From the NCBI RefSeq assembly GCF_025717555.1, contig NZ_JAJIRP010000001.1, positions 682,001-746,000 of the forward strand: 64,000 nt of DNA, read 5' to 3'. Position 1 is the first letter of the stretch. Each line of letters begins with the position of its first letter. The position numbers and the translations under genes were made by a program. The notes under the pieces were generated by a model. The model had not been told where the DNA came from and did not search any database. It saw only the letters and a program-made list of their open reading frames with translations. Positions 1 to 64,000 of the stretch are shown piece by piece. This stretch comes from Paucibacter sp. B2R-40. GTDB lineage: Bacteria > Pseudomonadota > Gammaproteobacteria > Burkholderiales > Burkholderiaceae_C.

Positions 1-1
1 G

Positions 2-3000
2 CCACTGCAATCGGTACACGCGCTGCTCTTGGCGCAGGACAAATCGATGTGGATAGGGATGGGGGACATCGCTGTGCTGCACCGCTGGCGCGAAGGCGCC
101 TCAGGGGTGGAGTCGTTCCGGCGCTTGCCGGGTGTCGGCGGCAGCTTGTCGAGCGACACCATTGCCTCCTTGATGCAGGACCGCGCGGGCGTTTTATGGG
201 TCGGCTCCACCGATGTGGGCGTGAACCTGGTGGACCTGAACAGGCAAGGCTTCAGCAATTACCTGAGCATTCCGGGTGATTCGCAAAGCTTGTCATCGCC
301 GGTGGTGATGGCGACGCTGCTCGATGGCGCCGAGCATGCTTGGGTGGGCACTTACGGCGGCGGGCTGAACCATTTGCATCTGGCCAGCGGCAAGGTGCGA
401 CAGATTGCGCTGAAGGACATGCCGATCAGCCATGTCAAGGCCTTGGCGCCGGCGGCGAAAGGCAAGATCTGGGTCGGCGGGGACCGCGGCCTGGTGCTGT
501 TCGATCCCGCGCTTGGGCGCAGCCAGCGGGTCGACTTTGAGAATTTGGGCGGCAATCGGGTGTCGGTCAGTGCCTTGCTGCCTGACGAAGCTCGTGACGG
601 CGCCAGCAACGGCGGGCTGTGGATCAGCACTGCGGTCGGCCTGTACCGCATGAATGCTGATTTAGGCTTGCGACGCTATCAAGCCGACGGCAAGCAGGCC
701 GGTTCGTTGGTCCACTCGGTCCTGGACAGCTTGCTGCGTGATCGTGATGGGCGTCTATGGGTCGGCAGCAAGGCCGGTTTGCAGTATTGGGATGCCGCCA
801 GCGACAGCTTTTCAGCTCCCATCTTGGTGGAGAACGCCGTGCCGGGGCAGGTCAGGCCGTCCGTGCATGGCATGCGCCAGGATGCGCAAGGCCGTATCTG
901 GCTGGCCACCGATCAAGGGCTGTTTGAATTGCTCTCGGCCCAGGCCGGCAAGACCTGGATGCTGAAATCATGGCGCGCCATCCCCGGCATGCCGGCCGGC
1001 AGATTCGATGCCATCCAAGATGCCAACAACGGCGAGATCTGGTTGGGCAGTGAGCAAGGCTTGACGCGGGTGCGGCCGGCGCAGCAGCAGGCCCGGTTTT
1101 TCGGCGGGCGAGGCACTTTTGAGCGGGGCTTCAATTTTGGCGCGGCCACGCGTGGCCCCGATGGCAGCCTGTTCTTCGGCGGCCCCGGCCTGCTGCGATT
1201 CAAGCCCGAGCAGCTGCGTGACAACCCGACCGCGCCGACCGTGGTCTTGAGTGATTTGCTGGTGCTCAATCGCTCCTTGTTGAACGATGGCGGCGCAACA
1301 TCGGGCACCTTGCCGGGCATGCCCGCCAGCAGCTCGGCCAGCACGGTGAGCCTGAGTTTGGCGGACCTGGGTATTGACGGGCCGCTGCATCTGGCTAAAT
1401 CCATCACCCTGAGCCCGCGCGAAACGATGGTGAGTTTTGAGTTGGCGGCGCTGCATTTTGATCGCGTCAAGCTGAATCGTTATGCATGGATGCTGGAGGG
1501 CTTTGATCGCGATTGGATTTACGGCCAGGGGGCGCTGGGTTTGGCCACTTACACCAATCTGGATGCCGGCCATTACCGGCTGCGCGTCAAGGCCGCCAAC
1601 CCGGACGGTATCTGGAGCGAGCCGGCGACGCTGCTGGATGTCGAGGTCTTGCCGCCGTTCTGGCGCACCTGGTGGTGGCGTTCGGGCGTGGCGCTGCTGG
1701 CTGCCTTGGCCTTGCTGGGAGCCTTCCGGCTGCGCACGCGCAGCTTGCAGCAGACCCAGCAAGCGCTCGAGCAAGAGGTGGCAACGCGCACGCGCCAATT
1801 GGCCGAAGAAAAGCAAGTTGCCCTGGGCCAGCGCGAGGTGGCCGAGAAAGCCCGGCGCGATATCGGGCTGCTCGGCGAGATCGGCCGACAGATCACCGCC
1901 TCTTTGGATATAGAGGCGATTCAGCAAACGCTCTACAAACATGTGCAAGACCTGGTCGATGCCTCGGTATTTGGTGTCGGTCTGCTCGACAAGCGCGAAC
2001 GCGTCTTGAATTTCGATTTCGTCATGCAACGCGGCAAGGCCTTCAAGCCCTACCGCCGCAGCCTCGACGCGACCGAGCAACCCGCAGCGCAATGCGCGCT
2101 GACAGCCAAGGAACTCTGCATCAAGGCCTTCAGCCAGGACAATCGTGAACTCAGCAGCACCCATGGCGGGGCGGGCCGCGTGCAGATGCAGGATGGCTCC
2201 GAGCCGCAAGCCGCCCGCTCCGGCATCTATGTGCCGATGTTGCTGAAGGGCGAGGTGATTGGCGTGATCAGCTTGCTGAGCGATCGACCGGATGCCTTTG
2301 GTGCGGCGGAGCTCGACATCTTGCGCACGCTGGGGGCCTATGCGGCGGTGGCGCTTGACAACGCCGAGGCTTACCGTCAATTGCAACTGACCCAAGTCAA
2401 GTTGGTGGAGCAGGAGAAGTTGGCGGCGCTGGGCTCGCTGGTGGCGGGCGTCGCGCATGAGTTGAATACGCCACTGGGCAATAGCTTGCTGGTGGCCAGT
2501 ACCTTGCGGGATGTCAGCGGCGAATTTTTGCAGCGCATGCAGGCGGGCGGCCTACGCCGCTCCGAGCTGGAGCAGTTTTGCCAGAGCAATGCCGAGTCGG
2601 CCGGCTTGCTGGTGCGCAGCCTCGGGCAGGCGGCGAATCTGGTCAACGGCTTCAAGCAGTTGGCAGTCGATCAGACCTCGGAGCAGCGTCGCCACTTTGA
2701 CTTGCGCACCCTGTGTGATGAGGTCGCGCTGACCCTGGCCAATCGCTTGCATCAGGGCGGGCACGAGTTGCGGCTGGAGATCCCCGATGGCGTGCAAATG
2801 GACAGTTATCCGGGACCGCTCGGCCAAGTCTTGAGCAATCTGATCATCAATGCCTTGGTGCATGGCCTCGAAGGACGCCGCAATGGCTTGCTGACCTTGG
2901 CTGCGCAGGCGCTGGCCGACGGGCAGGTAAAAGTTGTTCTCAGGGACAACGGCTGCGGCATCAGTGTCGACCATCTGGGGCGCATCTTTGAGCCCTTCTT

Positions 3001-3151
3001 CACGACGAAGCTGGGTCAGGGCGGCAGTGGCCTAGGCCTGCATATTTGCTACAACATCGTCAACGGCGTCTTGGGCGGCAGTATTGCGGCCAGCAGCGAG
3101 GCCGGCGAGGGGGCCAGCTTCACCATCATCGTCCCCTGCGTGGCGCCCTGA
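2..3151 (+). CDS. Hybrid-type sensor histidine kinase with beta-propeller sensor, 5' truncated by window
   Basis: Membrane sensor kinase that probably phosphorylates a response regulator not present here. The frame is open from base 2, so the gene begins before the window; the first in-window start (TTG at 29) is not convincing. Residue numbers are from base 29. Repeated W-[IV]-G blades of a two-component regulator propeller fill about 1-460. A Y_Y_Y-like beta domain follows (about 470-540), then one membrane helix (about 548-569), a short coiled coil and a GAF domain (about 612-765). The dimerisation helix has the phospho-acceptor in a HELNTP motif (H810). The HATPase domain (about 890-1035) shows an N box (NLIINA) and the G boxes DNGCGI and GGSGLGLHI. 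The ligand is unknown. No receiver domain follows at the C-terminus. Kinase class is secure. Confidence 0.93.
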   Translation, partial: PLQSVHALLLAQDKSMWIGMGDIAVLHRWREGASGVESFRRLPGVGGSLSSDTIASLMQDRAGVLWVGSTDVGVNLVDLNRQGFSNYLSIPGDSQSLSSPVVMATLLDGAEHAWVGTYGGGLNHLHLASGKVRQIALKDMPISHVKALAPAAKGKIWVGGDRGLVLFDPALGRSQRVDFENLGGNRVSVSALLPDEARDGASNGGLWISTAVGLYRMNADLGLRRYQADGKQAGSLVHSVLDSLLRDRDGRLWVGSKAGLQYWDAASDSFSAPILVENAVPGQVRPSVHGMRQDAQGRIWLATDQGLFELLSAQAGKTWMLKSWRAIPGMPAGRFDAIQDANNGEIWLGSEQGLTRVRPAQQQARFFGGRGTFERGFNFGAATRGPDGSLFFGGPGLLRFKPEQLRDNPTAPTVVLSDLLVLNRSLLNDGGATSGTLPGMPASSSASTVSLSLADLGIDGPLHLAKSITLSPRETMVSFELAALHFDRVKLNRYAWMLEGFDRDWIYGQGALGLATYTNLDAGHYRLRVKAANPDGIWSEPATLLDVEVLPPFWRTWWWRSGVALLAALALLGAFRLRTRSLQQTQQALEQEVATRTRQLAEEKQVALGQREVAEKARRDIGLLGEIGRQITASLDIEAIQQTLYKHVQDLVDASVFGVGLLDKRERVLNFDFVMQRGKAFKPYRRSLDATEQPAAQCALTAKELCIKAFSQDNRELSSTHGGAGRVQMQDGSEPQAARSGIYVPMLLKGEVIGVISLLSDRPDAFGAAELDILRTLGAYAAVALDNAEAYRQLQLTQVKLVEQEKLAALGSLVAGVAHELNTPLGNSLLVASTLRDVSGEFLQRMQAGGLRRSELEQFCQSNAESAGLLVRSLGQAANLVNGFKQLAVDQTSEQRRHFDLRTLCDEVALTLANRLHQGGHELRLEIPDGVQMDSYPGPLGQVLSNLIINALVHGLEGRRNGLLTLAAQALADGQVKVVLRDNGCGISVDHLGRIFEPFFTTKLGQGGSGLGLHICYNIVNGVLGGSIAASSEAGEGASFTIIVPCVAP

Positions 3152-3183
3152 TCGACTAAGCTGTAGTCCCTTTTTGCCCAGAC

Positions 3184-4872
3184 ATGCCCATGCAGACCAC
3201 CATGCCCAGACTCGTCCTGATTGCTGCCTTGTGCAGCGCCGCCTTGGTGGCTTGTTCGTCCGCGCCCCAGGCCCCGTCCGCGCCGGTAAGCCCCGCACCG
3301 CCGAAATTGCTCGTCTTCATGGTGGTGGACGGCCTGCCCATGCGCCAGGTGCTGGCCTACCGCGATCAACTGCAGCCCGATGGTTTCAGGCGTTTTCTGG
3401 ATCAGGGCGCCTGGTTCGCCAATGCCCATTATGGGCACGGCCACACCGTCACGGCGGCCGGCCACGCGACCATGTTGACCGGCGCCTACCCGCAGCGCAC
3501 CGCGATCATTAGCAATGAATGGCGCGACGCCAAGACCGGTGAGCCGGTCTACAACACCGGCGACACCGCTTATCACTACATCGGCCACAAGACCGACCCG
3601 CTGGCCGGCACCAGCCCGCGCAATCTGCGCGCCGAGACGGTCGGCGATGTGCTGCGCGAGCAAGACGGCGCCTCCAAGGTGATTGCCATCTCGGGCAAGG
3701 ACCGGGGCGCAATTTTGCCGGGCGGCCACAAGGGTGTGGCCTATATGTATATGAGTGAAAGCGGCGAATTTGCGTCCAGCACCTACTACATGGCCAGCCA
3801 TCCGCAATGGGTTGTTGACTTCAATGCGGCCAAGCCGGCCGATGCCTTCTTTGGCAAGACCTGGGCGCCGCTGCTGCCGGACGCTGCCTATGCCCGCTCG
3901 GTGCCGGACGGCCAGCCCTGGCAGTTCAACGGGGGCAACGGCAACAAGTTGCCGACGGTGCTGGGCGACAAGCATGACAAACCCGGCCCGCTGTTCTACG
4001 CCAATATCCTGCCTTCACCGTTCGGCGATCAACTGACCTTGGCCTTCGCGCGCGCGGCCATCGAGGGCGAGCAACTCGGGTCAGATGCCAAGCCCGACAT
4101 CCTTTCGGTCAGCCTGTCCAGCCACGACTACATCAACCATGCTTTTGGCCCCGAGTCGCGGCTGTCGCATGACCATATGCTGCAGCTGGACCTGCAATTG
4201 CAGGGCTTTTTCAAATATCTGGACGCCAAGGTGGGCGCCGGCAACTATGTGGCGATCTTGACGGCGGATCATGGTTTTGCGGACACGCCCGAATGGGCCA
4301 AGTCGCAAGGCCAAGACGTCGGCCGCATCAACCCGACGCAGGTCATGACAGCCTTGAACGCGGGCCTGGTCAAGAAGTTCGGCGCCGGAGCCGGGGCTTG
4401 GGCCACGCATTTTTCAGCCGCCGGCATCTTGTTCGATGAGAAGCAGATGGCCGCGCAAGGCATCAAGCCCGAAGAGATGTACGCCGAGGCCAAGCGCCTG
4501 CTCTTGCCCATGACCGGCATTGCCGACGTGTTCACGCTGGCGCAGCTGCAAAGCAATGACACCCGCACGCCTTATCTGGAGTCCATGCGCAAGGCCTGGC
4601 ACCCGGAAGTTGCCGCGCCGCTGCAAATCGTGGTCAAGCCGGGCTGGTTGTTTGGCTCGCGCCCGAGCGGCAGCTCGCATGGCACGCCCTATGCCTACGA
4701 CACTCATGTGCCTATCCTGGCCTGGGGGCCGCAATGGGTCGGGCGCGGTGAGGTCGCGCAAAAAGTCGAGGTGATCGATATCGCCCCGAGCCTGGCGAAG
4801 ATGCTGCGGCTGCGCGTGCCCAGTCAATCACAGGGTCAGGTCTTGCCCTGGCCGCAGGCTGCGTCCCAGTGA
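3184..4872 (+). CDS. PafA-like alkaline phosphatase family lipoprotein
   Basis: Predicted extracytoplasmic phosphomonoesterase/phosphodiesterase of the alkaline phosphatase superfamily (PafA or type I nucleotide pyrophosphatase branch), 562 aa. A lipoprotein signal ends in LVAC-S. Metal and nucleophile positions are visible: an early Asp in MVVDGLP, the nucleophile Thr in GHATMLTGAYP, Asp/His in SSHDYINHAFG, Asp-His in LTADHGFAD, and a late His in SSHGTPYAYDTH. The first ATG is used; ATGs three and seven codons downstream would also keep the signal peptide. It lies 32 bases after the sensor kinase on the same strand and converges with the next gene. The kinase and phosphatase may be co-transcribed, but no Pho box was seen. 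Confidence 0.9.
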   Translation: MPMQTTMPRLVLIAALCSAALVACSSAPQAPSAPVSPAPPKLLVFMVVDGLPMRQVLAYRDQLQPDGFRRFLDQGAWFANAHYGHGHTVTAAGHATMLTGAYPQRTAIISNEWRDAKTGEPVYNTGDTAYHYIGHKTDPLAGTSPRNLRAETVGDVLREQDGASKVIAISGKDRGAILPGGHKGVAYMYMSESGEFASSTYYMASHPQWVVDFNAAKPADAFFGKTWAPLLPDAAYARSVPDGQPWQFNGGNGNKLPTVLGDKHDKPGPLFYANILPSPFGDQLTLAFARAAIEGEQLGSDAKPDILSVSLSSHDYINHAFGPESRLSHDHMLQLDLQLQGFFKYLDAKVGAGNYVAILTADHGFADTPEWAKSQGQDVGRINPTQVMTALNAGLVKKFGAGAGAWATHFSAAGILFDEKQMAAQGIKPEEMYAEAKRLLLPMTGIADVFTLAQLQSNDTRTPYLESMRKAWHPEVAAPLQIVVKPGWLFGSRPSGSSHGTPYAYDTHVPILAWGPQWVGRGEVAQKVEVIDIAPSLAKMLRLRVPSQSQGQVLPWPQAASQ

Positions 4873-4879
4873 GCGCAGC

Positions 4880-5701
4880 CTATTCCAGCGTAATTGAAGG
4901 GTAGCGTGCGGCGATGGCGGCCAGCGTGCCGTCGCGTCGCATTGCGTCCAAGCTTTGCTGCAGGCGCTGCCGGGTGGCTTCATCGGTCGCCAAGCTCAGG
5001 GCCATCGAAGGGCGTGACTCAGAGAACTGCAACACCGGCTCGATCAGGCCGGGGTCGAAGCCATATTGTTTCAGCAGCGCCGGCGCGAGCGAGGCGTTCA
5101 AGGCCAGCAGATCGGTGCGCCCGGCAAAAAAGCGCCGCAGCAGACTGACATAGTCGGCGCTGCGGTCCAGCGATTGCGCGGCGTCCATGCCCAGTGTGAT
5201 CAATTCGCGCTCCGAGACATCATTCTTGACCACGCCGATGCGCAAGCCGCTGGCGGCTTTGAGCTTGTCGAGCTTGATGTCATTGCGAGATTTGAGCTTG
5301 AACAGCGTGCCGCGGCGGGTGGCGATCTGACCCAACCAATGGAACTGCGATTCGCGCTCGGCCAGCCGAACGATGGCCGGCACCAGCACCAGTGCCTCGC
5401 TGCGGCTGCGCAGCAGCACGCGCGCCCAGGAGTTGAATTCGAAGCTGGCCGGTAATTTGGCCCGCGCCAGCAATTCCTGCGTTAACTCAAAAGCATAGCC
5501 GGCCGGTCGACCCTCGGCATCCGTGTAGGAGTAAGGCGGCAACTCCTCCATCAAGACCTTGATGGTCGCCGTTTGGCCCCAGGCCAGACCCGCCGAGCAC
5601 AACAATCCCGTGCCGGCCAGCAGCGCACGCAGGCAGTCCCGGCGTGCCGGAGCGAGGATGCCGGCGCGCAAAGAATCAGCAAAGCTTGATCTGAATGGCA
5701 T
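4880..5701 (-). CDS. Periplasmic substrate-binding protein, SBP_bac_3-like (copy 1)
   Basis: Secreted bilobal solute-binding protein resembling the amino-acid-binding family 3, about 273 aa. The start at 5701 was chosen over the longer frame because it gives a signal peptide (basic stretch, LRALLAGTGLLCSAGLAWGQ) and leaves room for the divergent hemolysin III gene. The mature part opens with IKVLMEELPPYSYTDAEG and has the usual PAGYAFELTQELL segment. It ends DGTLAAIAARYPSITLE. No permease or ATPase is nearby, so it may be an orphan binding protein or a sensor partner rather than part of a transporter. A close relative is encoded at 8345-9157. The ligand cannot be predicted. Confidence 0.87.
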   Translation of the reverse strand: MPFRSSFADSLRAGILAPARRDCLRALLAGTGLLCSAGLAWGQTATIKVLMEELPPYSYTDAEGRPAGYAFELTQELLARAKLPASFEFNSWARVLLRSRSEALVLVPAIVRLAERESQFHWLGQIATRRGTLFKLKSRNDIKLDKLKAASGLRIGVVKNDVSERELITLGMDAAQSLDRSADYVSLLRRFFAGRTDLLALNASLAPALLKQYGFDPGLIEPVLQFSESRPSMALSLATDEATRQRLQQSLDAMRRDGTLAAIAARYPSITLE

Positions 5702-5755
5702 AAGGCTTGGAATATGACAGGTTTTTTGGTCACAGCTGCTGTGCACAATGCGGGC

Positions 5756-6394
5756 ATGCACGATAGAACGCAATCCCTCGGTGAAGAAATCGCCAATGCC
5801 GTCAGCCATGGGCTTGGGTTCCTATTGGCCGTGGCGTCCTTGCCCATCTTGACTTATTCGGCAGCTCAGCAGGGCTCGACGCGCAATGTGGTCGCGGCAG
5901 CGGTGTTTTCGGTCACGATGATGGTCTTGTATCTGGTCTCGACGCTCTATCACGCGCTGCCAGAGGGACGCGCCAAGCTGTGGATGAACCGGCTTGACCA
6001 TGCCGCCATCTATCTGTTTATTGCCGGCAGCTACACGCCGTTTGCGCTCGGCGTCTTGCATGGCGGCTGGGGTTGGGCGCTGTTCGGTCTGGTCTGGACC
6101 AGCGCCTTGGTCGGCATCACCGCTAAATTGTTCAACCGCCTGCGCCATCCGCTGTGGTCAACCGGCTTGTATGTGGGGATGGGTTGGCTGGTGATTTTTG
6201 CGCTCGGGCCTTTGATGGCGCGCATGGCCTCGGCCGGCCTGATGTGGCTGGTGGCCGGCGGCGTCGCTTACACGCTCGGCGCGCTGGTGTTCATGTTGGA
6301 CCACCGGGTGCGTTACGCCCATTTCGTCTGGCACCTGTTTGTGCTGACCGGCAGCGGCTGCCACTTTGTCGCGGCCCTTTGGTACGCGGTTTGA
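5756..6394 (+). CDS. Hemolysin III / YqfA-TrhA family membrane protein
   Basis: Seven-helix integral membrane protein of the hemolysin III (PAQR-related) family, 212 aa. The start is set at the ATG of MHDRTQSLGEEIANAVSHG, the family's usual N-terminus; the longer frame would add 14 unlikely residues. Conserved family residues are visible in the segments STLYHALP, LDHAAIYLFIAGSYTP and the final HLFVLTGSGCHFVA, which carry the Ser/His/Asp residues that form the proposed metal site. The hemolysin name is historical; proposed roles include membrane homeostasis. It is divergent from the upstream binding-protein gene, so both promoters lie in about 55 bases. Confidence 0.93.
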   Translation: MHDRTQSLGEEIANAVSHGLGFLLAVASLPILTYSAAQQGSTRNVVAAAVFSVTMMVLYLVSTLYHALPEGRAKLWMNRLDHAAIYLFIAGSYTPFALGVLHGGWGWALFGLVWTSALVGITAKLFNRLRHPLWSTGLYVGMGWLVIFALGPLMARMASAGLMWLVAGGVAYTLGALVFMLDHRVRYAHFVWHLFVLTGSGCHFVAALWYAV

Positions 6395-6400
6395 TCGGTC

Positions 6401-7330
6401 TTAATCCGCTGAAGCAGCGGTAACCATGCGGTCACGGCCGTCTGCCTTGGCTTGGTAGAGTGCGGCATCGGCGCGTTTGAGCAGGGTTTCGGCCGTCTCT
6501 CCCCAACTCGCTTGGGCCAAACCGACGGAGCAGGAATAGCCGAGCTCGGGTCGTTCGGGTAGCGGGCGTGACTGGCGTACGCGAGTCAGCAGGCGCTCAA
6601 CAATCGACTGCGCTTGCGGCAGGCCGGCCGCCGGCAGGATCAGCAAAAACTCCTCGCCCCCTAAGCGTGCGCAGCCATCTTCGCGGCGACTGCCGGCCTG
6701 CAAGAGGCGGGCAAAGTCACAGATCACCAGGTCGCCTGCGCCGTGCCCGAGGCTGTCATTGATCTGCTTGAATAAATCCAGATCCAGCACGGCGACGCAC
6801 AGCGGCCACGGCTCGCTCTGCGACAAGGCCGCGCTCAGCAATTGCAATGCATGACGGCGATTGCTCAGGCCGGTCAGCGAGTCGGTATGGGCGGCGGCGA
6901 GTGCTTTGATATGGGCTTGGCGCAGCGAGCGGCTGCCTTGGCGCAGGTCGGTGATGTCGCTGGCGATGCACAGCATATAACCCTGCAGTTGCGTTGTTTC
7001 GGTCATCCAGACCCAGCGGCCATCACACAAGTCGGCCTCGAAGGCGCGGTAGGGCGTCTTGCCGCGCCGGGATGAGACTGCTGCCAGCCAGGCCTCAATA
7101 TCGTCGGTCTCGATCGCGGCACCGCGCCCGTGGGCATGGTTGTCGCGCATCATGCCGGCCCAAGTCAGCTGACCGTCTGGACGGACGGCGTAGGCCTGGC
7201 AGAAGGCCTTGTTGGCATGAACCAGCACGTCTTGGGCGTCAAACAAAGCCACCATCAGCGGGCTTTGCTCGTGCATCTGCAGCAAGATGTCGGCCGGCAC
7301 CGGTGGCAAGGGCTCTGGGGCTTCTGTCAT
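6401..7330 (-). CDS. PAS-GGDEF diguanylate cyclase
   Basis: Predicted soluble cyclase making cyclic di-GMP from two GTP, 309 aa. An N-terminal PAS-like sensor (about 15-130) precedes a GGDEF domain (about 150-300) that opens with [16 protein letters not shown]. The active-site motif is intact as GGEEF. The allosteric I-site RRED lies five residues upstream, so product inhibition is likely. No EAL domain and no membrane helix are present. The start at 7330 has a GGAG Shine-Dalgarno sequence about ten bases upstream. It converges with hemolysin III and is divergent from the metallopeptidase gene. Confidence 0.95.
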
Positions 7331-7448
7331 GGGCTTGTCACTCCGGCTGAAGCGCTTATTTTGCTGTATTTGTTTGTGTCGCTGCGAGGCTTTGTGTCGG
7401 TACCATGCGCACTGTGTTTATAAGAACCGGCCGCAACAGGAGTCAGCA

Positions 7449-8330
7449 ATGAAATGGGAAGACCAGCGCCAGAGTGATAACGTTGAAGATCAACGTGATG
7501 GGGGTGGCGGAGGAGGGGGGCGCGGCATTGGCGGCGGCCGAGGCTTGAGCCTGGGCGGTATTGTCATCGCCTTGCTCGCCTCCTGGGCCTTTGGCATCAA
7601 TCCGATGACGGTGCTTGGTTTGATGGGCGGCGGCGGTGCGCCCGAGCCTGCGCCGGCAACGCAGTCGCATCCCGGCGCCAAGCCGCAGGACGCGGGCGCG
7701 CGTTTCGTCAGCACTGTGTTGGCCGATACCGAGGATGTCTGGGGCGCCTACTTCGGCGCGCAGCAACAAAAATATCCGCCGCCGGCCTTGGTGCTGTTCC
7801 GCGGCCGCAGCAATACCGGCTGTGGACTGGGTGAGGCGGCGATGGGCCCGTTCTACTGCCCGGCCGACCGCAAGGTTTATATCGACTTGGCTTTTTATGA
7901 CACCTTGCGCGACCGACTCGGCGCGCCGGGTGACTTTGCGCAGGCCTATGTGATTGCGCATGAGGTGGGCCATCACCTGCAAAATCTGCAGGGCACAACG
8001 GCCAAGATGGACGCGGCGCGCCAGCGCGTGTCGGAGCGGGACTACAACGCGCTGAGCGTGCGCTTGGAGTTGCAGGCCGACTGCTACGCCGGCGTCTGGG
8101 CCTTTCACTCCCAGCAAGGCAAGGGCTGGTTGGAAAAGGGGGACATCGAAGAAGGCCTGAATGCCGCCGCACAAATCGGTGATGACACCTTGCAGCGCAA
8201 ATCTCAGGGCACGGTGGTGCCGGAGAGCTTTACGCACGGCAGCAGTGAGCAGCGCACCCGCTGGTTCAAGCGTGGCTTGGAATCGGGGGACTTGAAGGCC
8301 TGCGACACCTTCAAGAACGGGCCGGTTTGA
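7449..8330 (+). CDS. YpfJ-type neutral zinc metallopeptidase
   Basis: Membrane-anchored predicted zinc metallopeptidase of the KPN_02809/YpfJ family, 293 aa, the usual size. The frame is open earlier, but ATG 7449 has an AGGAG ribosome-binding site and begins [16 protein letters not shown], the typical family start. A Gly-rich linker and one membrane helix (about residues 35-55) are followed by the catalytic HEVGHH motif of the HExxH type. Downstream the [11 protein letters not shown] segment supplies the likely third ligand region. Substrate is unknown for the family. Confidence 0.93.
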
Positions 8331-8344
8331 AAGACCAGCACTGA

Positions 8345-9157
8345 TCAATCAGACTTGAGGGCCGGCACCACATAGGGATGGCGGGCCGCGATGGCCGCGA
8401 CGGTGCCGTCTTTGCGCATGCTGTCCCAAGCGCTTTGCAATTTGAGGTTGATGGCCTGGCTGCCATCGCCCTTGCTCAGCCCCATATAAAGGCTGGCCTC
8501 GGAAAGCTTGGCCAGGGGTTCGATTTGTTTGAAGTCATAGCCCAGTTGTTCCATCACGGCACCGGCGACGCTGCTGTTGAGCGCAATCAACTCGTCCCGC
8601 TGAACAAAAAGCTTGCGCAGCATGGCCGCATGGTCGGGGCTGCGGTCGAGTTGTTTGCCGAACTCAAAGCCATGGGCAAGCAGGGCGCGCTCAGCGGCGT
8701 CTTCGCGCACGACCGCGATTTTGTAGACCTTAGCGGCTTCCAGCGTATAGGCCTGGATTTCTGGCCTGGATTTCAATCTATATAGATAGACCCGTCTTGC
8801 TGCGGTTGGGCCTATCCAGTGGAACTGCGCCTCCCGCTCGGGCAGACGCGCCATGCTGACCACCAGGCTCAGTGGCTGGCTGACAGCACGTTGGTAAATC
8901 CGCGCCCAGGAGTTGAACTCTGTTTGGTGAGTCAAACCACTGCGTTTGAGCAGTTCCTCCATCAATTCGACCGCGTAGCCGGCCGGTTTGCCATTGGCAT
9001 CGGGGTAGGAAAACGGCGGGACGGGTTCGAGCAGGACGGTGAGTTGGGCGGCGGCCGAGCTGGATACTTGTGCCAGAACCCGCGTAGGCAAAACGACTGC
9101 TGCACTAAGGCAAAGCAGAATTTGCAGAACAGCTTGTTTGCTGGTGCGTATCGACAT
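8345..9157 (-). CDS. Periplasmic substrate-binding protein, SBP_bac_3-like (copy 2)
   Basis: Second solute-binding protein of the same subfamily as 4880-5701, about 270 aa. Shared features include the start of the mature domain (LTVLLEPVPPFSYPDANG), the PAGYAVELMEELL block, the FNSWARI segment, the REAQFHWIGP segment and a C-terminal DGTVAAIAARHP. The start at 9157 (MSIRTSKQAV) gives a signal peptide ending near VLAQ; upstream in-frame residues are not signal-like. It converges with the metallopeptidase gene and has no transporter genes beside it. Confidence 0.87.
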   Translation of the reverse strand: MSIRTSKQAVLQILLCLSAAVVLPTRVLAQVSSSAAAQLTVLLEPVPPFSYPDANGKPAGYAVELMEELLKRSGLTHQTEFNSWARIYQRAVSQPLSLVVSMARLPEREAQFHWIGPTAARRVYLYRLKSRPEIQAYTLEAAKVYKIAVVREDAAERALLAHGFEFGKQLDRSPDHAAMLRKLFVQRDELIALNSSVAGAVMEQLGYDFKQIEPLAKLSEASLYMGLSKGDGSQAINLKLQSAWDSMRKDGTVAAIAARHPYVVPALKSD

Positions 9158-9497
9158 CGCTCGGCTATCGTTGATTGAGGCCCGATTGTCGCGGCAATGT
9201 CCGGCGAATGGATCACGCCGCATCGTTTGCTGTCACTTTCGGAGAGGAATTCGATGCATTCAGACACAAGTGGAATTGATGAAAAACCACTGATCGGGGT
9301 ATTTTTCCCGGATTTTATGGCTCACCACCCGTTCAGGGGGGGTGCTCAGCTTTGACTGTCGGGCTTTGTGTGAAACACTCCCAACCGAAGAGGTCTGCAG
9401 CGGCTCGGTCCCGTTGCGCCATAAAGATGCATCATGATTGGATGCGGTCTTACAAGATGTGGCCCAATCGGGCCGGTGAAGATTCAAGGGTGCCAGC
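9158..9497. other. Intergenic region before the HPr-rel-A set
   Basis: About 340 bases without a credible gene between a leftward binding-protein gene and the rightward HPr-rel-A type genes. It must hold both promoters, but I could not assign -35/-10 boxes with confidence. Overlapping short frames here have no usable start or family resemblance. Confidence 0.5.
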
Positions 9498-10064
9498 ATG
9501 AACGAGCAAAAGACGTCAAACACAACTCCGGGCTTGCAGGCGAATGGGGGGCGGCGGCGTTTCCTTGGCAAGGGTGCTGCGGTCGCCCCGGCGGTTTTGA
9601 CTCTGGCCAGCCAGCCCGCGTTGGGCGTCACTTGCTTCACGCCATCCCGCTCATTGTCGAAGAACACCAGTGCTTCCCAAGCCGGCAAGGACGGGCAATG
9701 TACAAGTACCAAGAGGCCGACGGACTTCAATTCATCTTGGCCAACTTCGGTCTGCGCAGCCAACACTCCGTTTCACCCGTACTTTTCGGGGAGTCTGAAG
9801 AATAATGCGAATGGCACCAGTAAGACGATGAAGGCTGTTTTGGCCGCAAATCAGACCGACTTGGCTGCCTATGTGATTACCGCCGCGTTGAATATCAAAT
9901 TAGGTTTGGTGCCAGTCAATGTGTTGACCGAAACAGTCGTCAAGGCGATGTGGACCAAGACCTCAGTGAGTGGTGGGTACTACGAGCCAACTGCCGGGGT
10001 TAAGTGGTTTGCGGCCGAAGTCATCAATTACTTCAAGACGAACGGCATCGTCGGCCCCGTTTGA
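9498..10064 (+). CDS. Small Tat-signal exported protein of unknown function
   Basis: 188-residue protein I do not recognise. The N-terminus carries a twin-arginine signal (GRRRFLGKGAAVAPAVLTLA) with probable cleavage after the ALG segment, so it should be exported folded. The mature part is Ser/Thr/Asn-rich, has Cys residues near its start, and contains no enzyme motif I can see. It lies 8 bases before the PqqD-like gene and appears to be the first gene of that operon. Its position suggests it could be the target or cargo of the system; this is inference. Confidence 0.75.
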   Translation: MNEQKTSNTTPGLQANGGRRRFLGKGAAVAPAVLTLASQPALGVTCFTPSRSLSKNTSASQAGKDGQCTSTKRPTDFNSSWPTSVCAANTPFHPYFSGSLKNNANGTSKTMKAVLAANQTDLAAYVITAALNIKLGLVPVNVLTETVVKAMWTKTSVSGGYYEPTAGVKWFAAEVINYFKTNGIVGPV

Positions 10065-10072
10065 ATCGTTGA

Positions 10073-10345
10073 ATGCTTGATCGCGAGGCGGTGCGGTTCT
10101 TGATATCGGAATGGGCAGATGGCTGCACGGTCTACGATCGGCGCTACGGCGATACCCATGCATTGAATCACTTGACTGCGGCGGTTTTCCGCTTGGCGCT
10201 GGCAGCCCCGGGGAGTTGCCGCGCAACTATTGCAGCTCAACTTGCTGAAGAGTTTTCCGCGCTGAACAGCCCGGAGTGGATCTCGACGATCGACTTGGCT
10301 CTTGAGCAACTTGTGAACTCTCGCCTCATCCAGGGTCAATCTTGA
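10073..10345 (+). CDS. PqqD-like peptide chaperone, HPr-rel-A system
   Basis: 90-residue PqqD-family (winged-helix RRE-like) protein. PqqD-type proteins bind leader peptides and present them to modifying enzymes. The pattern of a short N-terminal strand region, a central helix around LNHLTAAVFRLALAAPG and a C-terminal helix ending LVNSRLIQ fits the family. Its stop overlaps the start of the HprK-related kinase, the order expected for the HPr-rel-A system of unknown product. Family assignment rests on size, pattern and context. Confidence 0.75.
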   Translation: MLDREAVRFLISEWADGCTVYDRRYGDTHALNHLTAAVFRLALAAPGSCRATIAAQLAEEFSALNSPEWISTIDLALEQLVNSRLIQGQS

Positions 10346-11274
10346 CGATGGCGCCAAAGCGGCTTGAGGACATTTCCCTCGCCGAAGTACAGACTCTTTT
10401 GAGCGCCGGTCGGTTGGCCCTGCAAACTGGCCCTCTGGTGTTTCGCATCAAGTCGACAATGCCGGATGTGGCACGCTCCGTGCAAATGCTTTACGGCCGA
10501 CACCCCTTTTATGTTGACCCGGAGTTTGCTGACTTCCATGTCGAGTTACGTGCGCCCAAGAATCTCCGGCGCTGGCTGCGCCGGCAGGCGGAGTTCTTGA
10601 TCGATGGTGAGTCACCGTTTGAGCCACTGCCTCGAGATCAGGCTCCGGCGATGCTGGAATGGGGCATGAATTGGGCAATTGCATCGTCCTGTCATCAGTG
10701 GCTGACGATTCACGCAGCCAGCCTGGAGCGCAATGGCCAGGTGGTGATCCTGCCGGCGCCGCCGGGTTCCGGCAAAAGCACGTTGTGTGCCGCTTTGGCG
10801 TTGCGAGGCTGGCGTTTGTTGTCCGATGAGTTGACCCTGATTGAGCTCGACTCATTGCAGGCGCATGCCTTGGCCAGATCCATCAACTTGAAAAATCAGT
10901 CGATCGATGTAATTCAGGGATTCGAGCCTGCCGCCGTCTGGTCGCCCGAAACCTATGACACCACCAAGGGCCGCGTGACCCATTTGGTGCCCCCGGTGAG
11001 CAGCGTTGACCGGATGCTGGAGACGGCGCAGCCGCGCTGGATTGTGTTCCCCCGTTATGTCGCCGCAGCCGAGCCCTTGTTGACGCCACGCAGCAAGGTC
11101 CAGACCTTCACTCATTTTGCCGAGAATGCCTTCAACTACAGCATTCTGGGGGAGCTTGGCTTCGAAACGGTCGACCGCCTGATTCGCCAATGTGACTGTT
11201 ACGATTTCGAATACAGCCGACTCGATGATGCGTTGGAAGTGTTTGACTGGTTGGCCGAGCCTGAAAATGATTGA
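10342..11274 (+). CDS. HprK-related kinase A
   Basis: P-loop kinase related to HPr kinase/phosphorylase, 310 aa. The Walker A motif is PPGSGKSTLCAAL (about residues 139-151), followed by a Walker B-like LLSDELTLIE segment. There is no PTS or HPr gene nearby, so the substrate is presumably another protein or peptide. Translation may start at TTG 10342 (overlapping the upstream TGA) or at ATG 10348. The stop overlaps the start of the next gene. HprK-like kinases also occur in some lasso-peptide clusters. Confidence 0.85.
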   Translation: MTMAPKRLEDISLAEVQTLLSAGRLALQTGPLVFRIKSTMPDVARSVQMLYGRHPFYVDPEFADFHVELRAPKNLRRWLRRQAEFLIDGESPFEPLPRDQAPAMLEWGMNWAIASSCHQWLTIHAASLERNGQVVILPAPPGSGKSTLCAALALRGWRLLSDELTLIELDSLQAHALARSINLKNQSIDVIQGFEPAAVWSPETYDTTKGRVTHLVPPVSSVDRMLETAQPRWIVFPRYVAAAEPLLTPRSKVQTFTHFAENAFNYSILGELGFETVDRLIRQCDCYDFEYSRLDDALEVFDWLAEPEND

Positions 11275-12391
11275 GGCGATGCGCAGCGAGCTCAATGTAG
11301 CAGCGGTACCGTCATTGATCGATTTGATGCGGGAGCCGCAGCGTATGCGCGAGCTGTCACTCAAACAATGGGACCAGGTTTTGCGATTGGCGCGCAGCGC
11401 CAATTTGCTCGGGCGTCTCGCCCAAGCCGCGGTGGACCTCGACTTGCTTGAGCATCTGCCAGCTCAAGCGGCTCGTCATTTGCTCGCAACGCAGCGCTTG
11501 ACTCAGCATCAGCAAGAGGCAATTGAATGGGAGTGCCGTCATCTAGAGGCGGCGCTGGGCAGTCTGCAGGTTCGCCCGGTCTTGCTCAAGGGGGCCGCTT
11601 ATGCAATGTCCGGTCATCCTGCTGCCAAGGGCCGCCTGTTCGGAGATGTGGATTTGCTGGTGCCACGCGCGTCACTGAATGAGGCTGAAGCGGCGCTCAT
11701 GCTGCATGGTTGGAGCATAGGGAAAATCGATCCCTACGATCAACGCTATTACCGACGCTGGATGCATGAGTTGCCACCCATGGTCAGCCTCAAGCGCGGC
11801 ACTGTGGTTGATTTGCATCACAATATCCTGCCTTTGACGGCCCGCCATGTGCCTGACGCCGCTGCCTTGTTGGCGGCCAGTGTGCCCCTGGAGGGCAGCT
11901 GTTTTCATGTGCTCGCGCCCTGCGACATGGTGATTCACAGTGCAACCCATTTGTTCCATGAGGGCGAACTGAAGAACGGTCTTCGTGATCTGTATGACCT
12001 TGATTGCCTGCTGATGAACTTTGCCGCCAGCGAACCGGATTTTTGGCGTCGCTTGCTTGAAAGGGCGCGTGAGCTTGGGTTGGTTTGGCCAGTCTATCTG
12101 GCGCTGCGCTATACCCGTGCCGTGCTCGCTAGCGCGGTGCCGGCCGAGGCGATGAGCAATGCTCGTGCGATGGCCGGCCTGGGTGCGATCAGAGAGTGGT
12201 GCTTCGATGCCATGTACTTGCGCGCGTTTTCACCCGACCATCCCCTGGTCAACCGGCCAGCTCATGCGCTGGCGCGGGCGGCGTTGTATCTGCGCGCCCA
12301 TGCCCTGCGGATGCCGATCTGGCGCTTGTGTCTTCACTTGGGCCGCAAGGCTTGGCTGCGTTTGTTCATGCACAGCAGCCGCAGGGTTTGA
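11267..12391 (+). CDS. Nucleotidyltransferase family protein of the HPr-rel-A set
   Basis: About 374 aa, resembling the NTP_transf_5 family of nucleotidyltransferase-fold proteins. The hallmark segment is VLLKGAAYAMSG followed by RLFGDVDLLVP, with the Gly-Asp-x-Asp pair expected to bind metal. The start at ATG 11267 overlaps the end of the kinase gene, so the pair is translationally coupled; ATG 11279 is an alternative. Its partnership with an HprK-like kinase and a PqqD-like protein defines the operon. The modified substrate is not known. Confidence 0.85.
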   Translation: MIEAMRSELNVAAVPSLIDLMREPQRMRELSLKQWDQVLRLARSANLLGRLAQAAVDLDLLEHLPAQAARHLLATQRLTQHQQEAIEWECRHLEAALGSLQVRPVLLKGAAYAMSGHPAAKGRLFGDVDLLVPRASLNEAEAALMLHGWSIGKIDPYDQRYYRRWMHELPPMVSLKRGTVVDLHHNILPLTARHVPDAAALLAASVPLEGSCFHVLAPCDMVIHSATHLFHEGELKNGLRDLYDLDCLLMNFAASEPDFWRRLLERARELGLVWPVYLALRYTRAVLASAVPAEAMSNARAMAGLGAIREWCFDAMYLRAFSPDHPLVNRPAHALARAALYLRAHALRMPIWRLCLHLGRKAWLRLFMHSSRRV

Positions 12392-12412
12392 GATGGCTTT
12401 ATGCTGCTCGCT

Positions 12413-13030
12413 ATGAACAAGCCCAAACCCTTCTCCATGATCCGCGAGTTCCATCTCGCCGATTGGTTCACCCTGGCAAACTCGTTTGCCGGCATGGGGG
12501 CGCTGTTCTCGGTGATGACGTTTTTGCAGACCGGCGACGTTAGACATATCTACTACGCCTGTGCCTTGATTCCTTTGGCCTTTGTGTTTGATGTGTTGGA
12601 CGGCAGTGTGGCGCGCTGGCGCCAGCAATCGTCGACGATGGGGCGGGAACTGGATTCGCTGGCCGACGTGATCTCCTTCGGCGTGGCCCCGGCCGCGATT
12701 GCCTATGCCTGCGGCATGCAAGGCCTGTTTGACCGCATCGTGCTGGTTTTCTTTGTGGCCTGCGGGGTTTCGAGATTGGCCCGTTTCAATGTCACGGCGG
12801 AGGCGCTCAGCGAAGGTGGTGACAAAGTTAAATATTTCGAGGGCACGCCTATACCGACTTCCTTGGTGCTGGTGATCGTGCTGTGGATCGCGGCCGCGCA
12901 AGGCGCCTTGGGCGAGCAGCTGTGGTTTGGCAAGCTGGAAATCGCCGGCTTTTATTTGCATCCCTTGGTTTTGCTCTACGCGGTATCTGGTTCCTTGATG
13001 GTCAGCCGCATTCGTGTTCCCAAGTTCTGA
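12413..13030 (+). CDS. pssA: CDP-diacylglycerol--serine O-phosphatidyltransferase
   Basis: Integral membrane enzyme that makes phosphatidylserine from CDP-diacylglycerol and serine, the first step to phosphatidylethanolamine; about 205 aa. The CDP-alcohol phosphotransferase motif is complete: DG-xx-AR-x8-G-xxx-D-xxx-D, seen as DGSVARW followed by GRELDSLADV. Several hydrophobic helices follow. ATG 12413 (MNKPKPFSMIREFHLADW) is the likely start; a start four codons upstream is possible. It sits 21 bases after the HPr-rel-A operon and could be read from it. Confidence 0.92.
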   Translation: MNKPKPFSMIREFHLADWFTLANSFAGMGALFSVMTFLQTGDVRHIYYACALIPLAFVFDVLDGSVARWRQQSSTMGRELDSLADVISFGVAPAAIAYACGMQGLFDRIVLVFFVACGVSRLARFNVTAEALSEGGDKVKYFEGTPIPTSLVLVIVLWIAAAQGALGEQLWFGKLEIAGFYLHPLVLLYAVSGSLMVSRIRVPKF

Positions 13031-13042
13031 TCTGTCGCCCCC

Positions 13043-13080
13043 AAAAGAAAAGTCCGGATACCGATCGCGGTATCCGGACT
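13043..13080 (-). terminator. Intrinsic terminator, leftward
   Basis: A perfect 12-bp stem (13051-13062 with 13069-13080, loop 13063-13068) lies between pssA and glcF. Read leftward, it is followed by a T-rich run (plus-strand 13043-13050 is AAAAGAAA), so it fits the end of the leftward glc operon. Read rightward, no T run follows, so termination of pssA by it is less certain. Confidence 0.75.
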
Positions 13081-13238
13081 GATCTGGCTGGCTTGTCCGG
13101 CTAGAGCTGGACTGGCTGGCTTGGGGCCCTCGTCGGCTTCCCCCTCCTGTATTTGTGCCCCATTATGGGAATTTGGTTTTAGTTTGGTCTTAGTGTTTGC
13201 CCTTGTTTGGGCGATCTCCGCACAAACCATTGCGGATG

Positions 13239-14483
13239 TCAGACCAATGCCTGATCCAGTACCTCGACCCAATGCCGCACCGGCGTCGCGGTACCGCTTT
13301 GCAGGTGCTGTATGCAGCCTATATTCCCCGAGACTATGGTCTGCGCATGCAGCGGGGCGAGTGCCTGCAGCTTTTGGTCGCGTAATTGCTTGGATAGCTT
13401 GGGCTGCAAGACCGAATAGGTGCCGGCCGAGCCGCAACAGAGATGGCTGTCGCAAGTCGCCAGCTGTATCTCAAACCCCAGTTCACGCAGGCCCGCCTCG
13501 ACGCCGCCGCGCAATTGTTGGCCATGCTGCAGCGTGCAGGGCGGGTGATAGGCCAGCTTCTGCTGTGACTTGCCGGCCAGCAAGGGCTTGAGTCCTGGCA
13601 GTAGATCGGGCAGCAATTCGCTCAGGTCGCGCGTGAGGGCGCTGATTTTGGCCGCCTTGACCGCGTAATCGGGGTCATGGCGCAAGGCGTGGCCATAGCC
13701 CTTGACCGTGACGCCGCAGCCGGACGCATTCATCACCAGCGCCTCGATCTTGCCGGCCTCGGTCAGACCTTCGACCAGCGGCCACCAGGCGTCGATATTG
13801 CGGCGCATATCGGCCAGCCCACCAGCAGGGTCGTTCAGATGGCTGCGAATGGCCCCGCAGCAGCCGGCGCTCTCGGCCACCAGGGTTTGAATGCCGGCTG
13901 CGTCCAGCACGCGGGCCGTCGCGCTATTGATATTGGGCGCCATGCTGGGTTGCACGCAGCCGAGCAGCAGGCCGACTTTGCGCGCGTGGATGCGGGTCGG
14001 CCAGTCATGCGCGCGCGCGCCGGCGGGGCCCGGCACTTTGTCTTTCAAGCTCGCGGGCAGCAGGGGGCGCATCATTTGCCCCAGCTTCATCGCAGGTTTG
14101 AAGGCCGGCGAGGTCAAGCCTTCTTTCAGCAGCCAGCGCAGCGCTCGTTCTTGTGTCGGTCGCGCCACTTTGGTCTCGACGATATCGCGGCCGATCTCCA
14201 AGAGTTGCGCGTACTCCACACCCGATGGGCAGGTGGTTTCGCAGTTACGGCAAGTCAGGCAGCGATCCAAATGTAGCTGGGTGCTGCGTGTCGGCTCCGC
14301 GCCCTCCATGACCTGTTTGATCAAATAGATGCGCCCGCGCGGCCCGTCCAACTCGTCACCCAACAGTTGGTAAGTGGGGCAGGTGGCGGTGCAAAAGCCG
14401 CAATGCACACAGCGGCTCAGGATCGCTTCGGCCGCAGCACCCTCGGGCGTTCCTTGAAATTCGGGGGCAAGATTTGTTTGCAT
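13239..14483 (-). CDS. glcF: Glycolate oxidase iron-sulfur subunit
   Basis: Electron-transfer subunit of membrane-associated glycolate oxidase, which oxidises glycolate to glyoxylate; about 414 aa. Two ferredoxin-type 4Fe-4S motifs are visible, CVHCGFCTATCP and CLTCRNCETTCP, followed by Cys-rich CCG segments (AGCCGAIRSH, HLCCGSAGTY) of the C-terminal domain. The start is placed at 14483 (MQTNLAPEFQGTPEG); the longer frame reads back into the methyltransferase gene. Its ATG overlaps that gene's TGA by one base, so the genes are coupled. It is the last gene of the glc operon. Confidence 0.95.
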   Translation of the reverse strand: MQTNLAPEFQGTPEGAAAEAILSRCVHCGFCTATCPTYQLLGDELDGPRGRIYLIKQVMEGAEPTRSTQLHLDRCLTCRNCETTCPSGVEYAQLLEIGRDIVETKVARPTQERALRWLLKEGLTSPAFKPAMKLGQMMRPLLPASLKDKVPGPAGARAHDWPTRIHARKVGLLLGCVQPSMAPNINSATARVLDAAGIQTLVAESAGCCGAIRSHLNDPAGGLADMRRNIDAWWPLVEGLTEAGKIEALVMNASGCGVTVKGYGHALRHDPDYAVKAAKISALTRDLSELLPDLLPGLKPLLAGKSQQKLAYHPPCTLQHGQQLRGGVEAGLRELGFEIQLATCDSHLCCGSAGTYSVLQPKLSKQLRDQKLQALAPLHAQTIVSGNIGCIQHLQSGTATPVRHWVEVLDQALV

Positions 14484-15175
14484 CAGTGCAGGCGGTACTT
14501 GAGAGTCCAGAAGTAGTCGAGTTCTTGCCACTCGATGTCCCGCGCTTGCGAGGCCAGCAGAACCTGCAACTGTTCAAGCGTGGGGAAGTTTTTCAGCACC
14601 TCGTGCTGACTGCCATCGCTGAGGCTGCGAACTTGGTAGCCATTGCCCTCGGCATCGACACGCGAAATCGGCGTGCTGTCGCCCGCCACGAAGCGGTTGT
14701 CCATCAAGATCACAACAGCACCGGGTGCCAATTGCGCGTGCAGCTGAGCTAACCAGCTGGCTCTACGTTGCAGTGGCACATGCGAGAACCACAGGCCCGC
14801 GAAAGCGGCGTCAAACGGGGATGGTGAGCCCGCTGGAACAAGGTCCAGCGCATAGGCATCGGCCAAGCGAAAGCTCAGCTTGGTGAAATCCAAGGGTTTG
14901 GCCTTCGCCACCTCCAGCACCTCGGCGTTGATGTCGGTGCACTGCCAGCTCAAGGCCCGTGCCGTAGCGGCAGGCAGCCAAAAACCGGTGCCGGTGGCCA
15001 CTTCCAGCACCTGGCGGTCAGTGAACTGCTCGCCCAGCCAGCGCTTGATGGCCGCAATATTGGGTTGGCGATGAGGTCGGTCGAAGACCTGCTCGTACTC
15101 GCGCGCCCGCTGTGCGTAGTAACGCGGCATCTGCTCGGTCCTGGAAACTTCTGCGCTGATTTCAGAGTTCGTCAT
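14483..15175 (-). CDS. Class I SAM-dependent methyltransferase inside the glc operon
   Basis: 230-residue Rossmann-fold methyltransferase. Motif I is LEVATGTGFW, followed by an acidic end of strand 2 (CTDINAEVLEVA) and later motifs around AFAGLWFSHVPL. It overlaps glcE by 14 bases upstream and glcF by one base downstream, so it is made with the glycolate oxidase subunits. The substrate is unknown. It could act on a metabolite or simply have been captured in the operon. Frame, spacing and composition match its neighbours. Confidence 0.9.
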   Translation of the reverse strand: MTNSEISAEVSRTEQMPRYYAQRAREYEQVFDRPHRQPNIAAIKRWLGEQFTDRQVLEVATGTGFWLPAATARALSWQCTDINAEVLEVAKAKPLDFTKLSFRLADAYALDLVPAGSPSPFDAAFAGLWFSHVPLQRRASWLAQLHAQLAPGAVVILMDNRFVAGDSTPISRVDAEGNGYQVRSLSDGSQHEVLKNFPTLEQLQVLLASQARDIEWQELDYFWTLKYRLH

Positions 15176-16244
15176 ACAGCCTGCCTGGATTGAAAATACC
15201 TTGCGGGTCGAAAGACCGCTTCAGTTCGCGATGAATGCGCAGCAAGGGCGCCGACAAGGGGGTGAAGACGCCGCCGCTCTTGTCAGAGGCGCGCATCAGC
15301 GTGGCATGACCGCCCGCTTTGGCCGCCGCATCGCGCACTGCGCCGGTCGGCAGCGGCGTGGCGACCCAGCGCTGCGCGCCTCCCCATTCAAGCAACTGCT
15401 CTCCGTGCAAACTCAAGGCCGGCGCGGTTTGCGGCAGCGACAGGCGCCACAACTTGGCACCGCCTTCGACGGCGCGTGCCGCGCCCACAAAGTATTCATC
15501 GCTATGGTCGCGCAGGCTGGCCCAAAACGGCGCGGCCAACTCGTCTTCAATCAGGTCGCCGCCCAAGCTATGGCAGGCCGCCTGCACGGCCGCTTGCGCG
15601 CCGGCCAGGCGCAGCACCAGCGCGCCATCCCACCAAGCGCTTGCATTGATGGGCAGCGGCTGCCCGGCCCAGCGATTGAGCTGATTCAAGGCTTGCTCCT
15701 GGCTCAGCTCGAAACGCAAAGTTGCCCGGGCCTTGGGAAAAGGCAGCACTTTCAGCGAAACTTCCAGCAACAGGCCCAAAATGCCCATGGATCCGGCCAT
15801 CAGGCGCGAGACGTCATAACCGGCGACGTTCTTGATCACCGTGCCGCCGAAGCTCATGGCCTCGCCCCGCCCGCTCAGCATGGTCACGCCCAAGACATGC
15901 TCACGCAGGGCGCCCATGCTGGCCCGAGCCGGGCCACTCAGGCCTGTGGCCACCATGCCGCCGACGGTGCCTTGGCCCCGCCCGCCAAAGCGTGGCGGCT
16001 CAAAGGCCAGATATTGCCCCTGCTCGGCCAAGACCCGCTCCAGCTCGACAATCGGCGTGCCCGTCTTGACAGTGACGACAAGTTCGCTTGGCTCATAACT
16101 GCTGATGCCAACATAGCCTGACATATCGAGCAGCTCGCCCCTGGGTGCCTGGCCATAAAAAGCCTTGCTGCCGTGGCCGCGTATTTCCAGGGCTGTGTTG
16201 CTGGCGCTGGCGGCCTGGATTTGGTCCTGCAGTTGCTTGAGCAT
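15162..16244 (-). CDS. glcE: Glycolate oxidase FAD-binding subunit
   Basis: FAD-binding (PCMH/VAO-type) accessory subunit of glycolate oxidase, about 360 aa. The FAD-domain pattern is visible in FGGRGQGTVGGMVATGLSG and the FGGTVIKNVAGYDVSRLMAG segment; it ends with the family-typical FDPQGIFNPGRLY. ATG 16244 is preferred over the TTG one codon earlier. It starts four bases after glcD ends and overlaps the methyltransferase gene. Confidence 0.95.
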   Translation of the reverse strand: MLKQLQDQIQAASASNTALEIRGHGSKAFYGQAPRGELLDMSGYVGISSYEPSELVVTVKTGTPIVELERVLAEQGQYLAFEPPRFGGRGQGTVGGMVATGLSGPARASMGALREHVLGVTMLSGRGEAMSFGGTVIKNVAGYDVSRLMAGSMGILGLLLEVSLKVLPFPKARATLRFELSQEQALNQLNRWAGQPLPINASAWWDGALVLRLAGAQAAVQAACHSLGGDLIEDELAAPFWASLRDHSDEYFVGAARAVEGGAKLWRLSLPQTAPALSLHGEQLLEWGGAQRWVATPLPTGAVRDAAAKAGGHATLMRASDKSGGVFTPLSAPLLRIHRELKRSFDPQGIFNPGRLYDEL

Positions 16245-16247
16245 CAA

Positions 16248-17747
16248 TCAGAACCTCGGCAAATCGGGATGAGCCAGCAGGCCGCGACTGACATGCATGC
16301 GGCCATATTCGGCGCAGCGGTGCAGCGTCGGGATCACCTTGCCGGGGTTGAGGAGGCCCTGCGGGTCGAAGGCCAGTTTGACCGCATGCATCTGCGCCAG
16401 TTCTGCGGCGGAGAACTGCACGCACATTGAGTTGAGCTTCTCCACGCCGACGCCATGCTCGCCCGTCACCGTGCCGCCCAAGGCCACACTGGCTTCCAAG
16501 ATCTCGGCGCCAAATTCCTCGCAGCGCCGCAACTGGTCCGGGTCTTTCGCGTCGAACAGGATCAGCGGGTGCAAATTGCCATCGCCGGCATGAAACACGT
16601 TGGCGCAGCGCAGCTGATACTTGATTTCCATCTCCTGAATGGCGAGCAAGATGTCAGCCAGGTTTTTGCGGGGAATGGTCGAGTCCATGCACATGTAATC
16701 GGGGCTGATGCGGCCCGAGGCCGGAAAGGCATTTTTGCGCCCGCTCCAGAACTTCAGCCTTTGCGCCTCATCGGCGCTGACTTCGCAATGGCTGGCCCCG
16801 CTGGCCATCAAGACGGCCTGCATCTGCGCAATCTCCTCGGCCACTTCCGCGGCCGTGCCGTCGCTCTCGCAGAGCAAAATCGCCGCCGCGCTGAGGTCAT
16901 AGCCGGCGTGGACGAAGTCCTCCACAGCGGCCGTCATGGCCTTGTCCATCATTTCAAGCCCGGCCGGGATGATGCCGGCGGCGATGATGTTGGCGACGGC
17001 GAGGCCGGCCTTGCGGACATCATCAAAACTGGCCATCACGCAGCGCGCCAAGGCTGGTTTGGGGATCAATTTGACCGTCACTTCGGTGATGACGGCCAAC
17101 ATGCCCTCGCTGCCGACGATCAGGCTGAGCAGGTCCAGGCCGCTCGCATCGAGTGCCTCGGAGCCGAAGTCGACCGCCTCGCCGGCCATGGTGAAGCCCC
17201 TCACACGTAAGACGTTATGCAAGGTGAGGCCGTATTTGAGGCAATGCACGCCTCCGGAGTTTTCCGCCACATTGCCGCCTATGGTGCAGGCGATTTGGCT
17301 GCTTGGGTCGGGGGCGTAATACAAGCCGTGGAGGGCGGCGGCTTCCGAGATGGCCAGATTGCGCACGCCGCATTGCACGGTCGCAGTGCGTGCAAGCGGG
17401 TTGATCTGGATGATCTGTTTGAACTTCGCCAATGCCAAAGTCACGCCCAGCGCATGCGGCATCGCCCCGCCCGACAAACCGGTGCCCGCGCCGCGCGCCA
17501 CGACAGGTACTTGCAAGTCGTGACAGATGCGTAAGACGGCGGCGACTTGCGCCTCGGTTTCCGGCAGCGCCACCACCAAGGGCCGTTGCCGATAGGCGCT
17601 CAGGCCATCGCATTCATAGGGCGTGGTGTCTTCGCTGTGCCAGAGCAGGGCATGGGGCGGCAACTCGGCCGTCAAGGCCTGCACCACCCTGGCTTGAGCA
17701 AGGGCACGCTGGGCGGGGTCGATCGTATTTGGGGTTGCTGCAATCAA
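16248..17747 (-). CDS. glcD: Glycolate oxidase subunit, FAD-linked
   Basis: Catalytic FAD-linked subunit of glycolate oxidase, 499 aa, the usual length. The FAD-binding motifs VVARGAGTGLSGGAMP and CTIGGNVAENSGGVHCLKYG are clear, and the C-terminal domain has VFHAGDGNLHP and GEHGVG, the conserved His-containing blocks of the D-lactate/glycolate dehydrogenase family. The start is a TTG at 17747 with a GGAGAG ribosome-binding site. It is the first gene of the operon; no GlcC-type regulator is adjacent. Confidence 0.96.
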   Translation of the reverse strand: MIAATPNTIDPAQRALAQARVVQALTAELPPHALLWHSEDTTPYECDGLSAYRQRPLVVALPETEAQVAAVLRICHDLQVPVVARGAGTGLSGGAMPHALGVTLALAKFKQIIQINPLARTATVQCGVRNLAISEAAALHGLYYAPDPSSQIACTIGGNVAENSGGVHCLKYGLTLHNVLRVRGFTMAGEAVDFGSEALDASGLDLLSLIVGSEGMLAVITEVTVKLIPKPALARCVMASFDDVRKAGLAVANIIAAGIIPAGLEMMDKAMTAAVEDFVHAGYDLSAAAILLCESDGTAAEVAEEIAQMQAVLMASGASHCEVSADEAQRLKFWSGRKNAFPASGRISPDYMCMDSTIPRKNLADILLAIQEMEIKYQLRCANVFHAGDGNLHPLILFDAKDPDQLRRCEEFGAEILEASVALGGTVTGEHGVGVEKLNSMCVQFSAAELAQMHAVKLAFDPQGLLNPGKVIPTLHRCAEYGRMHVSRGLLAHPDLPRF

Positions 17748-17834
17748 GCGCTCTCTCCTGGGCTGCGAGGACTGTAGCGCAGGCAGCCTCGCGGCGCGCT
17801 GAATGCCGATGCTGAGTACAGAGGTCTGACCCGC

Positions 17835-18557
17835 TCAGGCCTTGCGTTTGCGGGCCGCAACCGGCTTGGCGGCAGGCTTGGCCTTTTGCTCGCCCATTTG
17901 TTCGCCGAATTGCTCTGCGATGGCGCCGGGTACCGCGCCGGCCTTGCGCAAAGTGTCTCCCGCCACGTCGAGCGACTGCTTGACGATGCTTCCGGCCAGG
18001 TTTCGAGCGCTGTCGCTGGCGCCGTCCTTCATGGCGCTGGCCGCGAGTTGCGTGAACTGTTGGCTCAGCGCACCCCACCACTGCAGGGGGTCAACGACCG
18101 GAGGCACCAGCGGCTTGTCAGCTCGCTCGCTTGTTGACGCTGTGGGCGTCGGAGCAGCCGGCTGCGCGGCAGGCGTGGGTGCAGCGGCTGGAGCCGGGGT
18201 GGCCTTCACTTCAGGGCTCAAGCCGGGCCAAGCCGCAGCGAGGGGATTCACCAAAGTGGCGGCAGGTGCCTGCAGAGCCTCGCTCAATTGCTCGAGCGGC
18301 ACATTCATGGATTTCAGCGTCGCCAGCGTCATCTTTTGCACTTCCAGTGCCTGGATCGTCGCGCCAAGCATGCGGGCGTTTTGTTCCAGCCAGAACTGCA
18401 CGGTGCGCAACTCATCGATGCGTTTGCCCAACTCCTCCGGATTCAGCGTCGGTGCCACCCATTGGCCGACGCCGGGCATGGCCGCACTGGCACCTTTGAC
18501 CAGACTTTGCAGAAAGTCAAAACCCGGGACGAATTTGCTGAAACTGTTGTCGGCCAT
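17835..18557 (-). CDS. PhaM-type PHA granule regulatory protein
   Basis: About 240-residue protein resembling PhaM, which in Ralstonia activates PHA synthase and links polyhydroxyalkanoate granules to the nucleoid. The conserved N-terminal half includes PGFDFLQSLVKG, WVAPTLNPEELGKRI and VQFWLEQNARML. A Pro/Ala-rich linker follows, and the C-terminus is a Lys/Arg/Ala tail (PVAARKRKA) of the DNA-binding kind. The start at 18557 has an AAGGAGG ribosome-binding site. No phaC or phasin gene is nearby. Family identification is good; function is by homology. Confidence 0.87.
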   Translation of the reverse strand: MADNSFSKFVPGFDFLQSLVKGASAAMPGVGQWVAPTLNPEELGKRIDELRTVQFWLEQNARMLGATIQALEVQKMTLATLKSMNVPLEQLSEALQAPAATLVNPLAAAWPGLSPEVKATPAPAAAPTPAAQPAAPTPTASTSERADKPLVPPVVDPLQWWGALSQQFTQLAASAMKDGASDSARNLAGSIVKQSLDVAGDTLRKAGAVPGAIAEQFGEQMGEQKAKPAAKPVAARKRKA

Positions 18558-18628
18558 AAGGCCTCCTTGAAGCGGTTCTGTGTGTGCGCAAGTTTGCATC
18601 AACTTGATGCCAGGTGTTCAAGACTTTG

Positions 18629-19582
18629 TCAGTTGGGCTTGGGCTGCAGTTGCTCAACAACAAAGCCGCGCTGGCGCAGTTGCTTCAACAAGGAATGCGG
18701 CCCGCTCAAATGCAGGGCGCCGACCGCTGCCAAAACCGATTGGCCCCGGGCATGACGTGCGGCTATGCCGTCTGCCAGCCCCGGGTTGCGCGCGTCATTG
18801 AGCAGGATGAAATCGGCGCGGTCTTGCTCGTCTTCGATGCAGTCGCACCAGCGCGCGTAATCCTGCAGCGTGGCCAGGTCACCCTCAGCCCAGGCCTTGG
18901 CCAGCCGTTTCATGAGGGGTCGTACACGGCCCTGCTCCAGTTGGCTCAGGCCTTTTTGCAAGCTGAACAAGGCCAGCTTCGCATCACTCGGAATCAAGGC
19001 TTTTTGTTGGCTGGCCGCATCTTCGAGCCCAATGATAGGCAGACCGCGCTCACGCGCCCACAGGCTCAGAACTTGCTCCTGGCCGAAGCTGGGGTCGAGG
19101 CCGTCCCATCGAGCCGCCAGCACCGTGTAGGTACTCAGTTCCATCAGCGGATGCTGGCCGGCCAGGGCGCCGGCGGGCAGGCAAGCCGCGCTGGCCTGGG
19201 CGTCCAGCCGTTTGCGCAGCGCGGGCGTGAGCTTGAGTTCCGGCGCATGCGCGGGGGGCTGGCTCAAGACCTGCATCGTGGCGGGGTCGCTGAGGTCAAG
19301 CTCGAGTGCCAAGACATCCGCTCGCTTCAGCGCAGCCAGCAGCTTGGGCCCCGGGTAGGCCCATTCCGGCCGACCGATGTGCATGCTGCCATAGACAAAA
19401 GAATCCCGGCCGTCGCGGCTGATGCGGTAGAGCAAGCCGCGATCCGGCGCCCGGCGGCTCCATTCAGCCGCTTGCGCAGGGCTGGCAAGCGCCACCGCCG
19501 GCGGACAAACTGCACCGGCAAACGCTGGAGCGTCAAGCGCCAAGGCGAGTATGGCTGCACAGGCGAACTTCAGCCAGCTCAT
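18629..19582 (-). CDS. TraB/GumN family protein
   Basis: Secreted TraB/GumN-family protein, about 317 aa, in a superfamily that includes Tiki-like metallopeptidases. The start at 19582 gives a clean signal peptide (MSWLKFACAAILALALDAPA). The first family motif is VYGSMHIG and the last is AVGALHLSGPHSLLKQL, the usual pair. Acidic segments such as ALELDLSD are also typical. It overlaps the upstream protease-like gene by four bases. Substrate unknown. Confidence 0.9.
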   Translation of the reverse strand: MSWLKFACAAILALALDAPAFAGAVCPPAVALASPAQAAEWSRRAPDRGLLYRISRDGRDSFVYGSMHIGRPEWAYPGPKLLAALKRADVLALELDLSDPATMQVLSQPPAHAPELKLTPALRKRLDAQASAACLPAGALAGQHPLMELSTYTVLAARWDGLDPSFGQEQVLSLWARERGLPIIGLEDAASQQKALIPSDAKLALFSLQKGLSQLEQGRVRPLMKRLAKAWAEGDLATLQDYARWCDCIEDEQDRADFILLNDARNPGLADGIAARHARGQSVLAAVGALHLSGPHSLLKQLRQRGFVVEQLQPKPN

Positions 19583-20064
19583 GGGCGCCCCGCTCGGATA
19601 TGCAAAGCACCGTCTTGCTGCTTGAAGTCGAGCTTGGACAGAATGTCCATGCCCAGCAGCGGTGCACCCAAGGCCGGCAAAACGGTCACGGCCAGGCGCT
19701 CGGCTTGCACACCACCTTGCAGGGCGATGTGGGCACGCGCTCGGTAACCGCGCGTCAAACCGGCCGCCGTGTGCGAGCTGACGTCGGCTTCGGCCACCAA
19801 GCCGGCTTGCTCCGCCAAAGCCGAGGGCAGGGCGGTGCTGGTGGCACCGGTATCCACCAAAAATTCCACCGCCAAACCGTTGACCTCGCCCGGCCAATGG
19901 AAATGGCCGTCAGGGCCGCGCTGCAGCACGATGGCGCTGCCCTGGATAGAAATCAGGCTCTGGGCGCGCTGATGCTCCCAAGCCTTGAAGCCCAGGAAGA
20001 CCACGAGCAGGATCAGCAGCCAAATCGTCAGCAGTTTGAGGCCATGCGGCAATTCTTTGTTCAT
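19579..20064 (-). CDS. Retropepsin-like aspartic protease
   Basis: 161-residue membrane-anchored protein with one N-terminal helix (LLTIWLLILLVVFLGFKAW) and a clan AA aspartic protease domain. The active-site motif is VDTGATSTALP, with a second family segment LGMDILSKLD. Such proteins act as homodimers. The start at 20064 (MNKELPHGLK) is preferred to the longer frame. Its stop overlaps the start of the TraB gene, suggesting joint production. Confidence 0.9.
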   Translation of the reverse strand: MNKELPHGLKLLTIWLLILLVVFLGFKAWEHQRAQSLISIQGSAIVLQRGPDGHFHWPGEVNGLAVEFLVDTGATSTALPSALAEQAGLVAEADVSSHTAAGLTRGYRARAHIALQGGVQAERLAVTVLPALGAPLLGMDILSKLDFKQQDGALHIRAGRP

Positions 20065-20127
20065 GGCCCTAGTGTGCAACACCACAGCTCGCCATGAATT
20101 GGCCACTCCCCCCCCCCTGTCGGGCAA

Positions 20128-22428
20128 TCAGTGGCTGAAGCCCATCGCGCGTCGATTGCGCACCTGCGGCTTGATGCGGTGCTCGGCTTCCAACTGGGCC
20201 AAAAATTCGTCCGCCGTCAAGGGCTCACCGAGAATTTCCACCTGCTGGCGCACCGCCGCAAAGTCCCCCGGCGTCAAGGCATCCAAAGCGCTTAAACGCT
20301 TCATTTGATCGGCGTCGAGCTGCACGGATTCGTCGCCCAGCGCTTCGCGCAGAAACATCCGTTCGCGCTGTGGCGGAGTCAGCGGTTTGAAGCCGATCTT
20401 GAAGGCAAAGCGGCGCAGCGCGGCTTCGTCGAGGTCTTCAAACAAATTGGTCGTGCAAATGAAAATGCCGGTAAATCGCTCCATGCCGGCCAGCATTTCG
20501 TTGACCTCGGAGATCTCGTAATTGCGCTCGGCCATGCGGCGGCTGCGCAGAAAGCTGTCGGCCTCGTCGAGCAGCAACACGGCGTTCTCGGCCGCTGCGG
20601 TCTCAAACATGCGCGCCATATTCTGCTCGGTTTCGCCGACAAACTTGCTCGACAAATCGCTTGCCTGTTTGATCATCAAGGGCCGGCCCAAGGTCTGGGC
20701 AATATGTTCGGCCAGCGCGGTTTTACCGCTACCAGGCGGACCATAAAAACACAGATTGCCGCAGCCTCGTTTTTCCAAGGCGGCGACGATGCGCGGGATC
20801 TCGAAGCGCGATTCGCAGTTCAACAAATCCAGCGCATATTGCGTCACGACCGGCCGCGCCAAGCGCTCGCGGCTGCGTTGACCCAGCGCCTTGTCGGCGT
20901 TTTCGAGTTGGCGCTCTATCATGTGCTCGCACTCATCGGCATGCCCGGCCAGTTGGGCGAAGCGTACGGCCGTGCGGATTTGCGCCGGCGTCAGGCCGCG
21001 CCGCTCGGCCAGTTTGGCGGTGAATTCGGCGCTTACCTGGACATCGGACAAGGCTTTGGTGACCAGCCCTAAGCGCGCGCCCGGCGGCGGCGACTTCAGC
21101 TCCAGGTGGTATTGAAACCGGCGCCGAAAGGCCGGGTCGATTTGCTCGATCCGGTTGGTAATCCAAATCACCGGCACCGGGTTGGTTTCCAGAATCTGAT
21201 TGACCCAGGCCTTGCCACTGACCGAACCCGAGGTCGGTGCTTCCAGCGCTGAATCCATCCGTGCAATCAACTGGGCGGTGTCGCTGGAAAGCGGCGGGAA
21301 CACGTCCTCGACCTCGTCAAAAAGCAAGGCCACGTTCGCGCTGGCTTTCAGGAAAACCTGGCTGATCTGCAGCGAGCGGTAGCGATCGCGGCCGGACAGC
21401 GAGTTGCCCTCGCGATCTGCGTACTCAACCTCGTACAGGTCCAAGCCTGCGGCCTGAGCCGCCACCTTGGCCAACTCCGTTTTGCCGGTGCCGGGCGGGC
21501 CATAGAGCAGCACGTTGACGCCGGCTTCATGGCGCAGCACCGCGTTTGCGAGCAAGGTATTCAACACAGCAAGGTCATCGGCCACGAATTGAAAGTCGTC
21601 CGCACTCAAGGGGCTGCGCGAGGCCGGCCGGGTGAACACCGCCATCAAATCATGCGGCCCCTTGTACTCGCGCATCAAGACCGGCGGCAGTTGATCGCTG
21701 ACCTTCATCAGGTCGGCCAGGTCGGTGATGTTGTGCTCGGAGATCAGGTTCTCGACCATGCCGATGCGCTCTAACCTTGAACCTGCGCGCAGCGCTTCGG
21801 CCACCTCTTGGGCATTGACGCCGGCGACTGCGGCGATCGCCGCAAACGCTTCTTGGGCCGTGTTGACCTTGAACTCGACCAGCGCGCCGCGCAACTCACG
21901 CTGATAGCGAGCCAAAGTGCCGTAAAGCAGCAGCGCGCGCTCGGCCGGATTGAGCTGTAAGAGCGCGCCCAGCGCCTCGATATTTTTTTCAACCAAGGTT
22001 GACTCACGCTTGAGCTGGCGGTCCAACCACTCGCTGGTGGTAGCCAGCAGCGCCATCATGTCTTTGGGCGCGTCCTTGACGTACTCATCAAGGTAAAAGA
22101 ACAGCGTGGACTCGGAAAACGGCCCGCTCCAGACGCCGTGACGATGCAGAAAAGCCTCGTCGCTCAAGCTCTCATGGCCGCTCCACAGCTCATTGGCCAG
22201 GCAGCGTTGATTCAGGTAGTCACGCAGCCGGCCCAAGACGCGCGTTGGCCAGACCAAATGGCGGCCGGTGAAGGACAGCAGCCCATTGAAATCGCGGCGG
22301 AGATTGAAGCGACCCGCATGCTTGACGGTCAGCGTCAGTACGAACTGCGTGCACATCCGGTCCATCACCGGCGCCTCCTTGAGGCCCGGCGACGGTAGGA
22401 CACGCGCGTCAGTCAAACGCTTGACCAT
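20128..22428 (-). CDS. Double-AAA+ ATPase
   Basis: 766-residue cytoplasmic protein with two AAA+ modules after a helical N-terminal region of about 270 residues. The first module has Walker A GPPGTGKTELAK and Walker B LLFDEVEDVFP; the second has GPPGSGKTALAE and LLLDEADSFL, with Arg-rich sensor segments after each. CDC48/FtsH-like AAA modules remodel proteins, but the N-terminal part matches nothing I can name. The ATG at 22428 has an AAGGAG site. It stands alone between the retropepsin gene and a DUF3567 gene. Confidence 0.9.
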   Translation of the reverse strand: MVKRLTDARVLPSPGLKEAPVMDRMCTQFVLTLTVKHAGRFNLRRDFNGLLSFTGRHLVWPTRVLGRLRDYLNQRCLANELWSGHESLSDEAFLHRHGVWSGPFSESTLFFYLDEYVKDAPKDMMALLATTSEWLDRQLKRESTLVEKNIEALGALLQLNPAERALLLYGTLARYQRELRGALVEFKVNTAQEAFAAIAAVAGVNAQEVAEALRAGSRLERIGMVENLISEHNITDLADLMKVSDQLPPVLMREYKGPHDLMAVFTRPASRSPLSADDFQFVADDLAVLNTLLANAVLRHEAGVNVLLYGPPGTGKTELAKVAAQAAGLDLYEVEYADREGNSLSGRDRYRSLQISQVFLKASANVALLFDEVEDVFPPLSSDTAQLIARMDSALEAPTSGSVSGKAWVNQILETNPVPVIWITNRIEQIDPAFRRRFQYHLELKSPPPGARLGLVTKALSDVQVSAEFTAKLAERRGLTPAQIRTAVRFAQLAGHADECEHMIERQLENADKALGQRSRERLARPVVTQYALDLLNCESRFEIPRIVAALEKRGCGNLCFYGPPGSGKTALAEHIAQTLGRPLMIKQASDLSSKFVGETEQNMARMFETAAAENAVLLLDEADSFLRSRRMAERNYEISEVNEMLAGMERFTGIFICTTNLFEDLDEAALRRFAFKIGFKPLTPPQRERMFLREALGDESVQLDADQMKRLSALDALTPGDFAAVRQQVEILGEPLTADEFLAQLEAEHRIKPQVRNRRAMGFSH

Positions 22429-22538
22429 GATGGACAGCTCCTTGCAGTCTTGTGCACCACAGACTGCGCGGCGCTGCCCGATCTTGTCTCAGCCGCGCGC
22501 CGAGGACAAGTGGCTCGCGCGCTGTTTTTCGGCCCTTT

Positions 22539-22832
22539 TCAGTGCATGACTACCGGTTGATGGCCCATCTTGGCGTAGCCCTCAATGAAGTCATCCAGAT
22601 CTTCTTCACTCGGATCTTGCTCGATCAAGGCCTCGACGCCATCCTGGAATTGCTGGGCCAGCGCGCCTTCGATAAAGATTTCTTTCCGGCTGAATTTGTC
22701 GACGATCTCGAATCCGCCGCGGTTCAGCTGCAAGTCCGGGTTGGCAAGCAAGAATTCCCCTGGCAGGGGCTCAGTAACTTGAATGTCGAACTTGACGACA
22801 CTGAAACTCGGGGAGTTGTAAAGCATGTGCAT
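22539..22832 (-). CDS. DUF3567 family protein
   Basis: About 97 residues, beginning MHMLYNSPSFSVVKFDI and ending with an acidic helix. The N-terminal MLYNS pattern, size and internal FEIVDKFSRKEIFIEG are typical of DUF3567, a small betaproteobacterial family of unknown function. The start at 22832 has AAAGGAG a few bases upstream and is better than the longer frame at 22853. Confidence 0.9.
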   Translation of the reverse strand: MHMLYNSPSFSVVKFDIQVTEPLPGEFLLANPDLQLNRGGFEIVDKFSRKEIFIEGALAQQFQDGVEALIEQDPSEEDLDDFIEGYAKMGHQPVVMH

Positions 22833-23000
22833 GGTGGCTCCTTTCAGCGTCAACTGCGGCCAGCGGCGTCTGTTTCAAGTCTTATCGGCAGAAACAACGC
22901 CTGGCCGTGGACAAATAATGTCAGAACTCGGCTCATTTCGGCGCATCGCCGGCAGACATTTGTGTTCAAAGCGTCAAAATTCATCGATCTACCCCCTGAA

Positions 23001-24041
23001 TCAGGGTTGAGGCAAACCCTCGTCCAGCAATTGCAACTCCCAGCCGCGATCGTCGGGCTGGCTCAATAGCAGCCGCACCGGCAAGTGATGGCGGGCGGGA
23101 TCAAGCCAAAGCTCGATCTCGCCGCTATAGGGCCCGAGGGCGGCGCGGCGCAGGTGCACGGCTTGTTTGATGCGGCCAATGGGCAGTTCCAAGTCATCTC
23201 GCTCCAACACCTCAAACACCCACTCCCTGGCTTCGCCGCGCAGCCCTATCACCATCAGGCGCAATTCCCGGCCGGGCAAAAACTGCTGCGGCGCGGCGGC
23301 GACGATGGCCGCCAGTTGCAGCCACCAACTGATGCGGTCTTGCACGCCGTCTGGCATTGCGACTTGCTCCGGGCTGGCCGAAAAGCTGATTTGGTCTTGC
23401 TTGTCGCCTTGGCGGAAATTGGTGGCGGCCACGTCGCGCGCTGGCCGCCCCTCCCGGCGGGGGGCTTGCTGGGTGAAGCGCTGAGGGCTCAGCCCTTGCG
23501 GCTCCAGGCGCCCCTCGCTGCGTGAGCCGGTTAGCGGGCGGCCGTCGAGTGCCCGTTCCAGGCGCAGCGCATAGACGGCGCCACTGGGCTGCCAAGTCAG
23601 CCGCGCTTCGCCTTGGCGATGGTCTTGCAGCAGCAAATAGCGCCAGTCGACGGCAGGTGCAATCGCGACTGACCCCGCCGAGTTCGCGCGCGCAGGTTCA
23701 GGCAAGGGGGGCGGGGTCTCGGCCGTTTGGGTCGGCGGCAGCGCCGGCTCGGAAAAGGCCTGTTTCGGGGCCGTGGGCGTTGGCAACGCCGGTTCTGCCA
23801 CTTCAGCTCGTTCTGCATGTGCAGCCTGTTCGGGCGGCGGGCGATTGTTGTGCATGCTGGCTTTGACGGCGAGCGGGCGAGTCTGAGCGAGTGGTGCGGT
23901 CAAATCGGGCTGCCGCCACGGCGCCAGCAGCAGCCCATGTACTGCCAAGCTCAAAGCTGCGCCCCATGCCCAGGGGCGCAGCCGGCTCCTGGCTTTTGGG
24001 CCGAGAAGCAGGGTTGACTTGAACCAGGAGACACTGCGCAT
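23001..24041 (-). CDS. DUF3108 domain-containing membrane-anchored protein
   Basis: About 346 aa. An N-terminal membrane segment (WGAALSLAVHGLLLAPW) leads into a Pro/Ala-rich linker, a TonB-like arrangement, then a beta-rich DUF3108 domain from about residue 145 containing LTGSRSEGRLEPQGL and SGEIELWLDPARHHLPV. Probably a periplasmic protein anchored in the inner membrane. The start at 24041 is chosen because earlier in-frame codons precede the divergent FAH gene's promoter. Function unknown. Confidence 0.85.
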   Translation of the reverse strand: MRSVSWFKSTLLLGPKARSRLRPWAWGAALSLAVHGLLLAPWRQPDLTAPLAQTRPLAVKASMHNNRPPPEQAAHAERAEVAEPALPTPTAPKQAFSEPALPPTQTAETPPPLPEPARANSAGSVAIAPAVDWRYLLLQDHRQGEARLTWQPSGAVYALRLERALDGRPLTGSRSEGRLEPQGLSPQRFTQQAPRREGRPARDVAATNFRQGDKQDQISFSASPEQVAMPDGVQDRISWWLQLAAIVAAAPQQFLPGRELRLMVIGLRGEAREWVFEVLERDDLELPIGRIKQAVHLRRAALGPYSGEIELWLDPARHHLPVRLLLSQPDDRGWELQLLDEGLPQP

Positions 24042-24092
24042 TGGACAATGCTGCCAGCTTTTGTTTAACGCTTTGCCGCTTTCAAACCCCCG

Positions 24093-25034
24093 ATGAAACT
24101 TGCTACCTATAAAGACGGGTCGCGCGACGGCCAATTGCTCGTCGTCTCCCGCGACTTGAGTCAGGCCCACTACGCCAACGGCATCGCCACGCGCTTGCAG
24201 CAGGTGCTGGATGACTGGGGTTTTTTGTCGCCGCAGTTGGAGGAGCTATACACCCAGCTGAACCATGGCAAATTGCGCCACGCTTTCAACTTCGAGCCCA
24301 AGCAATGCTTGGCGCCGCTGCCGCGCGCGTTTCAATGGGTGACGGGTGGCGCCTATGAACAATATGACGCAGCCCGGCTCAGCGAGCCCTTGATGACCCA
24401 GGGCGCCAGCGATGATTTTCTTGGGCCCTGTGAGGCGGCCTTGTTTGCTGCCGAGGCGATGGGCATAGATTTTGAAGCCGGCCTGGCCGTCGTGACTGGC
24501 GATGTGGCTTGTGGCGCGTCGCCGGCGCAGGGCTTGGAGGGTGTGCGACTGCTGGCTCTGGTCAATGATTGGCGCTTGCGCAATTTGCCCTCGGGCGATT
24601 TGCACAGCCGACCCACCAGCGCCTTCAGCCCGGTCGCCGTCACCCCCGACGAGTTGGGCGCGGCCTGGAGCGGTGGGCGGATCGACTTGCCGCTGCAAAC
24701 GATGTGGAATGGTCGCAAGGTGGGCCTGTGCGAGGCCGGGGCAGACATGCGCTTTCACTTCGGGCAACTGATTGCTCATGCCGCCAAGACGCGCCGCTTG
24801 CGCGCCGGCAGCGTGATCGGGTCGGGCAGCGTCAGCAACAAGGACGCGTCGCGCGGCTACGCCTGCATCGCCGAAAAGCGCGCCCTCGAGACCTTGGATT
24901 CGGGCCAAGCCAAGACCGAGTACATGCAATTTGGCGATAGCATCCGGGTCGAAATGAAGGGGCGTGATGGCCTGAGCGTGTTTGGCGCCATCGATCAAGA
25001 TGTGGGTGCTTGGTCCGAGTCCGTCGCGCCCTGA
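24093..25034 (+). CDS. Fumarylacetoacetate hydrolase family protein
   Basis: 313-residue FAH-superfamily enzyme. FAH-type enzymes hydrolyse or decarboxylate beta-dicarbonyl acids using a divalent metal. Visible are the acidic metal-site regions LAVVTGDVACG and LALVNDWRLRN, and the MRFHFGQLIAHAAKTR plus IGSGSVSNKD segments seen in the catabolic FAHD-like branch. Divergent from the DUF3108 gene. The exact substrate cannot be stated. Confidence 0.92.
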   Translation: MKLATYKDGSRDGQLLVVSRDLSQAHYANGIATRLQQVLDDWGFLSPQLEELYTQLNHGKLRHAFNFEPKQCLAPLPRAFQWVTGGAYEQYDAARLSEPLMTQGASDDFLGPCEAALFAAEAMGIDFEAGLAVVTGDVACGASPAQGLEGVRLLALVNDWRLRNLPSGDLHSRPTSAFSPVAVTPDELGAAWSGGRIDLPLQTMWNGRKVGLCEAGADMRFHFGQLIAHAAKTRRLRAGSVIGSGSVSNKDASRGYACIAEKRALETLDSGQAKTEYMQFGDSIRVEMKGRDGLSVFGAIDQDVGAWSESVAP

Positions 25035-25060
25035 ACTGTTCTCAAACGGGAGTAGACAAG

Positions 25061-25738
25061 ATGCGACGCAGGCAGTTGATGGTGATCATTGGGGGCGCTG
25101 CAATGGTGGCGCCAAGCGCCTTGGTTTGGGCGGTCGCCACCGAGACGGACGCCGCGTCCGGCATCCGCCTGGCACTTGAGCGCGGCGCCGAAGCGGCAAT
25201 CGCGGCGCTGGGCAAAACGGATGGTTTCATGGGCAACCCGGCCGTCAAGATCGAGCTGCCCGGTTACTTGAAAGACGGCGCCAAGCTCTTGAAGATGACC
25301 GGCCAAGGCAAGCAGGTGGACGAATTGCTGCTGGCGATGAACCGGGCCGCCGAAGCGGCGGTGCCGGCGGCACGCCCCTTGCTGCTCAATGCGGTCAAGT
25401 CCATCAGCGTTGAAGATGCGCTGCAGATCGTCAAGGGCGATGACGGTTCGGTGACGCGCTTCTTTGCCGGCAAGACGCGTGAGCCCTTGACGGCGCAGTT
25501 CCTGCCTATCGTCACACATGCGACCGAAAAGCTCGCGCTGGCCGACAAATACAACGCGGTGGCCGGCAAGGGCGTCGGCTTCGGGCTGGTCAAGAGTGAG
25601 GACGCCAATATTCAGCAATACGTGACCAAGCGGGCGCTGGACGGCTTGTTTTTGATGATTGCCGAAGAGGAGCGCAAGATCCGCAAAGACCCGCTGGCCA
25701 GCGGCAGCGCGCTCCTGAAGAAGGTGTTTGGCGCTTAG
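25061..25738 (+). CDS. DUF4197 domain-containing exported protein
   Basis: 225 aa with a signal peptide (RRRQLMVIIGGAAMVAPSAL) and a DUF4197 domain: ALERGAEAAIAALGKTDGF followed by GNPAVKIELPGYLKDGAKLL is characteristic, as is the C-terminal ALDGLFLMIAEEERKIRKDP. The start at 25061 has a GGAG site; the longer frame overlaps the FAH gene. Function unknown. Confidence 0.92.
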   Translation: MRRRQLMVIIGGAAMVAPSALVWAVATETDAASGIRLALERGAEAAIAALGKTDGFMGNPAVKIELPGYLKDGAKLLKMTGQGKQVDELLLAMNRAAEAAVPAARPLLLNAVKSISVEDALQIVKGDDGSVTRFFAGKTREPLTAQFLPIVTHATEKLALADKYNAVAGKGVGFGLVKSEDANIQQYVTKRALDGLFLMIAEEERKIRKDPLASGSALLKKVFGA

Positions 25739-25830
25739 GGTTTGGGGGCTGAGGGCGGCGGTTTGGCGCAATCTGCGGTCCAGTGGACAATACGGGCTTG
25801 ATTCCTTTTGTAGTATTTCAGCGCCCGCCC

Positions 25831-26607
25831 ATGAACGAAGCTCTTACACCCGCGCCAACTTTGGCTTTGGATAACCCTGCCGAAGCGATTGCTGAAGTCG
25901 CAGCCGACGCTGTCGGAGAGGCCGAAGCGGCCGTTGACCTCGTTGCCGCCGCAACTGCCGAGGCCCCAGCAGCGTCGACCGCAACTCCAGCCGCAGCCCC
26001 GAGCGCACAGGAGATGAGCCCGGCCGCTTGCGCCGCCAAGCTCAAAGAGTTGTTTCCAGCGCTGTTCGTGGGCGGCGGTGTCAAGCCGCTGAAGCTGCGC
26101 GTGCAGGCCGATATTCAAGAGCGCGCCCCCGGTGTGTTCACCAAGGCGGCTTTGTCGGCCTTCTTGCGCCGCCACACCGGCAGCACCAGCTATCTGATGG
26201 CGATCAGCAAGGCACGCACCCGCTTTGACCTGGACGGTCAGCCGGCCGGTGACTTGATCGACGAACACCGGGCCGCTGCGGTCGAAGAACTGGCGCGGCG
26301 CCGTGGCCTGCAGCAAGAGCGACTCGACCTGGAACAAGCGCAGGCGCGCAACCGAGCCGGGCTTTTGCATGATTTCGAGCGCACCACGCTGACGCTGCCC
26401 AATTTTTGCGCGCTCAAGGGTGTGACGCCCGAGGAGTTGCCGGGCTTGTTGGAGATCGCCCGCCAGGAAGCGGCCGCGCGGCCCGCGGAACGCGAAGTGC
26501 GGGATAACAGGCCCCAGCATGCCCCACGCAGCCGTGAGCGCACGCAAGAGCGCGACGCCGGTCGTGGCGGCCGACGGGGTGGCGCTCAAGGCCGACCGCG
26601 CACTTAA
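25831..26607 (+). CDS. ProQ/FinO family RNA chaperone
   Basis: 258 aa RNA-binding protein of the ProQ/FinO family, which binds structured small RNAs and mRNA 3' ends. An Ala-rich acidic N-terminal extension (residues 1-60) precedes the domain at about 65-165, with LFPALFVGGGVKPLKLRVQA and FLRRHTGSTSYLMAI. The tail is basic and Arg/Gly-rich. ATG 25831 (MNEALTPAPTL) is preferred to the longer frame. An intrinsic terminator follows at once. Confidence 0.93.
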   Translation: MNEALTPAPTLALDNPAEAIAEVAADAVGEAEAAVDLVAAATAEAPAASTATPAAAPSAQEMSPAACAAKLKELFPALFVGGGVKPLKLRVQADIQERAPGVFTKAALSAFLRRHTGSTSYLMAISKARTRFDLDGQPAGDLIDEHRAAAVEELARRRGLQQERLDLEQAQARNRAGLLHDFERTTLTLPNFCALKGVTPEELPGLLEIARQEAAARPAEREVRDNRPQHAPRSRERTQERDAGRGGRRGGAQGRPRT

Positions 26608-26627
26608 GCGGCCCAGGCTGTGATCTG

Positions 26628-26660
26628 AACGCCCGCCCGCCAGCGGGCGTTTTTATTATT
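26628..26660 (+). terminator. Intrinsic terminator after the ProQ gene
   Basis: A 9-bp GC-rich stem (26628-26636 with 26643-26651, six-base loop) followed by TTTATTATTT, 20 bases after the ProQ stop. Confidence 0.9.
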
Positions 26661-26707
26661 TCAAGCCGTTCTTTTGCACAGCTTCAGCGGCTTTCTACAA
26701 TCGCGCC

Positions 26708-27766
26708 ATGAATACCGCCTCCAACATCACCTACACCCGTGGCGCGGCCCTGCCCGCCATCCTGCAACAGCGCATCGCGATTCTCGACGGCGCGATGGGC
26801 ACGATGATCCAGCGCTACAAATTGACGGAGGCCGATTTCCGTGGCGAGCGCTTCGCCGAGCACCCCAAGGATCTGAAGGGCAATAACGATTTACTCGTGC
26901 TGACCCGGCCCGATGTGATCAGCGAGATCCACGAGCAATACCTTGCCGCCGGCTCCGACATCATCGAGACCAATACCTTCGGCACCACCTCGGTCGCGCA
27001 AGAGGATTACGGCCTCGAAGCCTATGCTTTTGAAATGAATGTGGCGGCGGCCCGCATTGCGCGCGCCGCCTGCGACAAATACAGCACACCCGACAAACCC
27101 CGCTTCGCCGCCGGCGCTTTAGGCCCCACGCCGCGCACCGCCAGCATCAGCCCCGACGTCAACGACCCCGGCGCCCGCAATGTCGATTTCGACACCTTGC
27201 GCGCCGCCTATTACGAGCAAGCCAAGGGGCTTTTGGAGGGCGGGGTCGATCTGTTCCTGGTCGAAACTATCTTCGATACTCTGAACGCTAAGGCGGCTAT
27301 TTTTGCCTTGGACGAGTTGATGGAAGACACGGGCGAGCGCTTGCCCGTTATCGTTTCCGGCACTGTCACCGACGCGTCCGGCCGTATCCTGTCGGGCCAG
27401 ACGGTGACTGCCTTCTGGCATTCGGTGCGCCACGCCCGGCCCTTGGCGATTGGCCTCAACTGCGCCTTGGGCGCCACGCTGATGCGCCCTTATATCGAGG
27501 AGTTGTCCAAGGCGGCGGGCGCCACGGCGATCAGCTGCTACCCGAACGCCGGCCTGCCCAACCCGATGAGCGACACCGGCTTTGACGAGACGCCGGATGT
27601 GACCGGCCGCCTGATGGAGGAGTTTGCCCGCAGCGGCTTCTTGAACATCGCCGGCGGCTGCTGCGGTACAACGCCCGACCATATCGCCGCGATTGCGCGC
27701 CAAGTGTCGGCTTACAAGCCGCGTGCCAGTGGCGAGAAGTTCTTCAGCGAGTTGGTGGCAGGCTGA
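26708..27766 (+). CDS. metH: Methionine synthase, homocysteine-binding half (split MetH)
   Basis: 352-residue homocysteine S-methyltransferase module, equivalent to the N-terminal domain of cobalamin-dependent methionine synthase. The zinc ligands are in LNCALG and GGCCGTTP, and the start [15 protein letters not shown] is diagnostic. The other MetH domains are encoded as a separate protein at 29214-31961, so the two chains must assemble or act together. A leftward gene separates them. The first half is preceded by the ProQ terminator and shows no riboswitch of its own. Confidence 0.94.
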
Positions 27767-28960
27767 TCAGAGTTTCAACAACTTCTCCATCGACACCCTG
27801 AGTTTCAATTCATGCGGCGCCAAGCTGGCGCTGATGGCTTGACTGGCCAATCGCGTGTCGCGCGGCACCGGCTCACTCAAGGGGTTGCCGCTTTTGCCTA
27901 GAAGGCTGGCCACCATGGGCTCGGTCGCGCTGTGGCCGCGTTTGAACACAATGCCGACCTCGCCATTGACCAGACGCACGAGGCTGCCCAGCGGGTAGAG
28001 GCCTATCGTCTTGACGATGGCCGCACCCGCCTCGTCGGGCTGCTTCAATTCATCCAGAAACACCGCGCGCGCCGCCATGGCGCCCGTTTGGGCCTTGCGA
28101 GAGCCGCGTGGGCTGACGCGTGAGGCAAAAATGTCGATGCGCCGCAAGAGCCGCGCCAATTGCTCGGCCGGGGCGCGGCCGGCCAAAGGGCCAGGCCCGG
28201 CATCATGGTGCAGGCAAACGGTTTTGAGCCACAGCTCTGAGCTGGCGCCCAACTCGCTCAACAAGGCGGCGGAACGGTCGCCATGCGAGATCAGCGCTTG
28301 CTTTTGGCTGTGAGCCGGCTCTTCAAGCTGCGCGGCCAAGCGGTCTTGCTGGGCGGTGACGCTGATGTTCATGCTCAAGGCGGCCTGGGTCAGCGCCAGG
28401 CGCCAGTCATCGGGCCAGCCGAGTTTGGCGGCACAGAGCTCCGCTAGCGCCAAGCAGAGCAGGGCGTGGCGGCCACTGTATTTGTCAAAGCTCTGGGCTG
28501 CGTCATAGATCAACAGCATCAGGATGGCATCGGGCTTGTTGCCCAGGCGCGCCACCGCGTCGTGGTGCAATTGTTGGAAGCGGCCACGGAAGTCATCGGT
28601 GCGCGGGTCGCGCAAGAGGCTGTGGGCGTGCATCTGCAAATCGGCCCAGGCGGCCTGCTCGCCGAGGTCGACCTTTTTGTTGCGGTCAGGCTTGATGAAG
28701 TCGGCTTGCACTTTGACGATGTCGCCCAGATTCGCACCCTGGTGCATCATGGTGTCCATCTTGTGGGCCATCGCACGTTGGTACTCCTTGGTCTCATGGG
28801 CCAAGACCCAAACACCTCGGGCCAGCAAGGCCTGCATTTGCGGTGCATTGCTGAGGGTTTGGCCGCTGGCCACCAGCAGCTTGCCGCTCGCGTCGCGCAG
28901 GGAAAACGTCAAAACCTGGCCGACGCGCAGGCTGTTGGGGGGGAGCTGTATCAAGTCCAT
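27767..28960 (-). CDS. Degenerate HD-GYP-like signalling protein
   Basis: About 397 aa. The C-terminal half looks like an HD-domain protein related to HD-GYP cyclic-di-GMP phosphodiesterases: the IGLYPLGSLVRLVNGEVGIV segment closely follows the usual end of such domains. The catalytic HHE-x-DG-x-GYP loop appears as HHDAGPGPLAGRAP, and the HD dyad is not obvious, so activity is doubtful. The start at 28960 (MDLIQLPPNSLRVG) is chosen because the longer frame runs through the riboswitch region. It lies antisense between the halves of metH. Family assignment is moderate. Confidence 0.75.
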   Translation of the reverse strand: MDLIQLPPNSLRVGQVLTFSLRDASGKLLVASGQTLSNAPQMQALLARGVWVLAHETKEYQRAMAHKMDTMMHQGANLGDIVKVQADFIKPDRNKKVDLGEQAAWADLQMHAHSLLRDPRTDDFRGRFQQLHHDAVARLGNKPDAILMLLIYDAAQSFDKYSGRHALLCLALAELCAAKLGWPDDWRLALTQAALSMNISVTAQQDRLAAQLEEPAHSQKQALISHGDRSAALLSELGASSELWLKTVCLHHDAGPGPLAGRAPAEQLARLLRRIDIFASRVSPRGSRKAQTGAMAARAVFLDELKQPDEAGAAIVKTIGLYPLGSLVRLVNGEVGIVFKRGHSATEPMVASLLGKSGNPLSEPVPRDTRLASQAISASLAPHELKLRVSMEKLLKL

Positions 28961-29045
28961 GGGCTTTGCAGTTTTCGCTGCATGATTGTCGGCCGCTGTG
29001 GCGCTAAATTCAGGGCAAAGCCGCCCTGTGCGTAAAATCGCGCAC

Positions 29046-29147
29046 GGTTCAAGGAGCGTTGCGACCCGCCATGGTGTGTTCACCATCGCAGGCCAGGCTT
29101 GAACAGGCAGTCCACGCCGATCTGGGCTGCTGATAACGACGCTCACC
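29046..29147 (+). promoter_or_regulatory. SAH riboswitch upstream of metH second half
   Basis: Matches the S-adenosylhomocysteine riboswitch pattern: a conserved GGAGCGTTGCGACC block (29052-29065), a GCCAGGCTTG block (29092-29101) and a closing CGACGCTCACC. Stem P1 pairs GAGCG (29053-29057) with CGCTC (29140-29144), and a pseudoknot pairs TTCAAG (29048-29053) with CTTGAA (29098-29103). SAH riboswitches turn on SAH-recycling genes (ahcY, metH) when SAH accumulates, which fits the downstream gene. Identified by eye. Confidence 0.85.
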
Positions 29148-29213
29148 GACCCATGCTTTTTGTGGCCGCGGTGAGTTCGCGGCCCGGTGATTGTTCGATT
29201 CCTTGAGGCCGCC

Positions 29214-31961
29214 ATGACTGCTACAGATTCCACCAGTACTCCCACTTCAGCGCCGCCGGCGATGAAGCTCTCCGGGCTGGAGCCGGTGCAAGTTGATGCC
29301 GGCACGCTGTTCGTCAATATCGGCGAGCGCACCAATGTAACCGGCTCGAAAGCCTTTGCGCGCTTGATTCTGAATGGCCAGTTCGAGGACGCCCTGGCTG
29401 TTGCCCGCCAGCAGGTCGAGAACGGCGCGCAGGTGATCGACATCAATATGGACGAGGCCATGCTGGACAGCCAGGCCGCGATGGTGCGCTTTCTGAATCT
29501 GATCGCTGGTGAGCCCGAAATCGCGCGCGTGCCCATCATGATCGACAGCAGCAAATGGGCGGTGATCGAGGCCGGCCTGAAGTGCATTCAGGGCAAGGGC
29601 ATCGTCAATTCGATTTCGATGAAAGAGGGCGAGGCCGAGTTCAAGCGCCAGGCCAAGCTGGTGCGCCGCTACGGCGCCGCAGCAGTCGTGATGGCGTTTG
29701 ATGAGCAAGGTCAGGCCGATACCTATGCACGCAAGATCGAGATCTGCGAGCGCGCCTACCGGCTGCTGGTGGATGAGGTCGGCTTCCCGGCCGAAGACAT
29801 CATCTTTGACCCGAATATTTTTGCCATCGCCACCGGCATCGAAGAGCACAACAACTACGCGGTCGACTTCATCGAGGCGACGCGCTGGATCAAGCAGAAC
29901 CTGCCCGGCGCCAAAGTCTCGGGCGGCGTCTCCAATGTGAGCTTCAGCTTCCGCGGCAATGACCCGGTGCGCGAGGCCATCCACACGGTGTTTCTGTACC
30001 ACGCGATCAAGGCCGGCATGGACATGGGCATCGTCAACGCCGGCATGGTGGGCGTGTACGACGACCTCGACGCCGAGCTGCGCGAGCGGGTCGAGGACGT
30101 GGTCTTGAATCGCCGCGCCGATTCCGGCGAGCGCCTGATCGAAGTGGCTGAGCGCGCCAAGGGCATGGCGATCGACGACACGGCGCGGCTGGCTTGGCGC
30201 GCCGGCGATGTCAACGAGCGGCTCAGCCATTCGCTGGTGCACGGCATCACCGAGTTCATTACCGCCGACACCGAAGAAGCCTGGGTAGCGATTCAATCCA
30301 GTGGCGGGCGCCCTCTGCACGTGATCGAGGGCCCCTTGATGGCCGGCATGAATGTGGTCGGCGATCGCTTCGGCGCCGGCAAAATGTTCTTGCCGCAAGT
30401 GGTCAAGTCCGCGCGGGTGATGAAGGCGGCCGTCGCCCATTTGCTGCCCTATATCGAGGCCGAGAAAAAAGCCTTGATCGACGCGGGCGGCGAAGCCAAA
30501 CCCAAGGGCAAGATCGTCATCGCCACCGTCAAGGGCGACGTACATGACATCGGCAAGAACATCGTCACCGTGGTCTTGCAGTGCAATAACTTCGAAGTCG
30601 TCAATATGGGTGTGATGGTGGCCTGCCAGGACATCTTGGCCAAGGCCAAGGAAGAGGGCGCCGACATCATTGGCCTGTCCGGCCTGATCACGCCTAGCCT
30701 GGAAGAGATGCAGCATGTGGCGGCCGAGATGCAGCGCGACGAGCATTTCCGCTCGCGCGGCACGCCCTTGCTGATCGGTGGCGCCACCTGCAGTCGGGTG
30801 CACACGGCGGTGAAGATTTCGCCGCATTACGAGGGGCCGGTGGTCTATGTGCCCGATGCCTCGCGCAGCGTCGGCGTTTGCAGCGATTTGCTCAGCGACG
30901 AGCGCGCCGCCAAGTTCATCGCCGACCTGAAGACCGACTACGACCAGGTGCGTCACCTGCACGCCAACAAGAAGCAGACGGCGATGGTCAGCCTGGGCCA
31001 GGCGCGGGCGAACAAGCATGCCGTCGATTGGACTGCGTATGCGCCACCGGTGCCGAAGTTCATCGGCCGCCGCGTGATTCGCAACTACGACTTGGCGGAG
31101 CTGGCCGAGTACATCGACTGGGCGCCGTTCTTTCAGACCTGGGATCTGGCCGGGCCTTTCCCTGCGATCTTGAAGGACGAGATCGTCGGCACGGAAGCGC
31201 AGCGCGTTTTTAGCGACGGCAAACGTATGCTGCAGCGCCTGATCGCCGGGCGTTGGTTGACGGCCAGCGGTGTGTTCGGCCTCTACCCGGCCGCGCAGGT
31301 GAATGATGACGACATTGAGATCTACACCGACGAAAGCCGCAGCGAGGTCTTGATGACCTGGCATGGCCTGCGCATGCAGTCGGAGCGGCCGGTGGTGGAC
31401 GGTGTGCGGCGGCCGAACCGCTGCCTGTCGGACTTTGTTGCACCGAAAGGAGCCGTGCCTGACTACATAGGACTGTTCGCGGTGACGGCCGGCCTGGGTG
31501 TCGAGAAAAAAGAAGCGCAGTTTGTCGCCGACCTGGATGATTACTCGGCCATCATGTTCAAGGCCATCGCCGACCGCTTGGCCGAGGCCTTTGCGGAGCG
31601 CCTGCATCAGCGCGTGCGCACCGAGTTCTGGGGCTACGCGGCGGATGAAGCGCTGAGCAGCGAAGCGCTGATCAAGGAGCAGTACCGCGGCATTCGCCCG
31701 GCACCCGGCTACCCGGCCTGCCCCGACCACTTGGTCAAGCGAGCGCTGTTCAAGGCCCTGGCACCGGAAGAGATTGGCATGGGGCTGACCGACAGCATGG
31801 CGATGACGCCGGCGGCCAGCGTTTCGGGCTTTTATTTCGCTCACCCGGACTCGGCCTACTTCAATGTGGGGCGTATCGGCGAGGATCAAGTGCAAGATTG
31901 GGCCGAGCGCATGCAACTGAGCAAGGAAGCGGCGGAGCGGGCGCTGGCGCCACTGCTTTAA
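29214..31961 (+). CDS. metH: Methionine synthase, folate/cobalamin/activation domains (split MetH)
   Basis: About 915 residues carrying the remaining MetH modules: a pterin-binding domain (about 20-300, [14 protein letters not shown]), the cobalamin cap, a B12-binding domain with the DVHDIGKN His-loop and [14 protein letters not shown], and the SAM-binding activation domain (about 650-910, [12 protein letters not shown]). It transfers methyl from methyl-tetrahydrofolate to homocysteine via cobalamin, together with the product of 26708-27766. ATG 29214 follows GCCGCC and replaces the longer frame at 29187. Controlled by the SAH riboswitch just upstream. Confidence 0.95.
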
Positions 31962-31977
31962 AGCGATGAAAGCATAA

Positions 31978-32352
31978 ATGAATATCTCTCTCTGGTTGCT
32001 TGGCTTGGTGGCCTATCTGATTGCGTTGCTGACGGCCTGCGTTTGTGCTGATGCTTCGGGGGGCAAACGTGGCAGTGCCGCCACGCTCGGCCAGCTGGCT
32101 TTGCTGCTGGTCGCGCCCTTGCCGTTCGCCTATTTCGGTTTGATCTCGGCGAACACGGCGTTGTGGGTGATCGCAGGCTTCGCGTTGGCGTTGACGCTGC
32201 TGTTCGTGGCGGCCGACATGAATATCCCCAGTGGGTCAAAGATGCCGGGCTTCATGATGTTCCCGTTGCTGCCCTTGATCATGGTCGTCGCCCTACCGTA
32301 TAGGGTCTTGGCGTGGGTCAGCAAGCGCAGGCGATCGGACCGGCGCGACTGA
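31978..32352 (+). CDS. Small hypothetical membrane protein
   Basis: 124 residues with three to four hydrophobic helices (for example LWLLGLVAYLIALLTA and GFMMFPLLPLIMVVALPYRV) and a basic tail. It follows metH by 16 bases on the same strand and may share its transcript. I do not recognise the family. Confidence 0.7.
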   Translation: MNISLWLLGLVAYLIALLTACVCADASGGKRGSAATLGQLALLLVAPLPFAYFGLISANTALWVIAGFALALTLLFVAADMNIPSGSKMPGFMMFPLLPLIMVVALPYRVLAWVSKRRRSDRRD

Positions 32353-32463
32353 AGTTCGCCGGCTAGCAGGCGTCCCGCTTCGAGTCCCCATAAGCTAGGG
32401 GTAGACGCACGGTGTGACCGGTATTACGCTGAAAGCCTTGTTGTTGGCTTTAGGGAGAGTGCT

Positions 32464-32997
32464 GTGAAGACTTTGATCCGATCAACGATTGTGGCGGCTG
32501 CATTGGCTGCAAGCGGGCTCGCTCAGCAAGCGCAAGCGGCTGTTTTTGTGTTGCCCGCGCTCGATACCGTGACTGATCTGCAGATCAGTTGGTTTTGGAA
32601 TGCTGCGGGAGGTGGGGATTTCTATCAAGGAACGCACTGGAATGTCGAAATGAAGGCGGCGCTGGCCGCCGACAAATGGACCGTCGATGTTTGGTACACC
32701 CACCTTGACGGGCCTCATGGCGAAACCCCCGAAGCTCCGCACCATTTGACGGGTAGTTTTGCTGCGTCGAGCTTTGGCACCTTCTCCTTGGCTGGTATTG
32801 ATGACCATCAATTGCCATCGATCCCGGTTCATCTTGGCGCGCATCAATGGGGGTTCAATGGTTCGGGGTCCCCGTTTTCGGGCGCCTCAGCCTTGGCGGT
32901 GAGTCACCCGGTGCCTGAGCCGCGCAGCGCGGCGATGTTGGCCGCTGGGCTGGCTGTTTTGGGCTTGCTGGGTCAACGCCGCCGTTACCGCGCTTAA
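32464..32997 (+). CDS. PEP-CTERM sorting domain protein
   Basis: 177-residue secreted protein with an N-terminal signal (STIVAAALAASGLAQQAQA) and a classic C-terminal PEP-CTERM tripartite tail: VPEPRSAAMLAAGLAVLG followed by a basic QRRRYR end. Such proteins are processed by an exosortase, which is not in the window. The body is His/Trp-rich with no known domain. A terminator follows. Confidence 0.9.
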   Translation: MKTLIRSTIVAAALAASGLAQQAQAAVFVLPALDTVTDLQISWFWNAAGGGDFYQGTHWNVEMKAALAADKWTVDVWYTHLDGPHGETPEAPHHLTGSFAASSFGTFSLAGIDDHQLPSIPVHLGAHQWGFNGSGSPFSGASALAVSHPVPEPRSAAMLAAGLAVLGLLGQRRRYRA

Positions 32998-33029
32998 AAG
33001 CAAGCACATCGCCGGCTTCAATCAGCCAG

Positions 33030-33056
33030 GGGCGCGTCGAAGGACGCGCCCTTTTT
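33030..33056 (+). terminator. Intrinsic terminator after the PEP-CTERM gene
   Basis: A perfect 9-bp GC-rich stem (33030-33038 with 33043-33051, GAAG loop) followed by TTTTT, about 35 bases after the stop codon. Confidence 0.92.
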
Positions 33057-33065
33057 CTTGCTGGC

Positions 33066-33729
33066 TCACATCGCACGCAGGCCGCGTCGCAGTTGAATCG
33101 CCTCACCGATCTGCACTGGCGTGACAGCGGCGCCGCCTTCGAGGTCGGCGATGCTGCGTGCGACCCTGAGCAAGCGGTGGTAGGCGCGCGCCGACAGACC
33201 AAGTTGGCCGGCTGCCTTTTGCAAAAAGGCCTGTGCGGCGGGCTCGGCCCGAATGTGCTGCTCCAACTGCTGGCCTGCCAGCCGTGCATTGCTGCAGCCC
33301 TGCCGAGCCATGGCGCGCTCACGCGCCGCAGCCACCCTGGCCGCCACGACGGCGCTGCTTTCGCCTGCGGCCTGCGCGGACAAGTCGGCAGGGCGAATCA
33401 TCGGTACCTCGATCAGCAAGTCGAGCCGGTCCAGAAAAGGGCCGCTGAGTCTGCCTTGGTAACGAGCTATTTGATCGGGGCTGCAGCGACAGGCGCGTAG
33501 CGGATTGCCCAAATGGCCGCAAGGGCAAGGGTTCATGGCAGCCAGCAATTGAAAACGGGCCGGGAATTCGGCCTGTCGGGCTGCGCGTGAAATCAAGATG
33601 CGGCCGCTCTCCATCGGCTCGCGCAGTGCCTCCAAGGCGCTGCGGTTGAATTCGGCCAGCTCATCTAAAAACAGCACACCGTGCAAAGCCAGCGAAATCT
33701 CTCCCGGTCGCGGCGGCGAGCCGCCTGGA
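33066..33729 (-). pseudogene. comM: 3' fragment of comM/yifB (Mg-chelatase-like AAA+ ATPase), cut by the transposon
   Basis: The C-terminal part of ComM, an AAA+ helicase that aids branch migration in natural transformation. The retained sequence begins GGSPPRPGEISLA and continues through the Walker B region LFLDELAEF, NPCPCGH and the C-terminal helical domain to the normal stop. The N-terminal half and the Walker A domain are missing. The homology breaks at about 33725-33730 and the codons before it (MIILSLYSQSSYRSM...) belong to the inserted element. The break falls at the conserved VGGGS-type site used by comM-targeting Tn7-like elements such as the Acinetobacter AbaR backbone. The gene should be non-functional. 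Confidence 0.88.
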
Positions 33730-33771
33730 GCTTGCATTGATCGGTAAGAACTTTGGCTGTATAAACTAAGA

Positions 33772-34443
33772 ATGATCACCCGGAAGTTCAGGTCGAGTCC
33801 AGTAAAGGTAACGGGACTGACCCCTGACCATGTGCCATTCGAGTCGAGCCTTGAGGAGGACTGCTTCTTCCTGCTTCGATTTCAGGAGGATGTTGAGACC
33901 TTCGATCGGCCCTCCGAGGCTGTCCCATGGCTTGATGTGACCGGCGTACGGCGCACCTACACCCCCGACGTACTCATCACGTTTAAAGCCCCGGAAGGTG
34001 CCGAGGCGCCGCCGAAGTTGCTCGCTGAGATCAAGCCTGACTTCGCCGACGACGATAGCCCAAGAGCCCGGCTACCGACGCGAGAGACGGATGAAGAGCG
34101 CCGAATGAAGTGGGCAGCTGCGAAGAACTTTGCCAAACTAAGAGGGTGGGAGTTCGACGTTTTTCGGGAATCGGACATACGGACTCCCTTCCTCAAAAAC
34201 GTGAAATTTCTGATTCGGCACCTTGAGAGGCCAAACAAAGATCGTGGCGCCGAGCGACTGATCGATGCGCTCAAGGCGCGGGGACCTACTCCAATGCACG
34301 CGCTGATGTTTGAGATGGAACCGGATCGCTACAAGCGGGCACTGCTGTATCCGACCTTGTACGCCTGCATCGCCTTCGGTCGAATTACCACCGACCTCAA
34401 GGTTCTACTGAAAAACGATTCGCTGCTGACGGTTCCGACGTGA
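33772..34443 (+). CDS. tnsA: TnsA-like transposase endonuclease
   Basis: 223 aa. TnsA cleaves the non-transferred strand at the 5' ends of a Tn7-like element. The endonuclease core shows an acidic SSLEED helix (residues 25-30), Asp66 in YTPDVLI and E86-x-K88 in LAEIKPD, the restriction-enzyme-like set. The C-terminal TnsC/DNA-contact half is present. The start lies only about 45 bases from the comM break. Its stop overlaps the tnsB start. Confidence 0.9.
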   Translation: MITRKFRSSPVKVTGLTPDHVPFESSLEEDCFFLLRFQEDVETFDRPSEAVPWLDVTGVRRTYTPDVLITFKAPEGAEAPPKLLAEIKPDFADDDSPRARLPTRETDEERRMKWAAAKNFAKLRGWEFDVFRESDIRTPFLKNVKFLIRHLERPNKDRGAERLIDALKARGPTPMHALMFEMEPDRYKRALLYPTLYACIAFGRITTDLKVLLKNDSLLTVPT

Positions 34444-36506
34444 AAGGCGCCGTCGAGCTTCAGGTTGGTTCGGTTGTTTCTTGGAAGGGGGAGAACTGGA
34501 TCATCCTCGAGCCAGACCGCCACGCGCGGGTGCTGGCCCGCAGGCTGGGAGACGACTATCGAGAGTTCCTGCCAATCAACGAACTCGCCAGTGCTTTGAC
34601 GCCGGATTCAGGCGCCGACGAAGAAGCGTCGCCCAATGATGCCGGAACATCCGGACTGACGCCAGACGGGGCATTGCCGGCCGCTCCAGAACTCGATGAC
34701 CGGACTGGGCGCTGGAAACGGCATCTCGCTGGTCGATCGATCAGGCTCCTGCCGAGCGAGCGTCATCAGACCGACGAGCAAAAGAAGGAAATTGAGAAGG
34801 CAACCAAGCACTTCCAGGACGTGTGTGCAATCCTCCAGCTTTCAAAGGGTAGCTCAGACCGTGCCGAAGCGACGATCAAGCTAGCGAATGCGCACGGTTA
34901 CTCCGTTGCAACTGCTTACCGATATGTCGCAATCGCTGAGGAAACCGGAACGGCGGATGCTTTGCAGCGAGCACACAGATCGGACCGAGGCAATATCCGC
35001 CTCAATAAAGAGCAGTGGAAGATAATAAATAAAAATCTGGATGAATACAGATTTATTCCTGAGTACCAGTCGATCGAGAGTGTATTGGTATTCGTGAACG
35101 GAGATTTGCGTGAGGCGAAACTCAAGCCTATAAGCCTGCGTACGCTATACAACGCGGAACGTAGGGTCAAGACGCGGCAGCAGAAACTTATAGCCCAGGG
35201 GCGCAAGGAGCAGGCAAGAAACGAATTCGGCTCTCGCGCAGGGAAATTGCCTGACGCCGACTTTCCTCTCGCGATCGTCCAAATCGATCACACAACAGTT
35301 CAGATCATCTTTGTCGATGAGGATCAACGCAAGCCGCTCACAGACGCTTGGCTGACACTGGTGATTGACTGCTTCAGCAGAATGGTGATGGGGTACTACC
35401 TCACCTTCGAGGAACCTACGGCAATGGCAGCCGGCATCGCGCTGGCGCGATCCTTCCTGCCCAAGGATGAGCATCTGAAGAGGATGAGTGTGACGGGCAA
35501 TTGGCCATGTTGGGGATATCCGACCGTGATCATTGCGGACAACGCTGCTGACCTAAATGGATATCTGATGCGCAGCGCATCACGACACATGCGTTTTGAT
35601 ATTAGAAATCGCCCGGTAGATCGGCCGAATTTCGGCGGCCATATAGAAAGTGCGTTCAGAACGTTCATGATACAGCAGCGTTCAGTCAAGGGGACGAAAT
35701 TCAGCAACCCTGTCGAGCGAGCGGAGTATGACTCCAAGGCAAATTCTGGAATTACGCTTACGGAATTCGACGAGCTGTTTACCGAGTTCCTTGTAAATGA
35801 CTACCATCTGAAAGAACACGAAGGCGATGGAATGAAAAGGCGCTGCCCGCTGCAGCGTTGGGAAGCCGGGATTTTCGACGGTGATGTATTTCCTCCGACG
35901 GGTTTACCAGATATTCCAGAGGACCCGGAGCATGTTTATATTGTGATGCTGCCTTTCGAATACAGGGTTGTGCAGAACCTGATTGTTGAGATATTCGGTG
36001 AAAGGTACTATAGCAAGGAGCTTTCAAAGCTGAGTCACAGGGCCGATCGGTCCTTGCCACTTGAAGAGCGTAAGCATGAAATCAGGTATGACCCGAGAAA
36101 CATTGCATGCATTTGGGTGCGGGACCCAACAACCGGAAAGTACATTCGAGCGCAAGTCCAGAACGTCCACTGGTCATTCAGATCTTTATGGGAATGTAAT
36201 GAGATCAGGCGACGGTGGGGTAAGCCTGCAAAGGTTCACGAGCAGGCGCGGTATGAAAGTAAGAAGAGGCAGGAAGAGATCAAGCGCACAGCTGAGGGTA
36301 AGACTCAGGAAGCAAAGAAAGCACGGCGCAAGACGGAACAAGGCAGGCGAAACCTCAAGGAAGCTTTGGTTGGCTCGCGTGCAGAAGAGCCTTCGAAGGA
36401 ATCAACCAATCCGTTACTGAAAAAGCGGCCGGTAATTACGCCAGGAGATTCGAAAGTTGTAGCGCAGCCGAAATTTCGAGTACCAAAAATGGAGTCTAAA
36501 AAATGA
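34440..36506 (+). CDS. tnsB: TnsB-like DDE transposase
   Basis: 688 aa transposase that joins the 3' ends. After N-terminal helix-turn-helix regions, the retroviral-integrase-type core has D283 (VQIDHTT), D367 (IIADNAAD) and E403 (GGHIESAF), the D,D-35-E arrangement. A Mu-type beta-barrel and a long basic, coiled C-terminal tail follow; the tail contacts TnsC in related systems. GTG start overlaps tnsA; stop overlaps tnsC. Confidence 0.95.
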   Translation: MKGAVELQVGSVVSWKGENWIILEPDRHARVLARRLGDDYREFLPINELASALTPDSGADEEASPNDAGTSGLTPDGALPAAPELDDRTGRWKRHLAGRSIRLLPSERHQTDEQKKEIEKATKHFQDVCAILQLSKGSSDRAEATIKLANAHGYSVATAYRYVAIAEETGTADALQRAHRSDRGNIRLNKEQWKIINKNLDEYRFIPEYQSIESVLVFVNGDLREAKLKPISLRTLYNAERRVKTRQQKLIAQGRKEQARNEFGSRAGKLPDADFPLAIVQIDHTTVQIIFVDEDQRKPLTDAWLTLVIDCFSRMVMGYYLTFEEPTAMAAGIALARSFLPKDEHLKRMSVTGNWPCWGYPTVIIADNAADLNGYLMRSASRHMRFDIRNRPVDRPNFGGHIESAFRTFMIQQRSVKGTKFSNPVERAEYDSKANSGITLTEFDELFTEFLVNDYHLKEHEGDGMKRRCPLQRWEAGIFDGDVFPPTGLPDIPEDPEHVYIVMLPFEYRVVQNLIVEIFGERYYSKELSKLSHRADRSLPLEERKHEIRYDPRNIACIWVRDPTTGKYIRAQVQNVHWSFRSLWECNEIRRRWGKPAKVHEQARYESKKRQEEIKRTAEGKTQEAKKARRKTEQGRRNLKEALVGSRAEEPSKESTNPLLKKRPVITPGDSKVVAQPKFRVPKMESKK

Positions 36507-37414
36507 TGGATGCAACGGCGCAGCCGGGAGGGGAATATCTCCATTTGCTCGGGGAGGTTCGAACGATCGCCGCACTGAGCGACCATGAGCGCCGAGACTA
36601 TTTAGATCACGATTTCTTTGTTGATTTTGAAAGTATGCGGGCAATTAGAGAGGAGTTGAACCAGCTCCCCGGCCTTCCATCCGCCCGCAAGCCTCGGAGC
36701 TTTATCATTCTCGGCGAGTCTCAAATGGGGAAGTCGACTGTACTTGAGGAATTTGAGCTAGATCATCAGGCAAGCGATAATCCGGAGGGCGAATTTGCGT
36801 CAGTTCCCGTTTTGCGAGTTCAATTCGCCGAGGATGGAGGTAAGGGCCTCTGGAATGAGTTATCAGGTGCGCTGAATATTGTACTGCCGGCTTCTGCTTC
36901 ATGGATGCGGCATAAAATGAAGGTATTGGATACGATCAAGAGCGTTGAAGTCAAGGCGATCGTTATCGATGAAATAGCCAACATGATGAGCTATTCGAAG
37001 GATAAGCAAGACATTGCACTCAACGGGATTAAATACCTCATGAATCACCATAGGCGCCCTATTGTCCTAGGGGCAACGCCTGAGGTCTACAGTGTCATTA
37101 AGGTCGATCCTCAAATAAGGAATCGGTTCAAAGTCCTAATTCTGCGCCGATTGAAACCTGACGAGGAAATGGCAGAATTTCTGGAGAACTGGGAGAAGGT
37201 ACTGCCATTGCGTAAAGCCAGCAATCTTGGAGAAAAGAACATAGTGAAGGCAGTTTATGATTTGACGCTCGGTCTAACCGGTGATATCGAGCAGGTACTG
37301 AAAATGGCAGCAAAATATGCGATTGGTCGAGGTGAAATGATCACGACTGAAGTCTTAAGTGAGATGGGTTGGGTTACGCAGGATGATGTTGACGAGGCAG
37401 TGAATTCGCTTTGA
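36503..37414 (+). CDS. tnsC: TnsC-like AAA+ regulator
   Basis: 303 aa ATPase that links the target selector to the transposase. Walker A is GESQMGKST (71-79), Walker B is AIVIDEIANM, and a sensor-1 segment VLGATPE follows. The length matches the short TniB/TnsC branch rather than canonical 555-residue TnsC of Tn7. ATG overlaps the tnsB stop, and the stop overlaps tniQ. Confidence 0.93.
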   Translation: MMDATAQPGGEYLHLLGEVRTIAALSDHERRDYLDHDFFVDFESMRAIREELNQLPGLPSARKPRSFIILGESQMGKSTVLEEFELDHQASDNPEGEFASVPVLRVQFAEDGGKGLWNELSGALNIVLPASASWMRHKMKVLDTIKSVEVKAIVIDEIANMMSYSKDKQDIALNGIKYLMNHHRRPIVLGATPEVYSVIKVDPQIRNRFKVLILRRLKPDEEMAEFLENWEKVLPLRKASNLGEKNIVKAVYDLTLGLTGDIEQVLKMAAKYAIGRGEMITTEVLSEMGWVTQDDVDEAVNSL

Positions 37415-38439
37415 GGCGGCCAATCGGACTCGGCAAATGGAATTTGCCTTGCCACCCGCAAAGGCAGCCGGACGAATTGCTCAGCTCATGGATCGTCGCT
37501 CTGGCCCGAGCAAACGGCTGCAAGGTTCACACGTTTTGCAGCAAGCTGTCCGGTAACCAGCACACCATCTGGAATCGCGATATCGACCGAATGGCCCCTC
37601 CGGAATTGCTTGGCCGCCTCGAAGAACTGACTGGCATCGACGCGGCGAAAATTCGGACTTTCACGCTCGCGCATTTGGCCGAGCAGATCGACGTAGATCA
37701 CCATGCAAACGGGAACGCTACCTGGATACTTCCGTTGGGTGTCTGGCACCGCAAGCGCCTAAGGTACGGTGTGCAGTTCTGCCCCATGTGCTTGGGCTTC
37801 GACAAGCGCCCCTACGTTCGGCGCTCATGGCGACTGGCTTATTACACGGAGTGCGAGCACCATCGGGTCTTGCTGATGGACCGGTGCCAGTCGTGCGGGG
37901 AAGCCTTCAACTACTTCCGTGGCGAGTTGGGCAACAGAAATCAAATAGATGCGGCAAAGCTGAACTTCTGCGTCAATTGCGGATTCGATCTTTGGCGCGC
38001 GGTGCAGCAGCGCTTTGAGTGGCCGGACTGGCAGCTAACCGTGGCAATAAGAACGCTTCAGTTCATGACTGACTTTGGCTGGGCGACGCTCGACAACAGA
38101 ACCTTCACGCCGGCCTACGAGCTTCTGCTGGTGATCCGGCAGCTGATTCGGGTCATGTCGTCAGGAAGCAGGGGCGGGCAGCTTTATGACACAGTAGCGA
38201 TGCACTTGTGGCCCGAGGGTTACCAAGTCCTTTCGGAGCGCGGCAAGGAATATGAGCGGCGCGGCGTTATTGAAAGACACCGCCTCTTTGGCATGGCCGT
38301 GTGGCTGTTGATGGATTGGCCGGGGAGGTTCGAGCTAGCCTTCCACTCCGCCCACATCCGCAGGTATTCATTGACCCGCGACATGAAGGTTGTGCCGGCC
38401 TGGTACGCGGAGCAGTGTGCGAAAGTCTGGCAGCTGTGA
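37411..38439 (+). CDS. tniQ: TniQ/TnsD-like target selector
   Basis: 342 aa, TTG start overlapping the tnsC stop. TniQ family proteins bind the target site and recruit TnsC. Zinc-binding Cys pairs are visible in FCPMCLGF, RCQSCGEAF and FCVNCGF, with a His-rich ECEHH segment between. The N-terminal RQPDELLSSWIVALARANG is typical. Given the element's position it is the candidate that recognises comM. No Cas genes or CRISPR array accompany it. Confidence 0.93.
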   Translation: MRRPIGLGKWNLPCHPQRQPDELLSSWIVALARANGCKVHTFCSKLSGNQHTIWNRDIDRMAPPELLGRLEELTGIDAAKIRTFTLAHLAEQIDVDHHANGNATWILPLGVWHRKRLRYGVQFCPMCLGFDKRPYVRRSWRLAYYTECEHHRVLLMDRCQSCGEAFNYFRGELGNRNQIDAAKLNFCVNCGFDLWRAVQQRFEWPDWQLTVAIRTLQFMTDFGWATLDNRTFTPAYELLLVIRQLIRVMSSGSRGGQLYDTVAMHLWPEGYQVLSERGKEYERRGVIERHRLFGMAVWLLMDWPGRFELAFHSAHIRRYSLTRDMKVVPAWYAEQCAKVWQL

Positions 38440-38658
38440 GTGACGCACTGGTGAAATGTCCGGCGTGGCAGTTGTTAGCGGCGGGATGAATCCGCGCATA
38501 TTTAGCTGGCGAGGACGCGGTTCTATGTCATCGGCCTGCGAGGAAAGAATTGGCGACACTCTCCTCATAGCACTGACAACTATCAGACGCATTCCTTGGC
38601 GCGGCTATCGTCGCTGAACGCGTCAAGTTCCGGCGATAGATAGCCCTTGCTTTGGACG
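38440..38658. other. Spacer between tniQ and the SbnI-like gene
   Basis: About 220 bases between convergent genes with no credible frame. No strong terminator was recognised. Confidence 0.4.
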
Positions 38659-39060
38659 CTATCTAAGAGCGCTGAGCGGAACTGCGACTTGCGGCAGGAT
38701 AGGGTCAAACATGTGGCGGGTGGACTTGTACGGCAGAACTCCATGTCTTTGGAACATGTCGCAAAGGTCACTCCACATGAGTAGCTTGCCCGAGTTCCAA
38801 TCACGAACGGAGACTCTAGGATCGTCGTAGCGGAGAAGCACGCAAGGTAGGCGCTTGAAACCCATATGGATGGCCACCATCAAACGATGGTTTCCATCCA
38901 TTACAAGCCGCGTTTTCTCTTCAATGGGCAACGCAGTACGCCATATTCCCTCCGCATCAATGCGCTGCGCAAGACTGTCGACTGCGCGCTCGTCAGTAAG
39001 TTCGGACGCCCGGATCTTGTGGACTGGAACAACCTCTACTCTGTAGCCAATTTCTTTCAA
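38659..39060 (-). CDS. ParB/Srx-fold protein, possible SbnI-like free serine kinase
   Basis: 133 residues with the ParB N-terminal fold: VVPVHKIRASE, ERAVDSLAQRIDAEGIW, VMDGNHRLMVAIHMGF and a late SVRDWNS. The DGNHR box and closing VRDW resemble SbnI/SerK proteins, which phosphorylate free L-serine to O-phosphoserine for diaminopropionate synthesis. There is no helix-turn-helix domain, so a plasmid partition role is unlikely. GGAG lies before the ATG. It is on the same strand as the biosynthetic operon but 531 bases downstream of it. ParB fold is well supported; kinase role is inference. Confidence 0.65.
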   Translation of the reverse strand: MKEIGYRVEVVPVHKIRASELTDERAVDSLAQRIDAEGIWRTALPIEEKTRLVMDGNHRLMVAIHMGFKRLPCVLLRYDDPRVSVRDWNSGKLLMWSDLCDMFQRHGVLPYKSTRHMFDPILPQVAVPLSALR

Positions 39061-39591
39061 CTTGTTCTCCGTGCACCTTTAGCGGCCGCGTTACTTCGTT
39101 GGTCCCAGTGGGGACGGTCAGATCGCCGGAGGGATGCCGGCGCGAGCTGGACGGGGCAAGCTGAATGCCCACGCGTAGCCCAAACGGGTTCAACGATGCC
39201 CAGACGTCTAGCACGCTGGGGAAAATCCGTCTTAAATTGGCGAACGGTCCCAAAACAGGCTTGAAACGTCGAAATGAAGGCAGGTTATTCGGGACTGTGA
39301 AATTTCTGATTATTCTGAATTAGCGGGCTTTTTAGGCGGCAGGGATTTCATCAGTCTACTAGGGGTATTTAGAAGCTGGCACGCAAAGATACTTCGGAAT
39401 GCGCCCTGGCCCCACCCCCTGACCCAACCACCGACTTGGATGTAGCCGTGATAATCGCTAATACATTCGACGAAACATAGCGCCCATGCGGTGAAAATCG
39501 GCCGCGACGCCAACACGTCTTAAAGAACCACCACGGGAATTGCGGAGGCGTGTTGTTCTAGTCAGGCAGGCCGTGGTCAAGGATTTATTAT
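39061..39591. other. Intergenic region downstream of the biosynthetic operon
   Basis: 531 bases without a supportable gene. Small frames here lack family resemblance. It probably contains the operon end and a promoter for the SbnI-like gene, but I could not locate either. Confidence 0.4.
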
Positions 39592-40530
39592 CTAGGCAAG
39601 TGCCTTCACCAACATCTCCGCCATATTGATCATATAGTTTCTTGCGCCGGGTGATGAGGAAGGCATGCAGACAGCTGGCCGTGAGTTGAGTTCAACCAGC
39701 TTGTACCCATTTTTTGAATTAACGAAATCCGAAGCAAAAATGCTAGGTCGGAAATAGCTAAATTTCTCATTTATAGCAGAAACCAGCTTCGACAAATCAG
39801 GTGGAAGTTGGCTGAGGTTGCACGGCATCTCGACTCCTCCCTGGGAAACGTTGGCCAATAATGAACCTGACCTCGGAGTACGCACGAGCATAAAAACTTG
39901 TTCACCATTTATTGTGATTACTCTTATATCGTGAAGTCCTTCAACTATTCCCGTAATCCCATTCGAACTATCTATAAATTCTTGCACCAAGATATCCTCC
40001 CAACTCTCATAAAAAGTCTTGATAACTTCTTTAACTGGGCAAATATATATACCACGTCCTCCGGATAGAAAATTCTTTTTTACCACGATCATCTTTTCAG
40101 GATCGAAACCCCATTCCTTTACGACTTCCGTAAAGCCACCGTAAGAATTAATAGCTTTGGTTTTTGGAGACAGCTCAGGGAATAGCTGAGCAGTTTCAAC
40201 TTTATCAACGCAAATTCTGTCGAGATCGGGGTGATTGATAGTCAAACAATCGTATATTACAGGAATGGTATTGTTGTCATCGCGGTTGAAAATAAGATCT
40301 GCACTTATGTGCTGCCCTACCGCAACAACAACCCCACCCCTTACGCGCCAGCCGTCAGAGAACACCCCTTCACCCAAGTATGAATCCCCACGGACAATAT
40401 ATACCTCCACTCCATTTTTTTCCACCTCTCTGATTAACCATTTATATATTTCCCAGTAAGGGTAAATGGTGGAATCAAACGGGCTGCCCATTGGTTCAGG
40501 ACTGGAAAAGTAAATGGCTAGTTTTTTCAT
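39592..40530 (-). CDS. ATP-grasp ligase
   Basis: 312 aa, start at 40530 (MKKLAIYFSSPEPMG). ATP-grasp enzymes activate a carboxylate with ATP and join it to an amine. Signature pieces are KMIVVKKNFLSGGRGIYICP (nucleotide loop), DILVQEFID (hinge), IRVITINGEQVFML and the metal-binding VELNSRPAVC. Visibly AT-richer than its neighbours. Last gene of the leftward operon, 63 bases after the exporter gene. Probably forms the peptide or amide bond of the product. Confidence 0.85.
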   Translation of the reverse strand: MKKLAIYFSSPEPMGSPFDSTIYPYWEIYKWLIREVEKNGVEVYIVRGDSYLGEGVFSDGWRVRGGVVVAVGQHISADLIFNRDDNNTIPVIYDCLTINHPDLDRICVDKVETAQLFPELSPKTKAINSYGGFTEVVKEWGFDPEKMIVVKKNFLSGGRGIYICPVKEVIKTFYESWEDILVQEFIDSSNGITGIVEGLHDIRVITINGEQVFMLVRTPRSGSLLANVSQGGVEMPCNLSQLPPDLSKLVSAINEKFSYFRPSIFASDFVNSKNGYKLVELNSRPAVCMPSSSPGARNYMINMAEMLVKALA

Positions 40531-40593
40531 GTGGCTACGTAGAGAAGACAACGATTTCCATGGCGACAGAACTGCCAACTAGATTCACCAAAA

Positions 40594-41844
40594 TTAGTGC
40601 TCGTTGTCTTGATTGTTGCGTTTCACGCTTGGACTATTGGGCCGAAGTGGGACTTGATGGCTGCTACCCTGCAACTTAGTCAAACGAGGCACCAGCAATG
40701 CAGTAACCAACAATGAAAGTGCGCCGAACACCGAAATTGTGTAACCGGCCCCAAGCACTTCGGCTGTGCCGCCGGCAGCCAGAGCGAAGACGCCCTGCGC
40801 CGACACTCGACCGGATGACTCCAGACCCTGGACATGACCAACACGATCTTCAGGAGTCAGGGCCACCAAACGTTCCTGCAGCCCCAGCGATGCAGAAAAC
40901 CCGAGGCTTGCAATTAGGACTAGAGGCGCGGCCAGCGTCCACGGCAGCACAAAACAGAACAGCAGATATGGCGCCGCCAGTAACACCCGTTGGTAAACGT
41001 TGATTCTGTTGCGAGTGTCAGAGCGCAAGTATCTGCCGATCACCAGGTCGCCACACAGCATGCCCACCGCTCCGGCTGCAAGTAAGTATCCAGCCTTTTC
41101 GTGCGCATAGGAAATAAACAAGCTCTCGGCACCGACGATGATTCCGTTTGGGATCCAGAGGGCTAACAGAAGGATTCGAATTTTGGGATCAAGCACTGCC
41201 CACTTGTTATTCGCTTTAGTTTCCGCAAAAACCGATCTTTTAGTTCGACCGCTCTTTAGAGTCGTAGAAATATTGGTAGGAATGATTCCCCAAAATATAA
41301 TGCCCGCTGCCAAGGCCATCAGAAGGCCAAGCGACAGGAATATCTGAGTTTGACTAACAACGTGAATTAGCACCCCGCCAAGAGCGTAACCACATATCTG
41401 CATCGCGCCGTTCGACAGGTTTAAAAGGCTGCGGGCCATGGCATATTTATGCTTCTCAACCGTTCTTGCGACTACGCCGAACTGGAGCCCACTGAGGATC
41501 GCCATTAAAAGGCCGCTAAGCGTAAGCAGTAGAAAGCGCATCCAAATCGGCAGCGGCAAAGCTTGCGCACCTACACATGCTGCACACCCAAGTTGCAAAA
41601 TAGTCGCCAAAGCGCGAGGCGAGGATGAGTCGGCCAGCGACATCAGGCTCGTCGCGCCCAGCATATTAGCCAGTGATGGGGCGAACATTGCAAAAGAAGT
41701 TAGGAGAGGCGATTTAGTTGATTCATTAACTATTATGCCCAAGCAAAGGCCGGATATAGATGTAGCCAGTACGGTTGTAATTTTTGCTGCGAACAAGGTG
41801 CCGAATTGGCGATCGCGCAAGAGCGATATATAGCCTATTGACAT
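40594..41844 (-). CDS. MFS transporter, probable product exporter
   Basis: 416 aa with about 12 hydrophobic helices and a basic cytoplasmic loop near residue 200, the major facilitator layout without obvious substrate motifs. It starts seven bases after the decarboxylase beta gene. In a biosynthetic operon it is most simply an efflux pump giving export and self-resistance. Confidence 0.88.
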   Translation of the reverse strand: MSIGYISLLRDRQFGTLFAAKITTVLATSISGLCLGIIVNESTKSPLLTSFAMFAPSLANMLGATSLMSLADSSSPRALATILQLGCAACVGAQALPLPIWMRFLLLTLSGLLMAILSGLQFGVVARTVEKHKYAMARSLLNLSNGAMQICGYALGGVLIHVVSQTQIFLSLGLLMALAAGIIFWGIIPTNISTTLKSGRTKRSVFAETKANNKWAVLDPKIRILLLALWIPNGIIVGAESLFISYAHEKAGYLLAAGAVGMLCGDLVIGRYLRSDTRNRINVYQRVLLAAPYLLFCFVLPWTLAAPLVLIASLGFSASLGLQERLVALTPEDRVGHVQGLESSGRVSAQGVFALAAGGTAEVLGAGYTISVFGALSLLVTALLVPRLTKLQGSSHQVPLRPNSPSVKRNNQDNEH

Positions 41845-41851
41845 CGACTTT

Positions 41852-42472
41852 CTAGCCCGCTCTTAGTGATTTCGTCCCTGAGGTATTTCGCCCTGATTGA
41901 TCGTCGACGAAGGCTTTAAATTGCATAGCGATGTCCGGAAGTGGTAAGTCAACTCGCACCAAAGGACTAGGGCCAGGATCGACATGACAGTTTAGTAAGG
42001 CACTGTTCCCACCCAAAACGGCTGAGACCGCTGCCGGCAGGGATTCTGCGAAGGTTGACGAAGCCATATGAAGTTCTTTTACGAAGCCATACCCGGCTGC
42101 GCGAGCCAGGTCACAGATGGCATCAATGCTGGCTGGAACCTGTTGGCCACCAGTGGATGCGTAGGTGGAGTCGTTCGCGACGATGTGCAGAATCGCACTA
42201 GGCGCCTCCCTCTCCAGCAGGAGGCAATGAAGACCCATAAGCACTGCGCCGTCCCCATCAACGATCACGGGATATCGGGCGGAGGTGCCAAGTCTTGACG
42301 CGACGCCACGCCCAACTGCCGATGCCATTCCCATGCTTCCCAGCATGTAAAAGTGGTTGGGCGAACTCGGCCGCAACCCGAATGCTATGCGGGAGGCATA
42401 GCCTGTGGTGAATATAATCGGATGATTCTCAAACCTAGAAACTATTTCAGCAATGAGCATTGTCTTATTCAT
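41852..42472 (-). CDS. ThDP-dependent 2-oxoacid decarboxylase, beta subunit (phosphono/sulfopyruvate type)
   Basis: 206 aa, the ThDP-binding (PP) half of a two-subunit decarboxylase like phosphonopyruvate or sulfopyruvate decarboxylase. The cofactor motif starts VIVDGDGAVLMGL and continues to VANDSTYASTGGQQ. It also has LGSMGMASAVGRGVA. The ATG at 42472 overlaps the alpha stop (ATGA). The upstream GTG codons are possible but less likely. Confidence 0.85.
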   Translation of the reverse strand: MNKTMLIAEIVSRFENHPIIFTTGYASRIAFGLRPSSPNHFYMLGSMGMASAVGRGVASRLGTSARYPVIVDGDGAVLMGLHCLLLEREAPSAILHIVANDSTYASTGGQQVPASIDAICDLARAAGYGFVKELHMASSTFAESLPAAVSAVLGGNSALLNCHVDPGPSPLVRVDLPLPDIAMQFKAFVDDQSGRNTSGTKSLRAG

Positions 42473-42993
42473 GGGCACCACCCGAGATATTCAGGACCGA
42501 TAAGAATAGCTACAGGGCCGCTTTTTATAAGGTCGCGAGCGACGAGCCGATCCTCCGGTGCCACCAGCATATTTGTAACTACGCCCCACATTGCGAGAAT
42601 AGAAGCCGTCACCGAGCCCATTGAAGCGTTCTCAGGTGTTGTATCATTCCCGGTCCCTCTAAGACTGATTATGAGAATAATGGGGATTTCATAAGGGCAT
42701 ACCAGCGACGCCATGACGTTTACGCAGTTTCCGAACCCCGAATTTTGCATAAGCACTGCGGGATAACCGCCCGCAAGCGCTTGCCCGGCAGCGTATCCCA
42801 GCGCGGTGTCCTCGCGGGAAATTGTCACCAGTGGCACGTCGTCGTCGCCGTGTGTTCTACGCCATAGCGGTGCCAGGATTCCGCACGGTGTCCCAACTTG
42901 CGAGGTTATTCCGGCTTCTTTCAGCACCCTGCGTACGTGCAAGGCTCGCTCAGTGCAACTCGGCAGATCGATGTCCGAACTAGTAGTAGTCAT
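42469..42993 (-). CDS. ThDP-dependent 2-oxoacid decarboxylase, alpha subunit
   Basis: 174 aa, the pyrimidine-binding half partnering 41852-42472. The catalytic Glu is in ISREDTALGYAAGQALAGG; the family segment VLMQNSGFGNCVN follows. The start at 42993 (MTTTSSDID) lies 11 bases after the upstream gene. No PEP mutase gene is present to make phosphonopyruvate, so another 2-oxo acid is possible. Confidence 0.85.
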   Translation of the reverse strand: MTTTSSDIDLPSCTERALHVRRVLKEAGITSQVGTPCGILAPLWRRTHGDDDVPLVTISREDTALGYAAGQALAGGYPAVLMQNSGFGNCVNVMASLVCPYEIPIILIISLRGTGNDTTPENASMGSVTASILAMWGVVTNMLVAPEDRLVARDLIKSGPVAILIGPEYLGWCP

Positions 42994-43004
42994 AGGATTT
43001 CCAT

Positions 43005-44330
43005 TTAGTTGGAAGCAATCGGAGCTTCGAATGCTCCGAAGCCCTGGCAACTGACAATTCCGTAGCTATGGTCTGGCCGGAACCGTGCCCACCCACTTCC
43101 CACGCAGTCACCGAACACGAAGAAGCTAATGATGGGTCGCATTTTGAGTAGCTCTAGTTGGTCTTCGTAGCGGCCGTGACTCATCCATACCTGCTGAGAA
43201 CATGGTTCAACATACTCTTGCACAATGGAGTTACCTGCAATGGCGGATGCGGTGACGCAACCGTGCCACTCCAGCTCAGTGACTTCGCGGCCGATGGTGA
43301 CTTGGAGTCCTTGCATGCCGATGGCCTGTTTCAATACCAATCTCTCTTGATTCTTGAGACAAAACGGCAAGAGTGCGCCAATGGCGCCATTTGGCAGCGT
43401 AGATTGCCTATCAGCCAAATAGCGGGACCAGGGGACAAACTCCGCTACAGTTGCGCGGTCTTGGCGTGTCATCCAAGGCATACCCTCAGAAAGCCACGCG
43501 AGAGTTTTTTTGTTTGCCAAAAAGGATGCAGTTTGCGAAGTGAGAAGAAGAGACCCTCCTTTCAGCCAGCGCCTTACAATGTTTAGATCGATACCAAGCT
43601 CAGCCCACTCCGGAATGGTGAACATGCGTAGACTTAGCGGGAACGCCGCACGACTATTGCCGTTGACGGAATCCAGAATGCTCTCAAGATCCTCCGGCTC
43701 GCTAAAATCTGCAACCATTCCTTGCCGCTGTAGAGCTTCGACTTCGAGATCGAAGCATTTGGCGCTATCGGTATGCTGAAGATCACGTGTAGATCCAATC
43801 ACTAACACTCGACCGTCCACGCCCTCTCTAATGGCCACGTTGCTGAAAGCCCGTGCGCGATCATCGTAGGGGTTACTCCAATTCCAGCGAATCGAATCTC
43901 GCCTTCCGTAGGCGGCCTGTAGACCCGCCTGTCGGCACGCCAACTTGGGCACACCGCCTACAGCACCGCTGACGTTGAACTCCAGTAACTTGGGCCCCGA
44001 CTCGGTTAACACGAAATCAGGTCGGGCGATCACGTCGCTGTAACGGTCCTCGAATGCTAGATCGGAGGTAAACAGCGGATAATCCTGCTCCGTGGCTCCA
44101 TAGGCCTCAAGCCTCTCTGAAGTCGAATCACCGGCACCGAGTGCTGCGCGTTTCGAGAGCTTCAGCAAGGCCATAGCAGCATCCTGCAGACGTCGATGAG
44201 TAAGGTTGTCGAGTATCACGGGCGAAATCGGGATCGATTCCCCCGGCTGGACGTCTATGTCAACCAGGTGGGAAAGTATGACGCGCCGGGTAAGTTCGAT
44301 AGGTGCGGTAGGACGAGGAATATGATGCAT
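43005..44330 (-). CDS. ATP-grasp-like ligase, possibly circularly permuted
   Basis: 441 aa. Elements of an ATP-grasp fold appear in unusual order: a substrate-region segment PKLLEFNVSGAVGGVPKLA in the middle, and the nucleotide-loop-like ERLVLKQAIGMQGLQVTIG and hinge NSIVQEYVEP late in the chain, then a C-terminal sheet. This resembles glutathionylspermidine-synthetase-like permuted enzymes. A 98-base gap before it (44331-44428) may hold an internal promoter. Fold assignment is moderate. Confidence 0.65.
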   Translation of the reverse strand: MHHIPRPTAPIELTRRVILSHLVDIDVQPGESIPISPVILDNLTHRRLQDAAMALLKLSKRAALGAGDSTSERLEAYGATEQDYPLFTSDLAFEDRYSDVIARPDFVLTESGPKLLEFNVSGAVGGVPKLACRQAGLQAAYGRRDSIRWNWSNPYDDRARAFSNVAIREGVDGRVLVIGSTRDLQHTDSAKCFDLEVEALQRQGMVADFSEPEDLESILDSVNGNSRAAFPLSLRMFTIPEWAELGIDLNIVRRWLKGGSLLLTSQTASFLANKKTLAWLSEGMPWMTRQDRATVAEFVPWSRYLADRQSTLPNGAIGALLPFCLKNQERLVLKQAIGMQGLQVTIGREVTELEWHGCVTASAIAGNSIVQEYVEPCSQQVWMSHGRYEDQLELLKMRPIISFFVFGDCVGSGWARFRPDHSYGIVSCQGFGAFEAPIASN

Positions 44331-44428
44331 ATCGAGGCTCTTAGGTTGGCGAGGGCCAAGGCGATTGCGTGTCGGCCGTGACGATGGCGGGATAAATTTG
44401 TCTCAAATTTCACTTGAATAGGCAATTG

Positions 44429-45613
44429 CTAAATGTGCATGCGCTCGTGTGCGGAAGCTTTTCTGTTAGGTTGGTCGACTTTAGTAAACCAATCGGGAGC
44501 GGTAGCGACGTATCGGCATATGTTCCCGTCAGTCGACATAAACTCATCTAGCGGAATATGCACCGACCGGTCCAATCCACGAAATTTCGCACTGAATTCA
44601 AGCGGTTTTCGGTCGCCATCCTCAAAAAAATAGATTGGCACAAGTCCATGAACAGTGTTGATTAAAATGGGGTTGCGCAGTAGGAATTGGCGTACTCCAG
44701 GTTTGTCTTGGTTCACTTTTAGTCTTAAGAACTTATGACGAAAATGGTTAGGCGCTGGTTGTACTTCAGCACCTAGTTTTCGCTTCCATTGGAATATTCC
44801 TTTGGAAATGAACGCCTCTGTGCCAAATAAGTCCATTTGTTGGATGGAACTGCTAGTTGCACAATGTTGAAGCATCATGTAATAAAGACTTTTGAACGCG
44901 CCTGTTTCATAGTGTTCATCAGCACCTCCATCGACACCAAGTAGTCGCGTAGTGAATACTCCACCGACATGGGTAAACAAGCAGCCAGCCACGGGCTCTG
45001 AAGATGATTCGGCTAAGAATAGTCCGCCGCGTCGAGCTATATGCAAAGCGACGTCAAGGGTCTCGGTGCGAGCTGCTTCCGAATGCCGGCTGGCCATAGT
45101 TGGGAGATGCATCCGCAAGTAAAATTGGCGAATCTCAGCCTCGTCGGTGATGATTCGCGAGCGCCAACGCTCCTGTCGCAGCGACAACGAGAACCGTGGT
45201 TGTTCTCGTTTTGAAACGGCGTTTTTGACGGATTCCAGATCCGGTGTGGGAATCACAAGGTGGACGCGGAACGGCAAGACGAGTTCACGACGACCCGCAG
45301 CCGCCCCCTGTTTCGATGTACCCGTTAGAGAAATATCAGCCGGCAAATCGCCGTCTTCGCTGTGCCATTCGACCGACCCAGGAAAATCACGCGACCGCAG
45401 CACGTCGGTAAGCTGGAGGATATTTGATAAGCCGTTAGATATTCCGGAGTAGGAGATGGATGGCGCATCCTGACGCGTCGACACCGTACTCGTAACGGTC
45501 TGAGATTTAGGTGTGAAAAAATCCAGCAGCGCGTGCATTCGGGTAATCCCCGGATGCGCCGAGTTTCTCCAACCGTATCGCGCTGCGGTCGCAAGCTTTG
45601 CCAACCTGGTCAT
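44429..45613 (-). CDS. GNAT/FemAB-like acyl- or aminoacyltransferase
   Basis: 394 aa. The second half resembles BioF2/FemAB-like GNAT proteins: IRQFYLRMHLPTM, GGLFLAESSSEPVAGCLF, TGAFKSLYYMMLQHC and DLFGTEAFISKGIFQWKRKLG (written here in short blocks) follow that layout. FemAB-type enzymes use aminoacyl-tRNA and GNATs use acyl-CoA; which applies is unclear. ATG overlaps the stop of the preceding gene. Confidence 0.65.
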   Translation of the reverse strand: MTRLAKLATAARYGWRNSAHPGITRMHALLDFFTPKSQTVTSTVSTRQDAPSISYSGISNGLSNILQLTDVLRSRDFPGSVEWHSEDGDLPADISLTGTSKQGAAAGRRELVLPFRVHLVIPTPDLESVKNAVSKREQPRFSLSLRQERWRSRIITDEAEIRQFYLRMHLPTMASRHSEAARTETLDVALHIARRGGLFLAESSSEPVAGCLFTHVGGVFTTRLLGVDGGADEHYETGAFKSLYYMMLQHCATSSSIQQMDLFGTEAFISKGIFQWKRKLGAEVQPAPNHFRHKFLRLKVNQDKPGVRQFLLRNPILINTVHGLVPIYFFEDGDRKPLEFSAKFRGLDRSVHIPLDEFMSTDGNICRYVATAPDWFTKVDQPNRKASAHERMHI

Positions 45614-46635
45614 AGCGATCGTCCGATAAAATTCACCCAGGAATTCAGATCATTGATGCTCAGACGAAGACTTGGCGGCGCCAAGTTCGCCATTGCATTG
45701 CGAGCCTCGGGCGTCAGCTCCACGGCGTCATCGCGAATAATCCACCCTTCGCTGAGGCACTCTTGCCTATGCCGAGCGCGCACCCGGTTTAAATCCGTAT
45801 CAGATAGTTCGATCCGGGGTTTTGATTTCCTACTCAGACCCAGCGTAACTGGTACAGCTCCAGTTTCGGCTCCAAACCCAGGCACACAGGCAGTTACACG
45901 CGGTAAGGTAGTTAACCTCGCCACCAGCGCCGCAGCGGCGGTAGCCCCGAGGTCATTGCGCTCTGCCCTGGAAAGACCACGACGTCGCTTTAGTGCTTCG
46001 ATGTGCAGATTCTCGGCTTCATGAACGCGGACGTTAGTTGCGTCGTACATCAGTGGCTCGTTCACAAATTCAGTTCCCAAATGGGAATGGTGTGCCAAAG
46101 CATGTAAACCGTCGGCTTCGCCGAAGTTTTGCTCCCAATTTAGTGTTTGGGCATTTCCAAGACCTACATCAAATGGGGTGCCGAGCAACCTTGCTATTGG
46201 ATTGACTAGTTCCGGGTAGCAGGCGTTGAGTAACAACGCACTGATGCCACTGGCATGCGCTGCCTTAGAGGCATTAAGCGCGATTGGAAGTTGTAAAGGC
46301 AGCGTTGCGCCAAAGGGTGTTCCAGTCTCGGCCCTCGAGCGATACGGAGAATAGCTCGACACAGCAACAACGACTATATCTGGCATCCAGAACCTGAATA
46401 ATGCAATCAGATTTTCCATTCCCTCGTCCCCGATTAACGTTCGGACAGGTGCCAAGTGAATGCGATGTGACGGGAGTGGCGATTCAGGCGGGGCGGGTAC
46501 GTTATTTTCACGGTAGCATTGGACGATTTGCACCCGATCTTCAAGCATTTCTAGTAGATGCGAGAGCATTGTTCGCGCAAACCGTCCGCGTCCTAAGATG
46601 ACCACCATCCGGTTAGCAGACTTATCGGCTACCAC
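45610..46635 (-). CDS. NAD(P)-dependent malate/lactate dehydrogenase-like protein
   Basis: 341 aa with an N-terminal Rossmann segment MVVILGRGRFARTML and MPDIVVVAVSSYS. Mid-chain LLNACYPELVNPIAR and VGLGNAQTL, and the late GAVPVTLGLS followed by an LSDTDLNRVRAR helix, follow the malate/lactate dehydrogenase layout. A GTG at 46635 has an AAGGGA site; ATG 46608 is an alternative. It overlaps the oxygenase gene by 14 bases. Probably reduces or oxidises a pathway keto or hydroxy acid. Confidence 0.6.
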   Translation of the reverse strand: MVADKSANRMVVILGRGRFARTMLSHLLEMLEDRVQIVQCYRENNVPAPPESPLPSHRIHLAPVRTLIGDEGMENLIALFRFWMPDIVVVAVSSYSPYRSRAETGTPFGATLPLQLPIALNASKAAHASGISALLLNACYPELVNPIARLLGTPFDVGLGNAQTLNWEQNFGEADGLHALAHHSHLGTEFVNEPLMYDATNVRVHEAENLHIEALKRRRGLSRAERNDLGATAAAALVARLTTLPRVTACVPGFGAETGAVPVTLGLSRKSKPRIELSDTDLNRVRARHRQECLSEGWIIRDDAVELTPEARNAMANLAPPSLRLSINDLNSWVNFIGRSL

Positions 46636-47395
46636 TGGGTGTTTCCCTTAGCCCGCCGGCTGCACTAATCTGCAGGCGTCGCAAATGCCTTCGACTATCC
46701 TTGAATGCGTTGCGTGCGTGCAGTAAATGCCAGTTGTCCCACAGCAAAATATCATTTTGCGCGTAACGAATACCCACTGCGTCTACAGCGAAGCGCGACT
46801 GCCAGTTCTTTTGCAATGCGACAACGACAGTATCATCGTTGTGCAATAGATTGTTGCAAGAAAATCGAACGATACGACCTAAACCGTGATCTTCGAGAAT
46901 TGGATGCTCGGTACGCAGGTCAAGCCCTTGGCGCCGGACGCCATCGGTAGTCTTCCATGAATACGTAGTTTTGAAGAGGTACTCACGTGTCTCCTCATCC
47001 AAAGCTTCAATCCATGGTTCAGTGGTCGCAATCGTGGTTTCTCCGCCTTCACCCGCTGCGGGTACCACACACCAAAGCATGATGTATCGCGGAGGGAGTT
47101 TTTTGAAGTCATAGCCCTCAGTGTGGGGAGTGAGGGGTTGATGGTTACCTGCGTGGTAGACATCGTCCATGCCCGGCTCAGGACGCACGTTCCCAACTAC
47201 TGCGCCGCCGTAGTTAGGAACAAAATTTCCAAATTCACGACCAAAGCGGATATAATCAAATCCAGTGGGGACATTAATGATTTGTACGTATCCATGTTCC
47301 TTAAGCAATGCCTGAGCGGTGTTATAAAGGTTTTCTGCAGTGAGGGGTTCATCGTCGAAATCCACCGCGGAAAGTATGCTGATCGGCGAATTCAT
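46622..47395 (-). CDS. TauD-like Fe(II)/2-oxoglutarate oxygenase
   Basis: 257 aa. The metal triad is visible as H-x-E in LTPHTEGYD and the distal His in LLHARNAF; the Arg-rich DSRRHLRRLQIS that follows supplies the 2-oxoglutarate contact. It belongs to the TauD/clavaminate synthase group, which hydroxylates, desaturates or epoxidises small amino-acid-like substrates. Coupled to the upstream gene by an ATGA overlap. Confidence 0.88.
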   Translation of the reverse strand: MNSPISILSAVDFDDEPLTAENLYNTAQALLKEHGYVQIINVPTGFDYIRFGREFGNFVPNYGGAVVGNVRPEPGMDDVYHAGNHQPLTPHTEGYDFKKLPPRYIMLWCVVPAAGEGGETTIATTEPWIEALDEETREYLFKTTYSWKTTDGVRRQGLDLRTEHPILEDHGLGRIVRFSCNNLLHNDDTVVVALQKNWQSRFAVDAVGIRYAQNDILLWDNWHLLHARNAFKDSRRHLRRLQISAAGGLRETPSGSR

Positions 47396-48738
47396 TGGAA
47401 TGTTCTCCCACGGGCACGCTCAATGAGGTCATCGAGTTCTTGGACCTGGTCTTGGTGCAAACGAGTGAGGTGTTTCTGGGGCACCGGGCTAAAATCGGCA
47501 TCGGCGTAGTTTCCACTGTTGTGAATAACTACCGATCCGACGCCCTCTAACAGTCCTCGAGCATGGGCAAGCCGAGTTCCGGTGGCAGCCATTAGCAACG
47601 AATGTTCCCGTAAGTGGCTCAAGTCGGCGGGCAGTCGGACGTCAGTTGAAGCGAGTCCGGTGCGTATTTCGTCATACATTCGCTCGCACTCGGCGCGGCT
47701 TACGACGATTCCAGTTCCGCCGTTATGAGCGATGTAGCCTTCCATCTCCTGCTGAGTAATAGGCGCGGACGTGTAGAACGTGGTGTCGATGCATTCGTCA
47801 GGGCGACTTGTTACAGCGGGAAAGTGTGGTGAGGCCGTTTGGCGAAATTGCCCATCGGCACTGCGTTGGTATTTTGGCAACCTCGCCCGGTCGAAACTGC
47901 CCGAGGTCAAATGTAGAACCATGTCTGGGGTGTCGAGCTGCTGGACAAGCAGGTAGCCCGGCCGAATCGGTGCGTTGGGCCAACGCCGGGCCCAGCCCCG
48001 GCTGTGTCCGATTAGCCCGAAAGCGCTGGAGACACTATGAGCGTGCCACCTATGGGCTTCCGGTGGAAACCGGTCAATCTCAATGAAAGCACGCAATTGA
48101 TCGGCGAGTACGTAATTGTCCAGAGCGAGAGTGAACCAAAGTCGTCGCTTTGACTTTGCAGGAGAAAGTCGATGTGCAGCGCTGGATACCAACTTCTTAA
48201 CCATATCGCGTGTCGAAGTCTCGACGGTCACAAGTGGGTTGAAAGCCCGCAGTAGGTCGTCGGAGGAGAGTGGGCCGTCCCACAACTTGGATTCAGCGGC
48301 GACTGGAACTACACAAACTATGTTCAGCGTGTCTGGAGTCGCCAGTGAGAACTCGTAAGCGCGATACACGGCCGCGCGCAATGCGGTTGCCTTGTTGCCT
48401 GACGATGCCGTGACGATGGTTATTGCCTCCCCAGTCCGGCGAGTGTGTTCGATCGCGCGGGCGACCATGAGGAGAGAAGGATTTGTTTTGGTCGTGCGGG
48501 TTCTTTCGAACCTGGACATATTTATCAGTATAGTTTCGATATCTAAACCGATGTTAATACTTGAGTAACTTATTGAAGACGCGGAAAAGTAACCTCTCAG
48601 TTGCTCGTCCAACTCGGGGAGGAAATTCGGGCTAAAAATAACATCTTGATTTTTATCTTTACTACCGACGTTTTCGTGCAACTGGGTGCAAATCGCATCA
48701 TAGTAATCCGATATTGGGTTATCAATAACTGTTGTCAT
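47392..48738 (-). CDS. Threonine-synthase/cysteine-synthase-like fold protein, first gene of the operon
   Basis: 448 aa. The start at 48738 (MTTVIDNPIS) has AAGGA eight bases upstream; the longer frame does not. RTTKTNPSLLMVARA and TIVTASSGNKATALRAAVY resemble the NPTGSFKDR and SSGN loops of fold-type II PLP enzymes. The usual Schiff-base Lys of the first loop is not in place, so it may be inactive, use another Lys or not bind PLP. Likely DUF6002-like. Function open. Confidence 0.6.
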   Translation of the reverse strand: MTTVIDNPISDYYDAICTQLHENVGSKDKNQDVIFSPNFLPELDEQLRGYFSASSISYSSINIGLDIETILINMSRFERTRTTKTNPSLLMVARAIEHTRRTGEAITIVTASSGNKATALRAAVYRAYEFSLATPDTLNIVCVVPVAAESKLWDGPLSSDDLLRAFNPLVTVETSTRDMVKKLVSSAAHRLSPAKSKRRLWFTLALDNYVLADQLRAFIEIDRFPPEAHRWHAHSVSSAFGLIGHSRGWARRWPNAPIRPGYLLVQQLDTPDMVLHLTSGSFDRARLPKYQRSADGQFRQTASPHFPAVTSRPDECIDTTFYTSAPITQQEMEGYIAHNGGTGIVVSRAECERMYDEIRTGLASTDVRLPADLSHLREHSLLMAATGTRLAHARGLLEGVGSVVIHNSGNYADADFSPVPQKHLTRLHQDQVQELDDLIERARGRTFQ

Positions 48739-49082
48739 AGTTTGCTTCCTTGGCATTAAGCGTGCCAAGGCTAAAGCGATTGTTTTCGCCTAGCACCATA
48801 GCCGCGAGATTATCGAACCAACGTGGACCGCTAGGGGTGAGAGAAATTTGAAATTAACATCTTGATTTCAATTTCACTTCGGAATCAATCCATTCAACGT
48901 CAATAGTGACACGGCCGCCAAAAAGCGTTGTCGGACAGAACCGGGCTTGCACATTCGTCTAGCGGAGTGATCGCTGTAGGATTTTTCCTACTGGATGATG
49001 CAGCGTCCATTTGCAGGCGAAGAAACCCCTTAGTCAGTTTTGCGCCGTTGCGAACCTCGGATTAGCGTAGTAGCGCGTTGAC
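48739..49082. promoter_or_regulatory. Likely promoter region of the leftward biosynthetic operon
   Basis: About 340 bases without a gene. It contains an imperfect inverted repeat (48842-48853 with 48864-48874, AT-rich, arms matching except one base) about 105 bases upstream of the first start, a plausible operator. No -35/-10 pair could be assigned with confidence. Confidence 0.4.
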
Positions 49083-49402
49083 CTGTATGGACAAGACATC
49101 AGACGCCTGCAGCTCGAGAAGGACCTGCTGAAGAAAGCGAACGAACTGCTAAAAAATGAACTAGGCATCGACCGGCGGCACCTGACGAATCGGGAGAAGG
49201 TGCAGCTGGTTGATGCCCTGAGACTGACCTGCATGCTTACAGATCTGCTCTGCGAAGTGGAACTGGCACGCCGCTCCTACTTCTACCATCGGGCCCGCCT
49301 GGGGGTAGTCGACAAGTACGCCGACGTACGCCAGACCATGACAGACATCTTCGAGCGCAACTATCGCTGCGACGGATATCGGCGGATCCACGCCTGCCTG
49401 AG
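49083..49402 (+). pseudogene. IS3-family transposase fragment
   Basis: One open frame with a leucine-rich OrfA-type tail (LQLEKDLLKKANELLKNELG) followed by OrfB-type helix-turn-helix sequence (REKVQLVDALR, SYFYHRARLG, YRCDGYRRIHACL). It stops being transposase-like at about 49402, where an inverted recombinase fragment begins. The DDE core is absent. Confidence 0.8.
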
Positions 49403-49924
49403 CGCCGATGGGGACGCTGAGCCGCAGTTCGCCGCGATGGGCCTTGGCACGGGCGGCCTCAAACATCCTTGTGCGCAGGACACCGAGCTCGAATTCGCTG
49501 ATGCTGCCCTTCATCCCCAGCAGCAGCCGGTCATTGGGGCGACAGGGATCGTAGACACCTTCGAGGTCAATGACACGGGCTTCTACAAGTCCACACAGCT
49601 CCAGCAGGTGGTGCCAGTCACGGCCGTTGCGCGCCAGGCGTGAGGCATCGAAGCACAGCACCGTGCCGACATCGCCAGCGCAGAGCCAGGCGACCAGCCG
49701 GTCAAAGCCAGGCCGCGCGACGGTCCCGCTGGCGGATCGCCCGAGGTCATCGTCAATGACTTCGATCTGTGTAAATCCGCGTCGGCGCGCCTCATCCACG
49801 AGGTCGTACTGCCTCCGCTTGCTCTCAAGGTTGGTCTGGACTTGCGACTGTGTGGACTGGCGCACGTACACCACGGCCCTTGCGGCGCAGTACCGCGTCG
49901 GGAAGCTGTTCAGTGTTGGCCATC
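49403..49924 (-). pseudogene. Serine recombinase fragment, frameshifted and truncated
   Basis: Resolvase-type catalytic domain: VVYVRQSTQSQVQTN with the nucleophile Ser, the DDDLGRSASG block, RLARNGRDWH and GMKGSISEFELG. A natural start at 49924 (MANTEQLPDAVLRRK) is one base out of frame with the rest; an extra G in the run at 49877-49879 explains it. The C-terminal part is lost at the IS3 junction. Confidence 0.8.
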
Positions 49925-50113
49925 ATCACCCCCTGCGGCCACGCCGGCGGCTTGCATGAGTAACGTCGCCAACTGAGCGATCACACTGCTCCGCTCGCTG
50001 TCGCTCAGGTCCAGCGTCACAGTGGACTCGAACGCCATGCTCAGTTGATGGGGCGCTCTGGGCTGTAGCGCGGGGGACGATGGCACGGTGGGTGCTTGGG
50101 AGACCTTGGTCAT
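49910..50113 (-). CDS. Small hypothetical protein preceding the recombinase
   Basis: 67 residues (MTKVSQAPTVPSSP start) with an ordered segment STVTLDLSDSERSSVIAQLA. It overlaps the recombinase start and probably belonged to the same element. Function unknown. Confidence 0.45.
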   Translation of the reverse strand: MTKVSQAPTVPSSPALQPRAPHQLSMAFESTVTLDLSDSERSSVIAQLATLLMQAAGVAAGGDDGQH

Positions 50114-50415
50114 GGGAATCCTCGCCGGTGGTTGAGACACCAGCGAAGCTTCGACCAAATCCGAGTTGAGACAGCAACAGACGTAATTCGACAAGGGCCC
50201 CGATACAGGCTCTCGGCTCACCCAGTTCCATGCCGGTGCAGGCTGCCGTGCTCAGCATCCAAGCTGGAGCCACGATGACATTACCTGGCGCCGTCTCGAC
50301 GTGAACGACTTCGCCGTCCGAGCGATGTTCGCTGTACTGACGCCTAACGCGCCGCCCGTACAGGGCATGCCATCGATAGACGATCTCAACTTCTTGCCCG
50401 ACATGGGCAGAATGG
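49926..50415 (-). pseudogene. 5'-truncated conserved accessory ORF of a recombinase element
   Basis: An open frame without a start reads HVGQEVEIVYRWHALYGRR, then VVHVETAPGNVIVAPAWML and ELRLLLSQLGF. It resembles accessory proteins found next to this recombinase type. It is cut at about 50415 by IS66 sequence, and overlaps the small gene 49910-50113 in another frame. Confidence 0.5.
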
Positions 50416-50629
50416 CCCAGTGATTGCGCTGGGGCGCTCGAACTGGCTCTTCGCCGGTAGCCTGCGAGCGGGCGAGAGGGCGGCAGCCGTGATGAGTTTG
50501 ATCCAGTCCGCCCAGCTCAATGGCGTGCAGCCGTGGGCTTACCTGAAGGACGTGCTAACCAGGCTGCCAACACAGCCGGCCAGCCGAGTAGCGGAGTTGC
50601 TGCCGTATCGCTGGATTCAGCCCGCGTAA
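50412..50629 (+). pseudogene. IS66-family transposase C-terminal fragment
   Basis: Reads PVIALGRSNWLFAGS, RAGERAAAVMSLIQSAQLNG and AYLKDVLTRLPT up to a stop: the C-terminal end of an IS66 TnpC transposase. The rest of the gene is missing. Confidence 0.88.
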
Positions 50630-50776
50630 CTCGGCCGGCCCTAAGCTGGGCGACTCGTCAAGATGACTTGACTGGACGCATACGGGGATCTGGAAAGCTT
50701 TGCACGCTGTTTCACAACGCATGCGGGTTGTCATTGCTGACCGCCGGCCTGCTGCGGGAGCGCGGCGCCCAGGCCC

Positions 50777-50925
50777 TACATAGTGGACAGCATGGTGTCG
50801 CCCTTCATCGGCGAACCATTATCCGAATGCATGGTCAGTTGATCGCGAGCGATGTCCTGACGCTCGCAAAAGTACCGCAACAACTCGCTGGCCTGCTCGG
50901 CCGCTCACGCCAACGATATCCTCGA
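50777..50925 (-). pseudogene. IS3-family OrfB core fragment
   Basis: Reads AEQASELLRYFCERQDIA then DQLTMHSDNGSPMKGDTML, the second Asp region of the DDE core, then an early stop. An in-frame stop upstream and a frame change at EDIVGV show decay. Confidence 0.75.
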
Positions 50926-51020
50926 AGTGCCGCCTCAACAGCAAAGCAAATGCTGCGAGGCGCCAACAGGAGGCTCATACCTGGATTGAACAATTCTCTA
51001 GACGCGGTGGATAAATGCCA

Positions 51021-51066
51021 AGTTAGCACTAACGTAACTAGTTAGCACTAACGTAACTAGTTAGCA
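51021..51066 (+). repeat. 19-bp tandem repeat, about 2.4 copies
   Basis: Two identical 19-bp units (AGTTAGCACTAACGTAACT at 51021-51039 and 51040-51058) and the first 8 bases of a third. Each unit contains the dyad GTTAG...CTAAC. May be a regulator-binding array or decayed element end. Confidence 0.85.
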
Positions 51067-51356
51067 AAACTACTTATTCTTGATTTAGCCGCAAGAACTC
51101 TTGAGCAGATGAGGGGCTGGTCTATGGATGGATTTCCTTGATGAAATCAAAATATATGTCGGGCAAAATTACTCATGAATCCATAAATATCCTTGTGAAG
51201 CTACGTCCCCCTAACTTGTTATTTGCGTGTAATTTTTTGCGCAATTACTATCTGCGTTGACGGATGGATAAATCGATCAAGGGGTCATTTCCCGAAGGAT
51301 CAATCACTCCATGCGTCCGCCGTATTCGCATGCGCGATGCGGCGTAGGTGACCCAT

Positions 51357-51373
51357 GATGGTCGTCGACCATC
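51357..51373. promoter_or_regulatory. Perfect 17-bp palindrome before the precursor gene
   Basis: GATGGTCG-T-CGACCATC, arms of 8 bp, ending 31 bases before the precursor start and followed by TTTT. Fits an operator; with so short a loop it is a poor RNA hairpin. Confidence 0.6.
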
Positions 51374-51404
51374 TTTTCTAATCCTTAACAAAGTGAGAAT
51401 TGAT

Positions 51405-51563
51405 ATGCAAAACGAAACGCAAGTCACGCAAGTCGAACAAGACCAAGAAATCGCCGACGTGCTCGGCATCACCGTACTCTCGCCTCTGGAAGAGTCAGCA
51501 GTTTCCGGCGGCGAGGTGCACATCCACCAAGGCAGCCAGCACGTGGACGTTAAGGCGTTCTGA
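51405..51563 (+). CDS. Putative RiPP/bacteriocin precursor with double-glycine leader
   Basis: 52 residues. The leader has the ITVLSPLEESAVSGG pattern typical of substrates of C39-peptidase exporters (hydrophobic positions and Glu before Gly-Gly). The predicted core after Gly-Gly is EVHIHQGSQHVDVKAF, 16 residues with three His, no Cys. Translation starts at 51405 after AAAGTGAGAA; an earlier in-frame start is weaker. Encoded just upstream of two oxygenases and the matching peptidase-exporter. Not a family I recognise. Confidence 0.75.
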   Translation: MQNETQVTQVEQDQEIADVLGITVLSPLEESAVSGGEVHIHQGSQHVDVKAF

Positions 51564-51616
51564 GCACGATCGGCGCGCCACCTACGCAGGGTGCACCCTG
51601 ACGGTGACCGAGTCAG

Positions 51617-51644
51617 GCCCGGCATCTTTTTCAAGATGCCGGGC
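51617..51644 (+). promoter_or_regulatory. Strong hairpin between precursor and first oxygenase gene
   Basis: A perfect 12-bp stem (51617-51628 with 51633-51644, loop TTTC) 54 bases after the precursor stop. No T run follows, so it is more likely a partial terminator or RNA-stabilising element, a common way to make precursor exceed modifying enzymes. Confidence 0.75.
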
Positions 51645-51678
51645 TACCCGAATATCCAAAACACAGCTAGGAAAAAGC

Positions 51679-52959
51679 GTGACCTACCAACTTGAGTCCT
51701 TCAGCGACGAGTGGTGGAGTGACTTCCTCCTCGAAACCAAGAACCTGAGCGCGCCAGCGGTGTTCGCGAAGGCCATCGAGCCAGATCGCATCGCCTTCTA
51801 CCAGCGGTCGGCATTGAACGTCGTCGCTACGCTATGTCGGCTTCGCACGGTGCAGTACGGCTTCCGCGCGTATGCTGACGGCCTCCTGCTCGATCGCGAT
51901 GGAATGGAGAGGGTCTACGACCAGCCGCCTTCGCCTGGCGAGAGTCTGGAGGCCTGGAGCCAGCGCACGTTCAAGGACAGAAAATTCGGCTTCATTATCA
52001 ATGCTGGCGAGAAGTTCGACGAGGCCTTCTCACAAGAAGTCGCACTTGCGATGGCCCCACTGCTGCGGCAAACTGGTATCCCGCGGGACGGAATACAGTT
52101 TACGCTTTTCATTGGCAACTACGACAAGACACCGCTTGGCATCCATCAGGATATCCGAGGGGAGAGCGTCACCCACTTCCACGTTGGCCCCGGCAGCAAG
52201 GTGATGTACGTTTGGGACAAGGAAGACTACCGCAAGTTGACCCACGAGGGTGGCCTGAAGCACCGTGACTTCAATGCGCTCAAGCCCTACGCGAGGCAAT
52301 TCAAAATCGAGGCTGGCGATCTGTTTTTCATGCCGGAAGGCACCTTCCACATTGGGGAGCAAGACAGCCTTTCGATCGGAATCACCGTCTGGCAATACAC
52401 CCACACCAACACGGACCTTGCCCGGGCGATGCTCAGACATGCGTGGACGCAGGTCCGCCCGATTGACGCAGACGCTATCGTCCACGACATCACGTCCCCG
52501 GACAACGGCGCCCACATCGACAACATCGTTCCCCCTCATACGGTGCCGCTTGAATATCGTCATCTCACCCTCGAGGGTCTGGTAAAAACGGCGTATGTGG
52601 ATTGGCGTCACATCCTATTTAGTAACGCCGGCTACCGTAATCCGCCGTTCGAACGCCAGCAACGCGAGGCATTTAGTCGTGACGACGAAGTGCAACTCGA
52701 TATGCCTTACAAGATACTCACACGCAGGATCGATGGTACCGGCAAGCTAATCGTATACGTCCGCGGACACCGGCTGGAAGTGAACGACCATCCTTGTTTG
52801 GTCGACCTCATTGAGCGCCTAAACGATGGTGAAGTTCATATCGTCGCAGACCTGCTGGCTCTACTCGACAAGGGTTGGAGCGACAAGGTAGGGCTGTACC
52901 TCCTTTCTGAGATTCACCTATACCGTGGTCTCGTCAAACGACAAGAGGCTGCAGCCTGA
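51679..52959 (+). CDS. Cupin/JmjC-type Fe(II)/2-oxoglutarate oxygenase 1
   Basis: 426 aa, GTG start at 51679 with an AGGA site; the longer frame runs through the precursor gene. The metal triad fits H156-x-D158 (LGIHQDIRG) with H224 (GTFHIGEQD) in a double-stranded beta-helix. Other segments: FTLFIGNYDKTPLG, VGPGSKVMYVWDKEDY and DLFFMPEG. The C-terminal 150 residues look like a separate winged-helix-type domain. Likely hydroxylates the precursor core. About 35-40% similar by eye to the next protein. Confidence 0.78.
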   Translation: MTYQLESFSDEWWSDFLLETKNLSAPAVFAKAIEPDRIAFYQRSALNVVATLCRLRTVQYGFRAYADGLLLDRDGMERVYDQPPSPGESLEAWSQRTFKDRKFGFIINAGEKFDEAFSQEVALAMAPLLRQTGIPRDGIQFTLFIGNYDKTPLGIHQDIRGESVTHFHVGPGSKVMYVWDKEDYRKLTHEGGLKHRDFNALKPYARQFKIEAGDLFFMPEGTFHIGEQDSLSIGITVWQYTHTNTDLARAMLRHAWTQVRPIDADAIVHDITSPDNGAHIDNIVPPHTVPLEYRHLTLEGLVKTAYVDWRHILFSNAGYRNPPFERQQREAFSRDDEVQLDMPYKILTRRIDGTGKLIVYVRGHRLEVNDHPCLVDLIERLNDGEVHIVADLLALLDKGWSDKVGLYLLSEIHLYRGLVKRQEAAA

Positions 52960-52995
52960 ACCTGCGTCTTGCGCGTCAATCCATCGGAGTAAAAC

Positions 52996-54351
52996 ATGAC
53001 GATCCACAATCAAGCCACAAGCCCCCTGGCGCTGTCGCGCCTTAAGCAACAGTTCGACGAGGCGTGGTGGGACGACTTCATGCGCAAGACGCACAACATG
53101 ACGGTGCCCGCCACAATCACCGACGGCCTCACGGCGGAACAGGCGCGACTCATGCGCCGGCTGGTGCTCGACATCCTAGCCGAGGTCTGCCAAGTGCATC
53201 GGCGGCGCTACGGCTATCGGCTGTGGATGGATGGCGAGCCGGTTGAGACCTTGGCCGAGCACTTCGCCCACCATCCGAAGCCGGGCGAGGACGTGCAGGC
53301 CTGGGTGCGACGCGCCTTCGGTGACCACAAGTTCGGGATCATTCTCAACCAGGGTGAGAAGTTCAGCGCCGAGCTCTCGCAAGCCGCCGCCATCATCCTC
53401 AAGCCCATCCTGGAGATGATCGGCATGCCCACCGAAGGCATCCTGTTCACGGTCTTCATCGGCAACTATGAAATGACGCCCCTAGGCATCCACAAGGACT
53501 TTGCCGGCAAGAGCGGGGTTCACTTCCACCTCGGCCCGGGGCCCAAGACCATGTACACCTGGGAAGATGAGGACTACAAGACGGCGCCCGTAGAGAGGCG
53601 GCAGAACAACATGAACGTGGCGGCACACCTGCCCACCGCGACGAAGCATACCTTTCACGAAGGCCAGTTCTACTTTATGCCGGAGAACAAATTCCACGTG
53701 GGCATGCAGGACGAGCTGTCCATTGGCATCGCGTGCTGGTTCAACAACCGCTGCGACTACGACTTTGTGGAGGAGTTGCTCAAGCATGTCATGACTGATC
53801 ACGTGCGACGTTCCGAGGGCATGCTCAAGGCGGACCGGAACCCGGTTGATGACACCACCACCGTGGATGCCGTCCTGTCACTGTTGACACTTGAGGACAA
53901 GGAAGACCTCGCGCTCAAGCCCTTGCTGCGCGGCATCTACCGTGACTTCCGCTATTGTCTGTTTAGCAACGCTGGTTTCCGCAACCGTCCTGTGCCCAAC
54001 CCAGTCGACATCGATATCGAACCGGGCGACGCCGTCCGCATCGACGAGCCCTACCGGCTGCTCTACCGTACGGGAGCGCAGCCCGGCCGGCACGATGTCT
54101 TCGTGCGCGGCACGCGGGTCTCGCTGCAGAACTTCGCAGGTCTGGATTGCGTCGTCGATCTCCTCAATAGCGGCACCATGGTTACTGTCGCCCAGTTGGC
54201 CGCGTTGCTGGACGACGCGCGGGCTGAGCGTAAGGTGTGCCACCTGCTCAAGGTGCTGCATAAGTACCGCGGCATCACGGTCGTCACAGAAAGCGTGCGC
54301 GATGCAGCAGTGGTGCCTGGCCGAGAGCGCGAACGCTCTGCGACGGTCTAA
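52996..54351 (+). CDS. Cupin/JmjC-type Fe(II)/2-oxoglutarate oxygenase 2
   Basis: 451 aa paralogue of the preceding protein. The same triad occurs at H166-x-D168 (LGIHKDFAG) and H234 (NKFHVGMQD), offset by exactly ten residues. Shared blocks include FTVFIGNYEMTPLG, LGPGPKTMYTWEDEDY, QFYFMPEN and the SNAGFRN segment in the C-terminal domain. GGAGT precedes the ATG. Acts presumably on the same peptide, at another position or in a complex. Confidence 0.78.
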   Translation: MTIHNQATSPLALSRLKQQFDEAWWDDFMRKTHNMTVPATITDGLTAEQARLMRRLVLDILAEVCQVHRRRYGYRLWMDGEPVETLAEHFAHHPKPGEDVQAWVRRAFGDHKFGIILNQGEKFSAELSQAAAIILKPILEMIGMPTEGILFTVFIGNYEMTPLGIHKDFAGKSGVHFHLGPGPKTMYTWEDEDYKTAPVERRQNNMNVAAHLPTATKHTFHEGQFYFMPENKFHVGMQDELSIGIACWFNNRCDYDFVEELLKHVMTDHVRRSEGMLKADRNPVDDTTTVDAVLSLLTLEDKEDLALKPLLRGIYRDFRYCLFSNAGFRNRPVPNPVDIDIEPGDAVRIDEPYRLLYRTGAQPGRHDVFVRGTRVSLQNFAGLDCVVDLLNSGTMVTVAQLAALLDDARAERKVCHLLKVLHKYRGITVVTESVRDAAVVPGRERERSATV

Positions 54352-54402
54352 GTACGACGATGCCGCCTCCCCTGTGTGTACCACCCTACTAGTCGCACCG
54401 TC

Positions 54403-55614
54403 ATGAGCGCGACACCGCTATTCCGCGCGCAGGCTCTGGCTTACGCGACAGTTCGCCAGTACGGCAGCATCGTGCTGCTTCGGCCCGTCGGCGTGTCGTG
54501 GCTCCTCGGCATGTTCTGCCTGATCGCGGCGGCTGTTCTATTTTTCTTCGCGACTGCGGACTACACGCGCAAGGAACAGGTAGGAGGCGTGCTCATGCCG
54601 ACACAGGGTCTGCTTCGAGTGCAGTCGCTGCAGCCGGGCCTAGTGCTGGATGTTCGCGTTCACGAGAACCAGTCCGTTCATACCGGTGACGTACTGTTCG
54701 TCATCAAGGGTGCCGGGGCCGACGTGGCACAGAGTGACCCGGACGGGCAGATCGTTGCCCTGCTGCACACGCTGCGTGACAAACTGTCGCAAAAGCAGCA
54801 CCGTCTGCGCGACGATGCTGGCAAGAGCGACGCGCTACGGCGCCAGGCGCTGGAGCTAGGCGAAGAGCTGGAGCGCGTCGACAAGCAGATCCTGACTCAG
54901 CGACGCCGGGTCGCGCTTTCCGATAGTGTCTTGACGCGCACCCGCCATACCGTTCACGGCTGCTTCACACAGTCGGGCGCTTACGACCTGAAGAACGGGA
55001 CGTCTGTACTTGCTCCGGCTGCCTTCAGGAGCGCGCCCGGTCGCGCGGGGCCACCGCCCCACGACTGCCGCGACGAGGCGAGCGCCCAGCGCCAAGTCGA
55101 CGCCATCGACCAAGGCCTCGCCGATACCGAAGCACCGAAGACAATGCTAGTGCGTGCGACGCAGGCTGGCGTGGTCAGCGGCGTCGCGACCCAGTCCGGC
55201 CAGACCGTGGCCGCCGGGCAGGTGCTAGCCAACCTATCGCCCGCGAGTTCCCCGCTGGAGGCTGTGCTCTACGCCTCAGCGCGCGCAGCCGGCATGGCCC
55301 AGCCGGGCATGCCGGTACAGATCCGCTACCAGGCATATCCGTTCCAGAAGTTCGGCCAGTTCCAGGGCATCATCAGCGAGGTCTCCCGCAGCCCCTTGGC
55401 CGACGCAACCGCACCCGCAGCCGAAGGAGCTAGGCGCTCCGGCGAAGCGCTCTATCGGATCCGCGTGGCGCTGGCCCGGCAGGACGTTCCCCTCGCCAGC
55501 ACAACCCGGCCGCTGATGGCGGGCATGGCGCTGGACGCCAACCTACTGATCGAGACCCGCAAACTATACGAATGGGTGCTGGAGCCCCTACAGGTCTTTG
55601 GTGCGAGGGGATGA
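54403..55614 (+). CDS. HlyD-family membrane fusion protein
   Basis: 403 aa periplasmic adaptor linking an inner-membrane peptide exporter to an outer-membrane channel. One N-terminal helix (LGMFCLIAAAVLFFFATA), a lipoyl/barrel part, an alpha-hairpin and a C-terminal barrel (IRYQAYPFQKFGQFQG, AGMALDANLLIETRKLYEWV) are visible. The hairpin segment about residues 185-225 is unusually Pro/Gly/Ala-rich and reads more naturally in another frame, so paired frameshifts are possible. ATG 54403 is preferred to GTG 54376. Confidence 0.87.
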   Translation: MSATPLFRAQALAYATVRQYGSIVLLRPVGVSWLLGMFCLIAAAVLFFFATADYTRKEQVGGVLMPTQGLLRVQSLQPGLVLDVRVHENQSVHTGDVLFVIKGAGADVAQSDPDGQIVALLHTLRDKLSQKQHRLRDDAGKSDALRRQALELGEELERVDKQILTQRRRVALSDSVLTRTRHTVHGCFTQSGAYDLKNGTSVLAPAAFRSAPGRAGPPPHDCRDEASAQRQVDAIDQGLADTEAPKTMLVRATQAGVVSGVATQSGQTVAAGQVLANLSPASSPLEAVLYASARAAGMAQPGMPVQIRYQAYPFQKFGQFQGIISEVSRSPLADATAPAAEGARRSGEALYRIRVALARQDVPLASTTRPLMAGMALDANLLIETRKLYEWVLEPLQVFGARG

Positions 55615-55615
55615 C

Positions 55616-57916
55616 ATGAATCTGCAACAGCCCCTCCTGCAGTTTTGGGTTCGTCGTCGGTTGCCCGTCCTGCTGCAGTCCGAGGCGGCCGAATGTGGCT
55701 TGGCTTGTCTGGTGATGATAGGCGAGTACTGGGGTCACCGCATCGACATGGCCAACATGCGCCGACGATTCTCGGTGTCCCTCAAAGGCACCACACTGAA
55801 AAGTCTGATCGCGATGGCGCAAGGCCTGGACTTGCAGCCGCGCTCGCTCAAGCTTGACATCCTACACATGACGCAACTGCAACTGCCCTGCGTGCTGCAC
55901 TGGGATATGAACCACTTTGTGGTGCTCAAGGATTTCTCTCACGGGTACGCCACACTCCACGACCCGGCAGTAGGCGAACGCCGTATGCCAATCGCCGCTG
56001 TCGCCAACCATTTCACCGGCGTGGCACTGGAGCTGACGCCCGGGCCGACGTTCCTCAAGCTAGAGGAACGCCAGCGCTTCAGCCTGCTGTCGCTAATGGG
56101 GCATGTGGACGGGCTCAAGCGCGGCATGGCGCAGTTGATGTTGCTTGGACTGGCGCTGCAGGTCTGCATGCTGGTGGCGCCGTTCTACCTGCAGTGGATG
56201 GTGGACGAGGCATTGGTCGGCGCCGACCGCGGCTTGGCGACCGTGCTTGGCATCGGCTTCCTGCTGCTGGTGCTGCTGCAAACCACCATCGGTGCCGTAC
56301 GTTCATGGGCCACGAGCGCACTGGCTACTGGCCTCAACTTCCAGTGGTTGGGCAATACCTTCGGGCATCTTATGCAATTGCCGCTGCCGTGGTTCGAGAA
56401 GCGGCACCTGGGCGACATCGTCTCTCGCTTCGGTTCGATTCAGACCATCCAGCGCAGTATGACCACGCAGTTCGTCGAGGGTATCATCGACGGCGTGCTG
56501 GTGATCGCCACCCTGGCAGTGATGTTGGCATATAGCAAGCCACTGGCTTGCGTAAGCCTGGCTGCGGTAACGCTGTATGCCCTGCTGCGCTGGACTATCT
56601 TCCGCGCCATGCGAGAGGCAACAGCCGAACAGATCATCCACGCGTCGCGCCAGCACACTTACTTCATCGAATCGGTGCGCGGCGTTCAGAGCGTGCGCCT
56701 GTTTGACCGTCAAGCCGAACGTCGCATTGGCTGGATGAATGCACTAGCCGAGCAGTTCAACGCCGACCTCCGCATTGCCCGGCTGACAATCTCATTCCAG
56801 ACTGCCAACGCGCTGCTCTTTAACGCGGAGCGGGTGATCGTCATCTGGCTCGGAGCGCTGGCAGTCATGGATCACACCTTCACAGTGGGAATGCTATTTG
56901 CCTTCCTCAGTTACAAGGAGCAGTTCAGCCTGCGCATTGCTTCGTTAATTGACCGCTCGTTCGAGCTGCGCATGCTCGGCCTACACGGCGAGCGCGTGGC
57001 CGATATCGTGCTATCCAAACCCGAGCAGGAGCACTGCGACATCGAGGTCGACCCAGCTGAGGTATCGGCCTCGATCGAGGTGCGTAACGTATCTTTCCGC
57101 TATGCCGACAGTGAGCCATATGTCCTTGAAGGCCTGAGCCTAGTGGTGCCGGCGGGGCAGTGCATTGCGATCGCGGGTGCCTCGGGCTGTGGCAAGACGA
57201 CATTGGTCAAGCTGATGTTAGGGCTGCTGGAGCCAACCGATGGCGAAATCCTCGTGGGCGGCCTGCCGCTCAGGCAGCTGGGCCTGGGCAACTACCGCAA
57301 GCTGATCGGCACCGTGATGCAGGACGATCAGCTATTTGCGGGCTCCATCGCCGACAACATCAGCTTCTTCGAGGCCCAGTCAAACCAAGCCCGCATCCGC
57401 GAGTGCGCGAACCTCGCGGCCATCCACGACGAGATCATGAGGATGCCCATGACCTACAACACACTTGTCGGCGACATCGGCCTGGGTCTGTCGGGCGGTC
57501 AGAAACAGCGCATTTTGCTCGCGCGCGCCCTGTACCGCGAACCTAAGCTGCTGCTGCTGGACGAGGCCACCAGCCACTTGGACGTTTGGAACGAGAGGGC
57601 CGTCAATACGGCAATTAAGGAGATCGCGATGACGCGCATCTTGGTCGCACATCGGCCGGAGACCATCGCTATGGCTGATCGCGTCGTCGTCATGAAGCGC
57701 GGGCAGATTGTCCAGGACGACGATTTGCGGGGCAAGAAAGTCACTGTGATGACGCCGCGCGAGGGAGGCGCGAGGGCTCCTTCCAATGTCGCTACGGAGG
57801 AAGACATAGAGACGGGCCCAACCCAAGTCGGGGATGGGGGAGACTCTCTTGAAGTAGGTCGACGGCCCCGTCCGGGCACGGTGATCGCGGCGTCGGTCCG
57901 TCGGCCATGCTCATGA
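55616..57916 (+). CDS. C39-peptidase ABC exporter (PCAT)
   Basis: 766 aa exporter that cuts double-glycine leaders and pumps the peptide out. The C39 domain has the nucleophile C27 (SEAAECGLACL), H100 (DMNHFVVLK) and D116 (LHDPA). Six-helix ABC membrane domain follows (about 160-450), then the ATPase with Walker A GASGCGKTT, signature LSGGQKQR and Walker B LLLLDEA. Two bases separate it from the HlyD gene. An extra low-complexity tail of about 60 residues follows the ATPase. Confidence 0.93.
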   Translation: MNLQQPLLQFWVRRRLPVLLQSEAAECGLACLVMIGEYWGHRIDMANMRRRFSVSLKGTTLKSLIAMAQGLDLQPRSLKLDILHMTQLQLPCVLHWDMNHFVVLKDFSHGYATLHDPAVGERRMPIAAVANHFTGVALELTPGPTFLKLEERQRFSLLSLMGHVDGLKRGMAQLMLLGLALQVCMLVAPFYLQWMVDEALVGADRGLATVLGIGFLLLVLLQTTIGAVRSWATSALATGLNFQWLGNTFGHLMQLPLPWFEKRHLGDIVSRFGSIQTIQRSMTTQFVEGIIDGVLVIATLAVMLAYSKPLACVSLAAVTLYALLRWTIFRAMREATAEQIIHASRQHTYFIESVRGVQSVRLFDRQAERRIGWMNALAEQFNADLRIARLTISFQTANALLFNAERVIVIWLGALAVMDHTFTVGMLFAFLSYKEQFSLRIASLIDRSFELRMLGLHGERVADIVLSKPEQEHCDIEVDPAEVSASIEVRNVSFRYADSEPYVLEGLSLVVPAGQCIAIAGASGCGKTTLVKLMLGLLEPTDGEILVGGLPLRQLGLGNYRKLIGTVMQDDQLFAGSIADNISFFEAQSNQARIRECANLAAIHDEIMRMPMTYNTLVGDIGLGLSGGQKQRILLARALYREPKLLLLDEATSHLDVWNERAVNTAIKEIAMTRILVAHRPETIAMADRVVVMKRGQIVQDDDLRGKKVTVMTPREGGARAPSNVATEEDIETGPTQVGDGGDSLEVGRRPRPGTVIAASVRRPCS

Positions 57917-58149
57917 CGCCCCTTGTGGCTGCCGTAGAGCTGCGTTGTCACCCCGCCCGTGATCGATCAAGTGCGCCGACGCCTCGCCTAGCTATCACTG
58001 AGGTCACGCGTGGCTCTGGCGAGGGGCAGAGAAGGATTGCGCGCACTTGCTTCGAAATACGTTGTGGTCTCCAACAAGCGCCGCTACGGCGACGGGCGAC
58101 GACTACGCTTCAACGGCTGATCCATTCCATTTCCAATGAGGAACTGACT

Positions 58150-58827
58150 ATGCTCAAACTATGCCAACTCAGTAAACTGCACCGCAGCGACGAGGTCGAG
58201 ACCACCGCGCTCGACAAGATCGACCTTGACATCGAGGCCGGCGAGTACTTTGCTGTTACTGGCCCGTCAGGCTGCGGGAAGTCAACGCTGCTCGGCATCC
58301 TCGGCCTGCTGGACGCGCCCAGCAGCGGCGAATACTGGTTTGACGGCGAGAACGTCACCGGCTGGAGTGAGGCAAGGCTAACGCGCCTACGACGTGGCCG
58401 CATCGGCTTTGTGTTTCAGAGTTTCAACCTGATCGACGACCTGAGCGTGGCCGAGAACATCGAGCTGGCTCTGGAATACGGCGACATACCCGCACGCGAG
58501 CACCGCCGGCATGTAGTCGAGGCAATGGACCGCCTCGGCCTCACCCACCGCGCGCGGCACCGGCCCTCGCAGCTCTCTGGCGGCCAGCAGCAGCGCGTGG
58601 CCATCGCGCGCGCGATCGTTTCGCGCCCGGCGCTGCTGCTTGCCGACGAGCCGACCGGCAACCTCGATACGGCCCACGGCGACGAAGTGATGCGCATCCT
58701 GCGCGACCTCAACGCTGAAGGCACGACACTGGTGATGGTCACACACTCGCCCGCGCACGCGGCGATGGCCCATCGCGCACTGCAGTTGCTCGACGGGCGC
58801 GTGCTCGTCGAACCACTGGCCGTCTGA
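58150..58827 (+). CDS. LolD/MacB-type ABC ATPase
   Basis: 225 aa, start at ATG 58150 after GAGGAA. Walker A GPSGCGKST, Q-loop VFQSFNLIDD, signature LSGGQQQR and Walker B LLADEPTGNLD are complete. Works with the FtsX-like permease 13 bases downstream. Such pairs often protect producers from their own peptide. Confidence 0.93.
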   Translation: MLKLCQLSKLHRSDEVETTALDKIDLDIEAGEYFAVTGPSGCGKSTLLGILGLLDAPSSGEYWFDGENVTGWSEARLTRLRRGRIGFVFQSFNLIDDLSVAENIELALEYGDIPAREHRRHVVEAMDRLGLTHRARHRPSQLSGGQQQRVAIARAIVSRPALLLADEPTGNLDTAHGDEVMRILRDLNAEGTTLVMVTHSPAHAAMAHRALQLLDGRVLVEPLAV

Positions 58828-58840
58828 TGGGAAACCAATC

Positions 58841-61279
58841 ATGCTGAAGGACTTACGCGTCGGCTGGCGCCAACTTATCGCAGACCCCGGTTATGCCGCG
58901 GTCATCCTGCTGGGTTTGTCAGTGGCCATCGCCTGCTGCTACCTCGTAGCCCAGATCGTTTTCAACCAAGTGAGGCCCGATCCGGACATCCCCGAGCCAT
59001 CGAAAGTGGTCATCCTCGAATTTCGTGGCAACAGGCCGGGCGCGCAGGACGACTGGGGGGATCGCGCGCCTTTCATCTTCGGGACGACTTTGCGCCAGGC
59101 CGGCGCCCCGGTGAGCGCAATCACACGCCTGATAGACGGGACGTCCAACGCGCGCGTGGAAGGACGCTCGGTTCCTCTGGACATCATGTTCGCAGACCTC
59201 GACGCGATCGCCGTCTTCGGCCTGCGGGCGAGCGCCGGAGACCTGAGCGAGGCCCTGCGCAGGCCCGACGCCCTTGCCCTGACCGAGGCGGCGGCGAACC
59301 GGTTGTTCCCCGCTGGCGACGCGCTCGGCAAGGCTGTGAATGTGCGCGGCCACTTGCTGACAATCGTCGCTCTGATGGCCCACAGCCCACGCACGGTAAT
59401 GGATCGGCCCGGTGAGGCTTGGGCGAACTTTGACTCGCCGGCGACTGCGGCCGATCCGAGGTTACTCGATGCCTGGAACGCGATGCAGGGCAAGGTCGTC
59501 GCGCGCGTCGCGAACGGCCACGCTCCCGCCGAAGTCGGTGCGGCGGCCCAGGCCTTGTTCGACAACGGTCCCGGTGCCAGCGGCACGCCTGCGGATTGGA
59601 CAGCCAACGGCCGAAAGGGCGCCTTCTTGCGCGCCATGCCCCTCACGCGCCAGTACCTTGAAGGCGGCGGCGGGCAGGCTCACCTCACGCTGGTGATGGG
59701 CCTAGGCGCAAGCGCTGCTCTCGTGCTCGGCCTGGCCGCAGCCAACTACGTCAACCTCACCAGCGTGCGGACGCTCGCCCGGGTGCGCGAGATCGCCGTG
59801 CGCAAGTCGCTAGGGGCCAGCCCTTGGCGTCTGACGGCGCAGTTCGTATTCGAGTCAACCCTCGCCGCCCTGCTGGCGAGTGCTGTGGGGCTACTGCTGG
59901 CCTGGTGGTTCGCGCCCGCGTTGGGCGAGCTGCTGAACTTAGAGCTGGCGGATGGATTGTTCTCGCCGGGCCGTATAGCCTTGCTGGTCGCGGCAGCCGT
60001 CGCGCTAGGCGTAGCCACCGGGCTTTACCCCGCGCGCATCGCCTTGGTCGTCCATTGCGTGGAGGCGCTGGCCGGGCGGCCGCATGACGAAGGCGCCGTC
60101 GGTCGCAACCTGCGGCGCGTGATGACGACGCTGCAGTTCGTGGTCACCGTCGTAATCGGTACCGGTGCCTGCGTGGTGCTGTGGCAGAACCGCCACGTGG
60201 CAACGCTGGCGCACGGCATTCGCACAGAGGGCCTGTTGACGATCGACATGCCCGACGGCTTCTCCGGCAAGTCGGACGCCGTCAACGCCGCCTTCCGCAA
60301 CGCGCTGTCCCACGAGCCAGGTGTCGATGGTCTAGCCTGGAGCTTCGATGTCCCCGGGCGCGACTCGGCGGTCATGACCGAGACGCTCGCGCAAGGCCGC
60401 TCCGCACCGCTGGTCGAGGTCAACCTGATGCGCGTGGACAAAGATTTCTTCGACGTCTACGCTATCCCTATGGTCGCGGGTCGGGCGCCCGTCGTCGCCT
60501 CGGCAGCGTCAGTGCCGAATCGGGCCGGCGAGCTCAAAGCCGAACAGGCAGTGGTGTTGGACGCGCAAGCCAGCCGTGCACTGGGTTTCGCGAGCCCACT
60601 GGCGGCCGTGGGTGAATTGGTGTTGGGAGGTGGCGATTTCATGACGCTGGGCAAAGATCCCCTTCGCATCGTGGCAGTCGCTGCGGACATCAGGCTGGAG
60701 AACGCTCGTGCGGCGAGCCGACCGCACGTTTTCCTGCTCGGCGACCAACCGCAGCCGACGCTTACGTTGCACGGCACTAGCCTGGTTGCGCTTCAGCAGG
60801 CAATCGCGCGGGTCTGGCCACACTATTTCCCCGACAATTCGGCCAAGCCGGTGACAGTGAAACAGGCATTCGACCAGCCGTACGACTTCGAGCGCCGTGT
60901 CGCACAAATGGCCGCGGGCGTTAGTCTGCTGGCGCTATTGCTGTCGGCTTTCGGTGTCTACGCGCTCGCGGCCTACACGGTGCGACGCCGCACGCGCGAG
61001 ATTGTCGTGCGCAAGCTCTACGGTGCTGGACCGGCGCGAATTGCCGGCCTGCTGGCGCGCGAGTTCGTGCCCTTGCTGACGGCCTCAGCACTGATCGGCC
61101 TACCGCTGGGCGGCTGGCTCGCTCAGAGCTGGCTCGCGAACTTCACCGAACGATCCCCCACTGCGTTCTGGGCGCTGCCGTTAGTAATGGTGGGGCTGGT
61201 GGTTATGACCGCGCTGTCGGCGCTTAGGCATGCGATCGTGGCGATGAAAATACGTCCAGCTCTAGTATTGCGAGAATGA
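58841..61279 (+). CDS. FtsX-like ABC permease (MacB/YknZ type)
   Basis: 812 aa with a tandem arrangement: two FtsX modules and two periplasmic MacB-like domains. Helical clusters lie at the N-terminus, about 285-420 and the C-terminus; the coupling sequences REIAVRKSLGAS and REIVVRKLYGAG are characteristic. Long MacB-type permeases of this length act in type VII ABC mechanotransmission. It ends the RiPP operon. Confidence 0.92.
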   Translation: MLKDLRVGWRQLIADPGYAAVILLGLSVAIACCYLVAQIVFNQVRPDPDIPEPSKVVILEFRGNRPGAQDDWGDRAPFIFGTTLRQAGAPVSAITRLIDGTSNARVEGRSVPLDIMFADLDAIAVFGLRASAGDLSEALRRPDALALTEAAANRLFPAGDALGKAVNVRGHLLTIVALMAHSPRTVMDRPGEAWANFDSPATAADPRLLDAWNAMQGKVVARVANGHAPAEVGAAAQALFDNGPGASGTPADWTANGRKGAFLRAMPLTRQYLEGGGGQAHLTLVMGLGASAALVLGLAAANYVNLTSVRTLARVREIAVRKSLGASPWRLTAQFVFESTLAALLASAVGLLLAWWFAPALGELLNLELADGLFSPGRIALLVAAAVALGVATGLYPARIALVVHCVEALAGRPHDEGAVGRNLRRVMTTLQFVVTVVIGTGACVVLWQNRHVATLAHGIRTEGLLTIDMPDGFSGKSDAVNAAFRNALSHEPGVDGLAWSFDVPGRDSAVMTETLAQGRSAPLVEVNLMRVDKDFFDVYAIPMVAGRAPVVASAASVPNRAGELKAEQAVVLDAQASRALGFASPLAAVGELVLGGGDFMTLGKDPLRIVAVAADIRLENARAASRPHVFLLGDQPQPTLTLHGTSLVALQQAIARVWPHYFPDNSAKPVTVKQAFDQPYDFERRVAQMAAGVSLLALLLSAFGVYALAAYTVRRRTREIVVRKLYGAGPARIAGLLAREFVPLLTASALIGLPLGGWLAQSWLANFTERSPTAFWALPLVMVGLVVMTALSALRHAIVAMKIRPALVLRE

Positions 61280-61768
61280 GGATTAGCGAGAGCGGGCCAA
61301 AGTGGGGCGAACCTTGATGCTGAAGCGCTGGGCGGACGGAGTTTCTCAGTCGCCCAACACTGAGTTGGGAGTCGTCGAACGAGAGTTGACGACTAGTACC
61401 TTGGGCCTCACCTTGTCAGAAGGCTAAGCGTTTCTGGCCAGCGCGCAGCAGTTCCTTGTAGGTGGCGACGTCGTGCACCGCTTGCGACAACTAGCTCTGC
61501 GCGTCCCGCTAGACATCCAACCGAAGGTGCCAGAGTTCTATCTTTCCTGGACCTTTCTGGCTCGTCGAATGTGCATACATTAAATTGCGGCAGTGTATTG
61601 AAGTGCCGATAGCACCAGACCATGGCTCTGAAGAGCCGTATGTGAGCAGTACGCGTACGGTTCTGTAAGCGGAGCCCGCAGTGATTGAGGTTCATAGTCG
61701 ATTCTGGTCGTACCAAAATTCGGTCCATGCGTTTGTGCTCGCCGACAGAGGCGCGCGGGAGGACATCG
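61280..61768. other. Intergenic region with possible group II intron remnant
   Basis: 489 bases without a credible gene. The sequence at 61633-61663 has GAGCCGTA pairing with TACGGTTC around an irregular stem, followed by TGTAAGCGGAG. This resembles the element next to the reverse-transcriptase gene in bacterial group II introns. No reverse transcriptase is present, so it would be a scrap. Confidence 0.35.
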
Positions 61769-63469
61769 ATGCAAAACGAGATCGTGCCGGCAGCGTTGCG
61801 GCGGTTCGGCGACGTGCCATTGCGCATCGATTGGTACGGTGACATCGTCCAGCGGCTGAACTACGGCGTCACAACTCCATACGTGCAGCTGTCGTGCACC
61901 CGATACCCTGGCCAGTGGAGGGGCAGTCAAACGCCAGAAGCTCCAGTTTTGACTGGGTTGCCGGTGGCGTTGCTGCGTGCTGTCCGGTTGGGAGACATCT
62001 GGCAGCGTGGCCGAAGGGTGGGCGGTATCCCCCTCGCAAGGGTGTCCTTCGAAAGGGTGGTCATCGACGACGAGTCGGCGACCATCGGTCCGGCAGGTTT
62101 GCCAACGCTTGGGCCGGACAACATATCCCGCTACGAGTTGCCGTTCGCTCAGTTTGCCGGACATAGAGATCACACCTTGTCCTGTTTGGTCAAGGTGGAC
62201 CTTGGCAACGGATGCGTGTTGCTCGTGCCCTCAATGGAGATAGTTCGGTTCTACTTCGGCGCGTGCGGCTCGTTGCTCGCCAATATGTTCGGTGGAGCGT
62301 TGGCGGGTGAGAACCTGTACTCATACGCCCGAAAGGACAAAAGCACCGGGGTAGCGAACCTCACGCTCGATGCAACCCTGCCGGGTGTTGCGGCGGCGAC
62401 GGTGGCACGAATCGCCTTTGACAAGGCCGCTGCACGGCAGTTTCGAGGGATTGTCAACACAGGCATCAAGGCGGCTGCAAACCGCCAGAAGTGGTACCCC
62501 AGGGTAGGGTTTCCTCTGGCGGGGATGACCACGATCACCGCCGATGGGGTGTGGCTCGAACGGCAGACAGATCGGGCGTTCGTGGTCCACCGGCTAGTTT
62601 CCTGTAGTCATCCCTTTCCGTTCACGAAGCTCTACTACCGAAGTGAGTTCTCAGCGACAAAACTCGGCCGTCCACCAGGGATCGTCAGGGCGCAGCTAGG
62701 TGCACCGGATGCAAGTCTGAAGGTTCACATTGGCGAGGCGGTTGGCACTGCAAGAGGGCTGGCTCCGGTTGCAGTGCCCTCGCAAGAAGCTGAAGACCCC
62801 TTCCCGGATTTGTTGGCAAAGCAGATTCACAAAGTGAAAGATGACTTCCGGTCCGGATTCGCCCGCAGCAAGAAGGCCACGGCAGGAGAGGAAGGCTTCA
62901 AACTGGGCATCGGCGGGCACTCGGACGGGGGCGTCCGCCAGGGAGATGTCCTGGGTGCAAGCCCCACTGAAGCAGAGCCATTTGTCCCGCCCATACCGAT
63001 GCAGGAACTTCTCAGGTGCACGGTCAAGTGGGGGGACAAGTCGATTCTGAGCTTCAGGGCTCCCTTCGGCGGAGGGCGGGTGGCACGAGTCGACGTGCGA
63101 TTGGACGATGGTCGCGATGTCGCGTACTGGGTGTCGCGGCTGGTCTTCCTGAATGTTGACGTGCTTGCCTTAGCCATCCTGGTTATCGTGGCAGAGCCGG
63201 GCGCGGCAAGGGACCAAACGGAAATGCTGTTGTACGACGTCACTTTGCTTGGAGAAATCACAGCGCGCATGTGCGACGAGTTTGCGAGCGTATTTTGGGC
63301 AGACGACGCTACGCGCGAGCGGATCGAGGCTGAAGGCTTGCTGATCCGCGGGTTGTCGAGCGAACAACTCAATCAGGAGGGAGGCGGCTTAGCGCTGACT
63401 ATTGCTTTCGACTGGCTCGCTTGCAAATACGAAACCCTCCCGGTTAATGAGCGGCAAGATCCGCACTGA
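61769..63469 (+). CDS. Large hypothetical protein, possible distant TnsE-like factor
   Basis: 566 aa, ATG 61769 with GGGAGGA upstream. No enzyme motif seen. The region VLLVPSMEIVRFYFGACGSL and the beta-rich KWYPRVGFPLAG to RAFVVHRLVSCSHPFP recall the layout of TnsE of Tn7 (a PxLE-x-R helix, then a strand-rich middle). It lies in the cargo of a Tn7-like element, which supports but does not prove this. A central stretch of about 80 residues is low complexity. Confidence 0.55.
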   Translation: MQNEIVPAALRRFGDVPLRIDWYGDIVQRLNYGVTTPYVQLSCTRYPGQWRGSQTPEAPVLTGLPVALLRAVRLGDIWQRGRRVGGIPLARVSFERVVIDDESATIGPAGLPTLGPDNISRYELPFAQFAGHRDHTLSCLVKVDLGNGCVLLVPSMEIVRFYFGACGSLLANMFGGALAGENLYSYARKDKSTGVANLTLDATLPGVAAATVARIAFDKAAARQFRGIVNTGIKAAANRQKWYPRVGFPLAGMTTITADGVWLERQTDRAFVVHRLVSCSHPFPFTKLYYRSEFSATKLGRPPGIVRAQLGAPDASLKVHIGEAVGTARGLAPVAVPSQEAEDPFPDLLAKQIHKVKDDFRSGFARSKKATAGEEGFKLGIGGHSDGGVRQGDVLGASPTEAEPFVPPIPMQELLRCTVKWGDKSILSFRAPFGGGRVARVDVRLDDGRDVAYWVSRLVFLNVDVLALAILVIVAEPGAARDQTEMLLYDVTLLGEITARMCDEFASVFWADDATRERIEAEGLLIRGLSSEQLNQEGGGLALTIAFDWLACKYETLPVNERQDPH

Positions 63470-63555
63470 GGAGTAGGGCTAGCAAACAGAGTGTCAAATC
63501 TAGGCCCATGGCCGCGGTTACAACTTCGATCGTTCGGTGGAGTCGCAAGAAAGTG
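63470..63555. repeat. TGTCAAA motifs downstream of the TnsE-like candidate
   Basis: TGTCAAA occurs near 63492 and 63553, with TTGTCAAAA again near 63606, spaced about 50-60 bases. They may be chance or transposase-binding sites. Confidence 0.25.
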
Positions 63556-63792
63556 TCAAACAGCCGCGACAAGAACGGTTAAGACGGGGCGGCGACCAAA
63601 CAGATTGTCAAAAGGCGGGTGTACAAAGCCGAAGTGAATCACCCTGGGTCCGCAGGGGCCATTTGGCTTAAGTCTGACTGGCGCGGCCTGACCAGCGCGC
63701 TGTTGATAATATTTGGCCTCGAACTCGGCCGGTGGACCATAACCCAGCGGCGCCATCAATCGGTGATAGTTGTGAACCAAGCCAACAAGCAC
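63556..63792 (-). pseudogene. IS3-family transposase C-terminal fragment
   Basis: Reads HNYHRLMAPLGYGPPAEFEA followed by KYYQQRAG, the last part of an IS3-type integrase. A stop lies just upstream and the DDE core is absent. The last 200 bases of the window beyond it hold nothing I can identify. Confidence 0.78.
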
Positions 63793-64000
63793 GGTCCACT
63801 ACAGACCGCCAGCAGTCGTACGATTTTGGCGAACAAACAACCGCTGCCCTCGAAACCGGCCATTGAGCATTTCGTTGGACGAAATTCTGCAGCACCTCCC
63901 GAAGCTGCCGATCGCAAAATTTGCAGCGCTAGACCATCAGGGCACGTGGCGCCGACTGATCCAACGACAGCTTTCACAAGCTGCGAAATGGAATCAGGGC

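Follow-up and report, generated by a model that had tools for sequence, protein, structure and literature searches.

A putative RiPP operon in Paucibacter sp. B2R-40 with a double-glycine precursor, two JmjC-like oxygenases and a C39 exporter

Two oxygenase genes lie directly behind a small double-glycine peptide gene in Paucibacter sp. B2R-40, and we asked whether the enzymes act on that peptide and what the operon makes. The operon was analyzed within a window of 64,000 nucleotides, the whole stretch of DNA under study (contig NZ_JAJIRP010000001.1, positions 682,001 to 746,000). Taking the whole mechanism as proposed below, we consider it probable that the operon serves the biosynthesis of a ribosomally made peptide that is modified by the oxygenases and exported by the C39 transporter (a RiPP). 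All seven genes lie on the plus strand in the order precursor, oxygenase 1, oxygenase 2, HlyD, C39-ABC exporter, ATPase and permease, which puts a small precursor gene, encoding leader and core, beside maturation and export genes, as in a RiPP operon. The features, in window coordinates, are:

51021-51058, no strand assigned: two perfect 19-bp direct repeats AGTTAGCACTAACGTAACT (repeat search)
51405-51563, plus strand: precursor peptide, 52 aa (translation; leader homologous to a Bergeyella ORF)
51617-51644, plus strand: perfect inverted repeat of 12 bp around a 4-nt loop, in the gap that separates the precursor gene from oxygenase 1 (repeat search)
51679-52959, plus strand: oxygenase 1, 426 aa, GTG start; JmjC/ribosomal-oxygenase-like, putative Fe(II)/2OG enzyme
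52996-54351, plus strand: oxygenase 2, 451 aa; by alignment a paralogue of oxygenase 1
54403-55614, plus strand: HlyD-type membrane-fusion protein, 403 aa (Pfam/NCBIfam)
55616-57916, plus strand: C39-peptidase ABC exporter, 766 aa (Pfam Peptidase_C39 2.3e-29, ABC_membrane, ABC_tran)
58150-58827, plus strand: ABC ATPase of the LolD/MacB/DarD kind, 225 aa counted from the chosen ATG, an alternative start lying two codons farther upstream (Pfam; best NCBIfam DarD)
58841-61279, plus strand: FtsX/MacB-type duplicated permease, ADOP-like, 812 aa (Pfam FtsX 7.5e-26, MacB_PCD 4.4e-13)

Pfam and alignment bore out the initial annotation, which had read from the DNA two paralogous oxygenases, an HlyD protein, a C39 exporter and a LolD/FtsX-like pair on one strand. 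Its description of the spacing as tight fits gaps of 115, 36, 51 and 1 nt and the last gap of 13 nt, but not the 233 nt ahead of the ATPase gene. LanM, YcaO, radical SAM and ATP-grasp domains, also said to be lacking, are indeed absent from the seven operon proteins (Pfam, E up to 1); outside these, the domain search of the window was partial.

The translated precursor has a leader of residues 1–36 with a Gly-Gly end (...LSPLEESAVSGG) and a putative core of 16 residues (37–52), EVHIHQGSQHVDVKAF. A strict double-glycine-leader pattern was found in 3 of the 595 window ORFs of 30–140 aa, where 200 residue shuffles gave 0.77 on average; the remaining two lie at 55645, inside the exporter gene, and at 22539, and only the precursor stands ahead of the exporter operon. 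It matched no NCBIfam or Pfam family (E up to 1). Searched against 18 genomes of the genus, it found itself (E 9.7e-29), a second match within its own genome at E 0.88 and a best match in the 17 others at E 0.14, and tblastn gave no match to the precursor in plasmids. No close relative of the operon was found that would offer a substitution pattern for the precursor frame and its core.

The leader does have one clear relative beyond the 17 other genus genomes, and no other was clear in these or in plasmids. The nearest kin of the oxygenases is encoded on a plasmid of Bergeyella porcorum (Bacteroidota) by a frame-broken gene, whose fragments are 45–51% and 27–28% identical to the window pair. 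The locus also holds C39 exporter fragments (Peptidase_C39 2e-9) and, about 0.4 kb upstream of the oxygenase and separated from it by an annotated hypothetical ORF, a leader ORF beginning MEKKSFNPAEFLGVQVLSPLEKRMIKGG. This ORF scored 56 against the window leader, compared with 18 for the other 181 small ORFs there, and was matched by blastp at E 2e-6. The coordinates and reading frame of the precursor hold as first annotated, and the pattern count and this leader speak for more than a chance ORF. In a comparison of cores, which had been suggested as a check, the tail in Bergeyella proved rich in Gln and not in His, and the window core is not conserved there. As judged from the sequences, the two loci appear to have the leader in common and not the core, which resembles RiPP families. 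Two of the Bergeyella fragments looked by eye like SPASM radical-SAM proteins, a remark and nothing further; neither Pfam (first fragment) nor NCBIfam (both) gave a match at E 0.01, and we dropped the idea of a remnant.

The two oxygenases are identical at 148 of 419 aligned positions (35%, E 2e-96). By sequence, neither carries the ROX/RIOX-family domain JmjC_2 above the Pfam cut-off: oxygenase 1 reaches E 0.0076 and 16.2 bits against a cut-off of 22, and oxygenase 2 matched no Pfam or NCBIfam model (E up to 1). The predicted model of oxygenase 1 nevertheless has the fold of that family, a JmjC barrel, a linker region and a C-terminal winged helix, and in the model the likeness to NO66/RIOX1, MINA53/RIOX2 and YcfD/RoxA covers almost the entire chain, winged helix included. 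Unlike those proteins, to which it is 11–16% identical in structural alignments, it is encoded in a peptide operon. The rmsd to the ribosomal oxygenases is 6–8.6 over the chain, suggesting that the placement of the domains differs or is poorly predicted, and residues 242–290 have a pLDDT below 50. A profile comparison with the genome's own ROX, which counts against the mechanism proposed below, gave a 76% probability. We take oxygenase 1, on its model, to have a JmjC/ribosomal-oxygenase-like fold, which oxygenase 2 would share by homology. The cupin/JmjC label given earlier was a guess by eye; the fold search agrees with it as far as JmjC and oxygenase 1 are concerned, whereas Pfam returns a sub-threshold match or none. 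Oxygenase 1 has a putative metal triad, H156-x-D158...H224, plus K174; the HxD...H and Lys pattern is kept in both paralogues, and the alignment shows the C-terminal domain to be common to both.

This C-terminal domain begins at about residue 335 of oxygenase 1 and has the shape of an RRE, a winged helix of three strands followed by three helices. Solved RREs are among its structural matches with middling Z, as are other winged helices (GdmN 6.2, RNA polymerase III subunit 6.0). Foldseek found nothing for the domain at E 0.001 or better, ThcOx being best at 3.8e-3. The PqqD profile, and with it the PqqD-type sequence signature of an RRE, gave no match to any of the six C-terminal domains searched, with E allowed to reach 10 although the HMMER filters remove most matches beyond 0.1. 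Since ordinary ribosomal oxygenases also carry a winged helix, the domain is no proof of leader binding; from the model, we infer that it may bind the leader.

The export side combines a C39 peptidase on an ABC exporter, an HlyD partner and a Gly-Gly leader, as do NHLP-type and other C39 bacteriocin exporters, and the earlier reading of a RiPP operon whose C39 exporter cuts at the double glycine is well supported. It differs from NHLP-type systems in that the best NCBIfam model, NHLM_micro_ABC1, scores 471.9 bits, under its cut-off of 853.3, and in that the precursor is without a known family. The genome encodes a second C39 exporter, 54% identical to this one, and proteins at 47–54% identity that reach into the C39 region occur in most of the genus (16 of 18 genomes, its own being counted by the second copy). 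Double-glycine ORFs adjoin the C39 exporters in 10 of 20 exporter loci of the genus, and in the five of these whose larger ORFs were viewed no modification enzyme was seen by eye. The peptide here could likewise leave the cell through the C39 transporter without modification, as a bacteriocin or signal peptide of the double-glycine kind, with oxygenases that are co-transcribed by chance and act on, for example, a ribosomal protein; true ribosomal oxygenases have the same fold. We consider this very unlikely: a true ROX is already encoded elsewhere in the genome (a 435-aa frame, JmjC_2 2e-39), the oxygenase pair stands directly between the genes for precursor and exporter, in Bergeyella too the oxygenase lies downstream of a homologous double-glycine leader, and several oxygenase relatives lie in RiPP-like clusters. 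The earlier proposal that the oxygenases act on the precursor was strengthened by the RRE-like domain, the Bergeyella leader and these contexts.

The contexts vary among the more distant relatives. Two sources, G433 and G864, encode fused or tandem oxygenase pairs with neighbors that include an ABC transporter, Cupin_8, arginase and 2OG-FeII_Oxy_3 proteins, and these clusters have a RiPP-like look. Ahead of the pairs are ORFs of 53 and 64 aa ending in ...RPVRHIRAQ and ...RPIRHIRVIS, which lack a Gly-Gly motif, and according to Pfam the exporters have no C39 domain. Elsewhere, we found a lasso-cyclase-like and a PqqD protein, both under the NCBIfam lasso cut-offs (G256), an ATP-grasp-maturase-like protein below cut-off with PmbA on the opposite strand (L015), YcaO with a TfuA-like/HExxH protein (G936), repeat peptides such as KLGMRPG and ALKVGVRPD next to Nostoc and Streptomyces plasmid relatives, and arginase and cupins near a Pantoea relative. 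No RiPP-like context was seen for G129 (ORFs of at least 200 aa viewed), nor a recognizable one for L080 and L086.

A motif LG[LIV]x[VI][LV], chosen after the sequences concerned had been viewed, occurs by regular expression in four ORFs of 18 sources, each of them a candidate precursor ORF. Scoring with the window leader alone placed neither the G433 nor the G864 ORF in the top five; with the window and Bergeyella leaders together, one was among three ORFs sharing first place, and the other shared fourth place. Neither leader reached the top five when the test was reversed. A leader motif shared with G433 and G864 was thus unconfirmed by the score tests, and we keep it as a lead only. In the tree, which has long branches and was computed without Bergeyella because its gene is broken, the window pair are mutual nearest kin (99/98). 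The first members of the G433 and G864 pairs fall with G936 in the same unresolved eight-row group as the window pair, and the second members in a different group, giving no support for a duplication common to all these pairs. On this sequence evidence, the pairs seem to have arisen separately or to have diverged beyond recovery. The initial annotation had held that homologous oxygenases lacking an upstream Gly-Gly ORF would speak against it; Bergeyella has such an ORF and the G433 and G864 pairs do not, which counts only in part, because these pairs stand apart in the tree, their exporters lack C39 and their clusters look RiPP-like.

The oxygenases are rare. They were found in the family sample in their own genome only (n = 399) and, own genome included, in 4 of 399 genomes of the order and 4 of 398 of the phylum, two of the latter being weak (G690, E 2.6e-10; G752, E 1.6e-14). 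Single-sequence queries found them in 3 genomes out of 369 from the class and in 2 out of 99 near relatives, again counting the genome itself, and a genome-contig scan with a two-sequence alignment, whose search patterns were poor, found one relative. Plasmids held 31 records, 11 of them with inspected neighborhoods; a viral scan found none in viral sequences. As the exporter type is at home in the genus, the oxygenases are rare and resolvase debris lies upstream of the operon, the distribution suggests acquisition by transfer.

We propose the following route. The leader, with its LGITVLSPLE stretch, would be bound by the RRE-like winged helix of both oxygenases, whose JmjC domains, folded like NO66, MINA53 and YcfD, would hydroxylate core residues with Fe(II), 2-oxoglutarate and O2. 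Each paralogue would probably act at different sites; the presence of two suggests either two classes of target site or two steps in succession. Our leading guess for the target is β-hydroxylation of His (or Asp/Val). The C39 exporter would then cut past Gly-Gly and secrete the product together with HlyD, and the MacB/Lol-like ATPase and permease would clear the product outward or, if it is bioactive, protect the producer. This pair resembles darobactin DarD and DarB, though both scores are below cut-off (ATPase to DarD, its best NCBIfam model, 243.5 bits against 375; permease to DarB 70.3 against 700) and the operon is without a radical SAM enzyme; the permease scores higher with ADOP (247.5 bits), also under the cut-off of 622.3. 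The self-protection role given in the initial annotation is putative.

The two diverged paralogues in series could also form a cascade within a RiPP operon, one hydroxylating and the other oxidizing further by desaturation, ring closure or side-chain cleavage. A graspetide cluster, likened here by description, is reported to have such a pair, SmaO for Asp β-hydroxylation and SmaX for the step to aminomalonate (PMC13097080). With the same HxD...H and Lys pattern in both paralogues, a cascade seems unlikely. Distinctly unlikely, in our view, is the reading that the secreted product binds metal with an affinity that hydroxylation could adjust. After the Gly-Gly cut, the core EVHIHQGSQHVDVKAF would begin with Glu-Val-His, presumably an ATCUN-type Cu/Ni site, and it holds two more His plus Asp and Glu; yet a core with 3 His in 16 residues could well have one at position 3 by chance, the Bergeyella tail is not His-rich, and none of the seven operon proteins is a recognized metal-uptake receptor.

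For hydroxylation of a RiPP precursor, there is precedent. The JmjC/cupin hydroxylases BipG, BpmG and PbsQ are proven tailoring enzymes that hydroxylate ornithine in biphenomycin-type peptides, and their clusters additionally encode an MNIO, an arginase and a B12 radical SAM enzyme (PMC12707348, PMC12257519). None of the latter three is among the seven operon proteins; the likeness to BipG, by description, is that of a JmjC-type hydroxylase proposed to act on a precursor. That the chemistry differs from most named RiPP classes, as annotated, is fair, the operon proteins lacking the LanM/LanBC, YcaO, radical SAM and ATP-grasp enzymes of lanthipeptide, YcaO, sactipeptide and graspetide pathways, but JmjC hydroxylases as such are known in RiPPs. 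Structure-based RRE mining has reported JmjC-RRE fusions with a winged helix of the same strand and helix order and with bacterial homologues in RiPP-like contexts, and the accessible part of that report names a precursor or product for none (PMC12710340). The present operon supplies a precursor whose leader has a homologue in a second phylum, along with a route of export through C39. A limited literature search found no double-glycine RiPP cluster with JmjC-RRE oxygenases as the only recognized maturases, and a text search of a limited literature set matched no paper combining hydroxyhistidine with RiPP. Only tentatively, and with considerable doubt, do we suggest a RiPP class in which two ROX-type JmjC-RRE enzymes, as sole maturases, hydroxylate His of a secreted His-rich peptide by way of one peptide-holding module. 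If so, one 52-aa peptide and two enzymes would make a minimal testable system of ROX-fold hydroxylases on a leader-guided peptide, which could reveal whether the ROX winged helix and the RRE are the same functional peptide holder, a single module serving ribosomal proteins and natural-product precursors. It could also provide hydroxylases programmable towards His or other residues, and JmjC plus C-terminal RRE would be a search handle for RiPP clusters that standard profiles miss, as they miss oxygenase 2.

Two DNA elements may bear on expression. The direct repeats upstream of the precursor gene are trailed by a partial third copy and are a possible operator, with a putative tie to the operon. 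Around the inverted repeat, which has no T-run downstream, the 127 nt of 51564-51690 fold more stably than all 200 shuffles (z = -4.33); lacking the T-run, the repeat may act as an attenuator that tempers transcription or as a stabilizer that protects the precursor mRNA.

The following features flank the peptide operon in the window:

40594-48768, minus strand: DUF6002, TauD-type oxygenase and MFS transporter genes, just upstream of the operon
49161-49874, minus strand: N-terminal domain of a serine recombinase (Resolvase, 3.5e-22)
51021-51058: a 19-bp direct repeat in two perfect copies, some 350 nt before the precursor
61685-63469: 594-aa ORF downstream of the operon

The DUF6002/TauD/MFS region, where GC falls to 0.49–0.55 at 46–49 kb of the window, looks like a separate small-molecule cluster, and the Resolvase match between it and the peptide operon is mobile-element debris. 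Each of the 19-bp repeats contains a short inverted repeat, GTTAG-CA-CTAAC, and the pair may possibly serve as an operator. The 594-aa ORF had no Pfam match at E 0.001.

Small peptides were also found beside C39 exporters elsewhere in the genus, with an ORF of 52–73 aa carrying a Gly-Gly or Gly-Ala leader in 10 of the 20 exporter loci fetched (L044 in this genome, at about 9865 on the minus strand; L045, L046, L048–L053 and L055 in the same genus). These ORFs look like a peptide signal or bacteriocin found across the genus; they end in a hexapeptide such as SPKGGW, TPRGGW or APKNTW, occurring two-fold in 8 of the 10. Next to the L044 ORF is a regulator of the LuxR type that has an autoinducer-binding domain, and some of the peptides start with MQNE or MQNQ, resembling the start of the window precursor.

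A second family, with a JmjC oxygenase pair that is fused in one genome and in tandem in the other, was represented by two loci (L012, 8526-15757; L077, 3187-10536). It contains an ORF of 53 or 64 aa with the conserved tail RP[VI]RHIR, together with an ABC transporter, Cupin_8, an arginase and a 2OG oxygenase, and has the appearance of an arginase-type RiPP cluster. In another locus (L078, 8498-12665), a JmjC relative accompanies a YcaO and an adjoining fusion protein, in which a TfuA-like part is joined to an HExxH-type peptide beta-hydroxylase part.

On Streptomyces and Nostoc plasmids, JmjC relatives lie near repeat peptides (KLGMRPG, LKAGMRPD, GLKTGVRPD and ALKVGVRPD; loci L079, L081, L082, L085, L010 and L084), possibly representing another peptide-based pathway. 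All four Streptomyces loci have a tRNA-ligase-related protein, an amidinotransferase and DUF3865 as annotated neighbours, and three of the four an arginine deiminase; the neighbours annotated in the Nostoc commune locus include a lysyl-tRNA-synthetase-like protein.
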